Source of the DNA: Cytophagales bacterium
GTDB lineage: Bacteria > Bacteroidota > Bacteroidia > Cytophagales > Cyclobacteriaceae
NCBI GenBank assembly: GCA_020402945.1
Contig: JADBYQ010000057.1
Coordinates: 1-64,000 of the forward strand
Length of the DNA stretch: 64,000 nucleotides
Direction: 5' to 3'
Shown one piece after another: positions 1-64,000 of this stretch; positions within the stretch are counted from its first letter, which is position 1; every line of letters begins with the position of its first letter. A model generated the notes under the pieces. It was not told the origin of the DNA, ran no database searches, and saw only the letters and a program-made list of their open reading frames with translations. The translations under genes and the position numbers were made by a program.

Positions 1-129
1 TACTTTGAAAAAATAGGGGGCCAATTCACTCTCAAACTAGCATTGAACATGAAAAGAAGGGAATGGTGCAAGGGACTTTGGAACCAATCGAATTCAGTCT
101 CCTTCCCCTTTCAATTCTCTAATGCGTAA
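1..129 (+). CDS. possible 3' end of a truncated gene
   Basis: Frame 1 is open from the window edge to a TAA at 127-129, giving 42 residues; the other two plus frames stop within the first 15 bases. The peptide is basic and aromatic (ends FQFSNA) and I do not recognise it. The perfect hairpin at 157-193 lies 28 bases downstream, where a terminator for a plus-strand gene would sit. An open frame of this length can also arise by chance, so this is only a possibility. Confidence 0.3.
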   Translation, partial: YFEKIGGQFTLKLALNMKRREWCKGLWNQSNSVSFPFQFSNA

Positions 130-156
130 TCTGGGTTAAACAAATAACCATTCGAA

Positions 157-196
157 AAAAGAAGAGCCTGCAAAAAATGCAGGCTCTTCTTTTGTT
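157..196. terminator. bidirectional intrinsic terminator
   Basis: A perfect 16-base stem (157-172 with 178-193) closes a 5-base A loop. It is followed by T-rich sequence on the plus strand and preceded by an A-run that becomes a U-run on the minus strand. It can therefore end both a plus-strand gene arriving from the left and the cupin/glgP unit, whose last stop codon is at 207. Confidence 0.85.
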
Positions 197-206
197 AGAC
201 AAGCGC

Positions 207-569
207 TTATAACCAATCCAATCGAGTTACGGTCTTCTCCGTTACAAGTTCGCCTGTGTGTTTTGTCTGCTTTGGTTCAACCAGCATAATATGAACATCC
301 TCCCCATTTGTCCTCGGTCGATGCTCCACACCTTTGGGCACCAATAGAATTTCTCCCGTTTTTACTTCCACTGTTTTATCACGAAAGTCCATAATCAGAG
401 TACCCTTGTAGATGATAAACAACTCATCCTCGTGGTCATGCTTATGCCAGACAAATTCGTCTTTTACTTTCGCAAGCTTCAGATAGTTGTCGTTCAACTC
501 CCCAATAAGGTACGGATGCCAATACTCCTTGATTGCTGCGAACTTTTCTTCAATATTAATTGGGCTCAT
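207..569 (-). CDS. cupin domain protein
   Basis: 120 residues, a single small beta-barrel cupin. The first cupin motif is visible as HKHDHEDELFIIYKG, with the His/His/Glu metal set, and the second as PKGVEHRPRTNGE. Such stand-alone cupins bind a metal ion and act as isomerases, oxygenases or sensors; the substrate cannot be told from sequence. It starts only 8 bases after the end of the glucan phosphorylase on the same strand, so the two are very likely cotranscribed and end at the hairpin at 157-196. There is no signal peptide, so it is cytoplasmic. Family call is firm, function unknown. Confidence 0.85.
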   Translation of the reverse strand: MSPINIEEKFAAIKEYWHPYLIGELNDNYLKLAKVKDEFVWHKHDHEDELFIIYKGTLIMDFRDKTVEVKTGEILLVPKGVEHRPRTNGEDVHIMLVEPKQTKHTGELVTEKTVTRLDWL

Positions 570-577
570 CTTTCAGA

Positions 578-2203
578 CTACTTGTTGATGTAAAGTTTTT
601 CGTAGTACTCCTCGAGCATGCGCTTAACTGCAAATCGTTCTTTCGTGCTAAGTATGCTCTGCTTCATCATTTCTACCCATTTCTTCTGATTCGTATAGTA
701 ACACGGAACAACTTCCTGAAACAAGACTTTGTAAAAAGCTTTTTGGTCGTGGGCGTCTAATTTTTCTTCCTTCTTGTTTTCGTAACCATCACCAATTTGC
801 CAGCCATTCACTCCGTGCTGGCACGCTTCTGGCCACCACCCATCCAAAATACTTAGGTTTAGCACTCCGTTCATAGCGGCTTTCATGCCCGATGTGCCAC
901 TGGCTTCCTGTGGTCTTCGAGGATTATTGAGCCATACATCACTGCCACGCACTAGCATCGAACCGATCGTCATGTCATAGTTCTCCAAGAATACCACTGA
1001 ATTGGGGTACTCTTTAGTAAGTGCAACAATATTTTCTACAATTTCTTTTCCACGATCATCTTGCGGATGAGCTTTTCCCGAAAATATAATCTGGAGTTTT
1101 CCACTGCGAAACAATCCATCGATCTTAGGACGATCCGTAAAAATAAAATCACTGCGTTTATAAGGCACGGCTCGTCTAGAGAATCCTATGAGCAGTGAGT
1201 CTTCCTTTAATTGAACGCCTGTGCGCTCCTTAACAAACTCAAGAAGCTTTTTCTTATTTGCCGAGTGAGCCGATCTCAAATCACCTCCTCTTTCCGCGGT
1301 TTCGATCATTCTTGAGTCAACCCATGTGGGTAGGTGGATGGCGTTGGTGATTCCAACAATCTCTGAGCGATCTTTTACTTTACTCCACATCTTGTTGGCA
1401 GTAACGGCATGCAATTGAGCAACGGCATTTGCCTTTCTTGAAAGCCGCAAAGCGCCTACCGTCATATTAAATGGCGAGCCACCGAGTTGTTTTAATTGCT
1501 TTTTGGAAAAGCTTGCATTATCCGCGCCCATGTACAAAAGCCGATCGATATAATGCGATTCGTTGCCTTGTACCACTGGCGTATGTGTGGTAAAAACTAT
1601 TTCGTTTCGTGTTTTTCCAAAAGCTTCCTCAAAGGTCTTGCCGCCTTCCAATTTTTCGCGTATCAATTCAAATCCTGCAAAAAGCGCATGGCCCTCATTA
1701 AAATGATATACATCGGCCTTAATGCCAAGTGCTCTGAGGGCCTTCACTCCACCGATGCCTAAAACCATTTCCTGTGCTATCCGCTCTTCGCCAAACCAAC
1801 CATAGAGCTGTCCGGTAATCCAGGCATCCTCATTGCCGGGTACATCCGTATCCAACAAGTACAAAGGAACATTACCATGTGTATCGTCTAGCCAAACCTT
1901 GCACTTTACTTCGCGCTTGCGAATGGTAACGCTAACCGTCACACCTGTGTCTTTCAGAAAATCATATTTATAAATGGGATATGTGTCTAGTACCTTACCG
2001 TCCTTTGTGATCCGCTGATCGGTGTACCCTTGCTTCCACTTGATGCCAAGTCCAACCATCGGATATCCGTGCTCTTTCGCACCCTTCAGGTAATCACCTG
2101 CCAAAATGCCCAGGCCTCCCGCATAAATTTTGAAGTCGCTGTGCATTGCATACTCCATACAGAAGTAAGCAACGCGGGGCAATTTTGATTTGTCGAGTGC
2201 CAT
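578..2203 (-). CDS. glgP: alpha-glucan (glycogen/maltodextrin) phosphorylase, short form
   Basis: 541 residues of the GT35 family, which releases glucose-1-phosphate from alpha-1,4-glucans using pyridoxal phosphate. The N-terminus (PRVAYFCMEYA, GGLGILAGDYLKGA) is the sugar-binding start typical of short bacterial and archaeal forms. The PLP lysine is Lys441 in EASGTSGMKAAMNG. It is much shorter than E. coli GlgP (about 800 residues) but all catalytic blocks are present, so this is the short subfamily and not a truncation. An in-frame TTG lies three codons upstream; the ATG at 2203 is the better start. First gene of a two-gene unit with the cupin. Confidence 0.88.
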   Translation of the reverse strand: MALDKSKLPRVAYFCMEYAMHSDFKIYAGGLGILAGDYLKGAKEHGYPMVGLGIKWKQGYTDQRITKDGKVLDTYPIYKYDFLKDTGVTVSVTIRKREVKCKVWLDDTHGNVPLYLLDTDVPGNEDAWITGQLYGWFGEERIAQEMVLGIGGVKALRALGIKADVYHFNEGHALFAGFELIREKLEGGKTFEEAFGKTRNEIVFTTHTPVVQGNESHYIDRLLYMGADNASFSKKQLKQLGGSPFNMTVGALRLSRKANAVAQLHAVTANKMWSKVKDRSEIVGITNAIHLPTWVDSRMIETAERGGDLRSAHSANKKKLLEFVKERTGVQLKEDSLLIGFSRRAVPYKRSDFIFTDRPKIDGLFRSGKLQIIFSGKAHPQDDRGKEIVENIVALTKEYPNSVVFLENYDMTIGSMLVRGSDVWLNNPRRPQEASGTSGMKAAMNGVLNLSILDGWWPEACQHGVNGWQIGDGYENKKEEKLDAHDQKAFYKVLFQEVVPCYYTNQKKWVEMMKQSILSTKERFAVKRMLEEYYEKLYINK

Positions 2204-2346
2204 AGTTTTCAACGTTTAGTAAAAAAATAGAATGCCTGTATAGTCGTCACGGGTCACGGTTAGTCCACTGATGCCTAACAAATGTAGCTATTTAAGAATC
2301 GCAAAAGATCTGTATTTGAAGTTGATAAAGAAAAAAATAGACAAGG

Positions 2347-3522
2347 TTATTCCACGTAAAGCACAAGTCCTTTGAGGTACTCGCCTTCCCGATGAAAGAT
2401 AGAAACAGGATGGTCGGCCGGTTGTGAGAGATGGTGCAGAACTTTGATTTGTCGGCCAGCTTGTATTGCCGCTGAGACAACGGTATCGTAAAACAATTGT
2501 CTATCCACTACTTGCGAGCAGGAAAAGGTGAACAATATTCCTCCCGATTTAATGATCCGTATGGCCTCTGCATTTAAGCGTTGGTAGCCTTTCATTGCCT
2601 GATGTTTGGCTTCTTTATGTTTCGCGAAGGCGGGGGGATCCAAAATAATTAAATCGTAAAAATCCTTCTTGTCTTTAATAAATGTAAATGTGTCGGAGGA
2701 TACGCATTCGTTTTCTGTCGAATCAAAACCATTCAATTGAAGGTTCTTCCTAGTCATGTCAACCGCCTTCTCCGATGAATCAACCGAGTGAACCAAGGCC
2801 GCCAAGTTCTGTAAAGCATACACTGAAAAGCCACCCGTATAACAGAATGTGTTAAGCACGGTTTTTCCAACTGACATTTCTCCCAGGAGCTTTCTGTTCT
2901 CTCTTTGGTCTAGAAAAAAACCCGTCTTCTGCCCCTCCTCCCAATCCACGTAAAATTTATTTCCATGCTCCAGAATGGTATGTGGCAATGCAGCCATTCC
3001 ATAGAGATATTCGTTCTCGGTTGTGGGCTTAAGAGTATTCTGACTTTTGTAAAAGACGGCAGATAGTTGATCTTTTAAAACTTCTTGAAGAGCTAGACTG
3101 ATGATATGTCTGTCGGTGTGCATCCCGGTAGAATGGGCTTGCATGACCGCTACTCCTTGATAAATATCTACGATGAGCCCTGACAGGCCATCCCCTTCAC
3201 CATGCACCAGTCTATAGGCGTTGGTATTTTCATTTAGAACGCTTGTTCCAATTCGTTGTTGAAATGCAGCGGCTATTTTTGAACTATATAAATCGGCACC
3301 GGGTGGTGTTTCCGAAAACGAAAGCACCCGAACGGTGATTGTCCCTTTTTGGTAGTGCCCAAATCCAACTGTTTTCTTTGAAGCATCCTTTACCTCAACC
3401 CAATCTCCTTCATTGGGCGTGCCTTCAACAGATTGAATGGCCCCCGAAAAGATCCACGGATGAAATCTCTTCACAGAATGATCTCTTCCCTGCTTTAATC
3501 CAACTACACCTTTAATTATCAT
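2347..3522 (-). CDS. class I SAM-dependent rRNA methyltransferase, RlmI-like
   Basis: 391 residues. An N-terminal PUA-type RNA-binding domain (GRDHSVKRFHPWIFSGA, about residues 1-75) is followed by a Rossmann methyltransferase domain. Visible are the SAM-binding block VLNTFCYTGGFSVYAL, the acidic VHSVDSS strand and the catalytic ILDPPAF motif, then the FSCS block characteristic of the RlmI/RlmK group of 23S rRNA m5C methyltransferases. The exact target base is inferred from family only. The ATG at 3522 is preferred over an upstream in-frame TTG at 3534, because PUA homologues begin near this point. Single gene, 134 bases from glgP. Confidence 0.85.
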   Translation of the reverse strand: MIIKGVVGLKQGRDHSVKRFHPWIFSGAIQSVEGTPNEGDWVEVKDASKKTVGFGHYQKGTITVRVLSFSETPPGADLYSSKIAAAFQQRIGTSVLNENTNAYRLVHGEGDGLSGLIVDIYQGVAVMQAHSTGMHTDRHIISLALQEVLKDQLSAVFYKSQNTLKPTTENEYLYGMAALPHTILEHGNKFYVDWEEGQKTGFFLDQRENRKLLGEMSVGKTVLNTFCYTGGFSVYALQNLAALVHSVDSSEKAVDMTRKNLQLNGFDSTENECVSSDTFTFIKDKKDFYDLIILDPPAFAKHKEAKHQAMKGYQRLNAEAIRIIKSGGILFTFSCSQVVDRQLFYDTVVSAAIQAGRQIKVLHHLSQPADHPVSIFHREGEYLKGLVLYVE

Positions 3523-3600
3523 TATACTTTTCAAAAATATGCCCTTGACAAAAAGTAAAGTTACTTAATATATTTGGGCGTGAATCAAATTTATAGAGAC

Positions 3601-4191
3601 ATGAGAATTCTACTGATGGTATTGTTGGTTACACTATTCAGCTGCTCGAAACAACCTGCACCCGCTGATGCAATAACCCCTGACAATCCCTCCGAAGAAG
3701 GTGTAATTCCTCCGGGTGGCGCGAGGGAAGAGTTTACCGATACGCCCGGATTGGTGAGAGTGACTTTTACGGATAATGGAGTGACCAAAACAGCAGATGG
3801 CACGTACTTGAATGGAAAAAAGCAAGGCACTTGGTCAGAGTATCATCCGAATGGCCTGCTAAAGAATTTAACCACCTACATAAACGGAGAAAAGGAGGGA
3901 ATCTCCGTGGAGTTGAATAACAATGGCCAATTGACAAAACGTTGCTACTACCATAAGGGAGTTCGACATGGAGAGTATAAAGAATTTAACTACGCAAACT
4001 TGAAAGAAGAGCGGGTATATAGTTATGGAAAAATCGAAGGACAAGTAAAAATCTACTACGACAACACCAAACTGATGGAAGAAAGCCTCTACAAAAATGG
4101 TGTTCGTGATGGTGTGTCAAAATGGTTTGATCAGGATGGAAATTTAACGATCGAATATGAATACAAAAATGGCGAGCTGATAAAAAAATAG
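3601..4191 (+). CDS. MORN/YwqK-type repeat lipoprotein
   Basis: 196 residues. Starting at the ATG at 3601 gives a short lipoprotein signal, MRILLMVLLVTLFSC, with the acylated Cys at position 15, so it is probably anchored in a membrane facing the periplasm or outside. After a Pro/Glu-rich linker come about five copies of a 22-25-residue repeat of the type NGkkqGtWseYhpNGlL, the toxin-antitoxin YwqK/MORN-variant repeat common in Bacteroidota. The family label antitoxin is historic and nothing nearby looks like a toxin. An ATG 27 bases upstream would spoil the signal peptide. Role unknown. Confidence 0.8.
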   Translation: MRILLMVLLVTLFSCSKQPAPADAITPDNPSEEGVIPPGGAREEFTDTPGLVRVTFTDNGVTKTADGTYLNGKKQGTWSEYHPNGLLKNLTTYINGEKEGISVELNNNGQLTKRCYYHKGVRHGEYKEFNYANLKEERVYSYGKIEGQVKIYYDNTKLMEESLYKNGVRDGVSKWFDQDGNLTIEYEYKNGELIKK

Positions 4192-4359
4192 AACAACTGC
4201 TTGCAATCAGAACTTTTTAATTGGGTTTTCGTTTTAAAGTAACATAGAACTGAAGCGGTTGATCTTGTGTTAGAAAATTATCAAATCCAATCAAACTTTT
4301 TTGTGCGAGCGTACGTCTTAACTGCGCTCTTTTTGTAAACTATACTATTTTAATTTTTT

Positions 4360-5877
4360 ATGAAGCAATTTGCATCTCTGTTGGCAGCGGCTCTTCTAGG
4401 AAGTGTTGTTACCTTAAGTGCTTACCAGTGGTTCAATAAGAACCAACAACAACAAAACGTAAAAATTGAACATGTAAATGGCGTACCTTCCGCACAGGTA
4501 GCGTACCGCATCAATGAAAAAGGCGAAGCGGTCGCTTTGGATTTTACCGGTACGGCTGAAAAGGTAACCAAGGCGGTTGTTCACATTCGATCCTCTCAAA
4601 ACAGCAATTCGATCGCTCGCGAGCGCGATGCCAATGACCCTTTTCAATTCTTCTTCGGCCCAAACGGACCGATGGAAAGAGGCCCCAGTCAAAGTTCTGG
4701 ATCAGGGGTTATCATTAACGCGGATGGATACATTGTGACGAATAACCATGTGGTAAAAGACGCAGACATTTTGGAGGTGACGTTCAATGACAATAAAACC
4801 TTAAAGGCTGAAGTTATTGGCACCGACCCTGACACAGACTTGGCGGTGATCAAAGTAAATCAGAAAGATCTGCCGTTTCTGTCTTTTGTGGACTCCGATA
4901 AATCAAGAGTGGGCGAGTGGGTACTTGCAGTCGGAAATCCGTTTAATTTGAATTCTACAGTAACTGCCGGAATCATAAGTGCCAAAGGAAGAAATATCAA
5001 TATCATCAACTCAAACAATCCCGCAACGCGGAATGGCCAGCAACCCAATAGCGCCATTGAGTCTTTTATTCAGACAGATGCCGCCATTAACCCCGGTAAC
5101 AGCGGTGGTGCACTTGTTAATTTGGATGGTGGATTACTTGGTATCAACACAGCCATTGCCAGCCCGACTGGGTCTTACTCAGGTTACGGCTTTGCAGTAC
5201 CGTCAAATATTGTAAGTAAAATTGTAGAGGACCTACTTGCTTTTGGAACTGTGCAGCGTGGATGGTTAGGTGTTGAAGTCAGAAGCATCGACAGTGACTT
5301 GGCAAAAGAAGAAAATCTTTCGTTGAACGAAGGTGCCTACATAAATGGCTTTGGCGATGCCGAAGACAGAAGTGCCGCAAAGGATGCAGGTATCAAGCCG
5401 GGAGATGTGGTTGTAAAAATTGACGAAGCCCCCATTAAATCAAGCACTGCATTGATCGAATACATTGGAAGAAAACGACCAGGCGATAAAATTACCATGA
5501 CGATTGATCGCAAAGGAAAAACCCTGGTGCTTCCGGTGACTTTGAAAAACAGAAAGGGAAATGTTGAAACGATTAAGCGTGAGACAAAAGATGCTATATC
5601 CTCACTAGGGGTTGATTTGGAAGATGTTGATTCGAAAGTATTGAGAAAACTTGATCTGGAGAATGGTGTACAGGTAAAATCATTGGAAAGAGGTAAGATT
5701 GACAAGTATACTGACATGAGGGCAGGTTTTATTATTACACGTATTGATAACATTACCGTAAAGTCTGCCAAGGAAGCAATCAATATCTTGTCCAAGAAAA
5801 AAGTGGGAGATTTGATTACCTTCGAGGGTGTCTACCCGGATTACTCTCGTGAGTATATATATGCGTTAAGAATGTAA
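4360..5877 (+). CDS. htrA: HtrA/Do-family serine protease with two PDZ domains
   Basis: 505 residues. An N-terminal hydrophobic segment (about residues 4-24) serves as signal or membrane anchor, so the protease acts in the periplasm on misfolded envelope proteins. The trypsin-like domain carries the full triad: His130 (TNNHVV), Asp160 (DTDLAVIKV) and Ser248 (NPGNSGGALV). Two PDZ domains follow, about 300-400 and 415-505; the first contains GIKPGDVVVKID. Length and order match Bacteroidota Do/DegQ proteins. The 168-base leader is A/T-rich with no promoter I would defend. Followed after 18 bases by a small gene that shares its terminator. Confidence 0.92.
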   Translation: MKQFASLLAAALLGSVVTLSAYQWFNKNQQQQNVKIEHVNGVPSAQVAYRINEKGEAVALDFTGTAEKVTKAVVHIRSSQNSNSIARERDANDPFQFFFGPNGPMERGPSQSSGSGVIINADGYIVTNNHVVKDADILEVTFNDNKTLKAEVIGTDPDTDLAVIKVNQKDLPFLSFVDSDKSRVGEWVLAVGNPFNLNSTVTAGIISAKGRNINIINSNNPATRNGQQPNSAIESFIQTDAAINPGNSGGALVNLDGGLLGINTAIASPTGSYSGYGFAVPSNIVSKIVEDLLAFGTVQRGWLGVEVRSIDSDLAKEENLSLNEGAYINGFGDAEDRSAAKDAGIKPGDVVVKIDEAPIKSSTALIEYIGRKRPGDKITMTIDRKGKTLVLPVTLKNRKGNVETIKRETKDAISSLGVDLEDVDSKVLRKLDLENGVQVKSLERGKIDKYTDMRAGFIITRIDNITVKSAKEAINILSKKKVGDLITFEGVYPDYSREYIYALRM

Positions 5878-5895
5878 AACTAAACCCCTTATTGG

Positions 5896-6069
5896 ATGAG
5901 AAGATTGTTTAAAAAAGGTGAGCGTGTTCGCAGCAAAATGGACGGTAAAGTGATGGAAGTTTTAAAGTACATCAAATCAAATTGGATTCAAGTAAAATCG
6001 TTCGACCTCGAATCAAAAGAGGTGCGAACGAAGAAAATAAAAGAAGACCAGCTGAGTAAAGCAGCCTAA
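5896..6069 (+). CDS. small basic protein of 57 residues, unknown function
   Basis: An ATG at 5896 opens a 58-codon frame ending in TAA at 6067-6069, immediately before a strong terminator. The peptide begins MRRLFKKGERVRSKMDGKV, has a hydrophobic core (VMEVLKYIKSNWIQVKSF) and ends in a Lys/Glu-rich tail. The beta-strand-like pattern (KGERVRSKMDGKVMEV) resembles small SH3-like or DUF2158-type folds, but I cannot assign a family. It lies 18 bases after htrA and is probably cotranscribed with it. Its placement between gene end and terminator, clean start and coding-like composition make it likely real. Confidence 0.65.
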   Translation: MRRLFKKGERVRSKMDGKVMEVLKYIKSNWIQVKSFDLESKEVRTKKIKEDQLSKAA

Positions 6070-6073
6070 TAAT

Positions 6074-6102
6074 AGCCCCACCTTGACGTGGGGCTTTTTT
6101 TT
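6074..6102 (+). terminator. intrinsic terminator after htrA unit
   Basis: A perfect 8-base G/C-rich stem (6074-6081 AGCCCCAC with 6088-6095 GTGGGGCT) around a 6-base loop, followed by eight T (6095-6102). It begins 5 bases after the stop of the 57-residue gene. It also sits only 2 bases before the first candidate start of ispH. Confidence 0.92.
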
Positions 6103-6104
6103 AG

Positions 6105-7385
6105 ATGAAAATGGATGGGTTGATCTGTAACAATTCCATTACTTTTGAGTTCCTAAAAAAAGAGATTATCAAAAAGTTCGAAATTCCAGCCTACTATCGA
6201 TCCTCCATCACGGGTCGAATAAAAGAGTTTCGTAGAGTAAAAGATCTACGTAAACAAGATTTTGAGCCTGCGGTACTAGACTTCGGACCTATTGTGTTTT
6301 TAATACCTCGCCATTTTGGATTCTGTTATGGTGTCGAAAACGCCATCGAAATCAGCTATCGGGCGCTCGAAGAAAACAACGGTAAGAACGTCTACTTACT
6401 CAGCCAGATGATCCACAATCAGGAGGTAAACAGCGATCTGGAGAGTCGTGGGATCAAGTTCATTATGGATACGGATGGCACGCATTTCGTCCCCTGGGAT
6501 AGCATTGGCAAAGACGATGTGGTGATTATTCCTGCATTCGGCACAACGCTTGAAATCGAAAAGTTGCTTCTTGACAAAGGGGTAGACGTTCAAAAGTACA
6601 ATACCACTTGCCCGTTTGTTGAAAAGGTTTGGAACAGAGCTGAAAAATTGGGCAGGGATAATTTTACTGTAATCATTCACGGAAAACCTAAACACGAAGA
6701 GACAAGAGCCACGTTTTCACATAGCGCAGGTAACGGCCATTCTATAATTGTCCGGGATATGGACGATGCCATCGAACTAAGCAATTACCTGCTGGGAAGT
6801 AAAACATCCGCTGAATTTTATGAAACGTTTGCCGGAAAACACTCGGATGGTTTTTCTCCCGAGTTGCACTTGCAACGTGTGGGTGTGGTAAATCAAACCA
6901 CGATGTTGGCCACTGAAACGCAGGGAATTGCTGACGTCTTTAAGCAGGTGATGATTAAAAAATATGGTGAAGCCGAAATCAAAAATCACTTTGCCGACAC
7001 GCGGGATACACTTTGCTATGCCACCAACGACAATCAAGATTCAACCTATGAGTTGCTAAAGCAGGAGGCGGATTTTGCAATTGTTGTGGGTGGTTACAAT
7101 AGTTCAAATACGTCCCATATCGTGGAGCTTTGCGAGCGAAATTTTCCCACGTACTTTATCAATTCGGAACGCGAAATAAAATCGAAAGAGGAGATACAAC
7201 ATTTCAACTGCCATCGAAAGGAGCTGCTCACCACCTTTTCTTTTATACCCGAAAAACATCCACTCAAGGTAGTTCTTACAAGTGGCGCCTCTTGCCCTGA
7301 TACAGTGGTGGACAAGGTGATGTTAAAACTAGTTAGCTATTTCAACGGTTCAAAAAGTGTAGAGGAAGTGCTCGCCTCTTTTTAG
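6105..7385 (+). CDS. ispH: 4-hydroxy-3-methylbut-2-enyl diphosphate reductase
   Basis: 426 residues, the last enzyme of the MEP isoprenoid pathway, making IPP and DMAPP with a [4Fe-4S] cluster. The three cluster cysteines are Cys74 (FGFCYGVENA), Cys169 (NTTCPFVEKV) and Cys397 (GASCPDTVVD). It is longer than the E. coli enzyme (316) because of an N-terminal extension and internal insertions, as in the long Bacteroidota form. The start is uncertain: ATGs at 6105 and 6111 and a TTG at 6120 directly follow a terminator, leaving no room for an ordinary promoter, and family homology begins around residue 24. The TonB receptor frame begins one base after the stop. Confidence 0.92.
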   Translation: MKMDGLICNNSITFEFLKKEIIKKFEIPAYYRSSITGRIKEFRRVKDLRKQDFEPAVLDFGPIVFLIPRHFGFCYGVENAIEISYRALEENNGKNVYLLSQMIHNQEVNSDLESRGIKFIMDTDGTHFVPWDSIGKDDVVIIPAFGTTLEIEKLLLDKGVDVQKYNTTCPFVEKVWNRAEKLGRDNFTVIIHGKPKHEETRATFSHSAGNGHSIIVRDMDDAIELSNYLLGSKTSAEFYETFAGKHSDGFSPELHLQRVGVVNQTTMLATETQGIADVFKQVMIKKYGEAEIKNHFADTRDTLCYATNDNQDSTYELLKQEADFAIVVGGYNSSNTSHIVELCERNFPTYFINSEREIKSKEEIQHFNCHRKELLTTFSFIPEKHPLKVVLTSGASCPDTVVDKVMLKLVSYFNGSKSVEEVLASF

Positions 7386-7386
7386 A

Positions 7387-9427
7387 ATGCGAGTTTTTGT
7401 TTTCGGGGTATTCTTTCTTTCCTCATTATTGGCTCGTGCTCAACGCGAAGACACAATACGAAACTTACAGGAGGTAATTGTTCAGGCGTTCGCTTCTGAA
7501 AAGCCTTTGGAGCAAGTTGCTGCTTCGGTTGCTATCGTTAATGCAAAAGAGCTAAATCGTTTCAACAACACTTCGCTTCTGCCTGCGCTCAATGCCATCG
7601 CAGGTGTGCGCATGGAAGAACGCTCGCCTGGTAGTTTTCGCCTAGCGATTCGGGGTAGTTCGCTGCGCTCACCTTTTGGTATACGCAACGTTAAATTCTA
7701 TTGGAATGGGTTGCCTTTGACCGATGGTGGCGGCAATACGTATTTTAAATTTACTCGATTTCAATTCAGTCAATCAAATAGAAGTTATAAAAGGACCAAG
7801 CGGAAGTTTGTATGGTGCGGGCATGGGCGGTGTACTGTTGCTGAATTCTTCTGTGCCAACTAAGAACGAAATTCAACTTTCGGCAGTCGTTGGCAGCTAT
7901 GGTTTGCAGCGCTATCAGCTACGAGCAACTGCGGCAGAAAGAAAAGTAAAAGCAACGATTCAATATGCCCATCAACAGGCAGATGGCTACCGCCAGCAAA
8001 CGGCCATGAGGCGCGATGCCTTGAATTTAGAATTACAAGTTCAGTTGGCCAGCAAAACGATTTTGCGATCGACTTCTTTCTACACCGATTTGCTTTACCA
8101 AACCCCTGGGGCATTGACAAAAGCCCAATACGACCAAGACCCGCGCCAAGCACGATTGGCTACCGCTACGCTGCCGAGTGCCATTGACCAACAAGCTGCC
8201 ATTTACAATCAAACTTTTTATTCAGGCGCCATGCTCGACCACCAGTGGAATAACAACTGGTCGACTACCGTTGGTTTTTTCGGGTCAGTCACTGATTTCA
8301 AAAATCCGGCCATAACCAATTACGAAAAGCGCAGGGAAAACAATTGGGGTGGAAGAATGGAAAATCAATTGTCGTTTAAATTGTTATCGGCAACAGGCAA
8401 GTTAACGTTTGGTGGTGAGTTGCAGTTTTTCCATTCGCCCATCAGGAATTACGATAACCTACAGGGTGTAACGGGGAATCTTCAATTTAGCGATGAATTG
8501 AAATCTTCGCTGGCAACTGTATTCGCGCAAAGCGAATTTGACTTGCCTAATAATTTATATCTGACCGTTGGTGCTAGTGGCAATTTTATTTCCTATCAAT
8601 TCAATCGCACCTCCACTATTCCGGCCATTCAACAAATCAGAAGTTTTGAACCTGTGTTGATTCCGCGTGTAGCCTTGCTGAAAAAATGGAGTGAATATCT
8701 TTCTACTTACGGAAGCATCAGCAAAGGTTTCTCTCCTCCTACATTGGCTGAAGTGCGACCGTCCACCAATACCTACAACGACAGTTTGCGAGCCGAAACA
8801 GGAATCAACTATGAACTGGGAGCGCGGGGAAATTTTTTCAAAAATTTTTCGTTTGATGTCGCACTCTTTTCATTGCAACAAAACGAAACCATTGTGGTGC
8901 AGCGGCAAATCAATGGATCAGATTTTTTTGTGAATGCTGGCAGTACCTCACAATTGGGTGCCGAGGTGATGGTGAGCTACTTGAAAGAACTGAAGGGTTC
9001 TCCGCTTTCTTCCATAAAAATCTGGACGAGCTACACGCGAAATAATTTTCAATTCAATACCTATGTTAAAAATCAGCAAAACTATTCGTACAGAAATTTA
9101 ACGGGTACCGCACCTGTAGTTTTGGTTTCTGGATTCGATTTAAAATCGAAAGTAGGTTTCTATCTCAACTCCACAGTCAATTATGTCGATGCCATTCCGC
9201 TGAATGATGCCAACACCGATTTTGCTGCTTCCTATTATCTAATCGGAAATCGATTGGGGTGGGCATCGACCGTTAAAAAAATACCAATTGATATTTGGTT
9301 AGGCATCGATAATGCAACCGATGGAACCTATAGTCTGGGAAATGACTTAAACGCCACAGGCGGACGATACTACAATGCTGCTGCTGGAAGAAATTGGTAT
9401 GTGGGATTTACATTTCGATTTCTTTGA
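7387..9427 (+). pseudogene. TonB-dependent outer-membrane receptor, interrupted by a +1 frameshift
   Basis: The first part (7387 to about 7750) encodes a signal peptide (MRVFVFGVFFLSSLLARAQ) and the plug domain, including QEVIVQAFASEKPLEQVAASV and RGSSLRSPFGIRNVKFYWNGLPLTDGGGNTYF. At 7747-7749 the run TTTTAAATTT has one base too many: the frame then runs to a stop at 7861-7863, while the correct continuation (NLLDFNSVNQIEVIKGPSG) is in the next frame and stays open to a TAG-less end at 9427. The second part carries the rest of the plug and a full 22-strand-type barrel ending in the terminal Phe motif (YVGFTFRFL). Combined length would be about 680 residues. Everything outside the one base is well preserved, so this is a recent mutation or a sequence error. 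Substrate unknown; siderophore or cofactor uptake is typical of the family. Confidence 0.85.
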
Positions 9428-9439
9428 AGCTTAATTACT

Positions 9440-9502
9440 GGCTGCATACTTCAGGCCACACGCTCCAAGCTTATTGTGGCTTGCAGCATGAAGCATGTAG
9501 CC
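9440..9502. terminator. imperfect hairpin between convergent genes
   Basis: GGCTGCATACTTCA...GGCCACA (9440-9460) pairs with TGTGGC...TGAAGCATGTAGCC (9475-9502) apart from an 8-base bulge. It occupies the spacer between the convergent TonB receptor and ypdA genes. There is no T-run, so it may be a structural repeat rather than a true terminator. The gcttgcagc/aagcatg wording recurs around 34390-34427. Confidence 0.45.
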
Positions 9503-9516
9503 CCAACTAAAGCCAA

Positions 9517-10482
9517 TCATCGCCCACGAAGTATTTTGCTTCCAATCATCTCTGCATGCACTCGTGAGTTTTCAATAAACCATTTGTTCGTTTTTAAGCC
9601 TCCGCATACTACACCTGCGAGGTAAAGATTCGGTACGTTGCTTTCCATGGTTTCGGGGTTGTAAACAGGCGTATGAAATTCATCGTTTTTAAATTCGATA
9701 CCTATCGACTTCATAAAATCAAAGGGTGGCTGGTAGCCCGTCATGGCCAATACAAAGTCATTCTCTAAAATTCTATTCCCGTCTGGCGTTTTGATTTCTA
9801 CAGTAGTTGGTGTTATGGCCGTGATCTCGGAATTAAAAAATGCGTGTATTGAATTTTCCTTAATTCGATTTTCAATGTCGGGCTTGGCCCAATATTTTAC
9901 ATTTTCTCCGATGCTTGATTCGCGCACAACCATGGTTACTTCGGCACCTTTGCGCCACGTTTCTAGCGCGACATCAACAGCAGAATTTGCAGACCCAACC
10001 ACTACAATCTTCTGACCGAAGTAAGGGTGAGGTTCGTCATAGTAATGTTTTACTTTCGGTAACTCTTCGCCCGGAACATTTAACAAGAACGGCAGGTCAT
10101 AGAAACCGAGAGCCAATACAATTGCCTTTGCCGAGTAGGAAGCTTTCGTTGTTTTGACTTGAAATAGGTCTGCTTCTTTCTGAACTCTCTCCACTTTTTC
10201 ATAAAGCCTTACATTCAACTTCCAACTTGAACAAACCCTTCGATAGTATTCAAGTGCCTCGGGGCGGGTTGGCTTTGCGTTGTTGGAAATAAATGGAACG
10301 CCCCCAATCTCAAGTTTTTCTGATGTTGAAAAAAAAGTCATGTTGCTGGGGTAATTATAAAGAGAGTTGACCAAGCAACCCTTCTCGATAATCTGATAAC
10401 TGAGGCCGGCTTTTTTGGCCTCGATCCCACAAGCTAAACCTATGGGCCCGGCACCGACAATTATCAAATCGTTTGATTCCAT
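9517..10482 (-). CDS. ypdA: YpdA-family bacillithiol disulfide reductase-like flavoprotein
   Basis: 321 residues from the ATG at 10482. It has an N-terminal FAD-binding Rossmann motif (LIIVGAGPIGLACGIEA), a second dinucleotide motif for NADPH (IVVVGSANSAVDVALE) and the YpdA signature around NYPSNMTFFSTSEKLEIGG. It lacks the CxxC of thioredoxin reductases, as YpdA proteins do. The family reduces bacillithiol disulfide with NADPH; bacillithiol occurs in many Bacteroidota. It is the last gene of the minus-strand run mqo-DUF952-VOC-ypdA, 25 bases after the VOC gene. A longer in-frame reading overlaps that gene and lacks homology. Confidence 0.85.
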   Translation of the reverse strand: MESNDLIIVGAGPIGLACGIEAKKAGLSYQIIEKGCLVNSLYNYPSNMTFFSTSEKLEIGGVPFISNNAKPTRPEALEYYRRVCSSWKLNVRLYEKVERVQKEADLFQVKTTKASYSAKAIVLALGFYDLPFLLNVPGEELPKVKHYYDEPHPYFGQKIVVVGSANSAVDVALETWRKGAEVTMVVRESSIGENVKYWAKPDIENRIKENSIHAFFNSEITAITPTTVEIKTPDGNRILENDFVLAMTGYQPPFDFMKSIGIEFKNDEFHTPVYNPETMESNVPNLYLAGVVCGGLKTNKWFIENSRVHAEMIGSKILRGR

Positions 10483-10507
10483 TCTCAGAAGTTTTTGAAC
10501 AAGGTAC

Positions 10508-10930
10508 TCAGTTAACAGTGCTTTTTGTAACCCCTCTTGGTTGGAATGGCTCAATCAAATCCCATAGGTTTCCGTACAAATCAGCAAAGACAGCCACGGT
10601 GCCATACGCTTCTCGGGTTGGCTCGCGAACAATCTTGACCTGTTGATCAATTAGATTCTGATAGTCTCCCTCGAAATTGTCGGTGTGTAAAAAAAGAAAA
10701 ATGCGTCCACCTGTTTGATTACCAATATGCTTTCTCTGTTCTTCGGTTGCTGCTTTGGCTAAGAGCAACGCACATTCGGTTGCTGCTTTTGGTGCCACTA
10801 CTACCCATCTTTTTGTTTCACTAAGAATCGTATCTTCCAATAATGAAAAGCCCAGTTTCTTTGTATAAAATTCGATGGCGTCATCATAGTCATCTACTAC
10901 TAAAGCAATTCGCGCAATATGCTGGCTCAT
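10508..10930 (-). CDS. VOC (glyoxalase/bleomycin-resistance fold) protein
   Basis: 140 residues. Two beta-alpha-beta-beta-beta modules typical of the vicinal-oxygen-chelate fold: IARIALVVDDYDDAIEFYTKKLGF at the start (broken here only for display) and the second half YGTVAVFADLYGNLWDLIEP. Such proteins are metal-dependent lyases, isomerases or dioxygenases, or drug-binding proteins. The typical metal residues of glyoxalase I are not all evident, so no substrate is proposed. Its start overlaps the stop of the DUF952 gene by 4 bases (ATGA), implying translational coupling. No signal peptide. Confidence 0.82.
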   Translation of the reverse strand: MSQHIARIALVVDDYDDAIEFYTKKLGFSLLEDTILSETKRWVVVAPKAATECALLLAKAATEEQRKHIGNQTGGRIFLFLHTDNFEGDYQNLIDQQVKIVREPTREAYGTVAVFADLYGNLWDLIEPFQPRGVTKSTVN

Positions 10931-11238
10931 GTTAGTTTTTCTATTTCGACAATCGCGCTTTTGTTCAGTTTTCCGAATACGTGTGGAAACAATTCACCAT
11001 TCGTTGCCAGTTCAAATTTCAATTCGGCCAGCAGGCCCGATGAATTGATATGTAGCAAGAGTAAGTCTTTTGTATAGCTGTAGTATCGTTCCAACGTAGC
11101 CTTCACTTGTTCTTTTGTGGAGCAATGAATAAAGCCTTCTTGATTCAAAGACTCCGTTGTGTACTCGTCACTCGCCTGCTGCGCGACCCATGCGGCTAAC
11201 GTTGTAATATGATAGATGGTGTTGGATTTCGTGTTCAT
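10927..11238 (-). CDS. DUF952 family protein
   Basis: 103 residues with the DUF952 features: an N-terminal IYHITTLAAWVAQQ, a central EGFIHCSTKEQV block and a C-terminal FPHVFGKLNKSAIVEIEKL. The conserved His/Cys of FIHCS suggest a small-molecule or ADP-ribose-like binding pocket (the fold is related to ADP-ribosyltransferase-like domains), but no activity is established to my knowledge. It begins 6 bases after the end of mqo and overlaps the next gene by 4 bases, so it belongs to the mqo operon. Confidence 0.82.
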   Translation of the reverse strand: MNTKSNTIYHITTLAAWVAQQASDEYTTESLNQEGFIHCSTKEQVKATLERYYSYTKDLLLLHINSSGLLAELKFELATNGELFPHVFGKLNKSAIVEIEKLT

Positions 11239-11244
11239 TGTTCG

Positions 11245-12747
11245 CTACTTCCCAAGACCCAAAATGGCACTCGTTCGTTGGCGGGTTTCTGTCAACAACT
11301 TTTCATCTTTAGAGAGGGCGAGCCCGAAAGACGGTACCATCTGTTTCAACTTCTTTCGCCATTGGTCGGATTGGCTTCTTTTTTTAAAGCACCTCGCGAC
11401 AATTTCTAACATCACTGACGCAGCTGTAGAAGCACCGGGCGATGCACCTAAGAGTGCCGCCACAGTTCCATCTGCGGAAACCACTAGTTCGGTACCAAAC
11501 TCTAACACTCCACCTTTCTCTTTATCTTTCTTTATGACCTGAACCCGTTGTCCTGCCTCTAACAATTCCCAATCTTCCAGCTTCGTAAAAGGCACGTATT
11601 CACGCAAGGCTTGCAATCTCTGTTCTGGCGTCTGGCGCACTTGTTCGATTAGATATTTTGTCAATGGCATATTCTTCATACCCGCAAACATCATGGGAAT
11701 GGCGTTGTCTAAACGAATCGACTTCGGTAAATCCATCAATGATCCATTTTTCAAAAACTTAGTTGAAAATCCAGCAAAGGGACCAAACAACAATTCCTTT
11801 TTGCCATTGATGATTCGCGTATCAATATGCGGCACCGACATGGGGGGTGAGCCAACTGTGGCCTTCCCATATACTTTTCCGTTATGCTTTTGAATCAAGT
11901 CTTCGTTGAGGCACTTTAGCCATAAGCCACCTACTGGGAATCCGCCATATCCTTTTCTCTCTTCAATCTCTGCTCTTTTTAACAAGTGCAGCGTGGCTCC
12001 GCCTGCACCAATAAAAACAAAATTAGTATTGACTTGACTTTTCTTGCCAGAACTGAGCTCCTTTAAAAATACATCCCAACCTCCCTTGCCATCCGGATCA
12101 AGATCAAGTGCTTCTACACCGTAGTGGATGGTAACACCCGGCATGGTACTAAGTTGGTGAACAATACTCCTGGTGAGTGATCCAAAATCTACATCCGTAC
12201 CGATCTCCATTCGTGTGGCGGCCACAGGCTGCTTTGTGCTTCGGCCACGCATTACCAGTGGTGCCCATTCCGACATCAGTTCGCGATCGTCAGTATAAAT
12301 CATTTCCTTAAAAAGAGGATTGCCTTGTAGCAATTCGTACCTCTTTCTTAAGAAATCCACGTTTGCCTGACCCCAAACAAGGCTCATGTGCGGCATGGGT
12401 GAAATAAACTCTTGGGGATTAGCCAAATATTTTTGCTCCACCAGATAAGACCAAAATTCCTTTGACACTTCAAACTGCTCAGAAATCTTTATGGCTTTCG
12501 TTATGTCGACTGAGCCATCTGCTTTTTGGGGTGTATAATTCAATTCACAATAGGCCGCATGACCCGTGCCTGCATTGTGCCATGCATCAGAACTTTCTAA
12601 CCCTGCCTGATCGAGGCGTTCAAAAATTTGGATGGTGATCGTGGGATCCAATTCCTTCAAAATTATTCCCAGGGTAGCACTCATTATCCCTGCTCCCATC
12701 AGCACGACATCGGTTTGCTGCACGAGGGGCTTCACTTGTTTTGCCAT
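11245..12747 (-). CDS. mqo: malate:quinone oxidoreductase
   Basis: 500 residues. FAD-dependent, membrane-associated TCA-cycle enzyme oxidising malate to oxaloacetate with electrons passed to quinone. The FAD motif is VVLMGAGIMSATLG near residue 15; other Mqo blocks are SSDAWHNAGTGHAAYCELNYT, FVFIGAGGATLHLL, GFPVGGLWLKC and GASPGASTAASVML at the C-terminus. Length is normal for the family. The ATG at 12747 is chosen over an adjacent TTG. A plausible promoter lies at 12771-12802. First gene of the mqo-DUF952-VOC-ypdA run and divergent from ndh, so two quinone-linked dehydrogenases share one intergenic region. Confidence 0.95.
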   Translation of the reverse strand: MAKQVKPLVQQTDVVLMGAGIMSATLGIILKELDPTITIQIFERLDQAGLESSDAWHNAGTGHAAYCELNYTPQKADGSVDITKAIKISEQFEVSKEFWSYLVEQKYLANPQEFISPMPHMSLVWGQANVDFLRKRYELLQGNPLFKEMIYTDDRELMSEWAPLVMRGRSTKQPVAATRMEIGTDVDFGSLTRSIVHQLSTMPGVTIHYGVEALDLDPDGKGGWDVFLKELSSGKKSQVNTNFVFIGAGGATLHLLKRAEIEERKGYGGFPVGGLWLKCLNEDLIQKHNGKVYGKATVGSPPMSVPHIDTRIINGKKELLFGPFAGFSTKFLKNGSLMDLPKSIRLDNAIPMMFAGMKNMPLTKYLIEQVRQTPEQRLQALREYVPFTKLEDWELLEAGQRVQVIKKDKEKGGVLEFGTELVVSADGTVAALLGASPGASTAASVMLEIVARCFKKRSQSDQWRKKLKQMVPSFGLALSKDEKLLTETRQRTSAILGLGK

Positions 12748-12770
12748 CAAATTCTATTCCTTTAAAACGC

Positions 12771-12802
12771 CCAAGTTATGTTATCGAGCAACTGCTTCCA
12801 AA
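12771..12802 (-). promoter_or_regulatory. candidate mqo promoter
   Basis: Read on the minus strand: TTTG (12802-12799), 20 bases, then TAACTTGG (12778-12771), 7 of 8 positions of the Bacteroidota -7 motif TAnnTTTG. Transcription would start about 20 bases before the mqo ATG. Judged by eye. Confidence 0.45.
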
Positions 12803-12872
12803 CCAAAAAAACAAAAAAGAAATAGTGAAGACCTCAACGAATTATGTATGTTAGCATCCAAAGTAAATCCCG

Positions 12873-14153
12873 ATGCACATCCGAGTTCCTAAGGTAAATC
12901 TTCCCAGAGTTGTGATTGTTGGTGGCGGCTTTGGCGGTATTGAACTGGCCAAGCGTTTAAAGAACAAACCCTTTCAGGTCGTTTTGCTAGACAAAAATAA
13001 TTACCATGCGTTTCCGCCCCTTCTCTATCAAATTGCCACTGCTGGTTTGGAAAGTGCTTCTATTGCAACTCCTTTCAGAAAAATTTTTGAGGGCTATTCC
13101 AATCTTATCTTTCGGCTAGCGGAGGTTAAAGAGATTGTTGCTGAAGAGAACCGAGTCGTTACCGATATTGGTGACATCACCTATAACTATTTAGTGATAG
13201 CTACCGGTTCCACCACCAACTTCTTTGGGATGAAAGATGTGGAGCAACATGCCATGCCGATGAAGTCGATTCCGGAGGCACTCGATATTCGAAGCATGCT
13301 GCTTCAAAATTTTGAGACGGCTGTTAATCTAGAAGCCAAAAGCGAAGAACAAGAGAGCCTCATCGATATTGTGGTAATTGGCGGTGGACCTACCGGAGTA
13401 GAGTTGGCAGGAGCGCTGGCAGAGCTGCGTAACCACGTGTTGCCTGAAGATTACTCAGAACTCGACTTTGGCCAAATGGATATTTACTTAGTAGAGATGG
13501 GGCCGAGACTTTTACCTCCTATGTCGGAGATCGCTTCCGCAAAAACAAAAGAGTTTTTGGAAAAGTTGGGTGTTCAGGTCTGGCTGAACACAGCTTTGGT
13601 CTCTTTTGATGGCTATAAAGCTGTTTTCAATAACGGTAAAACAATACCTACAACCCACTTGATCTACGCTGCTGGTGTGGCGGGCTGTGTGCCAAACGGG
13701 TTTGCCTCCGAAGCTGTAGCGCGTGGGCGCAGGTTGTCGGTAGACCATCAACTTCGGGTGAAAGGAAATCATAATGTTTTTGCCATTGGCGATGTAGCCG
13801 CATTTATTCCGGAAGGCAAACAAGTTCCATTGCCAATGGTCGCACCAGTATCTATCCAGATGGCGACACATCTATCCAATTATTTTAAAGCTGGCCTCCC
13901 CGAAAATTTTGCTGGCTTCCGCTATGTAGATAAAGGCAGCATGGCTACTGTTGGAAAAAACAAGGCTGTCGTTGATTTAAAGTTTTGGAAAACACAAGGC
14001 ACACTGGCGTGGCTGATCTGGATGTTTGTTCACCTGATGTCGATCGTGGGCTTCGGCAGTAAAATTGGTGTGTTGCTCAATTGGACGCAAAGCTATTTTA
14101 GTTCGGATAAGCGTTTTCGGTTAATCATCAATCGATACGTTAAGAAGAATTAG
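12873..14153 (+). CDS. ndh: type II NADH:quinone oxidoreductase
   Basis: 426 residues. Single-subunit, non-proton-pumping NADH dehydrogenase. The FAD site is VVIVGGGFGGIELAKRL (about residues 13-29) and the NADH site is IDIVVIGGGPTGVELAGALAE (residues about 165-185); the third FAD-contact block is HNVFAIGDVAAF. Near the C-terminus a hydrophobic stretch (TLAWLIWMFVHLMSIVGF) provides the peripheral membrane and quinone contact typical of Bacteroidota Ndh. It feeds electrons into the quinone pool like the divergent mqo. Ends 25 bases before the convergent 14179-14856 gene. Confidence 0.92.
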   Translation: MHIRVPKVNLPRVVIVGGGFGGIELAKRLKNKPFQVVLLDKNNYHAFPPLLYQIATAGLESASIATPFRKIFEGYSNLIFRLAEVKEIVAEENRVVTDIGDITYNYLVIATGSTTNFFGMKDVEQHAMPMKSIPEALDIRSMLLQNFETAVNLEAKSEEQESLIDIVVIGGGPTGVELAGALAELRNHVLPEDYSELDFGQMDIYLVEMGPRLLPPMSEIASAKTKEFLEKLGVQVWLNTALVSFDGYKAVFNNGKTIPTTHLIYAAGVAGCVPNGFASEAVARGRRLSVDHQLRVKGNHNVFAIGDVAAFIPEGKQVPLPMVAPVSIQMATHLSNYFKAGLPENFAGFRYVDKGSMATVGKNKAVVDLKFWKTQGTLAWLIWMFVHLMSIVGFGSKIGVLLNWTQSYFSSDKRFRLIINRYVKKN

Positions 14154-14178
14154 TTGGCGGCTCATTGCCAAGTCGATT

Positions 14179-14856
14179 TTATCGCCTCCACCAATCATCT
14201 TGTTCCTCGTCATCATCTTCACCAAAACCATAATCGTATGGCGGACCGTTCTCATCATCATAGTTTGGGTCGAGGTGGTAGGGATAGTATTTCATCCAAT
14301 CGTCCTCGTACTTTCGTTTAATGTGTTGTATTTCGATTTGCAATGCACGAGCGCGTTCTTCGTCTGGAGATAGGTCTTCCTCTATCATGCCCTCGCACAA
14401 CTCGGCAAAGAAAGCACATTGGCAATGCTCGCCTAACGTGCAAGTTTTATGTGGCGTGTTGCATTTGCAAAACTCAAAGAAACCCATGTGCCATTGTCGC
14501 ACTTTTACATCTTGATTAAAATTTTGGCGAATGGTTTCGTACTGAATATGCTTGGGCACAGTGGTCTGCAAAACAAATTCGCAGTTGCAAGCACTGAGCA
14601 AATTATTGAGAGCCCCCAGCAATAGATGAATTTGTTCATCTGTGAGCTTTTCGTTGGGCGGAAGCATCTCCGATTTGATGCCCGTCCATGTTTCTAAATT
14701 GCGAACGGGAGCGGTGGCATCTTCTTCCTCAGCACTTATCCAATCCCAAAGGTCAACTTGTTGGCCATCTCTTGGAGGAGAAATGTTGGCGGCAGCGGAT
14801 TCGAGGTCGGTTAGGAGCTGTTGGATGTAGAGGTTCATAAGGCCACTCTCTTTCAT
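14179..14856 (-). CDS. Cys-rich acidic protein of unknown function
   Basis: 225 residues from the ATG at 14856; an ATG six codons in (14838) is an equally good start. I do not recognise the family. The central part (about residues 88-155) has nine cysteines in CxC and spaced arrangements (ACNC, FCKC, KTCTLGEHCQC, ELC) with nearby His, a layout that would bind zinc or an iron-sulfur cluster. The C-terminal 40 residues are very acidic and aromatic (YDYGFGEDDDEEQDDWWRR). No signal peptide or membrane segment. Convergent with ndh and 78 bases downstream of the amidohydrolase. Coding looks genuine from its length and composition. Confidence 0.7.
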   Translation of the reverse strand: MKESGLMNLYIQQLLTDLESAAANISPPRDGQQVDLWDWISAEEEDATAPVRNLETWTGIKSEMLPPNEKLTDEQIHLLLGALNNLLSACNCEFVLQTTVPKHIQYETIRQNFNQDVKVRQWHMGFFEFCKCNTPHKTCTLGEHCQCAFFAELCEGMIEEDLSPDEERARALQIEIQHIKRKYEDDWMKYYPYHLDPNYDDENGPPYDYGFGEDDDEEQDDWWRR

Positions 14857-14934
14857 ATGTGACTATTTACCGCATAGGGCGCAACGGTGTGCTGAGATTA
14901 CAGAAGAAAGTCTTGTCGACTGCAACCTTCTTGA

Positions 14935-16260
14935 TTACTTATACCTCTTCCCTTTCTTCACCACTATTTTCACATCCTGAAGCAAATCAATATGTCGAAG
15001 TACATCACCTTTTACGGCTATAATGTCGGCATACTTGCCTTCGCTTACGGTGCCAAAATCTTTATCAACGCCCATCGCCACCGATGGCCAATAAGTCGCA
15101 GCGCGAATGGTGTACATCGGATCGAAACCAAACTTGTTCACCCACACATCCAATTCGTTCCACGTGCTCTGACTATGAAACTTCATGGGGATGCCACTGT
15201 CGGTTCCAATTAGCAAAACCACCCCCGCTTCTTTCAGTTGCTTCACTTTGCGTTCCAGGGTTGGCTTGCGAATGGGGTTCAGTTGAAAGTAACTTAACTG
15301 TCCGGGTTTGGCGATGGATTGTTTGATGTCTTTGATAATCGAGTCGGGCAAGTCCAGGTGCCAACTCGTATTGTCGAGGTGTTCCGGGTTGTCGCGCACA
15401 TTCTCAAAATTGTAGAGACCCTCTACGGTGGGCGTCCAAAAAAGTGGGCCAAGACTCATTTTTGCGGTGCGCTCTTTAATCATCGCCATGATGTCGTCCG
15501 GATATTCTGGTGCTGATGCCAAACCGGTGTGTTCAAAACAATCTACCCCTGCCTTCATCCCTCTGCGGATTTCTTCGGGACGATGAGAGTGGCCGACCAC
15601 CTTCAGTTTATTCTTGTGTGCTTCGTCTACCACGGCCATCACCTCGTCCATGGTCATGTCGTCTTGATCAATAAGTTTGATACAATTCACTCCCGCTTTT
15701 GCCAGCTGTTGCACTTTGGCGCGCGCATCGGCTACCCCATTCACACCCCACCGAAAGGATTCAGTGCCGGGATAGGGTGCATGTTGTATAAATGGGCCGC
15801 TCATGTACATCGTGGGGCCTGGTAGTTCGCCTTTGTTGATACGATCTCGTACCGACAAACTGGCCTCTAGTGGGCCACCTAAATCGCGCGCGCTCGTCAC
15901 TCCCCCCATTAGTAATTGATGGGCAGATGCAGGCATGATAATATCTTTTGCCGCCTTCAAATATTTTTTGTCCCAATGCGCGTAGTTGCTGTGTCCATTA
16001 ATGTAGAGGTGCACGTGCATGTCCCACAGGCCGGGCATCACGCTCATACCTTCGGTGGAAATTACTTCGGCCCCGCTCGGTATTTGAAGTTGCCCCACCA
16101 CACCGATGGCTTTGATGCGCTCACCTTCAATGATGATGATGGAGTTTTGTAGTGGCTTGCCTCCGTAGCCATCGATGAGTGTGCCTCCCACCAGGGCTTT
16201 GGTTTGAGCGTGTGAAAGAAACGGACCAGCAAGCAGAAAGAGGAAAAATAACTTTCTCAT
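14935..16260 (-). CDS. secreted metal-dependent amidohydrolase (imidazolonepropionase/prolidase-like)
   Basis: 441 residues. The ATG at 16260 gives a clean signal peptide ending LSHAQ; the frame is open 69 bases further but without one. The amidohydrolase TIM barrel shows the metal motif MHVHLY after PGLWD, the ligand-rich KVVGHSHRPEEI and GVDCFEHTG, and the catalytic Asp in LLIGTDSGIPMKFH, followed by the small beta-domain return (DFGTVSEGKYADIIAV). Family members hydrolyse cyclic amides or dipeptides; the substrate is not evident. It probably acts in the periplasm. A good promoter is seen at 16286-16316. Confidence 0.88.
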   Translation of the reverse strand: MRKLFFLFLLAGPFLSHAQTKALVGGTLIDGYGGKPLQNSIIIIEGERIKAIGVVGQLQIPSGAEVISTEGMSVMPGLWDMHVHLYINGHSNYAHWDKKYLKAAKDIIMPASAHQLLMGGVTSARDLGGPLEASLSVRDRINKGELPGPTMYMSGPFIQHAPYPGTESFRWGVNGVADARAKVQQLAKAGVNCIKLIDQDDMTMDEVMAVVDEAHKNKLKVVGHSHRPEEIRRGMKAGVDCFEHTGLASAPEYPDDIMAMIKERTAKMSLGPLFWTPTVEGLYNFENVRDNPEHLDNTSWHLDLPDSIIKDIKQSIAKPGQLSYFQLNPIRKPTLERKVKQLKEAGVVLLIGTDSGIPMKFHSQSTWNELDVWVNKFGFDPMYTIRAATYWPSVAMGVDKDFGTVSEGKYADIIAVKGDVLRHIDLLQDVKIVVKKGKRYK

Positions 16261-16285
16261 AACAGTAGGTGAGTTTAGGAGGAGA

Positions 16286-16316
16286 GAAAGGTAGCGAAAA
16301 AAATACTTGTCACGAA
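16286..16316 (-). promoter_or_regulatory. candidate promoter of the amidohydrolase gene
   Basis: On the minus strand: TTCG (16316-16313), 19 bases, then TACCTTTC (16293-16286), which matches the Bacteroidota -7 consensus TAnnTTTG at 7 of 8 positions. The -33-like part lies inside the neighbouring hairpin repeat. The 5' leader would be about 20 bases. Confidence 0.5.
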
Positions 16317-16380
16317 GGCACAAAAACACGAAGTGAAGTTTTCTTAGTGCCTTGGTGTCCGATAGCTATCGGACTTAGTG
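16311..16380. repeat. hairpin repeat with 18-base perfect palindrome
   Basis: CACGAAGGCACAAA (16311-16324) is an imperfect inverted copy of TTCTTAGTGCCTTGGTG (16341-16357). Directly after it lies GTCCGATAGCTATCGGAC (16357-16374), a perfect 18-base palindrome. This is noncoding and resembles dispersed palindromic intergenic units of Cytophagales; the copy number in the genome cannot be judged here. The 16261-16582 spacer holds this unit and the one at 16454-16531, and no gene I can support. Confidence 0.6.
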
Positions 16381-16453
16381 GAGATACGGTTTTGATTTTT
16401 ATGCAGCCCCCTCGTCACCCGCTCACGCGCGAGGCCAACCCAGGTGAACTCGG

Positions 16454-16531
16454 GCCAGGCTATTCGCTTCAATCTTTTTGCACCAACACTAACGCCCTTC
16501 AGCAAAAAGGATTTCCGCTGCTATCCCTGGC
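16454..16531. repeat. 78-base fold-back repeat
   Basis: GCCAGG...TTTTTGC (16454-16480) is inverted as GCAAAAAGG...CCTGGC (16502-16531) with scattered mismatches and a 21-base loop. The element could form a long RNA or cruciform hairpin. It lies 52 bases downstream of the GHKL-Shedu gene and could end its transcript, although no T-run is present. An open frame covering this stretch on the plus strand looks noncoding. Confidence 0.55.
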
Positions 16532-16582
16532 TGGGAAATTCAGAAGGATTTGGTTAATGTTTTCAAATTGGTGAAGACAAGT

Positions 16583-18631
16583 TTATCCAACGCGTTTCAG
16601 AGTCGATCTGACTTTCGAACTCAAAAGCTCTGAGTACTCTGTCTCAAATTTCTCCTTCACACTCTTGTCTCTTACCTTCAGCTGTTTTGACAAATAACTG
16701 AGTTTTCTCCGATTGGCTTCGATCAAATCACTCCATGACATAATATATATTTCGATGTTTCCCTTTTTCTTCTTTTCAAAAAGAAATGGAATTCTGGACT
16801 GCTCAAATTGAGCATCCATTTTTGATCGCGCAAAATCATTTAGCTTCGATGAAATCAAAAGGAGTCTATACTTCACTTTTTCGGATGGAAGCCCATCATT
16901 CTTTTCAATAGTAAAGGCATACTTGTCTATTTGCGCTATTTCTTTTTGACCGATCGCGCATTTAGGTGCCTTGAGTTCCACAATCATGTATTCTTTACTA
17001 CCATCATCAGTAATTCTTTCGTTGGTGAAAAACAAATCCGTGATGTCGTTTAGTCCCTTTTCCTTTAGAGGTATCAAGTTTTCGTCTTTGTCCGTTGGTT
17101 CGTAAACAAGTGTTTGATTTCTAATTTCTGTAAGGATGTTTCCTATCTTTTTATCAGACCAAAGTGAAATTGTGCCGTTGTATTGTTCTCCAAAAATCCA
17201 TAGATGTTTCTGTATAATCTTGTGTAGTTGACTTCTTTCCTTTAAAACCTGAGCAACTTTTCCATAGACCAATTCATGAAGAAAATCTAAGAATTCAGAG
17301 TGATCTGCTACTTGACTGGCAAAATGCACAACATTTTCCAGCTCCGTCTTTAAGAGCAAGTCATGGAATCTTTCAATAGTTGGAGCGTCTAACTTTATGA
17401 TTTTTTCAAAAATCTCTCGTATGTTCCCATCGCTGATTGCCTTGTCAATGAGTGGATATATCAATGATCTTATTTTATTGTCCTTAGCTAAAAGCTTGTA
17501 CTGATCCTCTACCAAAAAAGCGGCCTTTTGAAAAATCGCTTCATGTGTTTCAGATGCTGGTTTCTCGTCTTTGTGAGGATTAAAGGAATCTGATGAAAGT
17601 TGGGCGGTAAAGTTTTTAAATCTTTGGTTCCTAGAGATGAAGAAGTCATTGATTACACCCTTAACAAAATTTTTAATCTTGGAAAACTCCTCGTCCCCCA
17701 TTTCTTCAATATCGATATTGCGAAAAAGATCTAATGTAAACAGTGGCGATTCAACGTAGATAAACCAAGAACCCAAATCAGGCGAGTGCCAATCTGACGA
17801 ATAAGTATATTCATGAGCAACTGTTTTAACATCTCCATTTTCGACTTGAAAAAAGACCTTAACTTTCGCTGGCTCAAGTCTTACGTTATAGAAGTATAAT
17901 TTAACTTTTACGGTTTCGCCTTTTATGCCTGTATAATCTACTTTCTTGACTGTTGGTTTGTCATAGATAAATTCATCACGTTTGAGAGTTTTCCCATTAA
18001 CTATGAATGAAACAGTGTTATTAAAGATTTGATATGGATACTTTTCAAAAAGAGCTAAATGAAAATTCTCCATAAGTAATTCTTCGGCAATTCGGTTTTT
18101 CTTTGGGGTCTTCTCTTGCTTTCCGTGATAAAGGCTTTTTATTAATACGGAATAGTATGGCTGCTCCTTTTTGTCAAAAATCTCTTTTGTCAACTCGAAA
18201 TCGATATCTTTCAAGCCTCTTTGTTTAAATTCCTCTGTATCAATTGGGAAAAATACTCGTGTAAATTTTTTGATTGACTCGTCCCAACCAATTGTATCTA
18301 TCTCTACCTGACTTCCTATCTGCAATGCACCAAATCTTCCTATTCCTTGTCCATCACTTTTTGATGTTGTTCCGATTTCTAAAATCTTAGACTCAAATTC
18401 ACTAAATGGAACGCCATGACCATTGTCAACGAGCGATATGGACTTTATAGGTGAAGCCGATAGTTGACTCTTTTTCGGATAGTCAATTTCAATTTTTATT
18501 TCAGTCGCTTTTGCTTGAATAGAATTTGTAATTAATTCCGCAAGAGCGTAGAATGTGTTTTTGTATTTTGTTAAGAGATCGCTTAGGACTCTTGAGTTGG
18601 TACTAATCTTTTTTCTGACTTTCGTTTCCAT
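16583..18631 (-). CDS. GHKL ATPase fused to Shedu-like (DUF4263) nuclease domain, probable defence protein
   Basis: 682 residues. The N-terminus is a GHKL (Hsp90/MutL/histidine-kinase) ATPase: N-box ELITN (residues 32-36), DNGHGVP (69-75) and GQGIGRFG (94-101). The middle (about 200-450) is unassigned, with helices. The C-terminus (about 465-645) looks like the Shedu/DUF4263 PD-(D/E)xK nuclease: HLWIFGEQY, Asp532 (TDLFF), Glu552 and Lys554 in VELKAPK, and Gln567 in IAQIDKYA. All catalytic residues of the fold appear intact. Shedu is a known single-gene anti-phage nuclease with variable sensor domains; an ATPase as the N-terminal module would make nucleotide state the likely control, which is inference. 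The gene is visibly more A/T-rich than its neighbours and stands alone between fold-back repeats and a broken ydeI gene, suggesting acquisition. Confidence 0.78.
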   Translation of the reverse strand: METKVRKKISTNSRVLSDLLTKYKNTFYALAELITNSIQAKATEIKIEIDYPKKSQLSASPIKSISLVDNGHGVPFSEFESKILEIGTTSKSDGQGIGRFGALQIGSQVEIDTIGWDESIKKFTRVFFPIDTEEFKQRGLKDIDFELTKEIFDKKEQPYYSVLIKSLYHGKQEKTPKKNRIAEELLMENFHLALFEKYPYQIFNNTVSFIVNGKTLKRDEFIYDKPTVKKVDYTGIKGETVKVKLYFYNVRLEPAKVKVFFQVENGDVKTVAHEYTYSSDWHSPDLGSWFIYVESPLFTLDLFRNIDIEEMGDEEFSKIKNFVKGVINDFFISRNQRFKNFTAQLSSDSFNPHKDEKPASETHEAIFQKAAFLVEDQYKLLAKDNKIRSLIYPLIDKAISDGNIREIFEKIIKLDAPTIERFHDLLLKTELENVVHFASQVADHSEFLDFLHELVYGKVAQVLKERSQLHKIIQKHLWIFGEQYNGTISLWSDKKIGNILTEIRNQTLVYEPTDKDENLIPLKEKGLNDITDLFFTNERITDDGSKEYMIVELKAPKCAIGQKEIAQIDKYAFTIEKNDGLPSEKVKYRLLLISSKLNDFARSKMDAQFEQSRIPFLFEKKKKGNIEIYIMSWSDLIEANRRKLSYLSKQLKVRDKSVKEKFETEYSELLSSKVRSTLKRVG

Positions 18632-18705
18632 AATCTATCAAATTTAGAATAATCTTCAGACTTTAGCAGAAACGACTCGCCTCTGCAAACACAAGATAAA
18701 AGAAC

Positions 18706-18870
18706 ATGAAAACCACCAACCCTAAAGTCGATTGGTTTTTTAACAAGGCCACGCCCTGGCAAGGGGAGTACAAAGCCCTGCGCACGCTCGTACTCAGCTG
18801 CGGGCTGGTGGAAGAATTGAAATGGGGCCTCGACCTCTTCAAATCTTCTAGTCGTATATTCGCTAAATGA
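18706..18870 (+). pseudogene. 5' remnant of a YdeI/DUF1801-family gene
   Basis: An ATG at 18706 opens 54 codons to a TGA at 18868-18870. Residues 1-41 (KVDWFFNKATPWQGEYKALR, then VLSCGLVEELKWG) match the start of YdeI/OmpD-associated (DUF1801-fold) proteins, which are normally 110-200 residues. The match ends abruptly at LKWG; the last 13 residues are unrelated and run into the start of the Crp/Fnr gene, with ATGA overlapping stop and start. The simplest reading is a deletion that removed the rest of ydeI and placed the regulator behind its start. A functional short peptide is possible but less likely. Confidence 0.6.
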
Positions 18871-19466
18871 ATGCAAATTCCGTCATACAAGCTTCTATTG
18901 ATTTTATAGATTCTCATCTTTCGGCTTTGTCAGATGATTGTAAGAAGGACTTTGCAAAGAGGCTTCGGCTCGAGTCGCAACCGGCAAATACCACATTAGT
19001 GAAGGAAGGCGAATTTTCTGACAAGCTATTTTTCATCTATGCGGGCTGCGTACGCGCCTACTATGTAAAGGACGCCAAAAACATAACCGATTGGTTTGGA
19101 TTCGAAAATGATTTTATCTGTGCCATCAACAGTTACTTTCTTAATATTCCTAGTCCCCATTATATTGAAACCATAGAACCGGCCACGTTACTAATCATCA
19201 ATCGCCAGGACGTAAACTATTTATGCGACACCTATCACGATTTCGACCGGTTCGGCCGACTGGCCGTTACTCAAACCATGTTGCAATTGCAACAACGCGT
19301 TGTCTCACTCCAGTTTGAATCAGCTCAACAGAAGTATGAAACTTTAACAAAATTGCGGCCTGATATCACGCAACGTGTTCCTCTCGGCCACATCGCTTCG
19401 TACTTGGGTATGACACTAGAAACGCTTAGCCGTGCTCGGCAACCTCGAAAATCGAATTTGATTTAA
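18867..19466 (+). CDS. Crp/Fnr-family transcription regulator with Fnr-type recognition helix
   Basis: 199 residues. An N-terminal cyclic-nucleotide-binding-fold domain (LVKEGEFSDKLFFIYAGCVRAYYV, residues about 44-67, quoted in parts) precedes a short C-terminal winged helix: VPLGHIASYLGMTLETLSRAR. Residues Glu185, Ser188 and Arg189 reproduce the E-x-x-S-R triad by which Fnr reads TTGAT half-sites. There is no N-terminal cysteine cluster, so it is not an oxygen sensor of the E. coli Fnr kind; the signal is unknown. A perfect Fnr box lies over its own stop codon, in front of the next genes. Its start overlaps the ydeI remnant. Confidence 0.85.
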   Translation: MNANSVIQASIDFIDSHLSALSDDCKKDFAKRLRLESQPANTTLVKEGEFSDKLFFIYAGCVRAYYVKDAKNITDWFGFENDFICAINSYFLNIPSPHYIETIEPATLLIINRQDVNYLCDTYHDFDRFGRLAVTQTMLQLQQRVVSLQFESAQQKYETLTKLRPDITQRVPLGHIASYLGMTLETLSRARQPRKSNLI

Positions 19467-19473
19467 ATCAAAT
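19456..19473. promoter_or_regulatory. perfect Fnr-type operator
   Basis: ATTTGATTTAAATCAAAT is an 18-base perfect palindrome containing TTGAT-N4-ATCAA, the exact Fnr consensus. It overlaps the last codons of the regulator and is centred about 51 bases before the ATG at 19516. If transcription starts near 19506, the centre falls near -41.5, the usual class II activation position. Confidence 0.6.
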
Positions 19474-19515
19474 GGCATTGCCGGATTTTGCCTCATCTTT
19501 CGAAAAAAACAACTT

Positions 19516-19905
19516 ATGAATGTGGCTTTACTTGCGGCCAACGCGTTGGTGCTACTTACGTTTATCGCGCACACTTTTTGGGGCGACAAAGAATACAAAA
19601 TACTTGAGCCCGTAGATGGAAGCACTGACCATCGGGAAAAATGGACTATGGGGCGAGGTGCTTTTCATATCGTATCCGCGGATTTTTTATTGGCTTTTAT
19701 CGGGCTAACGCTCATCAACTTTACAGAATACGTAAAAGAGAAATCGCTTCTCCTGACTTTGCTGGCACTTTACTTTTTTGCCTACGGATTGGCGTTCTTA
19801 TTAACGCTTATCATCTCTAAAAAATTTAAAAATAGCTTTTTTAGGCTCGGACAATGGTTGCTTCTGTTTACCATTGCAGGATTAATCTATTGGGGAATTG
19901 AATGA
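19516..19905 (+). CDS. four-helix membrane protein, unknown function
   Basis: 129 residues, about four transmembrane helices (approximately 4-20, 50-66, 76-98, 109-127). A conserved-looking polar loop EYKILEPVDGSTDHREKWTMGRGAFH joins helices 1 and 2 (quoted in part only as EPVDG and WTMGRGAFH). I do not recognise the family. Its stop overlaps the start of the next membrane protein by 4 bases (ATGA), so the two are translationally coupled and probably form a complex in the cytoplasmic membrane. Directly downstream of the Fnr box. No signal peptide beyond helix 1. Confidence 0.75.
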   Translation: MNVALLAANALVLLTFIAHTFWGDKEYKILEPVDGSTDHREKWTMGRGAFHIVSADFLLAFIGLTLINFTEYVKEKSLLLTLLALYFFAYGLAFLLTLIISKKFKNSFFRLGQWLLLFTIAGLIYWGIE

Positions 19906-20519
19906 GGCACATAACGATTCGTAAAATTCATCTTGTCAGTGGCATAACGCTTACCATTTTCATTGGCCTTCATTTGGCTAATCATTTAGCGAGTATAGCT
20001 GGTGTGGATAGGCATATTGAATGGATGAATGCAATACGTCACTTCTATCGCGCACCCATCATTGAATTTTTACTTTTAGCGGCTGTGCTGATGCAGATGT
20101 ATTCCGGCATACGGCTCTTTTTATCGAAAAGAAAAACCACAAAAATTGGATTTGAAAAGCTACACGTCTTCTCTGGTTTGTATCTCGCTGCCTTTTTAGT
20201 TATTCATGTAAGCGCGATTTTTGCTGGAAGGTTTATCCTTCATGTTGATACAAATTTTTACTTTGGTGCTGCAGGTCTAAATTCCTTTCCCGCCAACTTG
20301 TTTTTTATTCCTTACTATAGTCTTGCCATTCTTTCATTTTTCGGTCATATCGCAGCTGTCCATCATTGTAAAATGAAAAACGCTATATGGGGAGTATCGG
20401 TGAATGGGCAATCTAAAGCTATTTTGATTTTGGGGGCATTGGTTACGTTACTCATTCTTTATGGAATGACCAACGGATTTATGGGAGCCACCATACCTGA
20501 AGAATACAGACTTTATTGA
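19902..20519 (+). CDS. five-helix membrane protein with diheme cytochrome b-like histidine spacing
   Basis: 205 residues with about five membrane helices (12-30, 52-72, 88-108, 130-150, 172-190). Helix 1 has His10 and His24 and helix 3 has His88 and His102, both pairs separated by 13 residues, the arrangement by which cytochrome b proteins hold two b hemes between two helices. Further His residues occur at 149, 154 and 155. This is smaller than respiratory cytochrome b but similar in size to succinate dehydrogenase or nitrate reductase membrane anchors. I infer a quinone- or heme-linked electron-transfer role; the family itself I do not recognise. Coupled to the preceding gene by a 4-base overlap. 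Confidence 0.75.
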   Translation: MRHITIRKIHLVSGITLTIFIGLHLANHLASIAGVDRHIEWMNAIRHFYRAPIIEFLLLAAVLMQMYSGIRLFLSKRKTTKIGFEKLHVFSGLYLAAFLVIHVSAIFAGRFILHVDTNFYFGAAGLNSFPANLFFIPYYSLAILSFFGHIAAVHHCKMKNAIWGVSVNGQSKAILILGALVTLLILYGMTNGFMGATIPEEYRLY

Positions 20520-20529
20520 AGTTCCGCTT

Positions 20530-21033
20530 ATGAAAGTTATCAATGTCCACCAGCGAATCATTCATCAACCCAAATCTGCTGTAGTGGAATTATTCAATAC
20601 GTTGGCTTCCAAAAATGATTTGATGTTAGCCACCAACAAATGGCCAGCTATGAAGTTAGATAATGGGCTCACAGTGGGTTCTAAAGGAGGACACGGGCCG
20701 ATCCGCTACACAGTAGAAGCGTACTCAGCTGGAGAGTTTATTCAGTTTCGATTTTCTAAGCCTCGGGGGTTTCATGGTTTTCATCGTTTTGACATTGTTG
20801 CATTGGATATTCACACAACTGAAATAAGACACATCATTGACATGCATACTTCCGGGTTCGCTTTGCTAACCTGGCCGTTGGTAATCCGGTGGCTACACGA
20901 TGCGCTGATCGAAGATGCTTTTGACAAAACGGAAAACCACTTTCTATCACAAAAAAAAGTGACCTCTTGGAGTGCTTGGGTAAAATTTCTTCGATGGCTG
21001 AGTTTACGTTTCTCCAACCATTATGTTTGGTGA
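20530..21033 (+). CDS. SRPBCC-like (START/polyketide cyclase fold) protein
   Basis: 167 residues, soluble. The N-terminus (INVHQRIIHQPKSAVVELFNTLA) and the central strands GPIRYTVEAYSAGEFIQFRF resemble SRPBCC hydrophobic-ligand-binding proteins, which have a helix-grip fold with a deep cavity. The C-terminal helix (WLHDALIEDAFDKTENHFL) is the expected long helix closing the cavity. A Trp/Arg-rich tail may touch the membrane. Begins 10 bases after the cytochrome-like gene, so it belongs to the same unit. The ligand is unknown; family assignment is from pattern only. Confidence 0.65.
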   Translation: MKVINVHQRIIHQPKSAVVELFNTLASKNDLMLATNKWPAMKLDNGLTVGSKGGHGPIRYTVEAYSAGEFIQFRFSKPRGFHGFHRFDIVALDIHTTEIRHIIDMHTSGFALLTWPLVIRWLHDALIEDAFDKTENHFLSQKKVTSWSAWVKFLRWLSLRFSNHYVW

Positions 21034-21137
21034 GAAGTTCTTAGCTATCTGCAGAATCAAAATTTAGTCATTGGTTGAGCAATCGTTCGAGGCTATTGCC
21101 TAGTTTTACTTTTAGATCAAACAATGATTGGATTAAC

Positions 21138-21668
21138 ATGGAAAACTTGAAAGAAGCTCAGGCCGATATGCGTATCGGCTATATGAATGGTTCCATCGGA
21201 ATAGTTGTGTCGGGTACGATGTGGCTCACCTCCGGATTGGTCGCTTTGGTTGACACTTCTGCTCATGCTATCTGGGCATTATTGATTGGTGGCGTTTTTA
21301 TCTTCCCCGTTAGCAGTGTAATTGAAAAAATAATCGGGCAACGTGGAGCACATTCAAAAGGAAACCCGCTGGGTGCTCTGGCCATGGAAGGTACCATTTG
21401 GATGATCATGTGCCTGCCGTTGGCCTACGGCTTATCGCTTGTTCATCATGAGTGGTTCTTCCAGGGAATGCTGATAATTATTGGCGGTCGTTATCTGACA
21501 TTTGCCACTATTTATGGTCTGCAGTTGTATTGGATATTGGGTGCGTTATTGGGCGGTGCGGGTTACGTGTTGTTTAGTTTTCAACAGGCGAGTTATGTTT
21601 CAGCATTAACGGGTGGAACAATTGAAGTCGTTTTTGGGATCTTTATGTTGATACGCTTGAAGAAATAG
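21138..21668 (+). CDS. DUF7010-like integral membrane protein
   Basis: 176 residues from the ATG at 21138; the frame is open 63 bases upstream but that part looks noncoding. The short soluble start MENLKEAQADMRIGYMNGSIG leads into about six membrane helices. The motifs GKxNPLG-like HSKGNPLGALAMEGTIWMI and the start pattern match proteins annotated DUF7010, membrane proteins of unknown role found next to regulators in Bacteroidota and Firmicutes. Last gene of the run behind the Fnr box, 104 bases after the SRPBCC gene, so it may have its own promoter. Convergent with the T9SS repeat protein. Confidence 0.7.
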   Translation: MENLKEAQADMRIGYMNGSIGIVVSGTMWLTSGLVALVDTSAHAIWALLIGGVFIFPVSSVIEKIIGQRGAHSKGNPLGALAMEGTIWMIMCLPLAYGLSLVHHEWFFQGMLIIIGGRYLTFATIYGLQLYWILGALLGGAGYVLFSFQQASYVSALTGGTIEVVFGIFMLIRLKK

Positions 21669-21737
21669 CATAAAAAATTGCTCAGAGTTATGAACGAACG
21701 CTCAACAAGCGAGCTAATGCCTAATCAGAGGAAAATG

Positions 21738-24700
21738 CTATTCCTTAACAAACTTTATTATTCTCGCCATCTCAGGTTCCTTTTGCATGCAACTTAATAT
21801 ATACAAACCTGGTACAATACCTTCAAGATCGATATCTACCTTTTCATATTCAGTGACGAATGTCACTAGCTCCTGCCCAAAAGAATTTAAGACAGTAACT
21901 CTGCTTCCAATTTTGAGGCCAGATATTATCAACTCGTGCTTGGCAGGGTTTGGAAAAATCGATAGCGTATTGTGTTGCTCATCAACTCCAAGCACTAGAC
22001 ACGATTGAAATACTCTTTCCTTGGAGTCACAACCGAGAGCATTATTTTCTATCGATATTTTTATCGGATTTAACTTCAATCGATCACAAACCAGTTTGAT
22101 TGAACAACGAGAAAGCATCGGATTGTTTTCTAGGCGCAAAGAATCTCCGACACTACTCAAATTACTAAAATCAAAAATATGCTCTAGCTTTTGATTTGAC
22201 CTAATTGCGAGTACTTTACCAACATTCTTTAGAGAGCTTAAGCCTAGCATGTTGGCAAGTGAATTACAAGCCTCCAACATAAATCGCCCTTTTACTTGTA
22301 GTAGTCCGCTGAAGCCTCGAAAGCTCTTTAGGCCAGAGTTCTTAATTCTTAAGTCCCCCCGTATTTCAACCAGGCTATCTAGACCAACCATATCAGTCAA
22401 AGCAACGTTATTTAGAATCACAAAATTTCCGGCTATGGCCTTTAATGAATTCATCCCAAAAAAATCGATCAGACCAGAGTTATCAACAACTTCGAAGTTT
22501 TTGCCTATTTCAAAGAGCTTATTTACACCGGCCATATTTTTCAAGGCTGTGTTTTGGCGAACAACCAAATCGCCCATTACGGTTTGCAATGAGCCCAAAC
22601 CAGAAAAATCAGTTATACTTTGGTTTTCTTCAACCTTGATATCTTTTCCTATTTGAATTAACTTATTAAAGCCCTTCATATTTTTTAACCCGCGATTACC
22701 CTTGATGAAGAGACTTGAACCAATAGTTTGAAGGGCATCGAAACCGGAAAAATCAGTTATGCTTTGGTTTTCTTCAACCGTAATATCTTTTCCTATTTGA
22801 TTTAGCTTATCGAGGCCTTTCATGTTTTTTAGGCCATCGTTCCCTTTGATGACCAAACTAGCTCCAATGGTTTCCAAGGTGCTCAACCCGGAAAAATCGG
22901 TCAACATCGGATTATCTAGTATGGTTAACTGAGACCGAATTGCAACAAGATTTTCAAGTCCAAAGAAATTTTTTAGAACTATGTTTTCTTGCACTAAAAA
23001 TGAACCAGACACGTTTTGAAGTACATTCAATCCAAACAAGTTTTTAAGCTTCGCATTCTTAGCTAGATGTAGAGAGCCAATATCTTTAAGTGCATTTAGC
23101 CCGGTCAAATCTTCTAATGATTGATTTTCTTGCACAGAAAGACTTAAAATGCTCTTAGTTTTAGGTAATTCAAATCGAACGAACGAGGCGTTTTCAATTA
23201 CGCTGACATCTCCAAGAATTGATTCAAGGTTAATTCCCTTGAGGCTTTGAAGGTTTTTGTTTCGGTAAACATAAAATGATAAACTATTAAACGACAAGTT
23301 CTCAATCCCCGTAAGGTCAATTAAATTTTCATTGTCTCTAACAAAAATTGAATTGCCGGCTCGAGCTAGACTCTCCAAACCCTTGAATGAGGTAAGGCTA
23401 AAATTACTATCTATTTGAATTCCGGTTTCTATCTCGGTCAAGCCATCAAGGCCGCTCAATGTGGTAAGGCTTTGGTTTCCCCGAATGATCAATGAACGCG
23501 GTAACCGCTTAAGGCCCTCTAGGCCTTTTAGGTTTTTGAGAACTGGGTTATGCGCTATCAATAAATCACTATTAACTATTTCTCGAAGCGCTGATAAGCC
23601 CTGAATGTTTTGCAGCCCATTTTTTTCTATTCTAATAGCGCCTACGCTATTCAAACTTTTTAAGTTATCAAGATTTAGTAGGCTTAAATTGCCAACCAAA
23701 TCAAGATTTCCACATGTCTTTAAATTGTCGAGCCCGGAGAGATTCAACAATGAATTATTATTTTCAATGTATAAACCATTTAAGGATGTGATCTTCGTAC
23801 AACAAGAAAAAGTTAAAAGAGATTTATTATTTTTAATCAACATAAATGGAGTGTCCTCCAAATTGGCTAGCTCAGCAAGATTAACCAGTGAGTCATTATC
23901 TGAAATCTCAATGCCCACATTTACTCTTTTCACCAATCTGAATGAGTTAAGTTCTCTGATAGCATCGTTGTTTTTGATGGTTAAGGATTCTATAGTAGAA
24001 ACCGAATCAAGACAGTTTAAAGTGAGCAACGCCCGGTTGCCCTCAATGTTTACCGTCACCATATCACTCTTTACACCTAATAAGTTATCTAGGTTTTTAA
24101 GTGAATTATTATTTAACAAATTGAGGTTTGATAGGTATTTTATAGAACCCATTTTTCCTATTTGTTGAAGGTTATCGTTTTCAGAAATAGCTAGCGTATT
24201 TAAAACGGATAGCGAATCGAATGCGAACAAAATATCTAATTCTGGGTTAGCAGCAATGATAACTTCATTGGCGTCCTTTAATCTAGCAAATCCTACAATC
24301 TCCTTTAAGCTTCTATTGTTCGAGATGCTTATCTGGTACGCGTTTATCAGATCATTAAATCCGCTGATTGTTTGAAGAGCCTGATTGTCGCTAATGCTTA
24401 TGTTTGTGTTTAGAGATCCTACAATTTCTGTGGCCTTCAAAGTTCTAAGATTCTTGTTTTCCTCTACATTAAGTGCTTCTTGAATTTCAAAGCCAGTAAA
24501 TTCTAAACTAATCAACGATTCGTTTCGTTTGATAGCAACTCCTCGAATAGGTTTTGATAGGTTTCTTAATCCCACCAAATTAGTCAGCTTCCTGTTTTCT
24601 TCAACGACCAGACTGCCACTAACAATTTGTTTCAAATTACTTAAAGCATCGACTTCCTCTAGTTGCAAAAGCTTTTGTAACTTAAAATCTGACTCAACTA

Positions 24701-25334
24701 CCCGAAGTTTTTCGAGGCCTCGTAGACTCTTGAGATTTTGGCAATCCGAAATGAAGACCTCGCCCGTAGAAACCTCAACGTTGTCGAGTCCCTCTAAGGT
24801 TGTTAGTTTAGGATTGGCTTCCATTAACAGTCTCTTAATCTCAATCACAGATTCAAAGCCTTTTAATGAAACTAAATTGGGATTATTAATTAGGACTAGT
24901 TCACAACTTTTCATCTTTTCAAGGCCAACTAGATTTTGAAGAGAAATATTTTGGTCAATATAAAATACACCCCCAATCTCCTCAAGCAACTCAAGTCCTT
25001 CTAAATTTGATATTCGTTTGTTGCCTTGTAGGTAAAAATCCCCATCAACTTTTCTAAGATTTTTTAGGCCTTTTAATTGAGTCAAATTTTCTGTGTCGTA
25101 AATTGAAAGGCGCCCTACACTTGTAAGTTGATTTAATGAAGTTAGGTCGGTTATAAAGGATCCGCTTATTTCAAGTACTCCTGCAAGCTTCGTGCATGTT
25201 GGGTACATCACCTTAAATGAATTCAGTTGGTCTTGTGTGCTTGCAATTAGTTCTGTTGGGCATTGTCCGAACAAACTAAAGTTTATAGCCAAGGCAGCAA
25301 AAACAAGCCGATACATCCGGTTAAAATAAATCAT
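21738..25334 (-). CDS. secreted leucine-rich/receptor L-domain repeat protein with T9SS sorting domain
   Basis: 1198 residues. Signal peptide at the start (ends NFSLFGQ; a second Met at residue 7 may be the true start). Nearly the whole protein is about 45 copies of a 23-24-residue repeat of the form Lxxi.gsl.I..N..L..l.GL, the receptor L-domain type of leucine-rich repeat, forming a long solenoid. The last 75 residues (LSIFPNPAKHELIISGL..., GLYIL) are a type A T9SS sorting domain, so it is exported by PorSS and anchored or released at the surface. Likely adhesion or binding to polymers or other cells, inferred from architecture. Two adjacent 48-residue blocks are almost identical (see repeat at 22611-22898). 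Confidence 0.87.
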   Translation of the reverse strand: MIYFNRMYRLVFAALAINFSLFGQCPTELIASTQDQLNSFKVMYPTCTKLAGVLEISGSFITDLTSLNQLTSVGRLSIYDTENLTQLKGLKNLRKVDGDFYLQGNKRISNLEGLELLEEIGGVFYIDQNISLQNLVGLEKMKSCELVLINNPNLVSLKGFESVIEIKRLLMEANPKLTTLEGLDNVEVSTGEVFISDCQNLKSLRGLEKLRVVESDFKLQKLLQLEEVDALSNLKQIVSGSLVVEENRKLTNLVGLRNLSKPIRGVAIKRNESLISLEFTGFEIQEALNVEENKNLRTLKATEIVGSLNTNISISDNQALQTISGFNDLINAYQISISNNRSLKEIVGFARLKDANEVIIAANPELDILFAFDSLSVLNTLAISENDNLQQIGKMGSIKYLSNLNLLNNNSLKNLDNLLGVKSDMVTVNIEGNRALLTLNCLDSVSTIESLTIKNNDAIRELNSFRLVKRVNVGIEISDNDSLVNLAELANLEDTPFMLIKNNKSLLTFSCCTKITSLNGLYIENNNSLLNLSGLDNLKTCGNLDLVGNLSLLNLDNLKSLNSVGAIRIEKNGLQNIQGLSALREIVNSDLLIAHNPVLKNLKGLEGLKRLPRSLIIRGNQSLTTLSGLDGLTEIETGIQIDSNFSLTSFKGLESLARAGNSIFVRDNENLIDLTGIENLSFNSLSFYVYRNKNLQSLKGINLESILGDVSVIENASFVRFELPKTKSILSLSVQENQSLEDLTGLNALKDIGSLHLAKNAKLKNLFGLNVLQNVSGSFLVQENIVLKNFFGLENLVAIRSQLTILDNPMLTDFSGLSTLETIGASLVIKGNDGLKNMKGLDKLNQIGKDITVEENQSITDFSGFDALQTIGSSLFIKGNRGLKNMKGFNKLIQIGKDIKVEENQSITDFSGLGSLQTVMGDLVVRQNTALKNMAGVNKLFEIGKNFEVVDNSGLIDFFGMNSLKAIAGNFVILNNVALTDMVGLDSLVEIRGDLRIKNSGLKSFRGFSGLLQVKGRFMLEACNSLANMLGLSSLKNVGKVLAIRSNQKLEHIFDFSNLSSVGDSLRLENNPMLSRCSIKLVCDRLKLNPIKISIENNALGCDSKERVFQSCLVLGVDEQHNTLSIFPNPAKHELIISGLKIGSRVTVLNSFGQELVTFVTEYEKVDIDLEGIVPGLYILSCMQKEPEMARIIKFVKE
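22611..22898 (-). repeat. tandem 144-base coding duplication
   Basis: Two consecutive 48-codon units of the repeat protein are nearly identical at protein level (each contains GLKNMKG, QIGKDI and VEENQSITDFSG) and partly at DNA level: AATCAGTTAT-CTTTGGTTTTCTTCAACC recurs at 22608 and 22752, 144 bases apart. This indicates recent duplication by slippage or unequal recombination. Confidence 0.75.
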
Positions 25335-25347
25335 TTTTCTTAAAGTC

Positions 25348-25376
25348 AGAAGTTAGAAACTCTTTAAGGATTCAAA
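25348..25376 (-). promoter_or_regulatory. candidate promoter of the T9SS repeat protein
   Basis: On the minus strand: TTTG (25376-25373), 17 bases, TAACTTCT (25355-25348), 6 of 8 positions of TAnnTTTG. It would give a leader of about 8 bases before the first ATG, or about 26 before the second one. Confidence 0.35.
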
Positions 25377-25406
25377 ACTCAGCTTTGTCAGTAACATAGC
25401 CCTTCA

Positions 25407-27056
25407 CTATCTCATTGCCTTCTCCACCTGACTTTTATCCCCCGTCATCTCCCAATGACCCAGCGAAGTAGGGATGCTGCCGATGGCATTGAGCTGATCG
25501 AAAAAGTCTTTCACGTGGAACGGTTGCTGCTGCGATTCTTTCTGTCTGGCAAATTCTGCCATCGCGCCTTCCAACAAATATTTTCCTGTGATGTAGCTGG
25601 AGCCGTAGCCCGGTTGGCGCATGTAGAGGTGTTGCTCAAAAATCAATAATTCTTTCTCCGTTTTCATCCAACCGCGGGGCGTGTAGTCGGCATGAATTTT
25701 TCCTGCCGCTTCCATCGTCAATTCGTTAGCGTGAGCATACAATGAACCAAGGCCGCGCGCGGCACGCTGGGCAATCATGATGTACACAATTTCTTTCACG
25801 CGAGGATCATCGTTGTACAAACCCGATTGCATGAACATTTCTTCTACTGCGGTCGCGGTGCCCTCATTGCGCGAGTCAAAAATATTGTACAGCAACGGCT
25901 CCCTGCGAATAATGCTGGAGTGCGGATCGTTATCCATCCGAGCCAATTCAAACCAATGGTAGAAATGTGAATAGAGCGGACGCGGATCGTGATGAAGACC
26001 AATGATAAAAAAGTTGCGCTTTTCAGCCGGAACAAATTTGCCGAGGTGGGCACGCAAAGCCGGCTCGAAATAATTTTTCACCGTTACAATCGAGTCCTTA
26101 TCCAGAAAACTCAACAGGCTCTTGGCTGCGCGTTCGGTTAGTGCCGAAAAAGCTTCGGGGGTGTCGGCCGGTTTTAGTTCGGGCAAGTTTCGGTTGCGAT
26201 GTTCTTCTAATTTCAAACCAGTCCAAGCGCGGGCAAGTTCTCGTTTCAGCAGCAGCACTTCGTCTTCCCACGTGAGTGGAACTAAATGTACATTTTGCTG
26301 ATACCATGTGTAGTTTTCTTTTCCAATTCCAGAGGGACCTGTTTTAGAAGCAGACTGCTGTTCCAGCCAACTTGCCAAAACATTCGTAGAGACAATCGCT
26401 TCCTTCACGACCGTCACCACATCCTGTTGCTCGCTGACGCCAGGCAACGAAAGGATGCTTTCCAAATCTTTGCTTTGCGTTTTGATATCGCGAATGCCAG
26501 CAATCCACAAATCTTTGGCATTGCCTGTAAGGTTTACTTTTGCTTGTTCATTCAAAGGCACTATCACACGAAGTTGATTTACCAGTTTGTCTTTGCTTTC
26601 GCTTGTGAGCGGAAAGGCATACTTCCACACATCGACAATGGCCGCGTGAGTAGGGCCTTCGTGAGCCGGCACATCACTGCGCTCCATGTACAACGTCTTG
26701 TAAAAGGCCGGGTCACGCTCCCACGGGCGCATCACGCGATGATCGAAATCCAAACCATTCATCTCGGCCTTCACGATGTACCAATCTACCTGTTGATTGA
26801 TTGCCCAACCTGTGGTGTCAAAATTGTCTAGCCGTTGTTGCCACACGCTCGATTCCTCTTGCTGTTTTTTCATAGCAGCTATGGAATAATCTGGCGTGCC
26901 GTCTTTGAATGGTGGGCGTTGAAACTCGCGCCATTCTTTGAACAACGTTTCCAATTCAGCATAGGTCTTAGCTTTCGGAGCATTGCTGGTTTCGACTGGC
27001 TTTGAACAACTAATGACAATAAGTGTCAGCAAAAGAGCGAGAGCGGATTGTTTCAT
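25407..27056 (-). CDS. DUF885-family lipoprotein, putative metallopeptidase-like
   Basis: 549 residues. The ATG at 27056 gives a lipoprotein signal ending VISC. The rest is a helical DUF885 domain: motifs [37 protein letters not shown] (quoted in part: [11 protein letters not shown]), [11 protein letters not shown] and [15 protein letters not shown]885 proteins resemble M32/M2-type zinc peptidase folds. The usual zinc motif HExxH is replaced here by [11 protein letters not shown], so catalysis is doubtful and should not be assumed. Anchored in a membrane, facing the periplasm or outside. Well-matched promoter at 27090-27118. Confidence 0.82.
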
Positions 27057-27089
27057 AGTGACGTTAATTGGTACTTTCGTGGTCGGTGA

Positions 27090-27118
27090 CAAATTTAACC
27101 GAATAATTGATAGTCAAA
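27090..27118 (-). promoter_or_regulatory. consensus Bacteroidota promoter of the DUF885 gene
   Basis: On the minus strand: TTTG (27118-27115), 17 bases, TAAATTTG (27097-27090), a perfect match to TAnnTTTG. Transcription would begin near 27083, giving a 27-base leader to the ATG at 27056. Confidence 0.7.
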
Positions 27119-27128
27119 ACGGGTTGTT

Positions 27129-27144
27129 CTATAACCGGTTATAG
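27129..27144. promoter_or_regulatory. perfect 16-base palindrome before the MOSC gene
   Basis: CTATAACCGGTTATAG is fully self-complementary and ends 5 bases before the MOSC ATG, in the spacer between divergent genes. It is placed where a repressor would block the MOSC gene. No regulator gene is adjacent, so the binding protein is unknown. Confidence 0.45.
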
Positions 27145-27149
27145 TTAGA

Positions 27150-27620
27150 ATGGAAATCAAAGAATTGATGAACCAATTTGCACAACCCGGAAGGGTAGTG
27201 GCTATTTCTATCCGACCCGAGCGGATGGTTCCTGTGAAAATGGTGGATGCTGTGTTGGCCATTCAAAACAAAGGCCTGGAAGGCGATCGAAGCAAAGGCG
27301 GCAACCGACAAGTGACATTCATTCAAAAAGAACACATCATTGCTGTGGCTTCGTTTCTGGGAAAGACCGATTTAGACTATACGCTCACGCGAAGAAATGT
27401 GTTGGTAGAGGGTATCAATCTGCTTTCGCTGAAAGGAAAACAATTTCGCATTGGTGAAGCTGTATTTGAATATTCAGGTGAATGTCATCCTTGCTCGCGC
27501 ATGGAAGAAGCATTGGGTGCGGGCGGATACAATGCCATGCGTGGACATGGCGGAATTACAGCAAAAATAGTTTTAAGTGGATTGATAAAAATCAATGATC
27601 GCCTTGTTGCCAAGATCTAA
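27150..27620 (+). CDS. MOSC-domain protein
   Basis: 156 residues, one MOSC (molybdenum cofactor sulfurase C-terminal) domain. Visible are GRVVAISIRPER, the conserved GLEGDRSKGG(N)RQVTFI block, the LTRRNVLVEGINL block and the active cysteine in YSGECHPCSRMEEA. MOSC proteins bind molybdenum cofactor and act in sulfur transfer or N-hydroxylated compound reduction; stand-alone bacterial ones (YiiM-like) have roles that are only partly known. Divergent from the DUF885 gene, with a perfect palindrome just before its start. Its last 4 bases overlap the convergent TPR gene. Confidence 0.88.
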   Translation: MEIKELMNQFAQPGRVVAISIRPERMVPVKMVDAVLAIQNKGLEGDRSKGGNRQVTFIQKEHIIAVASFLGKTDLDYTLTRRNVLVEGINLLSLKGKQFRIGEAVFEYSGECHPCSRMEEALGAGGYNAMRGHGGITAKIVLSGLIKINDRLVAKI

Positions 27621-29572
27621 TTCACAATTGGCTTTTCCTCCGCAAAATCCCCCCTCAAATTTCTAAAGCGCTTTCGGGCTTCCGCGGCATACACACTGCC
27701 AGGATATTTGTTTAAGAAATCGCGGTAAATCTCCATCGCCTTGTTTTTGTCTTTGAGGTGTCGTTCGTAAATATCGGCTTTTAGAAATACCGCATCATCG
27801 GTCAAAATTTCTTCCGGATACTCTTTGACGATTTTTTCCAAAAGTGCAATTGCCTGATCAAATTGTCCTTGTTTCATTCGAATGTTCGCTTCGAGCCAAT
27901 AAACGTCATCTTGGATGGTACTTGCCAGTTTGGTGTCAAGTATCTCCACTAACGAAAGCCCGTCTTTTGACTGTAGAATTTTTCCTTTGTAATTTAATTC
28001 AAACAGTTCTGTCGCTGTGAGCCAAGCGTTTTTCTTTGGCTGAAATTTTTCTAGCCTGGTCAGCGCTTCTGTCATTTTGTTTTGGGCTAACAGCAATTCG
28101 ATGGCTGCAAATTCTTTCAACCCTGCTCCTGTAGAATCAAACGCTGTATTTTCTTTTATCCGCATGCTCAAATCAAGCGCATCATTGGCGATTTCACGAG
28201 TGGTGGCTTGCTTTAGAATATCAAGGTGTTCTTGCGCTAATCTAAAATCACCTTTGTAATAAGATAATTTTGCGTTGCGCAATTTGGCCTCGTAGCCGAG
28301 TGGTGTTTCGCGCTGCGATTTTTCGACTTGAGAATAAAGAAGGGTGGCTTCCCAGGGTTCTTCTTTCAACAAATAAATATCGCCCAACTCAACCTTTGAC
28401 TGATTGCGAAGTTGTCCAGATGCTTTTTGATCTGCGATCAACCGGTTGAGTACTACTACCGAAGAGTCCAACTCGTTGAGATAGTAAGCGTATAGTAGTG
28501 CTTCGCTCAAACGGGCATCAAAAGAACTTGGGTGTTCAGGATAGCGAGTTCGAAACTGCGCGAATTCTTTGATCAGATATCGAACAGAATCTTTGTTAAC
28601 GGGGAAGCTGTTTTTTACTTGCGCCTCTCTTGTTTTGATCAAGCCTAGTTGAGCCGGCAAAAAGTTAGGTGTATTTACAAATTCTTTGATGACGTATAGA
28701 AACGCTCTGTCTGCGTTTTTGTAATCTTTGTTGTTCAAAGCTATTTGAGCTATCTCGAGTGTTTTAGATTGTTCTTTTCGGAATCTTTTGTCGTAAGCTC
28801 GAGCCTGGATAAATGCCCCGTAGAAATTCTTGGATTGTAGATTGGTCCAAATCAGTAGATCGCTATATACTTCTGAGTCTTGATTTTTTTGAACTCTGTC
28901 TGTCAACAAGTTTTCCAGGCTCTCCAACTCTTCCGGCTTTGTTAACAACAGTTGCATCAAATTTTTTATATAGCCAGAGTTGGTGGGTGTTTGGGTGACA
29001 TAGTCCAGGTATTCGCCCACCATTTCATCCCTTTTCCCTTGAATCCGATAAAGGTTAGCAAGTTCAAGTGCAAACGCGTGTGGGTTGTTGGCCGCAACAC
29101 GGCTTTGCTGTAATGCAAAGATGCTGTAATCAACTAAATTTCTCGAGGCTAAGTAATCGGAGATTGTTTTGGCTTTATAGGCGTCATCTGCGTTTGTTTT
29201 AATAAGTGCTTTTAAATATTTGTCTGCCTTCGTTACATCACCAGATCTCAAGTAGAGTATTCCTAAGTCCAGTCGATAGTTTAATCGATCCTCTCGTCTG
29301 ATCAATTTTTCGATATAATCTTCAGCTTGTTTAAAATTGCCCAACTCAACCATCAGGTTGAAGTAGCTAGTGTGGATAGATGAAGCGTTTTGGGGATTTT
29401 TAGAAAGTTGTTGAAAAGCCGCCAGTGCTTTATTTTTTTCACCCCGCAATAGATATTCATTCGCAATTTGAATTTCTTGAGTTTCTTGTGCAATCGCTAG
29501 TTGTGCACAAAGGAGCGCTAGTATTGTATTAAATATTAAATTTTTAAATTTTTTGTATCTGTAGTTATCCAT
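27617..29572 (-). CDS. exported tetratricopeptide-repeat protein
   Basis: 651 residues. Signal peptide MDNYRYKKFKNLIFNTILAL followed by cleavage near AIAQ. The remainder is built of tetratricopeptide-type helix pairs from about residue 25 to 640 (for example GEKNKALAAFQQLSKNP, GDVTKADKYLKALI, GQFDQAIALLEKIVKEYPE and KNKAMEIYRDFLNKYPGS). Likely a periplasmic scaffold or outer-membrane-assembly partner, by analogy with YbgF/BamD-like proteins; no specific function can be given. It stands alone; its 5' end borders the 258-base spacer with clustered DnaA-box-like sites, and its first codons are the most A/T-rich stretch nearby. Conserved in Cytophagales by my recollection. Confidence 0.85.
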   Translation of the reverse strand: MDNYRYKKFKNLIFNTILALLCAQLAIAQETQEIQIANEYLLRGEKNKALAAFQQLSKNPQNASSIHTSYFNLMVELGNFKQAEDYIEKLIRREDRLNYRLDLGILYLRSGDVTKADKYLKALIKTNADDAYKAKTISDYLASRNLVDYSIFALQQSRVAANNPHAFALELANLYRIQGKRDEMVGEYLDYVTQTPTNSGYIKNLMQLLLTKPEELESLENLLTDRVQKNQDSEVYSDLLIWTNLQSKNFYGAFIQARAYDKRFRKEQSKTLEIAQIALNNKDYKNADRAFLYVIKEFVNTPNFLPAQLGLIKTREAQVKNSFPVNKDSVRYLIKEFAQFRTRYPEHPSSFDARLSEALLYAYYLNELDSSVVVLNRLIADQKASGQLRNQSKVELGDIYLLKEEPWEATLLYSQVEKSQRETPLGYEAKLRNAKLSYYKGDFRLAQEHLDILKQATTREIANDALDLSMRIKENTAFDSTGAGLKEFAAIELLLAQNKMTEALTRLEKFQPKKNAWLTATELFELNYKGKILQSKDGLSLVEILDTKLASTIQDDVYWLEANIRMKQGQFDQAIALLEKIVKEYPEEILTDDAVFLKADIYERHLKDKNKAMEIYRDFLNKYPGSVYAAEARKRFRNLRGDFAEEKPIVN

Positions 29573-29813
29573 GTGGATATGTTGAAAACTTCAGCTGGTT
29601 TATAGCTTGGTTGGTTAAATATGGAATAGTATTCGTGTTTAGGTTTGTTTGGCGGCTGGTGTGGCTAAATTAACATTTTGTTGTGGAATGTGAATAACTT
29701 CTAGATGCCTCTTTTATAGTTGGTAGTTTGTGTTGGACCTAGTAGTTGTCAACGTATGACCAGAGTGTTTGTTTTATTTTTAGGACATGTGACTAGGTTT
29801 GAAGTAATCCACA
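29565..29813. other. candidate replication origin (oriC) region
   Basis: A 258-base gene-free spacer holds several DnaA-box-like 9-mers: TGTGAATAA (29689-29697, reverse of TTATTCACA, a perfect TTATnCACA), TGTGGATAT (29572-29580), TGTGGCTAA (29660-29668) and TAATCCACA (29805-29813), each one mismatch from TTATCCACA, plus TTATCCATG (29565-29573) at two mismatches. By chance about 0.05 sites with one mismatch or fewer would be expected in this length. Next to it (about 29520-29560) is a run of A/T-only words that could serve as an unwinding element. mnmG, which flanks oriC in E. coli, and two parS-like sites lie within 5 kb. No gene is seen in the spacer. Confidence 0.5.
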
Positions 29814-29830
29814 CGTTGTAGCTATTCTAT

Positions 29831-31462
29831 TCAGAATTTTATCAACAAGGGTCCGACCTCCCAGTTCGCTCTTACGGGTACCAAAGTTTTCCCATCAAAA
29901 GTTTTGTAAAGGATAACAGATTCTGGCTCTACACTCTTTTCGAAGTTTCCCGGGTCCCATTTTTTATTGCCGTTACGGTCAATGATAATTCGGAGTTTGT
30001 ATTCCTGAGGACTGAGAAATGAAAACGTGTGCTTTTTTACATTTGGTTTAGTTTCTAACACTTCGCCCTTCCCGTTTAACAACTGGAGAATATAGTCTTG
30101 CTGTTTGGTGGATATGTCAACAGAAAGTGAGCCAAGTGCATCCTCTTTTTCGATTCTGATTACTTCATTTCTTGCTTTTGATGAATCCTGTTCAATTGAA
30201 ACGAAAGCTCCCTTGCCGAATATCAGTATCGGGTTTGTGGTAGGGCTGTCTTTTTCCGGTTTGGGCAATTTTAAATCTACAGAAAGTTTAACACGGTGGT
30301 GGAGCGTATCGATAGTAATGTTTTTCTTTTCAACAGCTTTAAAATGAGTCGAGTCTATCTGGATGTAGATGCTGTCTGTATTGATACTGCTAATCAGTTT
30401 GTTAGAATTTCCAGTGGTTGTGATCCTGCCGGCTTGATAGTCATACTGAGTCGGAGTAAAATTGATTGTAAATTTTTCTTTGATCGTTTTTACCTTTACG
30501 GATTTTACATAGGCAATCGTATCAAGTTTGTTACCCGTACTATCCTGCAGGTGGAGATTTATTTTCAGGGAGTCTTCGATGGGTTGCTCTTCTAGATTAC
30601 CGTAGAAAACGATTTCGTTTTGTTGATCTCCAAAGTATTTGATAAAGTAGTTTTGGTACTCGCTTTCTACACGAATGCTATCGATCGCTTTGTTTAGTCT
30701 AATGCTTGAGGTACGCGTAGTGTTTCTGATGCTAGTAATTTTAATGGGTCTTGCGTCTACTTGCATCAAGGGAATTTTAAGAGTATCAACTTTGTCAATA
30801 GGGTTGAACTTCTTCGTAAGGAAACCGAATCGTTCGGATTTGCTTTCAACTTTGAGGTTTTTGCTCTTGTCGTCAAAAGCGTAAATCCTGTAGAGACCGG
30901 CTTTGAGATTTGTGATCGTAAAATTCCCTTTCTTATCCGTTCGCGTAAAGTAAGTGGGTTGATGGTTGAAGATGTTGAAAGTATCTGCCTGGTAGAGTGC
31001 AACAGTTATTTTTTCAGGGGGCTCTTCTTTAAATAGTTGGTAGACATTTCCTGAGACACTAAGGGAGTCAATCTCGTCTCCGGTGCTAAATGCTAGGCGT
31101 AGATTAAAGACGGGGTTTCCCTCATTGATATCTTGGACTGCATCTCTAAAGGAAATATTGTAAGTCGTATTTTCAGCAAGCTTTTGCTTAGGAACGATCA
31201 CCAATTTATTTTTCTTGACTTGAAATTTTGTTTCCTTGCCAACCGTGGGGCTGATCATTATTTCTTCAGAGGGATCTTTCAGCTTGATATATTCGTCAAA
31301 AGTCAATTCAATTTTTTCTCCGGTAAAATTGCGCTGGTTGCTTTTTGGGTTTGAGGATATGAGCGCAGGTGGCTTCTTGTCTTGGGGGCCACCGTTGGGC
31401 GATGTTTGGTTTGCGCATCGGGCGAATACTGTTAAAATAAAAAGAGCGGCAAAAAGTCTCAT
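29831..31462 (-). CDS. Ig-like (Big_5) domain lipoprotein
   Basis: 543 residues. The start MRLFAALFILTVFARC is a lipoprotein signal with Cys15 or so as the acylated residue. The first domain (PPALISSNPKSNQRNFTGEKI, then FDEYIKL) matches the bacterial Ig-like Big_5 domain with its SPxxG-like opening. It is followed by beta-sandwich domains, among them a GNF(T/I)ITNLKAGLYRIYAFDD stretch similar to carboxypeptidase-regulatory folds. Probably an outer-surface lipoprotein of structural or binding function. Overlaps the upstream methyltransferase gene by 4 bases, so they are translationally coupled despite unrelated roles. Confidence 0.82.
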   Translation of the reverse strand: MRLFAALFILTVFARCANQTSPNGGPQDKKPPALISSNPKSNQRNFTGEKIELTFDEYIKLKDPSEEIMISPTVGKETKFQVKKNKLVIVPKQKLAENTTYNISFRDAVQDINEGNPVFNLRLAFSTGDEIDSLSVSGNVYQLFKEEPPEKITVALYQADTFNIFNHQPTYFTRTDKKGNFTITNLKAGLYRIYAFDDKSKNLKVESKSERFGFLTKKFNPIDKVDTLKIPLMQVDARPIKITSIRNTTRTSSIRLNKAIDSIRVESEYQNYFIKYFGDQQNEIVFYGNLEEQPIEDSLKINLHLQDSTGNKLDTIAYVKSVKVKTIKEKFTINFTPTQYDYQAGRITTTGNSNKLISSINTDSIYIQIDSTHFKAVEKKNITIDTLHHRVKLSVDLKLPKPEKDSPTTNPILIFGKGAFVSIEQDSSKARNEVIRIEKEDALGSLSVDISTKQQDYILQLLNGKGEVLETKPNVKKHTFSFLSPQEYKLRIIIDRNGNKKWDPGNFEKSVEPESVILYKTFDGKTLVPVRANWEVGPLLIKF

Positions 31463-32349
31463 TTTTTTACAATGTAAATAAGACTAGAGTGATTTGTTTT
31501 TCTTGCCCCCGCAAAGTTGGAGGTGACACCAGACACAATCGCTTTTAACAGCCCAAGTAGTTTTGGTTGACCCGGATTTTTATAACCTTCGCTAAGCATC
31601 GAAACGTAGAAAGCATCGAGTCGCATGGGTTCGATTTTTCTAACATGTAAGCCATTTCGGTGGAGGAGTTGAGTCATCGTATCCTTCGAAAAATGCCAAA
31701 GATGCCTGGGAACATCATAAGCAGCCCAGTGTTTTTCATAACGCTTCGAATCAGCCGATTCATAATTGGGAACAGCAATAAAAATTGTGCCGTCTTTATG
31801 CAAGAGCTTTTTCAATGTTTGAATTGTTTCGTTGAGTTCGTGGATATGCTCAAGAACATGCCACAAAGTAATTACTTGAAATTCCTGAGTCGGAATATCG
31901 GACAGGGACGGAGCCACTTTTTGATCGAGCAAACCGTTTGCTTTTTGCCTGGCAGTATCTGACGGTTCGACACCCTGTACAGTCCAATTTTTCTGTTTCA
32001 GGTAGTGAAGAAATTCTCCGGTGCCACAGCCGTAGTCAAGTACCGAGCCTTCTTGGTGGTAGTCAGAAAGCAATTGGTATTTCCAGTTCAAAGTCAGCCG
32101 CCTGGCTGCGAGGTAGATTCTGTCAATCAGAGTATGCCCACCCCCGGTATGAGATATATATTTTTCGGATATATAGTACCGCGATATCGTTTTGCTGGTG
32201 GGTCGTGGGCTGGTAATTAAAAACTGACAACCCAAGCATTTGACAATTTTAAAAGATTGAGCGGTGGTAGTAAAATCACTCGTCTCGATGTAGTCATCGA
32301 AAGCAGTGCCTGAGCAAATAGGGCAAACGGTTACACTTTCTAAGCCCAT
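31459..32349 (-). CDS. class I SAM-dependent methyltransferase with N-terminal zinc ribbon
   Basis: 296 residues. The first 45 residues carry two Cys pairs, CPIC and CLGC, forming a zinc ribbon as in sugar C-methyltransferase-like proteins. The Rossmann domain shows the SAM motif VLDYGCGTGEFLHYL, the acidic VQGVEPS strand and the LWHVLEHIHEL motif of the Methyltransf_23 type. Substrate unknown; proteins of this layout often modify sugars or cell-surface polymers. Lies one base downstream of the mnmG stop and overlaps the Ig-like gene by 4 bases, so it is in the mnmG transcript. Confidence 0.85.
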   Translation of the reverse strand: MGLESVTVCPICSGTAFDDYIETSDFTTTAQSFKIVKCLGCQFLITSPRPTSKTISRYYISEKYISHTGGGHTLIDRIYLAARRLTLNWKYQLLSDYHQEGSVLDYGCGTGEFLHYLKQKNWTVQGVEPSDTARQKANGLLDQKVAPSLSDIPTQEFQVITLWHVLEHIHELNETIQTLKKLLHKDGTIFIAVPNYESADSKRYEKHWAAYDVPRHLWHFSKDTMTQLLHRNGLHVRKIEPMRLDAFYVSMLSEGYKNPGQPKLLGLLKAIVSGVTSNFAGARKTNHSSLIYIVKK

Positions 32350-32350
32350 T

Positions 32351-34213
32351 TTACTTGCCCATGTATATAGTTAATATTGATACGTCTGCCGGTGAAACGC
32401 CACTGATGCGGGATAGTTGGCCGATGGTTTCCGGTCTGACTTTTTTTAATTTTTCCCGTGCCTCAGAAGAGAGTGCTTTTACCCGATCATAGTCAAAGTC
32501 TGACTTGATAATATAGTCTTCTAAGCTCTCAATCTTGTCAGCCATTTTTTGCTCGCGTTCAATGTAGCTCTCGTACTTCGTGAGGATTTCTACTTGCTGC
32601 AAAACATCTTCGCTGTATTTACTCAACGTTCTATTCACTTCAACATCAATTCTCTTCAGCTCTGCCATTCCGATGTGGGGACGCTTTAGCAGATTTTCAA
32701 CCGGTACCTTTTCAGTGATTGTTGCGGTGTTCAATTCGGTGAGTTCGTCATTCACCACGCTTGGCTCAACACGGAGTAACTTTAGTTCTTTGGTCAGGCT
32801 TGCCATTTCGTTTTTCTTGTCGAGTAGTTTTTCTAATCTCTCGTCAGTGGCAAGACCAAGTTGATGACCCATCTCGGTTAGCCGCAAGTCTGCATTGTCT
32901 TGGCGCAACAAAATTCTGTATTCGGCTCGCGAGGTGAACATGCGATAAGGTTCTTGGGTGCCTTTGTTTACCAGGTCGTCTATTAGAACGCCAATATATG
33001 CCTCTGATCTTTTCAGTATGAAGGGTTCTTTTTCATGAACCCTGTTGTGGGCGTTTATGCCGGCCATTAGTCCTTGGCAGGCGGCTTCTTCATATCCGGT
33101 TGTCCCATTGATTTGACCAGCAAAATACAGATTATCAATTAGTTGAGTCTCCAAACTCATCCTTAGTTGAGTAGGTGGGAAGTAGTCGTATTCAATAGCG
33201 TAGCCAGGCCTGAACATCTTCGCATTCTCGAACCCTGGTATTTTTGTAATGGCAGAATACTGGATGTCTTCGGGAAGCGAAGTAGAAAAGCCGTTGACAT
33301 AGATTTCTACCGTCTTCCATCCTTCTGGCTCTACGAATATTTGATGGCGATCTCTTTCAGCAAAGCGGTTGATCTTGTCTTCTATTGATGGACAGTATCT
33401 GGGTCCAAGGCCTTTGATTCTCCCTTGAAACATAGGAGATCGGTCAAACCCCTTTTCTAGTTCTTTGTGTACCGCTTCGTTCGTATAGGTGATCCAGCAG
33501 CTCAGTTGGTTTTCGAGAGGCTCTGTATCCGAGTAGGAGAACTTACTGGGATTCTCGTCCCCCTTCTGCTCTTCCATCAAAGCATAGTTCAGGGAACGGC
33601 CATCGATGCGAGGTGGTGTTCCTGTCTTCATTCTCCCCGATTCAAAACCTAACTCAATCAGTTGCTCGGTGATTCCCGTTGCGGCTTTCTCAGCCGTGCG
33701 ACCTCCCCCAAAGTTCTTTTCTCCTATGTGAATTTTTCCGTTTAGAAATGTGCCATTGGTTAGCACCACGGCTTTTCCCTTAACTTCTATGCCAAGCGCG
33801 GTTCTCACGCCAACAACTCTTTTGTTTTCAACAAGTAAGCCCGAAACCATCTCTTGCCAGAAATCTACATTTGGCATTGATTCTAGAGCAAGTCTCCATT
33901 CTTCCGCAAAACGCATTCTGTCGTTTTGAGATCTTGGGCTCCACATGGCTGGCCCCTTAGAAAGGTTTAGCATCCGAAATTGTAGCATGGATTTGTCTGA
34001 GACAATTCCAGAGTATCCACCTAGCGCATCTATCTCTCTAACAATTTGTCCCTTGGCAACACCACCCATGGCCGGGTTGCAAGACATCTGAGCAATAGTG
34101 TTCATATTCATGGTAATCAAAAGTACTTTTGACCCCATGTTAGCAGCAGCAGCAGCAGCCTCACAGCCTGAGTGCCCCGCCCCCACCACTATTACATCGT
34201 ATTCTTGAAACAT
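32351..34213 (-). CDS. mnmG: tRNA uridine-5-carboxymethylaminomethyl(34) synthesis enzyme
   Basis: 620 residues, normal length. FAD motif VVGAGHSGCEAAAAAAN at the start (GAGHSGCEA), followed by the MnmG signatures CNPAMGGVAKGQIVREIDALGG (in part), RMKTGTPPRID and the C-terminal GISPAD-like helix region with ISGVSPADVSILTIYMGK. With MnmE it installs the cmnm5/mnm5 group on wobble U34 of several tRNAs, using FAD, NADH and folate. It heads a tight run with the methyltransferase and Ig-like genes. Upstream lies a 222-base spacer that contains two parS-like sites. In many bacteria the gene lies close to oriC. Confidence 0.96.
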   Translation of the reverse strand: MFQEYDVIVVGAGHSGCEAAAAAANMGSKVLLITMNMNTIAQMSCNPAMGGVAKGQIVREIDALGGYSGIVSDKSMLQFRMLNLSKGPAMWSPRSQNDRMRFAEEWRLALESMPNVDFWQEMVSGLLVENKRVVGVRTALGIEVKGKAVVLTNGTFLNGKIHIGEKNFGGGRTAEKAATGITEQLIELGFESGRMKTGTPPRIDGRSLNYALMEEQKGDENPSKFSYSDTEPLENQLSCWITYTNEAVHKELEKGFDRSPMFQGRIKGLGPRYCPSIEDKINRFAERDRHQIFVEPEGWKTVEIYVNGFSTSLPEDIQYSAITKIPGFENAKMFRPGYAIEYDYFPPTQLRMSLETQLIDNLYFAGQINGTTGYEEAACQGLMAGINAHNRVHEKEPFILKRSEAYIGVLIDDLVNKGTQEPYRMFTSRAEYRILLRQDNADLRLTEMGHQLGLATDERLEKLLDKKNEMASLTKELKLLRVEPSVVNDELTELNTATITEKVPVENLLKRPHIGMAELKRIDVEVNRTLSKYSEDVLQQVEILTKYESYIEREQKMADKIESLEDYIIKSDFDYDRVKALSSEAREKLKKVRPETIGQLSRISGVSPADVSILTIYMGK

Positions 34214-34289
34214 ATAGTTTTATTCTTACGAGTAGGCTTAAGGCTATTAGCCGCAAGCTACAGGCTCGTTTCCGTTTTGCTTTAGGTTT

Positions 34290-34305
34290 TGTTTCACGTG
34301 AAACA
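34290..34305. promoter_or_regulatory. parS site, perfect match
   Basis: TGTTTCACGTGAAACA equals the conserved parS consensus TGTTnCACGTGAAACA at every position. parS is the ParB-binding centromere used in chromosome segregation and is normally found near oriC. It lies in the 222-base spacer between mnmG and ybeY (34214-34435), which otherwise contains long imperfect inverted words (34231-34265 with 34392-34427) and no gene I can support. Confidence 0.82.
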
Positions 34306-34354
34306 TTTTAATCATCTCCCCGCAGACTTACAACTCTAAGCTAAGGCGACAGAA

Positions 34355-34370
34355 AGTTCCACGTGAAACC
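34355..34370. promoter_or_regulatory. second parS-like site
   Basis: AGTTCCACGTGAAACC keeps the whole 14-base core GTTCCACGTGAAAC of parS (variable position C) and differs from the consensus only at the two outer bases. It lies 65 bases from the perfect site in the same spacer; paired sites strengthen the case for a real ParB-loading locus. Confidence 0.7.
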
Positions 34371-34435
34371 TTTTCTTCTTGCTGTACCCAAGCATGAAGC
34401 TTAAGGCCTGCGGCTTGAAGCCCTACTCTAAAGGC

Positions 34436-34858
34436 TTAACAACGCAAAGATAGGCAAGCTTCTTCTTTTTTGCGCATCAGGGCTTTTTCGGAAGGTTTTT
34501 TGTCTTTGTAGCCGATAAGGTGGAGGACTCCATGGATCATTACCCTGTGGAGTTCATCTTCAAATTCGGTATTGAACTTTATGGCATTCTCTTGAACCCT
34601 TTCAATGCTAATGTAGATTTCGCCTTCTAAACCGTTTTTGCCTTCAGAGTTATCGAAGGTGATGATGTCGGTGAGGGTTTTGTGGTTGAGAAAGCCTTGG
34701 TTGAGTTGGAGGAGGTATTTGTCCGAGCAGAATACGTAGTTGATTTCTTTAATGGTTTTCTTTTCCCTTCTGGCAACTTCCTTAATCCACAGAGTCTTCT
34801 TCCGTGGCAAGTCTATCTTAAAAGAAATATCCTCTGAGAAAAAGCGAATGATAGCCAC
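34436..34858 (-). CDS. ybeY: endoribonuclease YbeY (rRNA maturation)
   Basis: 140 residues from a GTG at 34858, just after TTAGGG two bases past the preceding stop. UPF0054 family single-strand RNase acting in 16S rRNA 3' maturation and ribosome quality control. Motifs: YVFCSDKYLLQLNQGFLNH, TDIITFD and MIHGVLHLIGYKD. The zinc set is His109 and His113, but the third His of the usual HGxLHLxGYDH motif is Asp119; a Lys-Asp at this place is, as I recall, common in Bacteroidota. Downstream and tightly linked to the RsbW-like gene; it ends before the parS spacer. Confidence 0.9.
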   Translation of the reverse strand: MAIIRFFSEDISFKIDLPRKKTLWIKEVARREKKTIKEINYVFCSDKYLLQLNQGFLNHKTLTDIITFDNSEGKNGLEGEIYISIERVQENAIKFNTEFEDELHRVMIHGVLHLIGYKDKKPSEKALMRKKEEACLSLRC

Positions 34859-34860
34859 CC

Positions 34861-35262
34861 CTAATTCATATAGAAACTCAACTCAACTACTTTTCCTTTC
34901 TCGCCAAAAGCAACTTCGTCAGCAAGGTGTTTCATCAGAAAGATGCCGCGTCCACCGGGTTTCTCTAAGTTTTCTGGTGAGGTTGGATCTGGCAGGTGCT
35001 CGTAATCGAATCCATTGCCTTCGTCTTCGACCCTAAATTTTATTACGCCTTCTTCCAATGCGAGGGCGAGCGAAACATTTTTGCCCGAGTTATTTTGGTT
35101 GCCGTGCTTGATGGCGTTGTTGACGGCTTCGGTAACGGCAATCATTATGTTGCCATAGATATCATCATTCAAATGGTATTTCTCCTTTGCATTATCAATG
35201 AAGCTTTCAATCATCCGAATGTTTTCGGACAACGAGGGAATTTCGATTCGGATCTTCTTCAT
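34861..35262 (-). CDS. RsbW/SpoIIAB-like anti-sigma-factor kinase (GHKL ATP-binding)
   Basis: 133 residues. Compact HATPase_c_2 domain: N-box AVTEAVNNAIKHGN, G1 VEDEGNGFDYEHLPDP and G2 GGRGIFLMKHLADEV. In Gram-positives these proteins bind sigma factors or phosphorylate anti-anti-sigma partners. In Bacteroidota they often occur alone, and no STAS partner or PP2C phosphatase gene is seen nearby, so the target is unknown. It starts 18 bases after the DUF4175 gene and ends 2 bases before ybeY, part of the same run. Confidence 0.88.
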   Translation of the reverse strand: MKKIRIEIPSLSENIRMIESFIDNAKEKYHLNDDIYGNIMIAVTEAVNNAIKHGNQNNSGKNVSLALALEEGVIKFRVEDEGNGFDYEHLPDPTSPENLEKPGGRGIFLMKHLADEVAFGEKGKVVELSFYMN

Positions 35263-35279
35263 GCTTAGCGCTCGTGATT

Positions 35280-38200
35280 TTATTCTTTCGTACCCATTCT
35301 TTTAAAATACTCATTTACCTCCTTCTTATAATAGGGAAACAACTTAGGAGGCACTGTTTTCAACAATTCTAGTTCTTTTTCTTTTAATCTTAAATATTCC
35401 TCGAAAGCCCGTGGCATTTCCTGGCTATAATCTTTGGCTGTTTCCCCTTTACGTTCTTCTTCTTGATTTTGTTCACGCATTGATTTCTCGGCTTCCAGTA
35501 AACGGGTGATGATTTCGTTTTGCCTTCTTATCGTCTGCTCCGTAATCTGCTTGTTAACCAAATCCATTTCCGTTTGTTCCATTTTGCCGGGAATATCGCC
35601 ACCCGGTATTTTACCACCCTCCTTCTTCATCTTCTCTTGCATTTCTTGCAACGCTCTTCTGATGCGTTCTTGCTCTGCGGCCATCCTTGCAAACTCCTCA
35701 GAAAGTTGCCGTCCTGATTTTCCGCCATTCTTGATTTCCTGCATTTGTTGGTTCAGCTGTTGTTGCAATTTTCCTAGATTCGGCTGGCCTCCTTTTTTCT
35801 TTCCTTTTCCCTTGCCAGATCCGGGCTTGGCGTTGGCCATCATGTCCATCATCATATCAAAGTGATCGTTCAACATCAGGGCAAGGTTGTTAATACTTGT
35901 CATTGAGAATTGCATCTCTGAGCTTGCGTTAGGCTTTCTCCTTTCTTTTACATTGACAGACGCCTTGTCCAAATGATCATTTAATTCGCCCACCTCCTTA
36001 GTGACAACAGAACCCATAAAAGGATCCTTCTTAGATAGTGATAACAAGCTGTCTTCCAACACTTTAACGTCATCTTTGATCTTTAATTGGTTCTGCGAAA
36101 GCTGAATATACCTGGGGTCAGTCTGCTGTACTTGGTTAAAATCCTTCATCACAGACTCCTGATCAAACGACAGTTTTATCAGCCCGTGCAGAATTTGGCG
36201 AAGACTTTCCATGTTAGCCATATCCATTTCCATCTCCATCGAGCTTTGCATCCCCTCTAGCTTTTGCTGCATTTGCTTCATTTTGTCAATGGATTTCTTT
36301 TGTTGCTCTGCAGATTTTTTCGGCTTGCCTTGTTCTAGGGATTCTTTGCTCTCCTCCTGCGACTTCTTCAACTCCTCAGTGTCCTGGTCACTTGGCGTGT
36401 CTTGAGATTCCTCTAGCTCCTCGCCCATTTTTTCTAGTTCGTCAATTGTTTTTTCAAATTTCTCCGTTTCCTTTTTTAGTTCTTCCTGTTCTTGGGCTAA
36501 TTGTGGGGCATCGGGTTTTTCTTTCGAGTCATTATCCTTTTCTCCATCCTTGTTGTCTTTTCCGTTTTTCTCTCCATCCTTACTGTCTCTTCCATCTTTC
36601 TGATCTTTCTCGCCCTTCTGGTTTTGATCTTTTTTCTCTCCTTTAGAATCGCTTTTTTCATTTTTATCGCCAGCTAATTCCTGTGTTTTCTTGAGGAGGT
36701 CTTCTTGCTTTTCCTTTTGTTGTTTCAGGTCGTCAATGGCCTGTTCTAATTTATAGTCGTATTGAAGCTGCTTGAAAAGTTCGAGTGTGCGCTCCAACTC
36801 TTTTTCCATGTTGATTTCTTTGCGATCCATCTTGTCGAGGAGCTTTTGCATTTGCGATGGATCCGCATTTTGCTTTAGCAGTTTCTCCAATTCTTCAAAG
36901 AGTTTTTTGGTTTCGTCATCGAGCAACTCATTCATGAGTTTCTGAATTTGCTCTGACTTTTCTTTTATCCGTTCGCTCTCCTCTGAGAACGACTCTTTTT
37001 TCTGTTCCAGCAAACTGTTTTCCTTTTGCAAATCTTTGATGGCCTGATCCAGTTTTTGTTTTTGTTCTACCAAATCCACCAGCATCTTTTTATCTTGCCA
37101 GTCAAGCGCTTGTTTTCCTTTTAGCTTTTCTTGCGCTTCGTCTATGGACTGTTTCAGATCTTTTGCTTTTTGAAGGCTTTGATCAATTTTACTTTGTGCG
37201 GCCTGCTGAGACTTTGAAACTTCCGCTTTTAATTCTTCCTCGCCCGGCAGAGAAAAGATATAGTCAGATGATCGTGTAGACTTTCTTCCATTGACACCAT
37301 CATTATCCCATACTTGCAAATGGTAAGTCAGTTTGTCGCCCGGCTGAAGCTGAAGGGAATCTACCGGCCAGCGGTAGAAAAAGTTTTGCTGGTTCCGTGC
37401 GGACGCCAGAGGAATCGGAATCGTTTTAGCGGATTGTGATTGAGAGCCTTTTATAATCTGGTAGTTTAGCCGAAGCTCAGTGATACCATAATCATCGCTC
37501 AGGGCTCCGCCCAGCAGAATGCTCTTGAATAAAATAGAATCGCGTAGATTATCCACGATAATTTGTGGAGGCTGATCTTTGATAGTGGCGATGGAGTAGG
37601 AGATTTGATCTTTGTTTTTGCTTTTTTCGTTTTCCAAAACAATCGAGTATTGATCAGGATCTTTCATGTTTCTACTGAATAGAAAGGATTGGTCGTCCAC
37701 GAGACGCATTTCGTTACCTATGCCAGAAGACGCAAAGGTTAAAGTTGCTTTTGAAGTACTCGATGTCCCTACCAGCCAACTCACTTTTGTTCCCTCCGGG
37801 ATTTCTAAATTTCCAACATTTGTCAGGTGCTCAGGTTTTTTACCTAAGTAGCGAGGGAAGAGCAGCTCAACATTGATCTTGATCAGTTCAGGCCGATTGA
37901 TCAACTGTATTTTATAAGTGGAAGAATAGAAACCCGAAGCTTCAAATTGCAGATCGACTTCGCTCTGCATTTTTTCAAACAGATAAGAAAACTTTCCACT
38001 TCCTAAAGATTCCATTCTCCATCGTTGAGTGCCGGAGACAATGTAGACAGTTTCGGGCACAGCATTTCCCTCAATCGATAATCGGAGCGTAAAGTCTTCA
38101 TTGAAAAAAGCAGAAAGAGATTCATTTTCAACGGAGAAAGAGAAAGGAGCTTGTGGCGAAAACTCTTGATTGAATTGTACGATGCGTTGAGTGCTTTGTG

Positions 38201-38720
38201 TGAAAATACCACGGTCAATAACAAGGAGCAAAATGCATATTGCAACGGGACCTGCCAGGTATTTTAGGTATTTCGTGTTTGTCTTGAAGTCAATGGCCGA
38301 TTCAAAAGAAATATCTTTGAAGGTATTTGCTTTTTGGAAAATACCAGCTTCCGTGAGGGCTCCGGCATTTTTTTCGGAAAGTTGCAATACATTAAGCAAC
38401 CGATCGCCTACTGTAGGAAAATAACTACCGATCAACTTGGCGCTGTCTTCTTCCCCTAAGCCTTTTTTGTAAATCCACCAAGCCAAAGGCTCTTTCAAAA
38501 ACTGAAAGAGACAAAAAGCCACCAGGCCAAAAAAGGAGGCGAGTATCAAAAAACGCGCTTCTCTTCCAAGCCACAGATTATATTCTAGCAGCGCAGCAAT
38601 CAAGAAGTACCCCAGGACAAATGTTAATGTAAGTAAGCTCCCCTTAAGAAAAAGGTTGGCGTAATACTTTCGTTTGAAAGCGGCTACTTTTTGATGGATT
38701 TGGTTTATTCCGTCACTCAC
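35280..38720 (-). CDS. DUF4175-family giant coiled-coil membrane protein
   Basis: 1146 residues from a GTG at 38720. Two or three membrane helices lie near the N-terminus (about 25-45, 52-72 and 150-170), followed by a beta-rich region to about 480, then a very long Lys/Glu/Gln coiled coil. Between about 680 and 760 there is a low-complexity charged run (KDQ, KDG and EKN words). The overall plan matches DUF4175 proteins of Bacteroidota, whose function is unknown. Topology suggests a membrane anchor with a large extended periplasmic or cytoplasmic rod. First gene of the run that includes the RsbW-like kinase and ybeY, so it may be part of a signalling or envelope module; that is inference. Confidence 0.85.
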   Translation of the reverse strand: MSDGINQIHQKVAAFKRKYYANLFLKGSLLTLTFVLGYFLIAALLEYNLWLGREARFLILASFFGLVAFCLFQFLKEPLAWWIYKKGLGEEDSAKLIGSYFPTVGDRLLNVLQLSEKNAGALTEAGIFQKANTFKDISFESAIDFKTNTKYLKYLAGPVAICILLLVIDRGIFTQSTQRIVQFNQEFSPQAPFSFSVENESLSAFFNEDFTLRLSIEGNAVPETVYIVSGTQRWRMESLGSGKFSYLFEKMQSEVDLQFEASGFYSSTYKIQLINRPELIKINVELLFPRYLGKKPEHLTNVGNLEIPEGTKVSWLVGTSSTSKATLTFASSGIGNEMRLVDDQSFLFSRNMKDPDQYSIVLENEKSKNKDQISYSIATIKDQPPQIIVDNLRDSILFKSILLGGALSDDYGITELRLNYQIIKGSQSQSAKTIPIPLASARNQQNFFYRWPVDSLQLQPGDKLTYHLQVWDNDGVNGRKSTRSSDYIFSLPGEEELKAEVSKSQQAAQSKIDQSLQKAKDLKQSIDEAQEKLKGKQALDWQDKKMLVDLVEQKQKLDQAIKDLQKENSLLEQKKESFSEESERIKEKSEQIQKLMNELLDDETKKLFEELEKLLKQNADPSQMQKLLDKMDRKEINMEKELERTLELFKQLQYDYKLEQAIDDLKQQKEKQEDLLKKTQELAGDKNEKSDSKGEKKDQNQKGEKDQKDGRDSKDGEKNGKDNKDGEKDNDSKEKPDAPQLAQEQEELKKETEKFEKTIDELEKMGEELEESQDTPSDQDTEELKKSQEESKESLEQGKPKKSAEQQKKSIDKMKQMQQKLEGMQSSMEMEMDMANMESLRQILHGLIKLSFDQESVMKDFNQVQQTDPRYIQLSQNQLKIKDDVKVLEDSLLSLSKKDPFMGSVVTKEVGELNDHLDKASVNVKERRKPNASSEMQFSMTSINNLALMLNDHFDMMMDMMANAKPGSGKGKGKKKGGQPNLGKLQQQLNQQMQEIKNGGKSGRQLSEEFARMAAEQERIRRALQEMQEKMKKEGGKIPGGDIPGKMEQTEMDLVNKQITEQTIRRQNEIITRLLEAEKSMREQNQEEERKGETAKDYSQEMPRAFEEYLRLKEKELELLKTVPPKLFPYYKKEVNEYFKRMGTKE

Positions 38721-38840
38721 AATACCTGAAACGCGTTGACCGGAAAGATAGTTTTAATCCACCAAGATAGGGAGCGAGTTACACTATTTCAACATTTTGA
38801 TCAGCACCAGCCAACCGTTGAAATTTCAAAGCGCTATTTG

Positions 38841-39236
38841 TCAGTTCTCTGGGTTCTCAGATCCTTCGCTCGCCACGGAAATCCTCCACCCATACTCCCT
38901 TTCAAAGTACTCGATCACATGCATCTTCAACAACTTCTCTTGTTCGAGCATATCAAAATGAGGAAGCTTTTTTACAAGTTTCCAATGTGGCCAACCGTCC
39001 TTGTCAAGTCCTTCCAGTTCATAGTAGCCAGCCAGGCTCAGCACTTTGCAGATAGCAATGTGCATCAGATCCTGCTTTTCTTCCTTCTCAAACCGCTTGG
39101 CCCCGCGCCCCAGTTCCTGCACACCCACCAAGAACAGGACCTCGTTCAGGTCTTTTGGCTTTTTGTCAATCTGTTTTTCTATCTCCATTAGTAGACGGTT
39201 CCACTGCCTTTCTAAATCTAAATCGCGCTTAAACAT
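38841..39236 (-). CDS. conserved small protein, unknown function
   Basis: 131 residues from the ATG at 39236; a longer in-frame reading would overlap the carboxymuconolactone decarboxylase-like gene. Almost entirely helical with a Lys/Glu-rich surface; recognisable words are LFLVGVQELGRGAKRFEKEEKQDLMHIA and WPHWKLVKKLPHFDMLEQEKLLKMHVIEYF, each quoted here only by their first part in practice (LFLVGVQELG, WPHWKLVKKLP). I do not recognise the family, though it has the feel of a conserved Cytophagales protein. No signal peptide or metal motif. It begins one base after the stop of the previous gene, so they form a pair. Confidence 0.7.
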   Translation of the reverse strand: MFKRDLDLERQWNRLLMEIEKQIDKKPKDLNEVLFLVGVQELGRGAKRFEKEEKQDLMHIAICKVLSLAGYYELEGLDKDGWPHWKLVKKLPHFDMLEQEKLLKMHVIEYFEREYGWRISVASEGSENPEN

Positions 39237-39237
39237 G

Positions 39238-39576
39238 TCATTTCGAAAGTTCGGCCCAATATTCAAACGCCCTGCGTAGGTGAGGAACCACAATTGTTCC
39301 GCCCACAAGTGTCGCCACACCCATTGCTTCATGCACTTCGGCTGTGGTAAAACCTACCTCTTTGCACTTGCCCAAATGATATTTTACACAATCATCGCAG
39401 CGGAGAACCAGCGAACAAGTAAGCCCAATCAGCTCTTTTGATTTTACGTCTAGTACGCCCGCCTGGTAGGCGTTGGTATCCAGATTAAAAATTCGTTTTA
39501 TGATGAGATTATCGGCCTCCATGATCTTTTCGTTCATCTGGCTGCGATAGGCATTGAATTGTTCTACAAGACTCAT
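39238..39576 (-). CDS. carboxymuconolactone decarboxylase/AhpD-like protein
   Basis: 112 residues from the ATG at 39576. All-helical CMD fold with the AhpD-type active site Cys60-x-x-Cys63 and His67 (RCDDCVKYHLG) and the later HEAMGVATLVGG helix. This CxxC set acts as a thiol peroxidase or disulfide reductase in AhpD, so a redox defence role is more likely than aromatic-acid decarboxylation. Cytoplasmic. One base separates it from the following gene (38841-39236). The spacer upstream (39577-39767) divides it from a divergent membrane protein. Confidence 0.85.
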   Translation of the reverse strand: MSLVEQFNAYRSQMNEKIMEADNLIIKRIFNLDTNAYQAGVLDVKSKELIGLTCSLVLRCDDCVKYHLGKCKEVGFTTAEVHEAMGVATLVGGTIVVPHLRRAFEYWAELSK

Positions 39577-39767
39577 AGTAATTGATCGGAAATTGTGTTG
39601 CAAAAGTAAGGACTTATCAACGGGCGAAAAAGCGCATAACAGCTTTGATGTTTTACTCACGCCACCAAGCTACGAGACACTACATTCGTTTTTCTTCCAC
39701 ACGGAAATATTCGTAGAATGATCAATTTACCGATTTTTTAGTAGTTTCACCCTCCAAATAGAATGCT

Positions 39768-40619
39768 ATGAAATTTAGTTATGCGCTGATTGCAGGATTT
39801 TTAGTGTGGTGCCTGATTGCTTCGCAATGGTATTTGTTAGGCGTAAAAGGACTCCCCACAGATCCAAGCCGTTTTAATGCCACTCAAATGACGTTGGCGA
39901 TAGTCGAAATTTTAACCATGCTGTTTGTAGCAACATTAATTGGTTTTGGTATTGCCTGGTTTTTGAGGCAGGCATCAATAGAAAAAAGCCAACGCTCTCA
40001 GTCATTACTACTACAGCAGTATAACGAGTTGACCCAACAGGCAGGTTCTTACAAAGAGCAAGCGGAGAAAGCAGAGCAAAAATTGGCGAGAGCTCAGCAG
40101 ACATTTAAAACAGATTTTCAGCGGCTGAGTTCAGAAAATGAAAAATTGATCGCCAGCCTGGAGCCAGAAAGAAAAGAGATTTTACGAACACGCGAAGAAC
40201 TTCAGGTGCTGCGACCAAAGGTTCAATTAGCCGACATCGAACTTGGGCGTATAGCGTTTCAAATGAAACAATTGGAGAACCAGCTAGCTGAAGAAAAGGA
40301 GAATAAACAAAAACTTGCTGCTGAACTCGAAGAAGCTAAGTTATCAAAGGAGCCAAAACGACAACCCGTTGAGCCTGCATTTTTAGGGCATGCTAAGTTT
40401 AACGAAAAGCAGAAGGATAACCTAAAAATGATTTCCGGGATAGGGCCTGTACTAGAACAGAAGTTAAATGCGCTGGGCATTTACACATTTCGACAGATCA
40501 GCGAATTCACACCCCAGACGATTGAGCATGTTACTTCTTCTATCAAGTTTTTTCCAGATCGTATAGGTAGAGATAATTGGATTGGTCAGGCGGCAGCATT
40601 GGCGAGGCATAGAAAGTAA
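39768..40619 (+). CDS. membrane-anchored coiled-coil protein with C-terminal HhH-like domain
   Basis: 283 residues. Two membrane helices (about 5-25 and 42-68), then a coiled coil from about 70 to 205 rich in Glu, Lys and Gln, then a short C-terminal helix-hairpin-helix-like domain: LKMISGIGPVLEQKLNALGI and TFRQISEFTPQTIEHV. This last domain resembles those of NADH-ubiquinone-like and DUF4332 proteins and of predicted 5' flap-nuclease-like (H3TH) proteins, and usually binds nucleic acid or protein. A membrane-tethered nucleic-acid contact is an attractive but unproven reading. Single gene, convergent with the alpha/beta hydrolase (3-base gap). Confidence 0.75.
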   Translation: MKFSYALIAGFLVWCLIASQWYLLGVKGLPTDPSRFNATQMTLAIVEILTMLFVATLIGFGIAWFLRQASIEKSQRSQSLLLQQYNELTQQAGSYKEQAEKAEQKLARAQQTFKTDFQRLSSENEKLIASLEPERKEILRTREELQVLRPKVQLADIELGRIAFQMKQLENQLAEEKENKQKLAAELEEAKLSKEPKRQPVEPAFLGHAKFNEKQKDNLKMISGIGPVLEQKLNALGIYTFRQISEFTPQTIEHVTSSIKFFPDRIGRDNWIGQAAALARHRK

Positions 40620-40622
40620 AAC

Positions 40623-41408
40623 CTAGCAGATAAATTCGAAGATCAATTGATTAACTGAATCGGGCTGCTCGACACACGCACTATGCCCGGCTTTTGAAAT
40701 CAACTCGAATTGAGAATTAGAAATAGCCTGATGAATTCGTTTAGCTTTTGCGGGAGCGGTCGCTACGTCTTCATTGCCCACTGCAACCAGCGTTTTGATG
40801 TTGATGTTTGAAAGCTCTTCATAAACTCCGGTTCGATGAATGACCCCTGCCACCGCTTTGGTTATGTTTTTTGGATGGCTTTCTATAGTGTTTTTCCACC
40901 TCTCAAGAGTTGATTTTTTAGACGGATCTTCCAACGAAGATTTTCCAAATAGGATGCTGATTACTTTTTTGCTTACCAGCTTAGCGCCTCCCCACCCAAA
41001 CACTTGATTCAGCAAAATGTATTTCATCTTGTTGGGTTCAGTATCGGCAGAGGTATCGAGCAACACAAGACTTTTCAACAAATGCGGCCTTCGTGCCGCC
41101 AATCGCATTCCTACAAACCCACCCATACTGAGGCCAACGAAATGCACTGGTTTGCCCGGACTCAATGCTTCTATCAGAGCTGCCGCATCTTCGTAGAGGG
41201 TATCCATATCCAGACTCCCTATTGACTCGCTTTGCCCCTGCCCCCTGTGGTCATAGGTGATGCAACAAAATTTATTTTTGAAGTAATCAACTTGAGCATC
41301 CCACATGTGGTGGTTAAAGAGTAGGCCGTGTGAGAACACGATGGTTTCGTCCCCTTCGCCAGATCGTTCAAAATAGATCTGCGCTCCGTTGATTAGTTGA
41401 GTAGGCAT
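40623..41408 (-). CDS. alpha/beta-fold hydrolase
   Basis: 261 residues. Serine hydrolase fold with the oxyanion HG motif (FSHGLLFN), nucleophile Ser94 in GLSMGG, an acid in AVGNEDVATAP and the catalytic His in KAGHSACVEQP. Most similar in form to 3-oxoadipate enol-lactonase/BioH-type enzymes. Substrate unknown. It follows the YceI-like gene after 29 bases on the same strand, at the end of the YceI-porin-YceI run. Cytoplasmic, without a signal peptide. Confidence 0.88.
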   Translation of the reverse strand: MPTQLINGAQIYFERSGEGDETIVFSHGLLFNHHMWDAQVDYFKNKFCCITYDHRGQGQSESIGSLDMDTLYEDAAALIEALSPGKPVHFVGLSMGGFVGMRLAARRPHLLKSLVLLDTSADTEPNKMKYILLNQVFGWGGAKLVSKKVISILFGKSSLEDPSKKSTLERWKNTIESHPKNITKAVAGVIHRTGVYEELSNINIKTLVAVGNEDVATAPAKAKRIHQAISNSQFELISKAGHSACVEQPDSVNQLIFEFIC

Positions 41409-41437
41409 CGCTTTTGAGGTTTTGTAATTTATGTAGT

Positions 41438-42043
41438 TTAATAGTCATCATCCAATTTAAGCACCAGATGAAATCCTACATTTAAACTTTGATCTACCTT
41501 TACCAGACCCATCATTCGGGATGGTGTTTCCAGATTGAAGTCAGAGAATAGAAAATCTCGCCCCCCTGTTAAATGGATGAGGCCCGAAGGTTTTGGTTCA
41601 ATAGAACAATCCATTTCAAACACCTTCGTAACACCACTGATTGAAATCTTAACAATGCCGCGGAAAACCTCTTTGGGTTTCTTGTAAGAAGGATTTCTTT
41701 CAAAGGAGATAAAATCAATAACAATATTGGGATAAGATTTTGAATTAATCGTTTTACGAAAATCGGAAGTCATCATTGCCATGCCGCAATCAAAGCTAGT
41801 AGCATCAAGAGAAACCGCACCTTTCACAAATACGGGACGGACATTTTGCCCGCCTTCTTGAAGTACCAGTGTGTCTTTTCCAATGTATTTTGGAATAGCA
41901 CACCGAAAGGAATTGACATTTGTTTTTCCGTTGATGATCAATTTGCTTTCCGGAAGCACAATTAAGCGATGAACGAGAAAACCATCAGGCAGACGGAACC
42001 CGACCGAGAGCAGCGATAGGCTGATGACAAGTGCTTTGATCAT
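41438..42043 (-). CDS. YceI-like lipocalin-fold protein (divergent)
   Basis: 201 residues. Signal peptide MIKALVISLSLLSVGF. The body resembles YceI proteins: an early KLIINGKTNVNSF strand (in place of the SxLxWxGxS motif), MMTSDFRKTINSKSYPNIVIDF in the middle (quoted in part: DFRKTINSKSYPNI) and a last ISGVTKVFEMDCS/RDFLFSDFNLETPS block. YceI proteins bind isoprenoids in a barrel cavity. It is less typical than the YceI at 43524-44105. Periplasmic. It lies downstream of the porin, with a strong terminator between them. Confidence 0.7.
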   Translation of the reverse strand: MIKALVISLSLLSVGFRLPDGFLVHRLIVLPESKLIINGKTNVNSFRCAIPKYIGKDTLVLQEGGQNVRPVFVKGAVSLDATSFDCGMAMMTSDFRKTINSKSYPNIVIDFISFERNPSYKKPKEVFRGIVKISISGVTKVFEMDCSIEPKPSGLIHLTGGRDFLFSDFNLETPSRMMGLVKVDQSLNVGFHLVLKLDDDY

Positions 42044-42070
42044 TTGATATTAAAGATAGGAAAACAGGAC

Positions 42071-42104
42071 AAAAAAAAGCCGGCCAACCCAAAGGGTCGG
42101 CCGG
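42071..42104 (-). terminator. intrinsic terminator after the porin gene
   Basis: CCGGCCAACCC (42080-42090) pairs with GGGTCGGCCGG (42094-42104) around AAA, with one mismatch. Read on the minus strand it is followed by eight U from the A-run at 42071-42078. It ends the YceI-porin transcript; the YceI-like gene downstream needs read-through or its own promoter. Confidence 0.88.
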
Positions 42105-42126
42105 ATAAGTAAAACAATTACCAAAA

Positions 42127-43485
42127 TTAGAAGCTGATTGCTCCCTGGATAACAAATCCATCAAACTTGCCATTATAGAAGCGGTTGTTGGCTCCGGTAG
42201 CCAGAAAACCTCCATAGTTCTGGGTTACATATTCGCCTTTTAACAGAATGCTTGGAGTAATGAACCAACCCGCTGCAATTGAGGTGCGGTCAATCGTAAC
42301 ATCAGTGCGAATTCCGCGTACCGTAGCGGTGTAGCCTTCGGCAATAGTAGCTGCAACGGTGTTGTACCGAGCGCCAACATAGAACTGTTCAGTTTTTCCG
42401 AAGCGGTGTAGTGCTTCAACAGCTGTTTGTGTAGCTATGCGATCAGGTTCTTTAGAATAAGCAGTTACTCCTTCTGCGTTTTCCAAGGAACTTAATCCAC
42501 TAGCCGACTCAAATGTTCCAAAAACTTCCAGACCACCGAATTTCACGAATGGGTTTATTACAAAGGCAGTAAGGTTATCGCGGAACCCAGGGTTAAACCG
42601 ACCTGAAAAAGCATTTCCGGTAAGCGTAACGGGAGCATTTTCCATTACATACTGATAGTTAGAGCCTGCGCGGTCACCACCAAAAAGTGTGTTGCTGGCA
42701 GATGATGAGGTTGTAACAACAGAACCCGTAAGTCTTACGCGCAGGTTTTCTTTTAATTGTTTATCGAACCCAACTTTTCCATAAAAGGAGGGGGCACGTT
42801 TTGCACCAGCAGGTGTAGATGGAGCTGCCACGTTACCTTGTATTTCGCCATCAGTATACCCGCCCATGATAAACAAGCCATCTTTCTTCCAGTATAACTC
42901 TGCACCAATTTCTGTTGTAAAGGCATCCATGATGTTGTTTTCTATAAATGGGTTCCACAGGGTGTGGCCACCATCACTTCTGCGGAAGTGCGCATCACCA
43001 TAATTCACTTCCATGTGACCGACTTTCAAAGTCAGGTTTTTCCAAAGTTTATCAAAGAATTCGCTCTTCATAAAGCCCACTTTGTCAATTTGCAAATAGC
43101 CACCTTTTACCCAAAATTCATTATGATGGTGAGATGACATGTATGACACCAGATTTAAGCTTACGCCATCGTACAGTTGCACATCGATATTGAAGTTCGC
43201 TTGTGCAAGTGGAAAGCCACCACCCATTTCATATAATGGCGAGGGAGCGAGCAATCCGTTGCTGTGATTAAGGTTTTGATAGCCCTGAGTAAAACCCGCG
43301 CCAAAGCGAATTTTCAAACCATCATAGGGAATGGTGTCTGTCTTCGTGGTTTCAAATACGTTTACACCACGTTTATCATAATTCCTGAAATACTGAATCG
43401 CTGGCTGACCTTGTGCCCATAGCCCCAGTGAACTAAAGAGCAACAAGGCCGTCAACCCATTTGCAAAAAGTGATCTTGTTTTCAT
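42127..43485 (-). CDS. outer-membrane porin-like beta-barrel protein
   Basis: 452 residues. Signal peptide ends GLWAQ. The mature protein is a succession of amphipathic strands with aromatic girdles (GLKIRFGAGFTQGYQNL, KNLTLKVGHMEVNYGDAHFRR, GLFIMGGYTDGEIQG, FYVGARYNTVAATIAEGY) and ends in FVIQGAISF, a barrel-terminal Phe. This fits Bacteroidota outer-membrane channels related to the phosphate-selective/OprP-like group. Substrate is not evident. It sits 38 bases after a YceI gene, with a terminator behind it. Divergent MarR regulation of the whole unit is plausible. Confidence 0.75.
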   Translation of the reverse strand: MKTRSLFANGLTALLLFSSLGLWAQGQPAIQYFRNYDKRGVNVFETTKTDTIPYDGLKIRFGAGFTQGYQNLNHSNGLLAPSPLYEMGGGFPLAQANFNIDVQLYDGVSLNLVSYMSSHHHNEFWVKGGYLQIDKVGFMKSEFFDKLWKNLTLKVGHMEVNYGDAHFRRSDGGHTLWNPFIENNIMDAFTTEIGAELYWKKDGLFIMGGYTDGEIQGNVAAPSTPAGAKRAPSFYGKVGFDKQLKENLRVRLTGSVVTTSSSASNTLFGGDRAGSNYQYVMENAPVTLTGNAFSGRFNPGFRDNLTAFVINPFVKFGGLEVFGTFESASGLSSLENAEGVTAYSKEPDRIATQTAVEALHRFGKTEQFYVGARYNTVAATIAEGYTATVRGIRTDVTIDRTSIAAGWFITPSILLKGEYVTQNYGGFLATGANNRFYNGKFDGFVIQGAISF

Positions 43486-43523
43486 AATAATTGTTTTTGA
43501 TTATACGTATACATTTTACTTTA

Positions 43524-44105
43524 CTAATTCTTTGCCGTTTGTAAATCGATGTTAAAACTGATGGTGATTTCATCACCCGTCTTCACAGAGCCGAACATGA
43601 ATGAAGGTGCTTCTACCTGAAAATCACTCATCTTCATTTTTGTGCTTCCAGTGCATCGAAGTGTCTTCTCTTTTGGTCGGCAGGTAGCGTCCAGACTGAT
43701 TGATTTCGTTACCCCTGCGATTGTGAGACTACCATTACATTGGAAAACATTACTATTTGTGGTGGCCGAGGCAAGCGTAAAGCCAATTGCCTTAAACTTA
43801 TTTGCCTTTAAAGCAGAGTAAGCATTTTTGTCCATCGCCTTGTGCGCGCTTTTGAGGCTTTCACACGGGACTGAGACATTCAGCGACTTAAGCTCGGTAG
43901 GAACACCTTTTTCATCCATTTGAAATGAAGCTTGCACGCCCGCTTGGAGTGAGGTCATCGTCCACTCGTGTAATGTGGAGGTACCGGCTATAGTTATATA
44001 AGAACCATCTGCCTGTTTATAGTTGGTCTGTGCCCTAAGCGTGAAACTCAGGGCTATGAAACCTAGAATGAGTGCTAAATTCTTAGTGCTTTTTGAAAAT
44101 TCCAT
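43524..44105 (-). CDS. YceI-family periplasmic protein
   Basis: 193 residues. Signal peptide ends TLRAQ. A YceI lipocalin-like barrel: SYITIAGTSTLHEWTM at the start (the SxLhW/E motif), KANKFKAIGFTLASA in the middle, LTIAGVTKSISLDATC and KMKMSDFQVEAPSFMFGSVKTGDEITISF at the end (quoted in part only as KMKMSDFQVE). The family binds polyisoprenoids such as ubiquinone-like tails and is often linked to stress and alkane use. First gene of the YceI-porin unit; divergent from marR (spacer 44106-44299). Confidence 0.85.
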   Translation of the reverse strand: MEFSKSTKNLALILGFIALSFTLRAQTNYKQADGSYITIAGTSTLHEWTMTSLQAGVQASFQMDEKGVPTELKSLNVSVPCESLKSAHKAMDKNAYSALKANKFKAIGFTLASATTNSNVFQCNGSLTIAGVTKSISLDATCRPKEKTLRCTGSTKMKMSDFQVEAPSFMFGSVKTGDEITISFNIDLQTAKN

Positions 44106-44156
44106 TTGGGTTTGTGTTTTGTTTGCTCAAAAGTGGCAGAAGGCGGTTCGTAAGAG

Positions 44157-44215
44157 AATGACATTCTATAGGTTTTGCTATGATTTTTAGTAGTAATCCT
44201 AATGACAGCCGTCAT
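44157..44215. promoter_or_regulatory. palindromic words in the marR-yceI spacer
   Basis: Two short palindromes share an ATGAC half: GAATGACATTC (44156-44166 approximately) and ATGAC-AGCC-GTCAT (44202-44215). They lie between divergent yceI and marR, where a MarR-family operator controlling both would be placed. Assignment is by position only. Confidence 0.35.
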
Positions 44216-44299
44216 AAATGGCTCGGAAAAAAGGAGGCAAAAATATTTTCGCGAAAATACTCGGCATGCAGAATAAATTTTTTATACCTTCGTAACCGA

Positions 44300-44752
44300 T
44301 TGAAAAGAGAAGAAACCATAGACTATCACATTAAAACTGCCTGGCATGCTATAGCGCGCATGTACAATCAGCAGGCTATGAAGTATGATGGGACCATGTC
44401 TATAGGCTATGCGCTGCTGAATATTTCTTCGGAAGAGGGAACGCCTGCGATGAAGATTGGGCCACTGATGGGACTAGAGCCAAGAAGCCTCACTCGGCTC
44501 CTGCAATCCATGGAAGAGAAGGGACTGATCTTTAGACAAGTCGACAAAAACGATAAGCGTTCCGTAAAAGTTTTGTTGACAAAGGAGGGGAAGAAGATGA
44601 AAGAGAAATCGCGGGAAACGGTATTGCGATTTAATGAAGCAGTTCGGGAAGAAATTTCTACACAAAAACTGAATGTGTTTTTTGATGTAGTACAGAGTAT
44701 TAATCAGTTAGTTGAAAAGAATAGTATTTACGAAACCAAATTAGTCAATTAG
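44300..44752 (+). CDS. MarR-family transcriptional regulator
   Basis: 150 residues when started at TTG (44300). Winged-helix regulator: recognition region GPLMGLEPRSLTRLLQSMEEKGLI, wing QVDKNDKRSVKVLLT and long dimer helix near the end. The frame is open to an ATG at 44180, but those 40 residues are unlike the family and would cover the operator-like palindrome; homologues start (M/L)KREETIDYHIKTAW. A TACCTTCG word (-7 type) at 44285-44292 is only 8 bases before the TTG, which would make the message nearly leaderless. Upstream of fadN-A-E and divergent from yceI; likely controls one or both, ligand probably an acyl-CoA or related compound (inference). Confidence 0.82.
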   Translation: MKREETIDYHIKTAWHAIARMYNQQAMKYDGTMSIGYALLNISSEEGTPAMKIGPLMGLEPRSLTRLLQSMEEKGLIFRQVDKNDKRSVKVLLTKEGKKMKEKSRETVLRFNEAVREEISTQKLNVFFDVVQSINQLVEKNSIYETKLVN

Positions 44753-44789
44753 CCAATTCGATGATTTGTCAATTGGCATATCATCGAAT
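44752..44789 (+). promoter_or_regulatory. overlapping alternative hairpins before fadN
   Basis: In the 61-base marR-fadN spacer, GCCAATT (44752-44758) can pair with AATTGGC (44771-44777), or ATTCGATGAT (44756-44765) with ATCATCGAAT (44780-44789). The two stems overlap and exclude each other. This could be a switch, or merely a palindromic filler repeat. Confidence 0.45.
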
Positions 44790-44813
44790 CAGCACATTAA
44801 CAAATTAAGAATT

Positions 44814-47213
44814 ATGAACCGTACCATTCGCAAAGTCGCAGTTTTAGGATCAGGTATTATGGGCTCACGCATTGCGTGCCACTTCGCCAATATTGGTTGT
44901 GAAGTGCTGCTGCTGGATATAGCGCCCAGAGAACTGACCGAGGATGAGAAAAAGAAAAATCTTACAATCGATCATCCTTCAGTAAAAAACAGAATTGTGA
45001 ATGCAGCCTTTGATGCTACCCTTAAAGCAAATCCGGCCTCACTCTTTAATAAGAAGTTCGCTTCGCGCATCAAACTCGGTAACTTCACAGACGACATGTC
45101 CAAAATCAAGAATGTGGATTGGACGATTGAAGTCGTTGTCGAAAATCTTGATATTAAAAAGAAAGTTTACGAAGAGGTGGAGAAATACAGAACACCCGGA
45201 ACCCTGATTACTTCCAATACTTCGGGCATCCCGATTCACCTCATGGGCGAAGGACGTAGCGAAGATTTTCAAAAACATTTTGCGGGTACCCATTTCTTTA
45301 ACCCTCCCCGTTATTTAAAGTTGTTGGAGATCATCCCTACAAGTAAAACCGATCCGGCTGTTACGAAATTCTTGATGCACTATGGTGATCTTTTCTTAGG
45401 AAAGACGACCGTGCTATGTAAAGACACTCCGGCCTTCATCGGTAATCGTGTGGGAATTTTTGGTTTGTTGAAAGTGATCGACTCCATGCGCAAGTTTGAC
45501 TTGAATGTAGATGAAGTTGATAAACTAACAGGCCCTGTTATCGGCAGACCAAAGTCGGCCACATTCCGCACTTCGGATGTGGTAGGGTTAGATACTTTGG
45601 TGAAAGTTTCGAATAACCTCTATGCAGGATTGGTGAATGACGAGGGAAGAGAAATGTTTAAACTTCCTGAAGTGGTTACGAAGCTTGAGCAGAACAAATG
45701 GTTGGGAGATAAAACGGGGCAGGGCTTTTACAAGAAATCAAAGAATGCCAAAGGAGAAACAGAAATCTTAACTCTGGACTTAAAGACATTAGAATACAAG
45801 CCAAAGGCAAAAGCAAAATTTGCAACACTCGAAACAACGAAGACGATTGACAATCTAAAAGATCGCTTCAAAGTGTTGTTGGCCGGAAAAGATAAAGCCG
45901 GTGATTTTTATCGCGATTGTTTTTATGGATTGTTCCAGTATGTAACCAATAGAATTCCTGAAATCAGCGATGAACTGTTCCGTATTGATGATGCGGTGAG
46001 TGGCGGTTTTGGTTGGGATCTCGGTCCGTTCGAAACATGGGATGCGGTAGGTGTTGAAAAATCAATTCCACTTATGGAGGCAGCCGGCTACAAGCCTGCG
46101 CAATGGGTGTACGATATGCTTGCTTCGGGAAATAAATCCTTCTACAAATCAGAAGGCGGCCAGAAGAAGTACTATGACATTCCTACCAAGACATATAAAT
46201 CAATTTCTGGAAGAGAGAATTTTATCATTCTAGAAAACAAGAGTGAAAACATTGTTTGGAAAAATGCCGATTCAAAAATCATTGACCTCGGTGATGGCGT
46301 GCTCAACTTTGGCTGGCACAGCAAGAGCTTTACGCTAGGCAGTGCGGTGATTGAAGGAATGAATAAAGCCATCGACATCGCAGAGAAAGATTACAAAGGT
46401 CTGGTGATTGGCCACCAAGGTGCAGACTTCTCGCTGGGAGCTAATTTAGGCTTGGTGTTTATGTATGCCATCGAGCAGGATTACGATGAGATCGATTTCA
46501 TGATCAAGGCTTTCCAGCAATCGGTGATGCGCATTCGTTACTCCGGAGTGCCGGTGGCAGTTTGTCCGCAAGGCAGAACGTTAGGTGGCGGTTGCGAAAT
46601 GACCATGCATGCGGACATCGCGCAGGCAGCGGCAGAAACGTATATCGGATTAGTAGAGGTAGGCGTTGGACTAATTCCTGGTGGAGGCGGAACCAAGGAA
46701 TTCACGAAACGCGTGAGTGATGCCATGGAAGAAGGTGATGTGGAGTTGAACGCACTTCAAAATGCGTTCATGACCATCGCGACCGCAAAAGTAGCGACCT
46801 CAGCAGAAGAAGCTCGTGAGTACGGCATCTTGAAAAAGGTTGACCGCGTTTCAATGAACAAAGACAGACAGATTGCAGATGCAAAGCAAGCAGTGCTTGA
46901 TCTGGTAGAAGCAGGCTATACCATGCAACCGCAAGCAAAAAATATTAAAGTGCAAGGTCGAACCGGGCAAGCTTTGTTCTTAGCAGGCTTGCAAGGAATG
47001 AAAATGGGCAGGTACATTTCAGAACACGATGCCAAAGTTGCCAAGTGGATCTCTAACATTATGTGCGGAGGCGACTTGACCTCTCCGCAAGAAGTGAGTG
47101 AACAATACTTACTTGATCTTGAGCGCGAAGCATTCTTGTCATTGACCGGTGAGAAGAAAACATTGGAAAGAATTCAGGCAATATTAACGGGAGGAAAACC
47201 ATTGAGGAATTAG
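44814..47213 (+). CDS. fadN: 3-hydroxyacyl-CoA dehydrogenase/enoyl-CoA hydratase, FadN type
   Basis: 799 residues. The N-terminal half is a 3-hydroxyacyl-CoA dehydrogenase (NAD motif KVAVLGSGIMGSRIACHF, then HFFNPPRYLKLLEIIP), and the C-terminal part a crotonase-fold enoyl-CoA hydratase (GRTLGGGCEMTMHADIA, GLVEVGVGLIPGGGG with two catalytic Glu). This order is opposite to FadB/FadJ and matches B. subtilis FadN. It carries out steps 2 and 3 of fatty-acid beta-oxidation. The ATG at 44814 is chosen because the Rossmann motif begins at residue 6; an ATG 48 bases earlier adds unlike sequence. Followed by thiolase and acyl-CoA dehydrogenase, as in fadN-A-E of B. subtilis. Confidence 0.93.
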   Translation: MNRTIRKVAVLGSGIMGSRIACHFANIGCEVLLLDIAPRELTEDEKKKNLTIDHPSVKNRIVNAAFDATLKANPASLFNKKFASRIKLGNFTDDMSKIKNVDWTIEVVVENLDIKKKVYEEVEKYRTPGTLITSNTSGIPIHLMGEGRSEDFQKHFAGTHFFNPPRYLKLLEIIPTSKTDPAVTKFLMHYGDLFLGKTTVLCKDTPAFIGNRVGIFGLLKVIDSMRKFDLNVDEVDKLTGPVIGRPKSATFRTSDVVGLDTLVKVSNNLYAGLVNDEGREMFKLPEVVTKLEQNKWLGDKTGQGFYKKSKNAKGETEILTLDLKTLEYKPKAKAKFATLETTKTIDNLKDRFKVLLAGKDKAGDFYRDCFYGLFQYVTNRIPEISDELFRIDDAVSGGFGWDLGPFETWDAVGVEKSIPLMEAAGYKPAQWVYDMLASGNKSFYKSEGGQKKYYDIPTKTYKSISGRENFIILENKSENIVWKNADSKIIDLGDGVLNFGWHSKSFTLGSAVIEGMNKAIDIAEKDYKGLVIGHQGADFSLGANLGLVFMYAIEQDYDEIDFMIKAFQQSVMRIRYSGVPVAVCPQGRTLGGGCEMTMHADIAQAAAETYIGLVEVGVGLIPGGGGTKEFTKRVSDAMEEGDVELNALQNAFMTIATAKVATSAEEAREYGILKKVDRVSMNKDRQIADAKQAVLDLVEAGYTMQPQAKNIKVQGRTGQALFLAGLQGMKMGRYISEHDAKVAKWISNIMCGGDLTSPQEVSEQYLLDLEREAFLSLTGEKKTLERIQAILTGGKPLRN

Positions 47214-47701
47214 TAGGCAGTAAGCAAAAGCAATCGGCAAAATTTAGAATAAGCAATAAGCTACAGGTTATGAATGAACCAAATCAAAGCTTTAGGGATT
47301 TGACGGTTTATAAAAAAGCATTTGATTTAGCGATGAAAATATTTGAGATGACAAAGACATTTCCAAAAGAAGAGAGGTACTCGCTCACAGACCAAATTAG
47401 AAGATCATCGCGAGCGGTCTGTAGTTGTGTTGCAGAAGCTTACAGAAAGCGAAGCTATAAAGCCTATTTCGTAAGCAAATCGTCAGATGCTGATATGGAG
47501 AACAGCGAAACGCAATCTTGGCTTGATTTCTCTTACGCTTGCAATTATGTAGCTGATGAAATGTACAAAGATTTATTGGCAAGATCGGAAGAGGTTGGTA
47601 GAATGCTTAATCACATTGTTGAAAACCCCGAAAAATATTTGAGAAGAGAGAAGAAAGTCGGTATGCAGTAAGCTTTGCCTATTGCTTTTGCTTACTGCCT
47701 A
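47214..47701 (+). mobile_element. inverted-repeat cassette 1 carrying a four-helix-bundle (IVP) gene
   Basis: The 488-base unit begins right after the fadN stop codon and is bounded by 28-base inverted repeats (47214-47241 and 47674-47701) that match at 27 of 28 positions; the first 21 (TAGGCAGTAAGCAAAAGCAA plus T) are perfect. Between them lies a single four-helix-bundle gene. No transposase and no clear target duplication are seen. In RNA the ends would form a long duplex, as in the intervening sequences of 23S rRNA genes, which encode the same protein family. Confidence 0.7.
47270..47671 (+). CDS. four-helix-bundle protein (23S rRNA IVP/S23 family)
   Basis: 133 residues. Matches the S23/IVP four-helix-bundle family: FRDLTVYKKAFDLAMKIFEMT, FPKEERYSLTDQIRRSSRAV, VAEAYRKRSYKAYFVSKSS and a last helix pair ending near residue 125 (short stretches quoted). 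The family was first seen as the protein encoded inside 23S rRNA intervening sequences (Leptospira, Coxiella) and includes the Avd protein of diversity-generating retroelements; a nucleic-acid-binding pentamer is known for some. Here it is fully enclosed by inverted repeats between fadN and fadA. No retroelement or variable region is nearby. Function in this setting is unknown. Confidence 0.85.
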   Translation: MNEPNQSFRDLTVYKKAFDLAMKIFEMTKTFPKEERYSLTDQIRRSSRAVCSCVAEAYRKRSYKAYFVSKSSDADMENSETQSWLDFSYACNYVADEMYKDLLARSEEVGRMLNHIVENPEKYLRREKKVGMQ

Positions 47702-47737
47702 TTTAAAAATAAAAATTGAGAATTTAAACACAACGAC

Positions 47738-48913
47738 ATGGATGCATACATCGTAGCCGGATTCCGCACAGCGGTAGGCAAAGCAAAAAAAGGAGGGTTT
47801 CGATTTGTAAGACCTGATGATCTTGCCTCGGATGTGATTAAACACTTGGTGAAATCAATCCCCGGCTTGGAGAACAAGATGGTCGATGATCTTATTGTAG
47901 GAAATGCGGTTCCCGAAGCGGAGCAAGGCATGCAGATGGGTCGCATCATTTCACTGCTTGCGCTTGGTCTTGATACACCGGGCATGGTGATCAATCGCTA
48001 TTGCGGATCAGGAGTGGAGGCTATCGCTATTGCGAGTCATCGCATCCAAGCGGGACAGGCAGATGTGATTATTGCCGGTGGCACCGAGTCCATGTCGTTG
48101 GTTCCCGTGATGGGCTTTAAGACAGCATTGAATTATGCCATTGCCAAAGACAACCCGACCTATTATACAAGCATGGGGTTAACGGCTGAAGAAGTGTCGA
48201 AGCAATTTAATGTTACCCGCGAAGAGCAAGATCAATTTTCAGTCGAGTCGCATGTGAAAGCGGCAGCAGCGTGGAAGGAAGGAAAATTTACAAACGAGAT
48301 TGTGCCTATCACGGTAAAGGAAGTATTTGTGGATGAGAACATGAAAAAGCAAACGCGTGAGTATGTTGTCAATAAAGATGAAGGTATTCGTGCGGACACC
48401 ACTTTCGAAGGACTTTCAAAATTGAAACCAGTATTTGCGGTGGGCGGTTCTGTTACCGCTGGAAATTCATCTCAAACTTCAGATGGGGCAGCCTTTGTGG
48501 CTGTGATGAGTGAGAAAATGGTGAAGCAACTGAATCTAAAACCTATCGCTCGCATGGTGAGTTATGCTACGGCAGGTGTTGATCCGCGAATCATGGGTAT
48601 TGGCCCGGTGGCCGCTATTCCTAAAGCACTCAAAATAGCCGGATTGAAATTACAAGACATCGATTTGATTGAGTTGAACGAAGCCTTTGCCGCACAATCA
48701 TTGGCGGTAGTAAAAGAGCTGGGCATTGATCGATCTAAACTAAATGTAAACGGAGGTGCGATTGCAGTGGGTCATCCGCTTGGTTCATCAGGCGCACGCT
48801 TATCGGTCCAATTGTTTAACGAACTCCGCAGGCAAAATAAAAAATACGGAATGGTGACTGCATGCGTGGGTGGAGGACAGGGAGTGGCGGGGATATATGA
48901 GTTGTTGAATTAA
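47738..48913 (+). CDS. fadA: acetyl-CoA acyltransferase (3-ketoacyl-CoA thiolase)
   Basis: 391 residues, standard thiolase length. The acyl-accepting cysteine is in VINRYCGSGVEAIA (about residue 89), the His in GGAIAVGHPLGSSGAR and the second Cys in TACVGGGQGVAG. It cleaves 3-ketoacyl-CoA with CoA, the last step of beta-oxidation. The start agrees with thiolases that begin MDAYIVAGFRTAVGKA. It lies between the two inverted-repeat cassettes; the stop codon forms part of the left arm of cassette 2. Part of the marR-fadN-fadA-fadE operon. Confidence 0.94.
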   Translation: MDAYIVAGFRTAVGKAKKGGFRFVRPDDLASDVIKHLVKSIPGLENKMVDDLIVGNAVPEAEQGMQMGRIISLLALGLDTPGMVINRYCGSGVEAIAIASHRIQAGQADVIIAGGTESMSLVPVMGFKTALNYAIAKDNPTYYTSMGLTAEEVSKQFNVTREEQDQFSVESHVKAAAAWKEGKFTNEIVPITVKEVFVDENMKKQTREYVVNKDEGIRADTTFEGLSKLKPVFAVGGSVTAGNSSQTSDGAAFVAVMSEKMVKQLNLKPIARMVSYATAGVDPRIMGIGPVAAIPKALKIAGLKLQDIDLIELNEAFAAQSLAVVKELGIDRSKLNVNGGAIAVGHPLGSSGARLSVQLFNELRRQNKKYGMVTACVGGGQGVAGIYELLN

Positions 48914-49330
48914 GATGTGAGTAGTGGGTATTGAGATTTGAGATATGCATAACCTCAAAGAGTTGAAGATTTGGCATAAAGCGATTGAACTTTCAACAGA
49001 AGTGTATCGCTTGACTGCCGATTTTCCGAAGGAAGAAAAGTATGGACTCACATCTCAAATTAGGCGAGCAGCCGTTTCAGTTCCTTCTAATATCGCAGGG
49101 GGAGCCGGGAGAAATTCTGATAAGGAGTTTATCCATTTCTTGGGAATTTCAAACGGCTCTTCCTATGAACTACAAACACAACTTATAATCTCTAAAAACT
49201 TAAGTTTGATTAATAACGGTGTTGATCTGATACTCGATCAAATCGACCAAATACAAAAGATGAACTATTCACTTCAAGCAAAGCTTTCAAAGGACTAATC
49301 TCAAATCTCAATACTCATATCTCAAATCTT
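48912..49330 (+). mobile_element. inverted-repeat cassette 2 carrying a four-helix-bundle (IVP) gene
   Basis: 34-base arms at 48912-48945 and 49297-49330 match at 28 of 34 positions, with 17 perfect in a row (GTATTGAGATTTGAGAT at 48928-48944 and its complement at 49298-49314). The left arm starts in the fadA stop codon and ends on the A of the IVP start codon; the right arm starts in the IVP stop and ends directly before the fadE ATG. The unit therefore is the whole fadA-fadE spacer. Repeat sequence differs from that of cassette 1. Confidence 0.65.
48945..49298 (+). CDS. four-helix-bundle protein (23S rRNA IVP/S23 family)
   Basis: 117 residues, same family as the gene in cassette 1 but a different branch: LKELKIWHKAIELSTEVY, FPKEEKYGLTSQIRRAAVSV, IAGGAGRNSDKEFIHFLGI and YELQTQLIISKNLSLI helices, the classical form of the family (IAEGxGR here IAGGAGR). 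Acidic-to-neutral helical bundle with no catalytic motif. The gene fills the spacer between fadA and fadE exactly and is wrapped by inverted repeats. Cotranscription with fad genes is almost unavoidable; whether it affects them is unknown. Confidence 0.87.
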   Translation: MHNLKELKIWHKAIELSTEVYRLTADFPKEEKYGLTSQIRRAAVSVPSNIAGGAGRNSDKEFIHFLGISNGSSYELQTQLIISKNLSLINNGVDLILDQIDQIQKMNYSLQAKLSKD

Positions 49331-51130
49331 ATGACAACAATAGAAACAAAAAAGGCAATCAAAGGAGGAGAATTCCTCATCCGCGAAACACAGGCACATG
49401 AAATTTTCATTCCTGAAGAATTTACAGAAGAGCAAAAGATGATTGCACAAACGTGCAAAGACTTTTTGAAACAAGAAGTATATCCGCATTTGGATTTAAT
49501 TGATTCGCAGAAAGATCCCAAGTTGATGCCTTCGCTTCTTGATAAGGCTGGGGCTCTCGGACTATTGGGAACATCTGTTCCTCAAGAGCTAGGTGGCTTT
49601 GGAATGGATTTCAATACCACCATGTTGGTAGCCGAAGCAGTTGGCGCAGGTTATTCGTTTGCCGTTGCCATCTCCGCCCATACCGGTATTGGCACACTTC
49701 CGATTTTGTATTATGGAAATGATGCCCAGAAGAAAAAGTACATTCCTAAGCTGGCATCGGGAGAGTGGAAGGCGAGCTACTGTTTGACAGAACCTGATTC
49801 CGGTTCTGATGCTAACAGCGGCAAGACCAAAGCAAAATTGACGGCTGATGGAAAGCATTATCTGATCACTGGTCAGAAGATGTGGATCACCAACGGTGGC
49901 TTCGCAGATGTTTTTATTGTGTTTGCAAAAATTGACAATGATAAAAATCTGACAGCTTTTATCGTAGAGAAGGATTTCGGTGGCATCACCATGAATGAGG
50001 AGGAGAAGAAAATGGGTATCAAAGGATCTTCCACCCGCCAGATTTTCTTTAACGATTGCAAAGTGCCAGTAGAAAATTTATTGAGCGAGCGCGAGAATGG
50101 TTTTAAGATCGCGGTGAACATATTAAACATTGGCCGCATTAAACTAGGCGTGGGTGCGTTGGGAGGATCGAAAGGTACCATCAGTCAGGCGATCAAGTAT
50201 TCTAATGAGCGTAAGCAATTTGGTGTGGCTATTTCCACCTTCGGAGCGATCAAGCATAAGATTGCAGAAGTGGTGACAAAAATTTTCGCGTCAGAGTCAG
50301 CGCACTACCGCGCTTCTCAGAACATCGATGATGCCTACAATGCATTTGTAGCTGGTGGCATGGATTCTGGTCAGGCGAGATTAATAGCATTGGAAGAATT
50401 TGCCATCGAGTGCGCTATTTTGAAAGTACATGGCAGTGAAGTGTTAGATTTTTCAGTGGATGAAGGCGTGCAGATTTATGGAGGCATGGGCTTCTCGGCA
50501 GAAGGACCGATGGACCGCGCCTACCGTGATGCGCGCATCAACCGCATTTTTGAAGGCACGAATGAAATCAACAGACTACTCACAATCGATATGTTGTTGA
50601 AGCGTGCAATGAAAGGCACATTGGATTTGATGACGCCTGCGATGGCCGTTCAAAAAGAATTGACTTCTATACCTGATTTTGGCGCCAGTGACGACACTGC
50701 CCTTTTTGCGAAAGAGAAAAAAGCATTGGCGAATTTGAAGAAAGCGGGCCTGATGGTTTCAGGTGCAGCCATTCAAAAGTTTATGATGAAGCTATCTGAC
50801 GAGCAAGAGATATTGATGAACCTGGCCGATATGCTCATTGAAGGCTACGTGGCCGAGTCGGTGATCTTGCGTGTAGAAAAATTAGTGGGTGTGCGTGGAG
50901 AGAAAGCCTGTGAAGTAGAAATTGCTATGGCGATGATCTATCTGCACTATGCTATTGAGAGAGCAGCTGGTGCAGGCAAGCAAGCCATCTACGGATTTGC
51001 GGAAGGAGACGAGCTACGCTTTATGATGCTCGGCTTGAAGCGCTTTACCAAAATAGATGCTTATAACTTGAAAGAAGCCAGACGTAAAGTAGCGAACCAT
51101 GCGATTGGCAAAGGAGAATATCCTTTCTAG
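49331..51130 (+). CDS. fadE: acyl-CoA dehydrogenase, FadE type
   Basis: 599 residues. First step of beta-oxidation, FAD-dependent formation of trans-2-enoyl-CoA. Acyl-CoA dehydrogenase blocks: CLTEPDSGSDANSGKTKA, MWITNGGFADVFIVFAK, FGAIKHKIAEVVTKI and YRDARINRIFEGTNEINRLL, with the last Glu in the catalytic position. A C-terminal extension of about 170 residues, as in FadE of B. subtilis, explains the length above the usual 380. Start at 49331 lies directly behind cassette 2. Last gene of the operon; a terminator follows 14 bases after the stop. Confidence 0.94.
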   Translation: MTTIETKKAIKGGEFLIRETQAHEIFIPEEFTEEQKMIAQTCKDFLKQEVYPHLDLIDSQKDPKLMPSLLDKAGALGLLGTSVPQELGGFGMDFNTTMLVAEAVGAGYSFAVAISAHTGIGTLPILYYGNDAQKKKYIPKLASGEWKASYCLTEPDSGSDANSGKTKAKLTADGKHYLITGQKMWITNGGFADVFIVFAKIDNDKNLTAFIVEKDFGGITMNEEEKKMGIKGSSTRQIFFNDCKVPVENLLSERENGFKIAVNILNIGRIKLGVGALGGSKGTISQAIKYSNERKQFGVAISTFGAIKHKIAEVVTKIFASESAHYRASQNIDDAYNAFVAGGMDSGQARLIALEEFAIECAILKVHGSEVLDFSVDEGVQIYGGMGFSAEGPMDRAYRDARINRIFEGTNEINRLLTIDMLLKRAMKGTLDLMTPAMAVQKELTSIPDFGASDDTALFAKEKKALANLKKAGLMVSGAAIQKFMMKLSDEQEILMNLADMLIEGYVAESVILRVEKLVGVRGEKACEVEIAMAMIYLHYAIERAAGAGKQAIYGFAEGDELRFMMLGLKRFTKIDAYNLKEARRKVANHAIGKGEYPF

Positions 51131-51144
51131 ACGTTAGACATAAG

Positions 51145-51173
51145 AAAGCCCGGGAGAAAATCCGGGCTTTTGG
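51145..51173 (+). terminator. intrinsic terminator of the fad operon
   Basis: AAAGCCCGG (51145-51153) pairs perfectly with CCGGGCTTT (51162-51170) around an 8-base loop and is followed by a T-rich stretch. It begins 14 bases after the fadE stop. Confidence 0.88.
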
Positions 51174-51225
51174 TTTTGGTTTGTCCTGCTAAGCTTTAGC
51201 GGAGAAGGGTGTGCGCATGCTGCGC

Positions 51226-51573
51226 CTACTTCAATGCTTTCTTGTACCCATCCTCATCAAACCCCAACAAAAGTACTTTGCCGTCTTCTTCTATCAATGG
51301 TCTTTTGATCACGCTGGTCTTTTCAACCATAAGGGCAATGGCGGCTTTTTCATGGGTCACTTTTTTCTGATCGGCTTTGTCTAGCTGTCGCCACGTGGTA
51401 CCGCGTTTGTTGACGAGATTCTCCCACCCAACTTGTTTGCTCCACGCGCTCAACTTTTCAGCGGTTATGCCGGATTTTTTGTAATCGTGAAATACAAAAT
51501 CTACTTTGTTTTTATTCAGCCAGTCTATTGCAGATTTTACCATGTTGCAATTTTTGATGCCGTAGACCGTCAT
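51226..51573 (-). CDS. ArsC/Spx-family reductase-like protein
   Basis: 115 residues, thioredoxin-like ArsC fold with one catalytic Cys in YGIKNCNMVKSA near the start. Also visible are FVFHDYKKSGI and the late TSVIKRPLIEEDGKVLLLGF block, the normal YffB/ArsC-family pattern with the conserved Arg-Pro. It lacks the Arg triad of true arsenate reductases, so a glutathione/thiol-dependent reductase or Spx-like role is more likely. Convergent with the fad operon. Cytoplasmic; single gene. Confidence 0.87.
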   Translation of the reverse strand: MTVYGIKNCNMVKSAIDWLNKNKVDFVFHDYKKSGITAEKLSAWSKQVGWENLVNKRGTTWRQLDKADQKKVTHEKAAIALMVEKTSVIKRPLIEEDGKVLLLGFDEDGYKKALK

Positions 51574-51623
51574 AAGGAGTTCATCGATTTATTGAAAGAT
51601 AAGAATGGTTACGGGCGGGAAGC

Positions 51624-53261
51624 TCATAGATCACCGATCAGTTTTAAAAGATCTTCTTCTAGCAGCGGATCGCTGGGTCGTTTCGCACATGTCATGTCCC
51701 CCTCACGTGAAACCAACACAAAGCCGGGGGCTTCGGGTAAACTCAAAGAAGCAGCCACTTTCGAGCGACTTCCTATCCGGTAATTAATAATTCCATCTGT
51801 ATACAAACTAAATTTTTCTACGACTTCTTTCCATCTTTTTTCATCGTCTTCAAGGGATAAAAAAACAAACGTCACTTTATTTCTATATTTTTTTTGCAGA
51901 CGCTTGGCCAACTCCACATCAACCAGGTACGATTGCAAATTGCCAGACCAGACAAGAAGGTATAAAATGCGATTTCCCTTGCTGTCGGCCAATAGCCAGT
52001 TAAACTTCTCCTCGCCATTTACACCATCCTTGCGCGTGTTCATTTCAAATTGATGGTACCTCAGAAACTGTTTATCAAGTGAGACTCCTCCACCCAAATC
52101 GCGAATGATATCGTCTTCCAGCGGTGTGGTTTTCAAGATCGAATTGCTTTTCCAAAAAGTAGAATCATAGGGGATACTCAACAAGTCCTCGCGGTTGGGT
52201 GGTTGGCCAACGATTTTCATCGATGGATTTGTTTGAATTTCCATTGACATTAATTCCAGGTGAACGGAATGAACGCGCTTATCTGCATTTTCACTTTCAC
52301 CCTGCCGTATGAAATGATAAGGATAGTAGCGATCATTTACTTTTCGATAAAAGGTAGAAGTGAGTAGAGAGTTTGTTCCATATGATTTATTCTCTTCCGT
52401 TCTTACAAACGCGTAGCTTCCTGTGGTAATAAATACTGTACCCTTGATGTCAACTAAGTTGAGGTACTTTCCGGTGGTAGTCAAGACCGAATCTTTTTTG
52501 TTTTGGTAGGTAATCTCATATACTTCTAACCCATCGTAATAGGTAATTCCTTTGCAGACGAAATCATACTTATCAAAGTCGGTTCTTAGATTGCTCACAT
52601 CTGTATAAAATGACATGTGCTCACTCCTTTTGTCCGTTTGATAGGCCACCATATCAGCTTGCAAAATGTTTCCCACAGAAATAGGATCATGACCCTGAGC
52701 CATTTCAGTTTTATCCAAACTTCTTCGCAATTGCGTCACCCGAATTTCCTCTTTTTCTCCTGCTGCGTGTTGAAACGTTCGATAACCGGAGGTCTTCCAC
52801 ACATCGATAGCCGCCTCAATCAATCGTCCATAAGCAGCACCATCCTTGCAATAGTGTCGATAGAAAAATTGTTGGAGAAAGGGACGATCGTTGTAGTTCA
52901 GATCAATGTTGGCGAAGGCTTTGCGCAAAACTTTTTTAGCATTGATGGCCTTATCTAAAATGACAATTTCACTCAACTGCGTAACGATGGGCGCGAGATC
53001 AACGATTGTCAATGCCTGTGCGGGCGATAGCGTAAGGGATTCATAACCCACACACGTTATCTTCAACGAATCGGTCTCATTTACCGAAATAGAAAACTGT
53101 CCATTCAGGTTAGAGCTCGTTCCTTTGGACGTTCCGATGATTCCGATGGATGCGAACGGAACAGGCTTTTTTGTTTCCTTGTCAACAATAGTTCCCTCTA
53201 CCAGTCTTTGAGAGAATGCAGACGAACTTATGATTAAAAAAAAGACAAGGCAGCGAAACAT
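51624..53261 (-). CDS. carboxypeptidase-regulatory-like domain protein with cysteine-less thioredoxin-like C-terminus
   Basis: 545 residues. Signal peptide ends SAFSQ. Residues 18-95 are a CarboxypepD_reg-like beta sandwich (VEGTIVDKETKKPVPFASI), common at the start of Bacteroidota surface proteins. The middle (95-400) is of unknown type. Residues about 419-545 look like a thioredoxin/TlpA fold: strand RILYLLVWSG, helix VELAKRLQKKY, KVTFVFLSLEDD and the cis-Pro loop APGFVLVSREGD, but the CxxC site is replaced by SGNLQSY. A redox activity is thus unlikely; the domain may bind a partner. Periplasmic. Monocistronic, 50 bases from the ArsC-like gene. Confidence 0.78.
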   Translation of the reverse strand: MFRCLVFFLIISSSAFSQRLVEGTIVDKETKKPVPFASIGIIGTSKGTSSNLNGQFSISVNETDSLKITCVGYESLTLSPAQALTIVDLAPIVTQLSEIVILDKAINAKKVLRKAFANIDLNYNDRPFLQQFFYRHYCKDGAAYGRLIEAAIDVWKTSGYRTFQHAAGEKEEIRVTQLRRSLDKTEMAQGHDPISVGNILQADMVAYQTDKRSEHMSFYTDVSNLRTDFDKYDFVCKGITYYDGLEVYEITYQNKKDSVLTTTGKYLNLVDIKGTVFITTGSYAFVRTEENKSYGTNSLLTSTFYRKVNDRYYPYHFIRQGESENADKRVHSVHLELMSMEIQTNPSMKIVGQPPNREDLLSIPYDSTFWKSNSILKTTPLEDDIIRDLGGGVSLDKQFLRYHQFEMNTRKDGVNGEEKFNWLLADSKGNRILYLLVWSGNLQSYLVDVELAKRLQKKYRNKVTFVFLSLEDDEKRWKEVVEKFSLYTDGIINYRIGSRSKVAASLSLPEAPGFVLVSREGDMTCAKRPSDPLLEEDLLKLIGDL

Positions 53262-53347
53262 CTAAATTTCTTTATAGCACCAAGATCGAAGATAATTGAT
53301 TTTCGAATGATGCTAAAGCAGAACGTTATCAACGGAAATTTCCGATA

Positions 53348-54229
53348 CTACTCGGCTCTACGCCAGAGGGGGCGTGTCAGGCAGGTCGGACCACCTCCGC
53401 CCTTGAAACTTATTTCCTGCCCTTCATATTCTAATACGGTGCATCCCGCCTGCAAGAGTCTTGCTTTGGTTGTTTCATTTCCTTTTACCATGATGCACTG
53501 GCGAGGGCCGATAGCCAGCACATTGCAACCCATACTTTCAAATTCAGGATCGGGAACTTCGACCAATTGATAGCCGCGTTTTAACAACTCCTCACGAAAC
53601 ACAATTGGCATTAATGGTGAGTAAACCACTGCCAAGTCTTTTGCCACAGGACTGAAAATGGACATTAAATGAAATACATCTGAAGGACCTTTATAATGAG
53701 GAAGTTGCACCTCCAACACATCAACACCGCTCGGAGCCAACAGTGCGCGCATCTGCCTTATGCCTTCTGCATTGGTCCGATACGTTCTGCCAATGGCCAA
53801 TGTATGTTGATCAAGCCAAGCCACGTCTCCACCTTCTACTGAACCGGGCGCTTCAATTCTTCCCAAAACCGGGACACCCAGTTCGCGATACATTTTCTCA
53901 GCAGCGCCAGGTTCGTTCATTCGTCCGGCCTTGCCCATGGTGCATAGAATCATTCCGTTGTCGGTGGCAATGCTTGCATCGCGACAGTAAATAGAGTCCA
54001 TTGTAACCGAGGCGTTTTTTTCAAACTTTTTAACTTCGCTACGATTCGTTTGCAAGAGTTTTTCAAAAAGTAAGTATTCGCTTTGAGCGATCTTGAAATC
54101 AGGTTCGCCTAAAAAGTTTAATTCTTTCCACTCCTTTGAAATGGTCGATTGATCAACAAACGCATCGACCACATTTTTAATAAAGACACTTTGTAACGTT
54201 CCGTATTCGGATTGGCAGGTGAGGTTCAT
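53348..54229 (-). CDS. dimethylarginine dimethylaminohydrolase-family amidinohydrolase
   Basis: 293 residues, guanidino-modifying pentein fold. Typical blocks: FIRDASIATDNG-like YCRDASIATDNGMIL, EAPGSVEGGDVAWLD, TEGIRQMRALL-type helix and the C-terminal GGGGPTCLTRPLW with the catalytic Cys near residue 284. The catalytic His is likely in PHYKGPSDVFHLMS. Members hydrolyse dimethylarginine or arginine, giving citrulline. The neighbour at 58381 is an amino-acid permease on the same strand but a restriction-modification island lies between them. Cytoplasmic. Confidence 0.87.
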   Translation of the reverse strand: MNLTCQSEYGTLQSVFIKNVVDAFVDQSTISKEWKELNFLGEPDFKIAQSEYLLFEKLLQTNRSEVKKFEKNASVTMDSIYCRDASIATDNGMILCTMGKAGRMNEPGAAEKMYRELGVPVLGRIEAPGSVEGGDVAWLDQHTLAIGRTYRTNAEGIRQMRALLAPSGVDVLEVQLPHYKGPSDVFHLMSIFSPVAKDLAVVYSPLMPIVFREELLKRGYQLVEVPDPEFESMGCNVLAIGPRQCIMVKGNETTKARLLQAGCTVLEYEGQEISFKGGGGPTCLTRPLWRRAE

Positions 54230-54264
54230 GGGTACAGATATAATCTAATACGATAATCAGCGTG

Positions 54265-54873
54265 CTATAAAGAAGTAAAGTCAAAAATTAAATGCTTCAG
54301 TGTTCCAATTCCATTATGATTGGATTCATAAAAGACTCCCAGAGATTTGCTCATTTTATAATTTAAAACTTCTGCACTTCTTTTTCTGTATTTTAGTATC
54401 GAGTTAATTTCCAAAATGGTTTCGTCAGTCTTTCCTTGAAGAAGGTATCCTATCAAACTACCGTTTTCGTATTTTTTAGAAGCGAAGTTGTCAATCCCAG
54501 TGATAATGTATCTGCGCTTTAACGCTGAATCGTTTTGTTTCAGATTTTTAGCTTCAAAGAAATACTCATATTCATAAGTTGAAATAAACGAGGTCAGTCG
54601 AAAATCTATTCTCGGGAATCTGTCTGAAAATCCTTTAACTTTAGGAATGTCTTTTGGAATATCCGCTTCTACACTGGTTGAAACTTTCCACTTTAGTCGT
54701 AAAGGATTTTCTTTTACATGGCGGTGCAATTCGGAAGAAATATCGTTTTCATTCCAGTCTAATTGAATTACTTGTTCTTTCAATGAAATTTGATATGCTT
54801 CAATGATTAACCGCCAACATTTTTGCTCAAAAGCATTCCTGAGTTTTTCGTAAACAACCGTATTCAAAGCCAT
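54265..54873 (-). CDS. PD-(D/E)xK-like protein, probable nuclease partner of the methylase
   Basis: 202 residues from the ATG at 54873, 2 bases after the stop of the methylase. The motif Glu48 (SSELHRH), Asp90 (FPRIDFRL) and Glu107-x-Lys109 (YFFEAKN) fits the PD-(D/E)xK nuclease core. Other features: an alpha-helical N-terminus and KRRYIITGIDNFASKKYENG near 118-140, where DNA contacts often lie. No closer family is recognised. Its coupling with an Eco57I-type methylase suggests a restriction endonuclease or a modification-dependent helper. The composition is A/T-rich, as for the methylase. Confidence 0.65.
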   Translation of the reverse strand: MALNTVVYEKLRNAFEQKCWRLIIEAYQISLKEQVIQLDWNENDISSELHRHVKENPLRLKWKVSTSVEADIPKDIPKVKGFSDRFPRIDFRLTSFISTYEYEYFFEAKNLKQNDSALKRRYIITGIDNFASKKYENGSLIGYLLQGKTDETILEINSILKYRKRSAEVLNYKMSKSLGVFYESNHNGIGTLKHLIFDFTSL

Positions 54874-54875
54874 TA

Positions 54876-57800
54876 TTACTTCCCGTTTAATATTTCGAGA
54901 ATTAGCTCTGTAGCATCTTCTAACGCCATTGACTGCGACCAAAATCTGCGTTGGTTAGGACGAATGATATAAATATCATCTCCTGTTTTGTAATTTAGTT
55001 TTTTTCTAAAATATATATTACTTGATTTTTCTTCCCATAAATGCTGGTCTATTTTTTCTAGTTCACCATCAACAAACTCTTGAGATGTGACTACTTCTTT
55101 TTGCTTTTTAGAAAAAGAAAGTTTAATGGTCATTAAAGGTGTAAACCTGCTGATATTATAGATTGTGGCATTTGCAAACAAATCTTGACTATCAAGAAAT
55201 TCATTGAGTTTAGCACTGATTGTTTTTCCGTATTCTGTTGTTTGTTCTTGTAGAACAGGATATAGAGCAATTGATTTTTCTTGCTTGTGAAATAAATCCA
55301 CATTGTAATTTATACTATCATTTATTAGATTAATTTCATTAATATCTAAATGTAAACTCTCATAAATTACGCTGTCAATATTTTTAGATATAAAAATTTC
55401 AAGCTCTTTGTTTTCAATAGAATTAGTCAAAAAGCTTTTTGCTTTTAGCTTCGATAAAACTTGCGTTGTTGCTTTTTTTATTTTTAAACTTTGCCCATCA
55501 TTCAAATTAATAGGAATTGACAAGTATTCATTCTTCATTATTTGCTCTCTTTCAATTCCGTATGACGAAATGGTCATAAAAAGAAAATAAGTGCTTAGAT
55601 TTGAATTAAAATAACTTAATAGCAAATGCAACTCTTCAATATTTTCTTTGCTGGTGTAAAAACCATAAACCCCATCTCTAAATGAACACTGATTTTCAAT
55701 AAAAGAAGCACAAATACTATTTTGTTCTAAACCTTTTTTTACTATTATATGTGGTTTAGTAAAAGCTTCAATATCTCCTAATCTTCTAAAAGCTGTTAGT
55801 TTTTCTAATCCATTAATATCACCAATTTTATAGTAATCTTTATAGAACTTGGTTGCTTTGGGAGTTTTGATAGACTTTTTTACATCCCTCAATAACTTAT
55901 CCGATGTGTAATATCTTGTTATAACATCAGCATCTAAGTATTTTAGCTTAGTTAAGGTTTCACTAAATTTGGCTTTATCTTTCTTTTGGGTGAGCAGTTG
56001 AAAGCCAACCCCTGATTCTATATTATTTTTTTTTGCAAATTTATTTATAGAATTAAGTTTAGAATTGTCCAACCGTTGTATCAACTCCCAATCATTCATT
56101 CCGCCCCACATTGCAACTTTCCAAATTTTTGTATCGGGTTTTTGACATTCTTCTCTTGGCAGATATTTTAAATCGGTGAAGTCAATACTCAATCCATCAA
56201 TCACATTGGTTTTGATGAATGTTTTTGGAGCGTAATATGCAATCTTATTGAAAGGCTTTTTAGGTTGCTTATTTTGATAGAAAACAATACTTATTGGGCC
56301 GGTTGCATCGCCAAATAACTGGCCACCAAAATTCTTTTTTGCATTACGAAGAATTGAAAAGTTAAAAACCTTTTCTACATAACAATCATTAAATAACCAT
56401 TTTCTGAAGCTCTGATAAGTGCCCCCTGTGTTGGTTAAAACTTTGGTATTGAATATCAGAGCTATTTCGCCCTTAGGGGCAAACTTTGTTGCTTTGTGAA
56501 GAAAAGGTAGTACCATTTCCTTGGCAAAACCATAGTTATCGCAATAACTACGGACAGATTTCTGTAAATCAGTTGTTCCAAATGGTGGATTTCCGATTAC
56601 CAAATTGAAATCAATACTTTCAATTTCTATATTTTGCTGAATAGTATCTCTGCAAAATAGATTTTTGCCTTGTTTCTTTAATGATTTGTCCTTAGGATTA
56701 TTGATAAGATTCGGCAAACGATGTTTTTTCTTTTGCCATAACGTTTTTGGATCTAGCTGATCAACCAACGCCAAATACAAACTAAATGCAGCTACTTTTA
56801 TCGCTTGTTGATGTAGTTCAATTCCAAAGATGTTATCAGTTAAGAGTTTTTTTAGCTTGTCAAAGTCACTTAGCTTTTCTTTATGTTGGTTTTCATAGCG
56901 TTTTACCAATCGCTTAAAACTTTCTACTAAAAAAATACCCGAACCGCAACTTGGGTCTAAAACTTTAACATTATAGTTTTTTTCTGTTTTGTTGATGGGT
57001 AGTTTTTCGTTCAGGATAAACTCCACTAATGCAGGAGGTGTATAATATGTTCCTGTTCGCTTCTTTTGGCTTGGGTCAGTTTTGAACAAGAAGTTTTCGT
57101 AGATTTCACTTAGCAATTCAATTTGTATGATGCTGAAATCAAACAATCTCCAGTTTTCAAATAATTGTACTTGTGCTGTACTATCATTGCCACTGATGAA
57201 ACATTTTTTTATAAGTTGTAGCTGATCAAAAGTTATTTTTTCACCTTTCTCAATAGTAAAAATGTTGCCATTAAAATACTCCTCCAGTCGTTCATACAAT
57301 TGATAAGTAGCTTTTGTATCATTTAGAAGGTCAAAATATGATTTTGCACCTTTTTTTATCTGAGAGTATAATCTATCATCTGTAGCGCCTCTGTCCTCAA
57401 GATACAGTAAGAAAAGAGAACGTAGAATGATTTTATGAATAAAGTCAATTTCAAGCCCCTGCTTTTCGAGTTGCTGTGCGGTATTTACTAAACTTTCTAC
57501 TAAATATTTATCGACTCTATTTTGCAGATTTATTTTATCTCTGATAAACTGAGCATCTTCTAAGGTCCAAACAATCCCCGAATCAATCGCAGTTCTTGAA
57601 AACAACTTGGTAAGTTCATTAAGTTGCTCTTTGTCTGATAAGATATAAGCCTTAATTTCAATGCTTTTCAATTCATTTTCAAAATCAAAACCTCCCTTCG
57701 TTACAATCAAAGGTTTTTCGGAACAGTTATAGATACGAATTTCTCTATCGGAATAAACATAGAAGAATAACACTTTTTTGTAGTTCCATATCTTTTTGTG

Positions 57801-58031
57801 GGTTTCGGCAACTGCTTGCAGTGTTATTATGTCAAAATCTTTTACTCTTTTCAAAAACACTGCTGGAAAGCTATTCCCATTCTCATCAGTATTGAAGTAA
57901 ACAGAATCTAATCCAAATTCATTGACTTGGTCTAAAACAATAGATTCGCTTTCCGAGTGATTTTTACCCTTAGAACTTATAGATATGGCTCTGTCGAGAC
58001 CAGTAAATTCTAACAGATCAGTTTCTGACAT
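54876..58031 (-). CDS. Eco57I-type N6-adenine DNA methyltransferase (restriction-modification)
   Basis: 1051 residues. The methylase core has RTGTYYTPPALVEFIL (residues 326-341), motif I DPSCGSGIF (359-367) and motif IV NPPF (481-484), the N6-adenine class. The N-terminal 150 residues (VYFNTDENGNSFPAVFLKR, HKKIWNYKKVLFFYVYS) resemble the start of type II restriction-modification proteins of Eco57I kind. The C-terminal half contains a target-recognition region with regular repeats of the RM type. Whether it also cuts is not evident, since no complete nuclease motif is visible in it. Its small downstream neighbour may supply that. A/T-rich composition and foreign neighbours point to horizontal transfer. 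Confidence 0.85.
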   Translation of the reverse strand: MSETDLLEFTGLDRAISISSKGKNHSESESIVLDQVNEFGLDSVYFNTDENGNSFPAVFLKRVKDFDIITLQAVAETHKKIWNYKKVLFFYVYSDREIRIYNCSEKPLIVTKGGFDFENELKSIEIKAYILSDKEQLNELTKLFSRTAIDSGIVWTLEDAQFIRDKINLQNRVDKYLVESLVNTAQQLEKQGLEIDFIHKIILRSLFLLYLEDRGATDDRLYSQIKKGAKSYFDLLNDTKATYQLYERLEEYFNGNIFTIEKGEKITFDQLQLIKKCFISGNDSTAQVQLFENWRLFDFSIIQIELLSEIYENFLFKTDPSQKKRTGTYYTPPALVEFILNEKLPINKTEKNYNVKVLDPSCGSGIFLVESFKRLVKRYENQHKEKLSDFDKLKKLLTDNIFGIELHQQAIKVAAFSLYLALVDQLDPKTLWQKKKHRLPNLINNPKDKSLKKQGKNLFCRDTIQQNIEIESIDFNLVIGNPPFGTTDLQKSVRSYCDNYGFAKEMVLPFLHKATKFAPKGEIALIFNTKVLTNTGGTYQSFRKWLFNDCYVEKVFNFSILRNAKKNFGGQLFGDATGPISIVFYQNKQPKKPFNKIAYYAPKTFIKTNVIDGLSIDFTDLKYLPREECQKPDTKIWKVAMWGGMNDWELIQRLDNSKLNSINKFAKKNNIESGVGFQLLTQKKDKAKFSETLTKLKYLDADVITRYYTSDKLLRDVKKSIKTPKATKFYKDYYKIGDINGLEKLTAFRRLGDIEAFTKPHIIVKKGLEQNSICASFIENQCSFRDGVYGFYTSKENIEELHLLLSYFNSNLSTYFLFMTISSYGIEREQIMKNEYLSIPINLNDGQSLKIKKATTQVLSKLKAKSFLTNSIENKELEIFISKNIDSVIYESLHLDINEINLINDSINYNVDLFHKQEKSIALYPVLQEQTTEYGKTISAKLNEFLDSQDLFANATIYNISRFTPLMTIKLSFSKKQKEVVTSQEFVDGELEKIDQHLWEEKSSNIYFRKKLNYKTGDDIYIIRPNQRRFWSQSMALEDATELILEILNGK

Positions 58032-58166
58032 TTATGCAATTATACAATTTACGTTAATTACAAATTTAGTTGCTTATCTATTATAATCGAAACAAACTTT
58101 TATTGTAATCTCAACAAAAAATCGCTTTTCGTCAATAGCAGTTTGCTGAAATGTTTTTTGATCATT
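58032..58166. other. A/T-rich spacer upstream of the methylase
   Basis: Part of the 349-base stretch between the methylase and the permease (58032-58380). I see no second gene here beyond the small frame at 58167-58337. If the TAG of that frame is read through, the next 30 codons in frame remain plausible peptide (ending CFDYNR), so the spacer may be the decayed continuation of the same gene. Confidence 0.4.
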
Positions 58167-58337
58167 CTAACAGATTAACTGCTCCGTTTCTTGATCTTTT
58201 GTGAGCTCGATTGTTGAAGAGACTGAACTTGCTTCTTTGCTTTTTCTAAGGAAATCGGCTGCTGATTTGATAATATTTCCTTCTGGATTTTCGCTAACTC
58301 CTGAAATGATACGTTGTAGCTCATATTTCAAATTCAT
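58167..58337 (-). pseudogene. truncated N-terminal relic of a polyvalent-kinase-like gene
   Basis: 56 residues from the ATG at 58337 to a TAG at 58167-58169: MNLKYELQRIISG, then GNIIKSAADFLRKSKEAS and TIELTKDQETEQLIC. The pattern (LQRIISG... YLRRSK ... KEEE) resembles the opening of the putative polyvalent protein kinase-type proteins found on Bacteroidota mobile elements, which are several hundred residues long. The frame stops where homologues continue. I regard it as a relic of a mobile element near the restriction island; a short functional gene is possible. Confidence 0.4.
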
Positions 58338-58380
58338 TTATACAAAGATAAAAAAAACCGATTGGCTGAGAAGAAGTCTA

Positions 58381-59679
58381 CTAACTACTCCTCATTTTAC
58401 TCCACCCGTACAAAGGCACACCTGCCATAAGAAGCAAAAATCCCCAATAGACCGTTTCTTGTCCCGAGCCACCCACTGCCCACATGGAGTATCCGAAAGC
58501 GAGTAGTGCGATCGTGAGTTTAGTAGCGCTGTTCCATTTTAGTTGTTTGGTTCTTACGGCCAAGATGGCAAACGATACAGCTGAAAACAAATAGGGCACT
58601 AACACCGTCATCGTGGAAAGTAAAATGATAAACTGATAGGTATCCGCCAGACTCCTCGAAAAATTCATCAAGAGTAGAAAGGAAACAAATACACTTCCTG
58701 CAATGATACTGATATACGGAGATCCGAATTTGTTTTCAGTCTTTAACACAGGAGGAAACAATTTATCGACAGCCGCAGCAGCAGGTATCTGGCCCTGCAT
58801 GAGGATCCAACCATTCAGCGCACCAAATGTCGACATGACGGCACCACCCGCCACAAGATAACGAGCCCACTCGCCCCACATCGAGGCTGCCGCATCAGCA
58901 AAGGGAGCCTTAGATGTTTGAAGTGTTGTTGGCGATAGCACCCCCATAATTACTACCGTTCCCAAAATGTAGAGAAGTGTAACAGCCAGTGTGCCGTACA
59001 ACGTGGCGCGTGGAACTGTTTTCTCCGGGTTCTCAACTTGCCCTGAAGGAATAGTAGCACATTCTAATCCCAAAAAAGCAAAAAGGGTAAGTGTCGCGGT
59101 CGTGGTGATGGCATTGATGTCGGATGTGCCGCTGCTATTGAAGGGGAAATAGTTTTCGGTGTTGATGTAAACCAAACCACCGATTGTGACTAGCAAGAGC
59201 GGTGCAATTTTTAGTATCGTAGTGATGACTTGCACAGCTCCGGCATCTCTGATTCCACGAGTGTTTATCCAGGTAAGAAACCAAATGGCGGAAAGACCTA
59301 CGCCAACAGCAAACATTGAGTTTATACCCAGTGCGGGAAAAAAAACGGTGAGGTAACTTAGAAAGGCAACAGCAATAGCTGCATTTGTACTCCAGATAGA
59401 AAGCCAATAACCCCACGCGACCAGAAAGGCCGCAAAATCACCGAGGCCTTCACGTGTATAGGCATAGGGGCCACCATTGGCCACGGGCATTAATTGACTA
59501 AGCCAGCTAAATACAAGAGCCAAACAAATGGCACCTAAGCCCGATACCACCCAACCAATCAAACTGATACTGCCATAAGATGAGAGAGTAGCCGGCAACA
59601 TAAACATGGCTGAGGCAATCATGTTGCCCATCACCAATGAGGTGCTTGTCCAGATGCCGATTTTTTTCGGTGATGCCAT
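58381..59679 (-). CDS. APC-superfamily amino-acid permease
   Basis: 432 residues with 12 membrane helices. Substrate-binding first helix GIWTSTSLVMGNMIASAMFMLP with the unwound G-N-M-I-A-S segment typical of AdiC/YjeM-type exchangers, and GPYAYTREGLGDFAAFLVAW. In AdiC the corresponding motif is GSGVF; here GNMIAS. Probably an amino-acid or amine transporter or antiporter in the cytoplasmic membrane. It might serve arginine derivatives, given the DDAH-like gene 4 kb away, but the island between them makes a shared operon impossible. Start at 59679 gives the normal short N-terminus. Confidence 0.87.
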   Translation of the reverse strand: MASPKKIGIWTSTSLVMGNMIASAMFMLPATLSSYGSISLIGWVVSGLGAICLALVFSWLSQLMPVANGGPYAYTREGLGDFAAFLVAWGYWLSIWSTNAAIAVAFLSYLTVFFPALGINSMFAVGVGLSAIWFLTWINTRGIRDAGAVQVITTILKIAPLLLVTIGGLVYINTENYFPFNSSGTSDINAITTTATLTLFAFLGLECATIPSGQVENPEKTVPRATLYGTLAVTLLYILGTVVIMGVLSPTTLQTSKAPFADAAASMWGEWARYLVAGGAVMSTFGALNGWILMQGQIPAAAAVDKLFPPVLKTENKFGSPYISIIAGSVFVSFLLLMNFSRSLADTYQFIILLSTMTVLVPYLFSAVSFAILAVRTKQLKWNSATKLTIALLAFGYSMWAVGGSGQETVYWGFLLLMAGVPLYGWSKMRSS

Positions 59680-59756
59680 TGTTCAAGCAACTAAATCGGC
59701 ACTGCAAATCCAAATTTCCGTTACTTGCTCACCGCTAAACCTGACGGATATCATTC

Positions 59757-59784
59757 TTTGGTGAAAAAACAGATTGTACCATTG
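59757..59784 (+). promoter_or_regulatory. candidate promoter of the 65-residue gene
   Basis: TTTG (59757-59760), 16 bases, then TACCATTG (59777-59784), 7 of 8 positions of TAnnTTTG. It would start transcription near 59791, about 13 bases ahead of the ATG at 59804. Confidence 0.4.
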
Positions 59785-59803
59785 CTTGATAAATACCACC
59801 GTT

Positions 59804-60001
59804 ATGAAGAGAATGCTAATTTCCCTCAAGAAAAAGGTAGATCCATCACACCGACTGATCGCGACTCAGTATGTGACTGACGAAGAGCTGGCAGAAATCC
59901 GCAAAAAGTATGGCAATCAATTTGACCCAGAGGATCCCATCATTCAATACTTTAATGACCAATTGATGATGGTGTCCTTCGTAGTTTGGGTACAGGATTA
60001 G
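59804..60001 (+). CDS. small protein, unknown function
   Basis: 65 residues from the ATG at 59804; ten extra upstream codons would cover the promoter-like word. Sequence MKRMLISLKKKVDPSHRLIA, then ELAEIRKKYGNQFDPEDPI and a hydrophobic end LMMVSFVVWVQD. I do not recognise it. The composition is coding-like and the gene has its own promoter candidate. No membrane segment is certain. Confidence 0.55.
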   Translation: MKRMLISLKKKVDPSHRLIATQYVTDEELAEIRKKYGNQFDPEDPIIQYFNDQLMMVSFVVWVQD

Positions 60002-60154
60002 CTGTTCGTTTTTGCATAAACAGCTGTTCAGAATTAGACAGTTTGTAACAGATTAATATTTGCTCGCGGGAGAAAGTGGCCAAAATAGAACAAATTCAAT
60101 GTTTGGATAAAAGCTGAACGATTATTGCAGCATAGCCAGCAAAACAAAAATCTT

Positions 60155-60466
60155 ATGGCGCGATCTTCTTCTGGAACCTCCACACTACTGGTTGTCGTAC
60201 TTCTGGTTATCACTTTCCCGATCTGGATTGCAGTGCTTGCCGCACTTTTTGGCGTGATTGTCGGGCTGTTTGGAGCAGCAATTGGTGTTATCGCTGCCAT
60301 ATTAGGAGCTTGTATCGCGATGATTGTCCTTCCATTCAAACTCTTTTTTGGGTGGGGAGATTTTCATTTCCCCTTCTTTCAGACGGGTAATGGCTTTGTC
60401 ATTTTATTGTTGTTGATCGTTGCCTTCGTACTAGTGCAGAAGGGAAGAAAGACCGGAAAGGCGTAA
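60155..60466 (+). CDS. small membrane protein, unknown function
   Basis: 103 residues from the ATG at 60155. Three hydrophobic stretches (about 8-28, 30-55 and 75-95), rich in Gly, Ala and Val, with a central FGWGDFHFPFF. Reminds of small PspC-associated or phage-shock-like membrane proteins of Bacteroidota, but I cannot assign a family. Positive end KGRKTGKA. Its stop lies 16 bases from the end of the convergent gene at 60483. The 60002-60154 spacer shows no further gene. Confidence 0.62.
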   Translation: MARSSSGTSTLLVVVLLVITFPIWIAVLAALFGVIVGLFGAAIGVIAAILGACIAMIVLPFKLFFGWGDFHFPFFQTGNGFVILLLLIVAFVLVQKGRKTGKA

Positions 60467-60482
60467 GCTGTTCGGTCTGTTT

Positions 60483-61490
60483 CTATTTATTTACTGAGGT
60501 GATTTGCTGATTTAGTTTCAATGCCTCAATGTGATTTCGCAGGGCGTCCTGCCAGGTAATATCGGCATCCCACTTGTTGCCGAGGAACAGATCACCATAA
60601 TCAAGATTTTTGAAAAAGAATTTATACACGGTTTGCTCTGCCAGTATGGTTTTAATTTGAATCTCATTGTTAACCACGATGGCAGTGGGTAATGAACGTG
60701 CTTGTTGCGTCATGTCAAAGCCCAATATCTCCTTGGCAAGTAATCCGCGCGTGTGGACATAACGTAAAATTGTTCGAAAGCCCTTAGCCGCCAATGCTGC
60801 TTCATCTGTTTGTGGATCTACGAGTTCATATTTAACCGGAAAATTTTCTTTGAGGTAGGCTTCTAGTTCTGCATCGGCAACTGCGTTTCCAAAACGAGGA
60901 ATGGCCGTTTTAAAGGTTTTTACAAGAGGTGAGAAATTTTGATTGATGCGACCTTTAAATACGCTCACGCTAAGATCTGTTTCAGGGAGATCATTGATAA
61001 GAAAATTTGTCTTCTTTAAATTACTCACGGCAAAACGATAGATGGTCTTCAGCAGTTCGTTCAGTGATGCGTTCTCTTGTTGCCACACCACACTGTTGTT
61101 TTCCACAAAGTCTTGCTTACCATTGAAGGGGCAAAACGTAAATCGATATCCTTTTTCATTCTTTTGAAATAGGATCAAATACTTTATTCCCCTAGACAAC
61201 AGGTTGGCCGCATAGGCCTTTCTATTTTCATGTCCTGCTAGTAAACGGGCTACATCAAAATAAGCAACGGCATCTATGCCTGTTTGTTGAAAGAAGGTGT
61301 GTGCTTCTTGCAACTCCTTCGGAGTAAAAGTGTTTTGGTAAACAACTACCGAGCGGGTAGAAATAAGTTCGGTGGGGATGGTGTTTTTGGGCGTCATTCG
61401 TGCCATAAGCTCAGACTCTTCTACTGAGAGTTGAGCAAGGCTCAGAAAAGGGATCATTACAAGAAAAGCAAACAAGAATTTCAAGAACAT
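60483..61490 (-). CDS. exported protein of unknown function
   Basis: 335 residues when started at the ATG at 61490, which gives a signal peptide ending LSLAQ. An alternative ATG at 61550 overlaps the TPR gene stop by one base (TGATG) and would give 355 residues and a long signal; translational re-initiation there is possible. The body shows a repeating alpha/beta layout (TPKELQEAHTFFQQTGIDAVAYF, then GIKYLILFQKNEKGYRFTF) reminiscent of nucleoside-hydrolase or SLH-type folds, but I do not recognise it. Forms a three-gene unit with the two genes upstream. Probably periplasmic. Confidence 0.65.
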   Translation of the reverse strand: MFLKFLFAFLVMIPFLSLAQLSVEESELMARMTPKNTIPTELISTRSVVVYQNTFTPKELQEAHTFFQQTGIDAVAYFDVARLLAGHENRKAYAANLLSRGIKYLILFQKNEKGYRFTFCPFNGKQDFVENNSVVWQQENASLNELLKTIYRFAVSNLKKTNFLINDLPETDLSVSVFKGRINQNFSPLVKTFKTAIPRFGNAVADAELEAYLKENFPVKYELVDPQTDEAALAAKGFRTILRYVHTRGLLAKEILGFDMTQQARSLPTAIVVNNEIQIKTILAEQTVYKFFFKNLDYGDLFLGNKWDADITWQDALRNHIEALKLNQQITSVNK

Positions 61491-61549
61491 AAAGGTTACG
61501 CACGAATAACGCGTGAATGAGCAAGCTATTGTTTTCAATAAAATAGCCA

Positions 61550-62398
61550 TCAGAATGTTTGGGCAATGGAAAGCTCTCTATCAATATCACTCAAATACAC
61601 TTTGTGCATCGGGTGAGTATACGGATCAAATCGTTTGTATCCCTTCAGGTAATAGGCTTTTGCTTTTTCCATAGCGGTTTTGTATTCTGCCTTAAGATTT
61701 TTCGATTTATAGATAAGCCCAAGATAATAATAGGGTTCAGCCAGGTAATCATTAAGGGCGATGGACTTCGTCAAAAAATCAATACCTCCATTCAAGTCGC
61801 CCGTTTCCATTTTTAGCACACCTAGGTGGAGGTAATCATAGACCATGGGCGAATATCCCTTTTTACCAAGCTGTGTTTCCATGATTTCAATCGCTTTACC
61901 TTTTTCACCGATTGCACTATAGCAAAGCGCTTTGACGATCGTTAGTTGATAGTCTCCATTTTGTGAGTACCCAATGTCATGAGGAAACAAGGTGTCCAAT
62001 CTTTCAAAGTCTTTGATCGCGCCTTTGTAATCTCTCAAAAACTGATAACGACACCAACCCCGATAGCCCAAATGAAGAGTGGGGTTCAATTCGACCGCTT
62101 TGTCGATCAACTTCTTCCACGTTACGAAGTCGCCACGTTTTAGATACGGTACCGATTTTTCCATGTAGGCATAATCCAATGCGGGGCATTGCTCGATGGC
62201 TTTGTCAAATTTCTCTTGAGATTTTCTGGATCCCTGTTCCCCTCCGCCCGTGGTTGCCAGTACGCATGCCTCATAGCATGGCATGTTATTCTCCATTTTG
62301 TAGATGTTGCAGTTAGGCTCGGCATAAGCAACCAACGCGAGTGACGTTAGTAGAAAAACAAAAACAAGTCGACCGGCAGACAGCATACTCTTGGTCAT
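61550..62398 (-). CDS. exported tetratricopeptide-repeat protein
   Basis: 282 residues. Signal peptide MTKSMLSAGRLVFVFLLTSLA, with cleavage after YAE-PNC or so; the mature start has two cysteines (CNIYKMENNMPCYEAC) that may form disulfides. It is followed by 5-6 TPR-like helix pairs (CPALDYAYMEKSVPYLKRGD, GYRGWCRYQFLRDYKGAIKDF, LAEPYYYLGLIYKSKNLK). A protein-interaction scaffold of the periplasm is likely. Its start overlaps the stop of the preceding lipoprotein gene by 4 bases and its stop touches the next gene, so all three are coupled. Confidence 0.78.
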   Translation of the reverse strand: MTKSMLSAGRLVFVFLLTSLALVAYAEPNCNIYKMENNMPCYEACVLATTGGGEQGSRKSQEKFDKAIEQCPALDYAYMEKSVPYLKRGDFVTWKKLIDKAVELNPTLHLGYRGWCRYQFLRDYKGAIKDFERLDTLFPHDIGYSQNGDYQLTIVKALCYSAIGEKGKAIEIMETQLGKKGYSPMVYDYLHLGVLKMETGDLNGGIDFLTKSIALNDYLAEPYYYLGLIYKSKNLKAEYKTAMEKAKAYYLKGYKRFDPYTHPMHKVYLSDIDRELSIAQTF

Positions 62399-62904
62399 GG
62401 CATAATCTCAATTAATTTTCCTCCCTCGATTTTGAAAGTCAGGTACTGATAGTAGTCAACAGGTTGCTCTGGATTTCCACCGACAATCCAACCACTTAAC
62501 TCTTTAGTCAAAGTCAAGATCTTCTCCACCAAGTTTTTGTCAAACGACATAGGCTGGTAGTCGTTACTCATTTCTTCAATTCTGTAGCGCCCGGTCTTGC
62601 CTTCACAATTCACAATGAAACGAATGGTAATGTAACCCGATTCTGCTGTTGATTCATTCTGTTTAAGAATTTCAAAATGTTTGTCAATGGCGGGTTTCTC
62701 TCCTTTGAATTGAAGACTTTTACCAAATTCGTAGTACTGAGGAATCCTTCCCGTGGTACAAACTTTAAAGTTAGGATCATCAATTTTTTCATCGAAAGCA
62801 GTATCACCAACGTGATTTGGGTAAACTGACTTTTGGGCCTTTGACTTTTGACAAGACGAATACACAACGAGCAACAGAAAAAGGCAACAGATTTTTCTAA
62901 TCAT
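62395..62904 (-). CDS. lipoprotein with TonB_C-like fold
   Basis: 169 residues. Lipoprotein signal MIRKICCLFLLLVVYSSC with the acyl Cys at about residue 18. The second half, ESGYITIRFIVNCEGKTGRYRIE then LTLTKELSGWIVGGNPEQPVDYYQYLTFKIEGGKL (quoted in part: GYITIRFIVNCEGKTG), follows the TonB C-terminal domain pattern, as seen in stand-alone Bacteroidota lipoproteins. A partner in envelope energy transfer or a plain binding domain. First gene of the three-gene unit; overlaps the next by 4 bases. Confidence 0.7.
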   Translation of the reverse strand: MIRKICCLFLLLVVYSSCQKSKAQKSVYPNHVGDTAFDEKIDDPNFKVCTTGRIPQYYEFGKSLQFKGEKPAIDKHFEILKQNESTAESGYITIRFIVNCEGKTGRYRIEEMSNDYQPMSFDKNLVEKILTLTKELSGWIVGGNPEQPVDYYQYLTFKIEGGKLIEIMP

Positions 62905-62906
62905 AA

Positions 62907-63227
62907 TTACAAAGCTAAAAAAACCCCCTCGTCATTTTCTTTCATCGGGAAAGTGACCAGGTCTCCCGATCGCTCACCTACTTCCCTTCCGGTTTTCATA
63001 TTAAAACGATAGCCGTGCCAGGGGCATACAACTTCACCCAAAAAATTTACTAGGCCCTTACTAAGTTGCTCCCCATTGTGCGAACATTTGTTTTCAACGG
63101 CATAAAAAGCTCCGCCTCTCATAACCAAACAAAGTGCTTGTCCACGAATAATCAATAACTGCGGCTTGTTTTCCGTCAACTTTTTGCGGGCTTCTTCACC
63201 AGACGAAAAGACTCTAATCCACTCCAT
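62907..63227 (-). CDS. Rieske [2Fe-2S] ferredoxin-like protein
   Basis: 106 residues. Rieske motif Cys-x-His ... Cys-x-x-His: CSHNGEQLS and CPWHGYRF, the normal spacing of 16 residues. Resembles the small ferredoxin component of dioxygenases and nitrite reductase small subunits (NirD). The partner is not in the window. The gene ends 2 bases before the lipoprotein gene, so they may share a transcript. Cytoplasmic. A minus-strand start at 63227 leaves a divergent spacer before the M20 gene. Confidence 0.9.
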   Translation of the reverse strand: MEWIRVFSSGEEARKKLTENKPQLLIIRGQALCLVMRGGAFYAVENKCSHNGEQLSKGLVNFLGEVVCPWHGYRFNMKTGREVGERSGDLVTFPMKENDEGVFLAL

Positions 63228-63236
63228 AAAAATTAG

Positions 63237-63267
63237 TTGGGCAAAGTACTGGTTTTTTCTACCTTGT
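63237..63267 (+). promoter_or_regulatory. candidate promoter of the M20 amidohydrolase
   Basis: TTG (63237-63239), 20 bases, then TACCTTGT (63260-63267), 6 of 8 positions of TAnnTTTG. Transcription would start near 63274, giving a leader of about 19 bases. Confidence 0.4.
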
Positions 63268-63292
63268 TCGTCACATACAGCTAAAACAAACT

Positions 63293-64000
63293 ATGGGAAA
63301 TAAACTTGCGTTTTTACTCTTGCTAGTGGCTTCCGTTGCTGCTGCTCAGGTCAACCCTAAACTACAGGCAAAGATAGAACAAGAAGCAAAAGCCATTGAG
63401 CCGAAATTAATAGAATGGCGTAGGCATTTTCATCAAAATCCAGAACTATCAAATCAGGAAATAAAGACGGGTGCCTACATCGCAGCACATCTTAAATCAT
63501 TGGGCATAGAAGTTCAGTATCCCGTAGCTAAAACAGGCGTTGTTGGTTTGTTGAGGGGAGCAAAGCCGGGCCCGGTAATTGCGTTACGCGCTGACATGGA
63601 TGCACTCCCCGTTGCAGAGCGAAACAGTTTACCGTTTGCTTCCAAAGAGAAGGTACTGTTCAATGGGCAAGAAACCGGTGTGATGCATGCTTGTGGCCAC
63701 GATGCACACATGTCTATTTTGATGGCCGTGGCTGAGATTCTGGCGAAGAATAAAAGCGAACTCAAGGGCACAGTAAAATTTTTCTTTCAGCCTGCGGAGG
63801 AGGGAGTTCCTGCGAGCGATGGCACATCAGGCGCAGAGCTAATGATAAAAGAAGGAGTGATGGAAAACCCCAAAGTAGATGTTGTGTTTGGCCTGCATAT
63901 TCAGTCGCTTACGCCAAGCGGAAAAATTACGTTTAAGCCGGAAGGATTAATGGCAGCCGTAGATGGCTTGTCGATAAAAGTTATGGGAAAGGGAGCGCAC
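63293..64000 (+). CDS. M20-family metal-dependent amidohydrolase (N-acyl amino acid amidohydrolase), cut by the window edge
   Basis: 236 residues are visible; the gene runs off the end. Signal peptide MGNKLAFLLLLVASVAAAQ, so the enzyme is exported. HipO/AmaA-type blocks: RRHFHQNPELSNQE, IALRADMDALPV with the metal Asp, GVMHACGHDAHMS with metal His/Asp and FFQPAEEG with the catalytic and metal Glu. Members remove acyl groups from amino acids such as hippurate or N-acetyl-amino acids. The last readable block (LSIKVMGKGAH) is the start of the dimerisation domain, so roughly 40% of the protein is missing only because of the window. Confidence 0.92.
   Translation, partial: MGNKLAFLLLLVASVAAAQVNPKLQAKIEQEAKAIEPKLIEWRRHFHQNPELSNQEIKTGAYIAAHLKSLGIEVQYPVAKTGVVGLLRGAKPGPVIALRADMDALPVAERNSLPFASKEKVLFNGQETGVMHACGHDAHMSILMAVAEILAKNKSELKGTVKFFFQPAEEGVPASDGTSGAELMIKEGVMENPKVDVVFGLHIQSLTPSGKITFKPEGLMAAVDGLSIKVMGKGAH

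Follow-up and report, generated by a model that had tools for sequence, protein, structure and literature searches.

A PF05635 gene between inverted heptad arrays in a fad operon spacer: a probable gene-carrying element without a transposase

The fad operon of a Cytophagales bacterium carries, between its fadN-like and fadA-like genes, a cassette in which one gene of the PF05635 four-helix-bundle family (IVP) is enclosed by an inverted repeat. We propose that this cassette (cassette 1) is probably a gene-carrying IVP-heptad element of operon spacers, one that follows a logic like that of REPINs and RAYTs and has no transposase. With the same likelihood, such an element would begin at the stop codon of one gene, end a short way ahead of the next gene's start and contain no gene for a DNA-cutting enzyme. 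The window, by which we mean the whole stretch of 64,000 nucleotides that was analysed, was compared with other genomes of its family and of its phylum, and with IVP loci on cyanobacterial plasmids.

Results

Layout of the cassette and its operon

The preliminary description had placed two 28-base arms around the IVP gene, the first beginning at the base after the fadN stop codon, and both points stand. The arms match at 27 of 28 bases, the left one follows directly on the stop codon and a single PF05635 ORF is all that lies between them (Table 1). The pairing of the arms can be extended to 33 nt at 91%. Membership of IVP1 in the IVP family is equally secure (PF05635 E-value 6.1e-32, 110.5 bits against a cut-off of 33.8), and its predicted structure consists of four helices with a mean pLDDT of 92.3. 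When the gene is compared with those of five relatives, codon position 3 is the most variable, differing in 65-77 of 123-125 codons where position 2 differs in 10-28; by this comparison the protein is under purifying selection.

The fadN start is listed at a TTG codon, and an in-frame ATG at 44814 is the more likely start. A second cassette (cassette 2) follows fadA, and the arms of its gene, IVP2, are of a different heptad type from those of IVP1. Cassettes 2 and 1 head the list of 23 inverted-repeat pairs found in the window at distances of up to 700 nt, and cassette 1 reaches a flank score of 51 under the scoring that was also applied to the ordinary-gene control described below. Rfam gave nothing at gathering score within 40000-56000. 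In cassette 1 no transposase or nuclease profile of Pfam or NCBIfam was matched, the matches there being to IVP/four-helix-bundle and Avd-like profiles only. No target duplication was seen by eye at 47205-47710 or in the spacers of two family genomes, G104 and G140, the spacers being so diverged that one could be masked. Elsewhere in the window, a heptad-like hairpin without a gene was noticed by eye at 9440-9500 (GGCTGCATACTTCAGG ... GCATGAAGCATGTAGCC).

Table 1 Features of the fad operon and its two cassettes (positions in the window).
Feature	Position	Strand	Remarks
Hairpin without a gene, MarR-fadN spacer	44739..44806	.	Arms of 34 nt, 76% complementary; octads by eye
fadN-like 3-hydroxyacyl-CoA dehydrogenase/enoyl-CoA hydratase	44766..47213	+	TTG start as listed
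Cassette 1, 5' arm	47214..47241	+	Degenerate heptad array AGGCAGT AAGCAAA AGCAATC GGCAAA; division into units is our reading
IVP1, four-helix-bundle protein gene (PF05635 / TIGR02436)	47270..47671	+	133 aa
Cassette 1, 3' arm	47674..47701	-	Heptads of the 5' arm on the opposite strand, 27/28 matching
fadA-like acetyl-CoA C-acyltransferase	47738..48913	+	
Cassette 2, 5' arm	48902..48944	+	TTGAGAT-type heptads; overlaps the end of fadA
IVP2, second PF05635 gene of the operon	48945..49298	+	117 aa
Cassette 2, 3' arm	49298..49340	-	Overlaps the start of fadE
fadE-like acyl-CoA dehydrogenase	49331..51130	+	

The arms are arrays of short units

The arms of the cassettes read as degenerate arrays of a 7-base unit, set in inverted orientation. 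Among family elements, bases match at a frequency of 0.690 at a lag of 7, 0.691 at 14 and 0.653 at 21, against 0.20-0.34 at the remaining lags from 1 to 20 (42 of 90 elements, those scoring 26 or more). IVP1-like loci behave in the same way, with a match of 0.636 at lag 7 against 0.17-0.25 at other lags up to 12; these are the loci scoring 26 or more among the best 80 of 507. Phylum-wide loci (from 40, score 26 or more) give peaks at 7, 14 and 21 and also at 8 and 16, and the latter two indicate that octad arrays exist as well. In these period tests, as in the wobble tests below, the elements were selected for possessing arms. The set of 90 comprises 74 of the 78 fad cassettes (four with split ORFs were omitted) and 16 of the 37 loci L001-L037, the omitted loci being copies of fad cassettes or short.

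When the order of units was permuted, 43 of 90 high-scoring elements (of 170) had no more than 3 of 60 permutations that reached the real score, a result biased upward because the elements were picked for high scores. There is no excess of concerted evolution between the two arms of an element, self exceeding orthologue in 38/70, 49/156 and 40/70 comparisons. Two arrays look recently expanded: a uniform GTTGATG array at G036:C1:6303921-6303966 and, at L160, a long run of over 10 AAGATTT units.

Inverted arrays are specific to IVP genes

It had been suggested that any further IVP genes in this genome might each be flanked by unrelated inverted repeats. All seven IVP genes do have flanking inverted repeats, of differing types (score 28 or more, 220-nt flanks), those of L004 being found only with flanks wider than 130 nt. 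The word unrelated holds in part: types differ between loci, but the heptad or octad type follows the IVP subfamily and is also dispersed without a gene. The IVP genes L006 and L007 of this genome belong to a distant subfamily, and the arms of L007 look like octads (GATTTGAT).

Among family IVPs 42 of 90 score 28 or more, as do 48 of 80 IVP1-like genes, against 1 of 302 ordinary genes (from 400 kb of a relative and the window, with 130-nt flanks); at 34 or more the count among ordinary genes is 0/302. In a phylum sample, 19 of 40 IVP loci reach 28 against 1 of 200 cross pairs, where the 40 loci were taken from among the highest-listed matches of 157 genomes and are biased to strong IVPs. On cyanobacterial plasmids (12 matches out of 36 and 29 records), 11 of 12 IVPs score 30 or more against none of 23 other ORFs on the same stretches; cross-paired cyanobacterial arms, many of which have one motif in common, score high as well for that reason (90th percentile 37). 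One IVP, on a plasmid of Nostoc edaphicum (L284:1495-1863), has near-perfect AGTAGGG arrays and lies between two opposite-strand ribonucleotide reductase genes, which makes it an exception to the co-directional arrangement.

The preliminary description took relatives that carry the gene without the repeats as evidence against an element. Such relatives are found for part of the set: 27 of the 78 fad cassettes score below 28, as do 48 of the 90 family IVPs, and two IVP loci outside fad (L340 and L341, the second IVP genes of G140 and G104) have no array-like arms. Across the phylum, 157 of 198 sampled genomes contain PF05635, with as many as 16 copies. Among the IVP genes, L097, L131, L134 and L137 have a split reading frame and L196 and L204 a stop within the matched stretch. 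A phage origin was considered and rejected on few or no matches on the phage side: IVP2 had no match in phages and the IVP1 query gave 2 loci from 56 candidate stretches of viral_contigs.

Arm type follows the IVP subfamily

Comparison of arms with proteins indicates that the type of arm follows the IVP subfamily, both from site to site and from phylum to phylum. A tree of the 90 IVPs, built on few columns and with 38 of its 87 forks open, puts each of the GGCAGTA, GTTGNTN, AGAnnCR, AGACnnA and GTACCAA types in a group apart. Arm similarity is 0.776 at protein distances below 0.2, 0.072 at 0.7-0.8 and 0.127 above 0.8 (60 pairs). The trend persists when only pairs of no more than 60% identity are taken (rho -0.257, Mantel p 0.002). 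These comparisons used 110 of 182 elements, those with a score of 26 or more, with one known duplicate genome removed. The correspondence is loose at greater distance: at 45-60% identity, only 46 of 107 nearest relatives agree in arm type, and mean similarity at distances above 0.6 is 0.024.

Relatives of IVP1 carry nnCA[GA]Tn-like units in Bacteroidota, Ignavibacterium, Calditrichaceae, Cloacimonadota and Balneolaceae, a consensus that is our reading of the listed arms and is absent from some loci. Some relatives of IVP1 in Mucilaginibacter have AGTCnnR units, and IVP1-like genes also occur in the genus Algoriphagus. Two genomes, G082 and G130, have IVPs of the subclade adjoining AGAnnCR with other arms and show 2 and 0 AGAnnCR hits; both were counted as non-carriers of that type.

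Arrays without a gene are dispersed in genomes

Dispersed arrays are also enriched in genomes with the matching IVP type, clearly for one type and more weakly for the others. The counts, made with strict patterns, cover 42 family genomes. They are counts of hits and not of sites: hits can overlap, and cassette arms, places within coding sequence (L150, for example) and genes of paralogous kinases contribute to them. The AGAnnCR pattern gives 46-414 hits in all 12 genomes with an IVP of that subclade in the first fad spacer and 0-2 in the other 30; the backward control gives 0-3, except for 11 in G085 and 24 in G001. AGAC counts overlap those of AGAnnCR and were not taken as a separate type. 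The GTTG pattern gives 5-68 hits in all six carriers, and among the 36 non-carriers there are 17 in G140, 13 in G017, 8 in G036, 6 in G059, 5 each in G122 and G000, and 0-3 in the rest. Its backward control is void because the pattern reads alike backwards. GTTG arrays are seen with no known GTTG-type IVP in G140, G017 and G036, and the two listed IVPs of G140 are of other types. By eye, the dispersed GTTG copies L145, L148, L149 and L151 are spacer hairpins without a gene.

For the GGCA type of cassette 1, four of five carriers have 4-13 hits, the window's genome has 0 and the other 37 genomes have 0-3 (backward control up to 7, in G128). Counted as places outside fad, there are 7, 5, 2, 2 and 0 in carriers and 3, 2, 2, 1 and 1 in non-carriers, with 0 in the remaining 32; by these places the association is weaker (Fisher 0.005) than by hits of 4 or more (1e-4). 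Solo copies of the strict GGCA pattern in the window's genome number 0, and a pattern with 2 mismatches finds 5 hits there (backward control 1), mostly coding by eye. The TTGAGAT type of cassette 2 has 8 hits in the window's genome (G000) and 3 in G017, both of which have that IVP type at fad, and 0 in the genus mates G137 and G094. There are counter-cases: 0 in G132, which has a related fad IVP, and 19 in G064, 7 in G085 and 5 in G043, which have fad IVPs of other types.

Fisher's test on hits of 4 or more gives 1e-9 for AGAnnCR, 6e-4 for GTTG and 1e-4 for GGCA. On the fadA tree (35 of the 42 genomes, those with a fadA locus), these three types offer 1, 5 and 3 independent pairs, of which about 5.7 are concordant and 0 discordant, with no type significant alone. 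AGAnnCR heptads were also noticed within genes of G085 that read as histidine kinases, in coding sense and in neighbouring paralogues (L169:1197-1251 and some twelve further places like it in L169-L172, by eye, one viewed whole).

Elements are old residents of the fad spacers and change as units

The fad loci compared come from 100 of 138 family genomes with a match, plus the window. An IVP is present in 44 of 95 readable fadN-fadA spacers and in 34 of 84 fadA-fadE spacers, and the ORF is split in 4 of the 78 cassettes. The nearest relatives of IVP1 are found at the fadN-fadA spacer too (L188-L191, L196 and L198); with relatives at the same spacer in six other loci, the site is old and cassette 1 is no fresh arrival. 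Other IVP1-like loci lie downstream of recJ, gmk (2), ruvC (3), ffh, a GHMP kinase gene, a molybdopterin oxidoreductase gene and a ferredoxin-domain gene, the upstream neighbour having been identified by profile in 10 of 80 loci.

The preliminary description had looked to close relatives for empty sites. Sites that lack the gene are indeed present in G137, the closest genome of the set (fadA 95% identical in protein), and in the next eight relatives (L039-L046). In 8 of these 9 the spacer holds an apparent hairpin without a gene. Nearly bare spacers, of 15 and 36 nt, occur in G074.

Between close species, cassettes and hairpins at one spacer are replaced as units. G104 and G140 share 93.6% DNA identity at the fadN 3' end and 92.7% in fadA (1035 nt compared). 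Both spacers have nonetheless switched type: the first holds a hairpin without a gene, GTTG in G104 and AGAC in G140, and the second an IVP cassette, of the GTTG clade in G104 and of the AGAC clade in G140. The same double switch is seen at larger distance in the pairs G065/G122 and G033/G137. No insertion within a single species was observed. Hairpin spacers and IVP spacers match in type within operons (27 genomes, p 0.0005, phylogeny not corrected); in 9 of the 27 the hairpin spacer falls in the lower half of the ranking for its own IVP arms. The fadA reading of G140 (L058) is shortened near its end, by a frame change or an assembly error.

Relation of the cassettes to the transcript

IVP genes are closely tied to the direction of their neighbours. 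All 83 IVP domains in fad loci are co-oriented with the operon, the left arm starts a median of 0 nt from the stop codon (interquartile -3 to 11.5; 51 of 78 cassettes, score 28 or more), and the upstream neighbour, where one was called, is co-directional in 75 of 78 IVP1-like loci. This same-strand bias suggests that the IVP gene needs, or is selected for, upstream transcription. In the predicted RNA, the arms of cassette 1 close a 23-bp stem (z -3.7). In G140 the fad spacers are the only ones seen as AGAC type while 17 GTTG hits remain in the genome, which would suit a protein that acts on its own transcript and indicates that type matching can be operon-local. These observations, with the likeness in type of hairpin and IVP spacers of one operon, favour an alternative that we consider possible though rather unlikely. 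The IVP would bind the heptad stem or the 5' array in its own polycistronic mRNA and so set the processing, stability or translation of fadN, fadA and fadE; gene-free hairpins would be further sites, and regulation would keep the element in place. Other evidence speaks against it: (i) mismatches between arms are not skewed to G.U wobbles on the mRNA strand (75 compatible against 106 incompatible; 25 against 38 in a smaller set), so that wobble asymmetry gives no support to selection on an RNA stem; (ii) arrays also occur within coding sequence and in varied housekeeping operons; (iii) 3 of 12 cyanobacterial plasmid IVPs have their upstream neighbour on the other strand; (iv) inverted arrays expose the motif in single-stranded mRNA from one arm only.

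The preliminary description had read cassette 1 as IVS-like, so that RNase III may cut the arm stem in the fadN-fadA message and remove the IVP segment. The likeness itself is real, as far as the PF05635 gene and the terminal stem (27/28, 23 bp predicted) are concerned, and both features agree with the Coxiella IVS as portrayed in PMC4990558. Excision is nevertheless improbable. The wobble counts run contrary to stem selection, the stem is weak or missing in many cassettes (27 of 78 below 28), and the cut would fall on the IVP message, yet the IVP protein is under purifying selection. The 23S IVS appears to be a particular site among those that such elements occupy and would not be the model for all of them.

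Discussion

The least probable of the explanations is that nothing links gene and arrays, heptads arising by polymerase slippage, hairpins by chance or inversion and the IVP sharing relaxed spacers by descent; heptameric repeats are indeed common in bacteria, with slippage proposed as their origin in the account given in PMC4692102, types may be shared partly through descent (independent contrasts are few) and GTTG arrays exist without a GTTG-type IVP, but such flanks are almost never found at ordinary genes (1/302), type tracks the IVP subfamily across sites and phyla, and the two fad spacers change type jointly while the fadA between them is conserved.

We favour the gene-carrying IVP-heptad element. 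The pairing of IVP with array type and the operon-local double switch suggest that IVP and arrays act together, with the IVP presumably binding the arrays, and from the replacement of entire spacers it seems that the elements turn over as units. Since no enzyme is encoded, exchange would have to use host functions or something in trans. In the mechanism that we propose, the first step is the most likely: the IVP protein, made by read-through from the upstream gene, would be a sequence-specific partner of its own arrays. In a second step the arrays would serve as ends for insertion, copying and exchange, with enzymes of the host or something acting in trans doing the work that RAYT does for REPINs. 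Thirdly, the element would be mostly selfish or neutral, tolerated as spacer filler. The third step and the chemistry of the second are the weakest parts of the proposal.

A wider reading is offered tentatively, as one about which we remain slightly more doubtful than convinced. PF05635 proteins and arrays of 7- or 8-base units may constitute one two-component system of a distinct kind, in which a small non-enzymatic ring protein recognises subfamily-specific heptads or octads. The system would reside in cassettes with inverted-array ends, be seeded as gene-free hairpins in operon spacers of many Bacteroidota and of cyanobacteria, and switch specificity repeatedly; the heptamers of Xanthomonas, Nostoc and Calothrix and the 23S IVSs would be faces of it. 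To our knowledge, PF05635 has no established function and its name is tied to rRNA, and we know of no explanation for the heptameric repeats reported in several bacteria. If each IVP recognises its own arrays, these two open questions, one about a protein family and one about DNA repeats, become one. Operon spacers in many bacteria would then also harbour a kind of element that may be mobile, may shape mRNA, or may do both. A comparison of binding could draw directly on the matched pairs of IVP and array, whose type has switched naturally between close species.

Comparison with known systems

Intergenic heptamers are described in PMC4692102 as GGGAATC in Xanthomonas and GGGGA(C/T)T in Nostoc; those of Xanthomonas lie near stop codons, often as convergent pairs, and that study reports no general link to mobile elements. 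Its main text does not contain the terms S23, four helix or xcc0516; X. campestris also encodes an IVP (XCC0516, PDB 2gsc). Set against such STRR-like heptamers, the cassettes have arms of period 7 and most nearly resemble them in their multicopy types, the GGCA type having 0 strict hits in its own genome. In Geobacter metallireducens, paired tandem octa- and heptanucleotides have been listed as 'putative global regulator binding sites' (PMC2700814). These are like the cassette arms in their tandem 7- or 8-base units, opposite-strand pairs and multiple copies; the part of that paper describing them names no protein partner, and its main text lacks the terms S23 and intervening sequence. Among the literature matches listed, no paper linking PF05635 to arrays was found, most subscription journals and preprints lying outside the coverage.

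The Avd protein of diversity-generating retroelements is given as homologous to PF05635 in PMC10053308. IVP1 matches the Avd profile weakly, at 36.4 bits, below the equivalog cut-off of 80 bits.

The IVS of Coxiella burnetii is characterised in PMC4990558 by a 28-bp stem, cutting by RNase III in vitro and heptads GACAGAT before the S23p gene; it is termed there a selfish element, and an IVP family member is reported to form a ring of five in the crystal. Cassette 1 resembles this 23S IVS in its PF05635-type gene, set within terminal inverted repeats of about 28 bp, and in the heptamers beside the gene. Unlike the IVS, it occupies the spacer of a protein-coding operon, with fadN and fadA as neighbours, and does not lie within a 23S rRNA gene. 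The cassettes as a class differ from the IVS further in having subfamily-specific heptad arrays as arms and copies without a gene.

REP/REPIN-RAYT systems consist of a single gene within an inverted repeat, copies of which are also dispersed gene-free, and gene and repeat are matched. A gene flanked by an inverted repeat, dispersed gene-free copies and type matching are seen for the cassettes as a class. The repeat type of cassette 2 has 8 hits in its own genome; the GGCA type of cassette 1 has 0 there by the strict pattern and is found at 2-7 places outside fad in four other carriers. IVPs differ from RAYTs in that no Y1 (HUH) tyrosine transposase is matched (Pfam, NCBIfam), and the arms are arrays of 7- or 8-base units that vary from copy to copy, unlike the fixed palindromes of REP. 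Cassette 1 likewise differs from an insertion sequence or MITE in having no transposase gene by profile. With its location outside an rRNA gene setting it apart from the IVS, its lack of a transposase from REPINs and insertion sequences and its low profile score from Avd, cassette 1 matches none of the named families by the feature that defines each, and for that reason we file it as IVS-like in its parts and REPIN-like in its logic.
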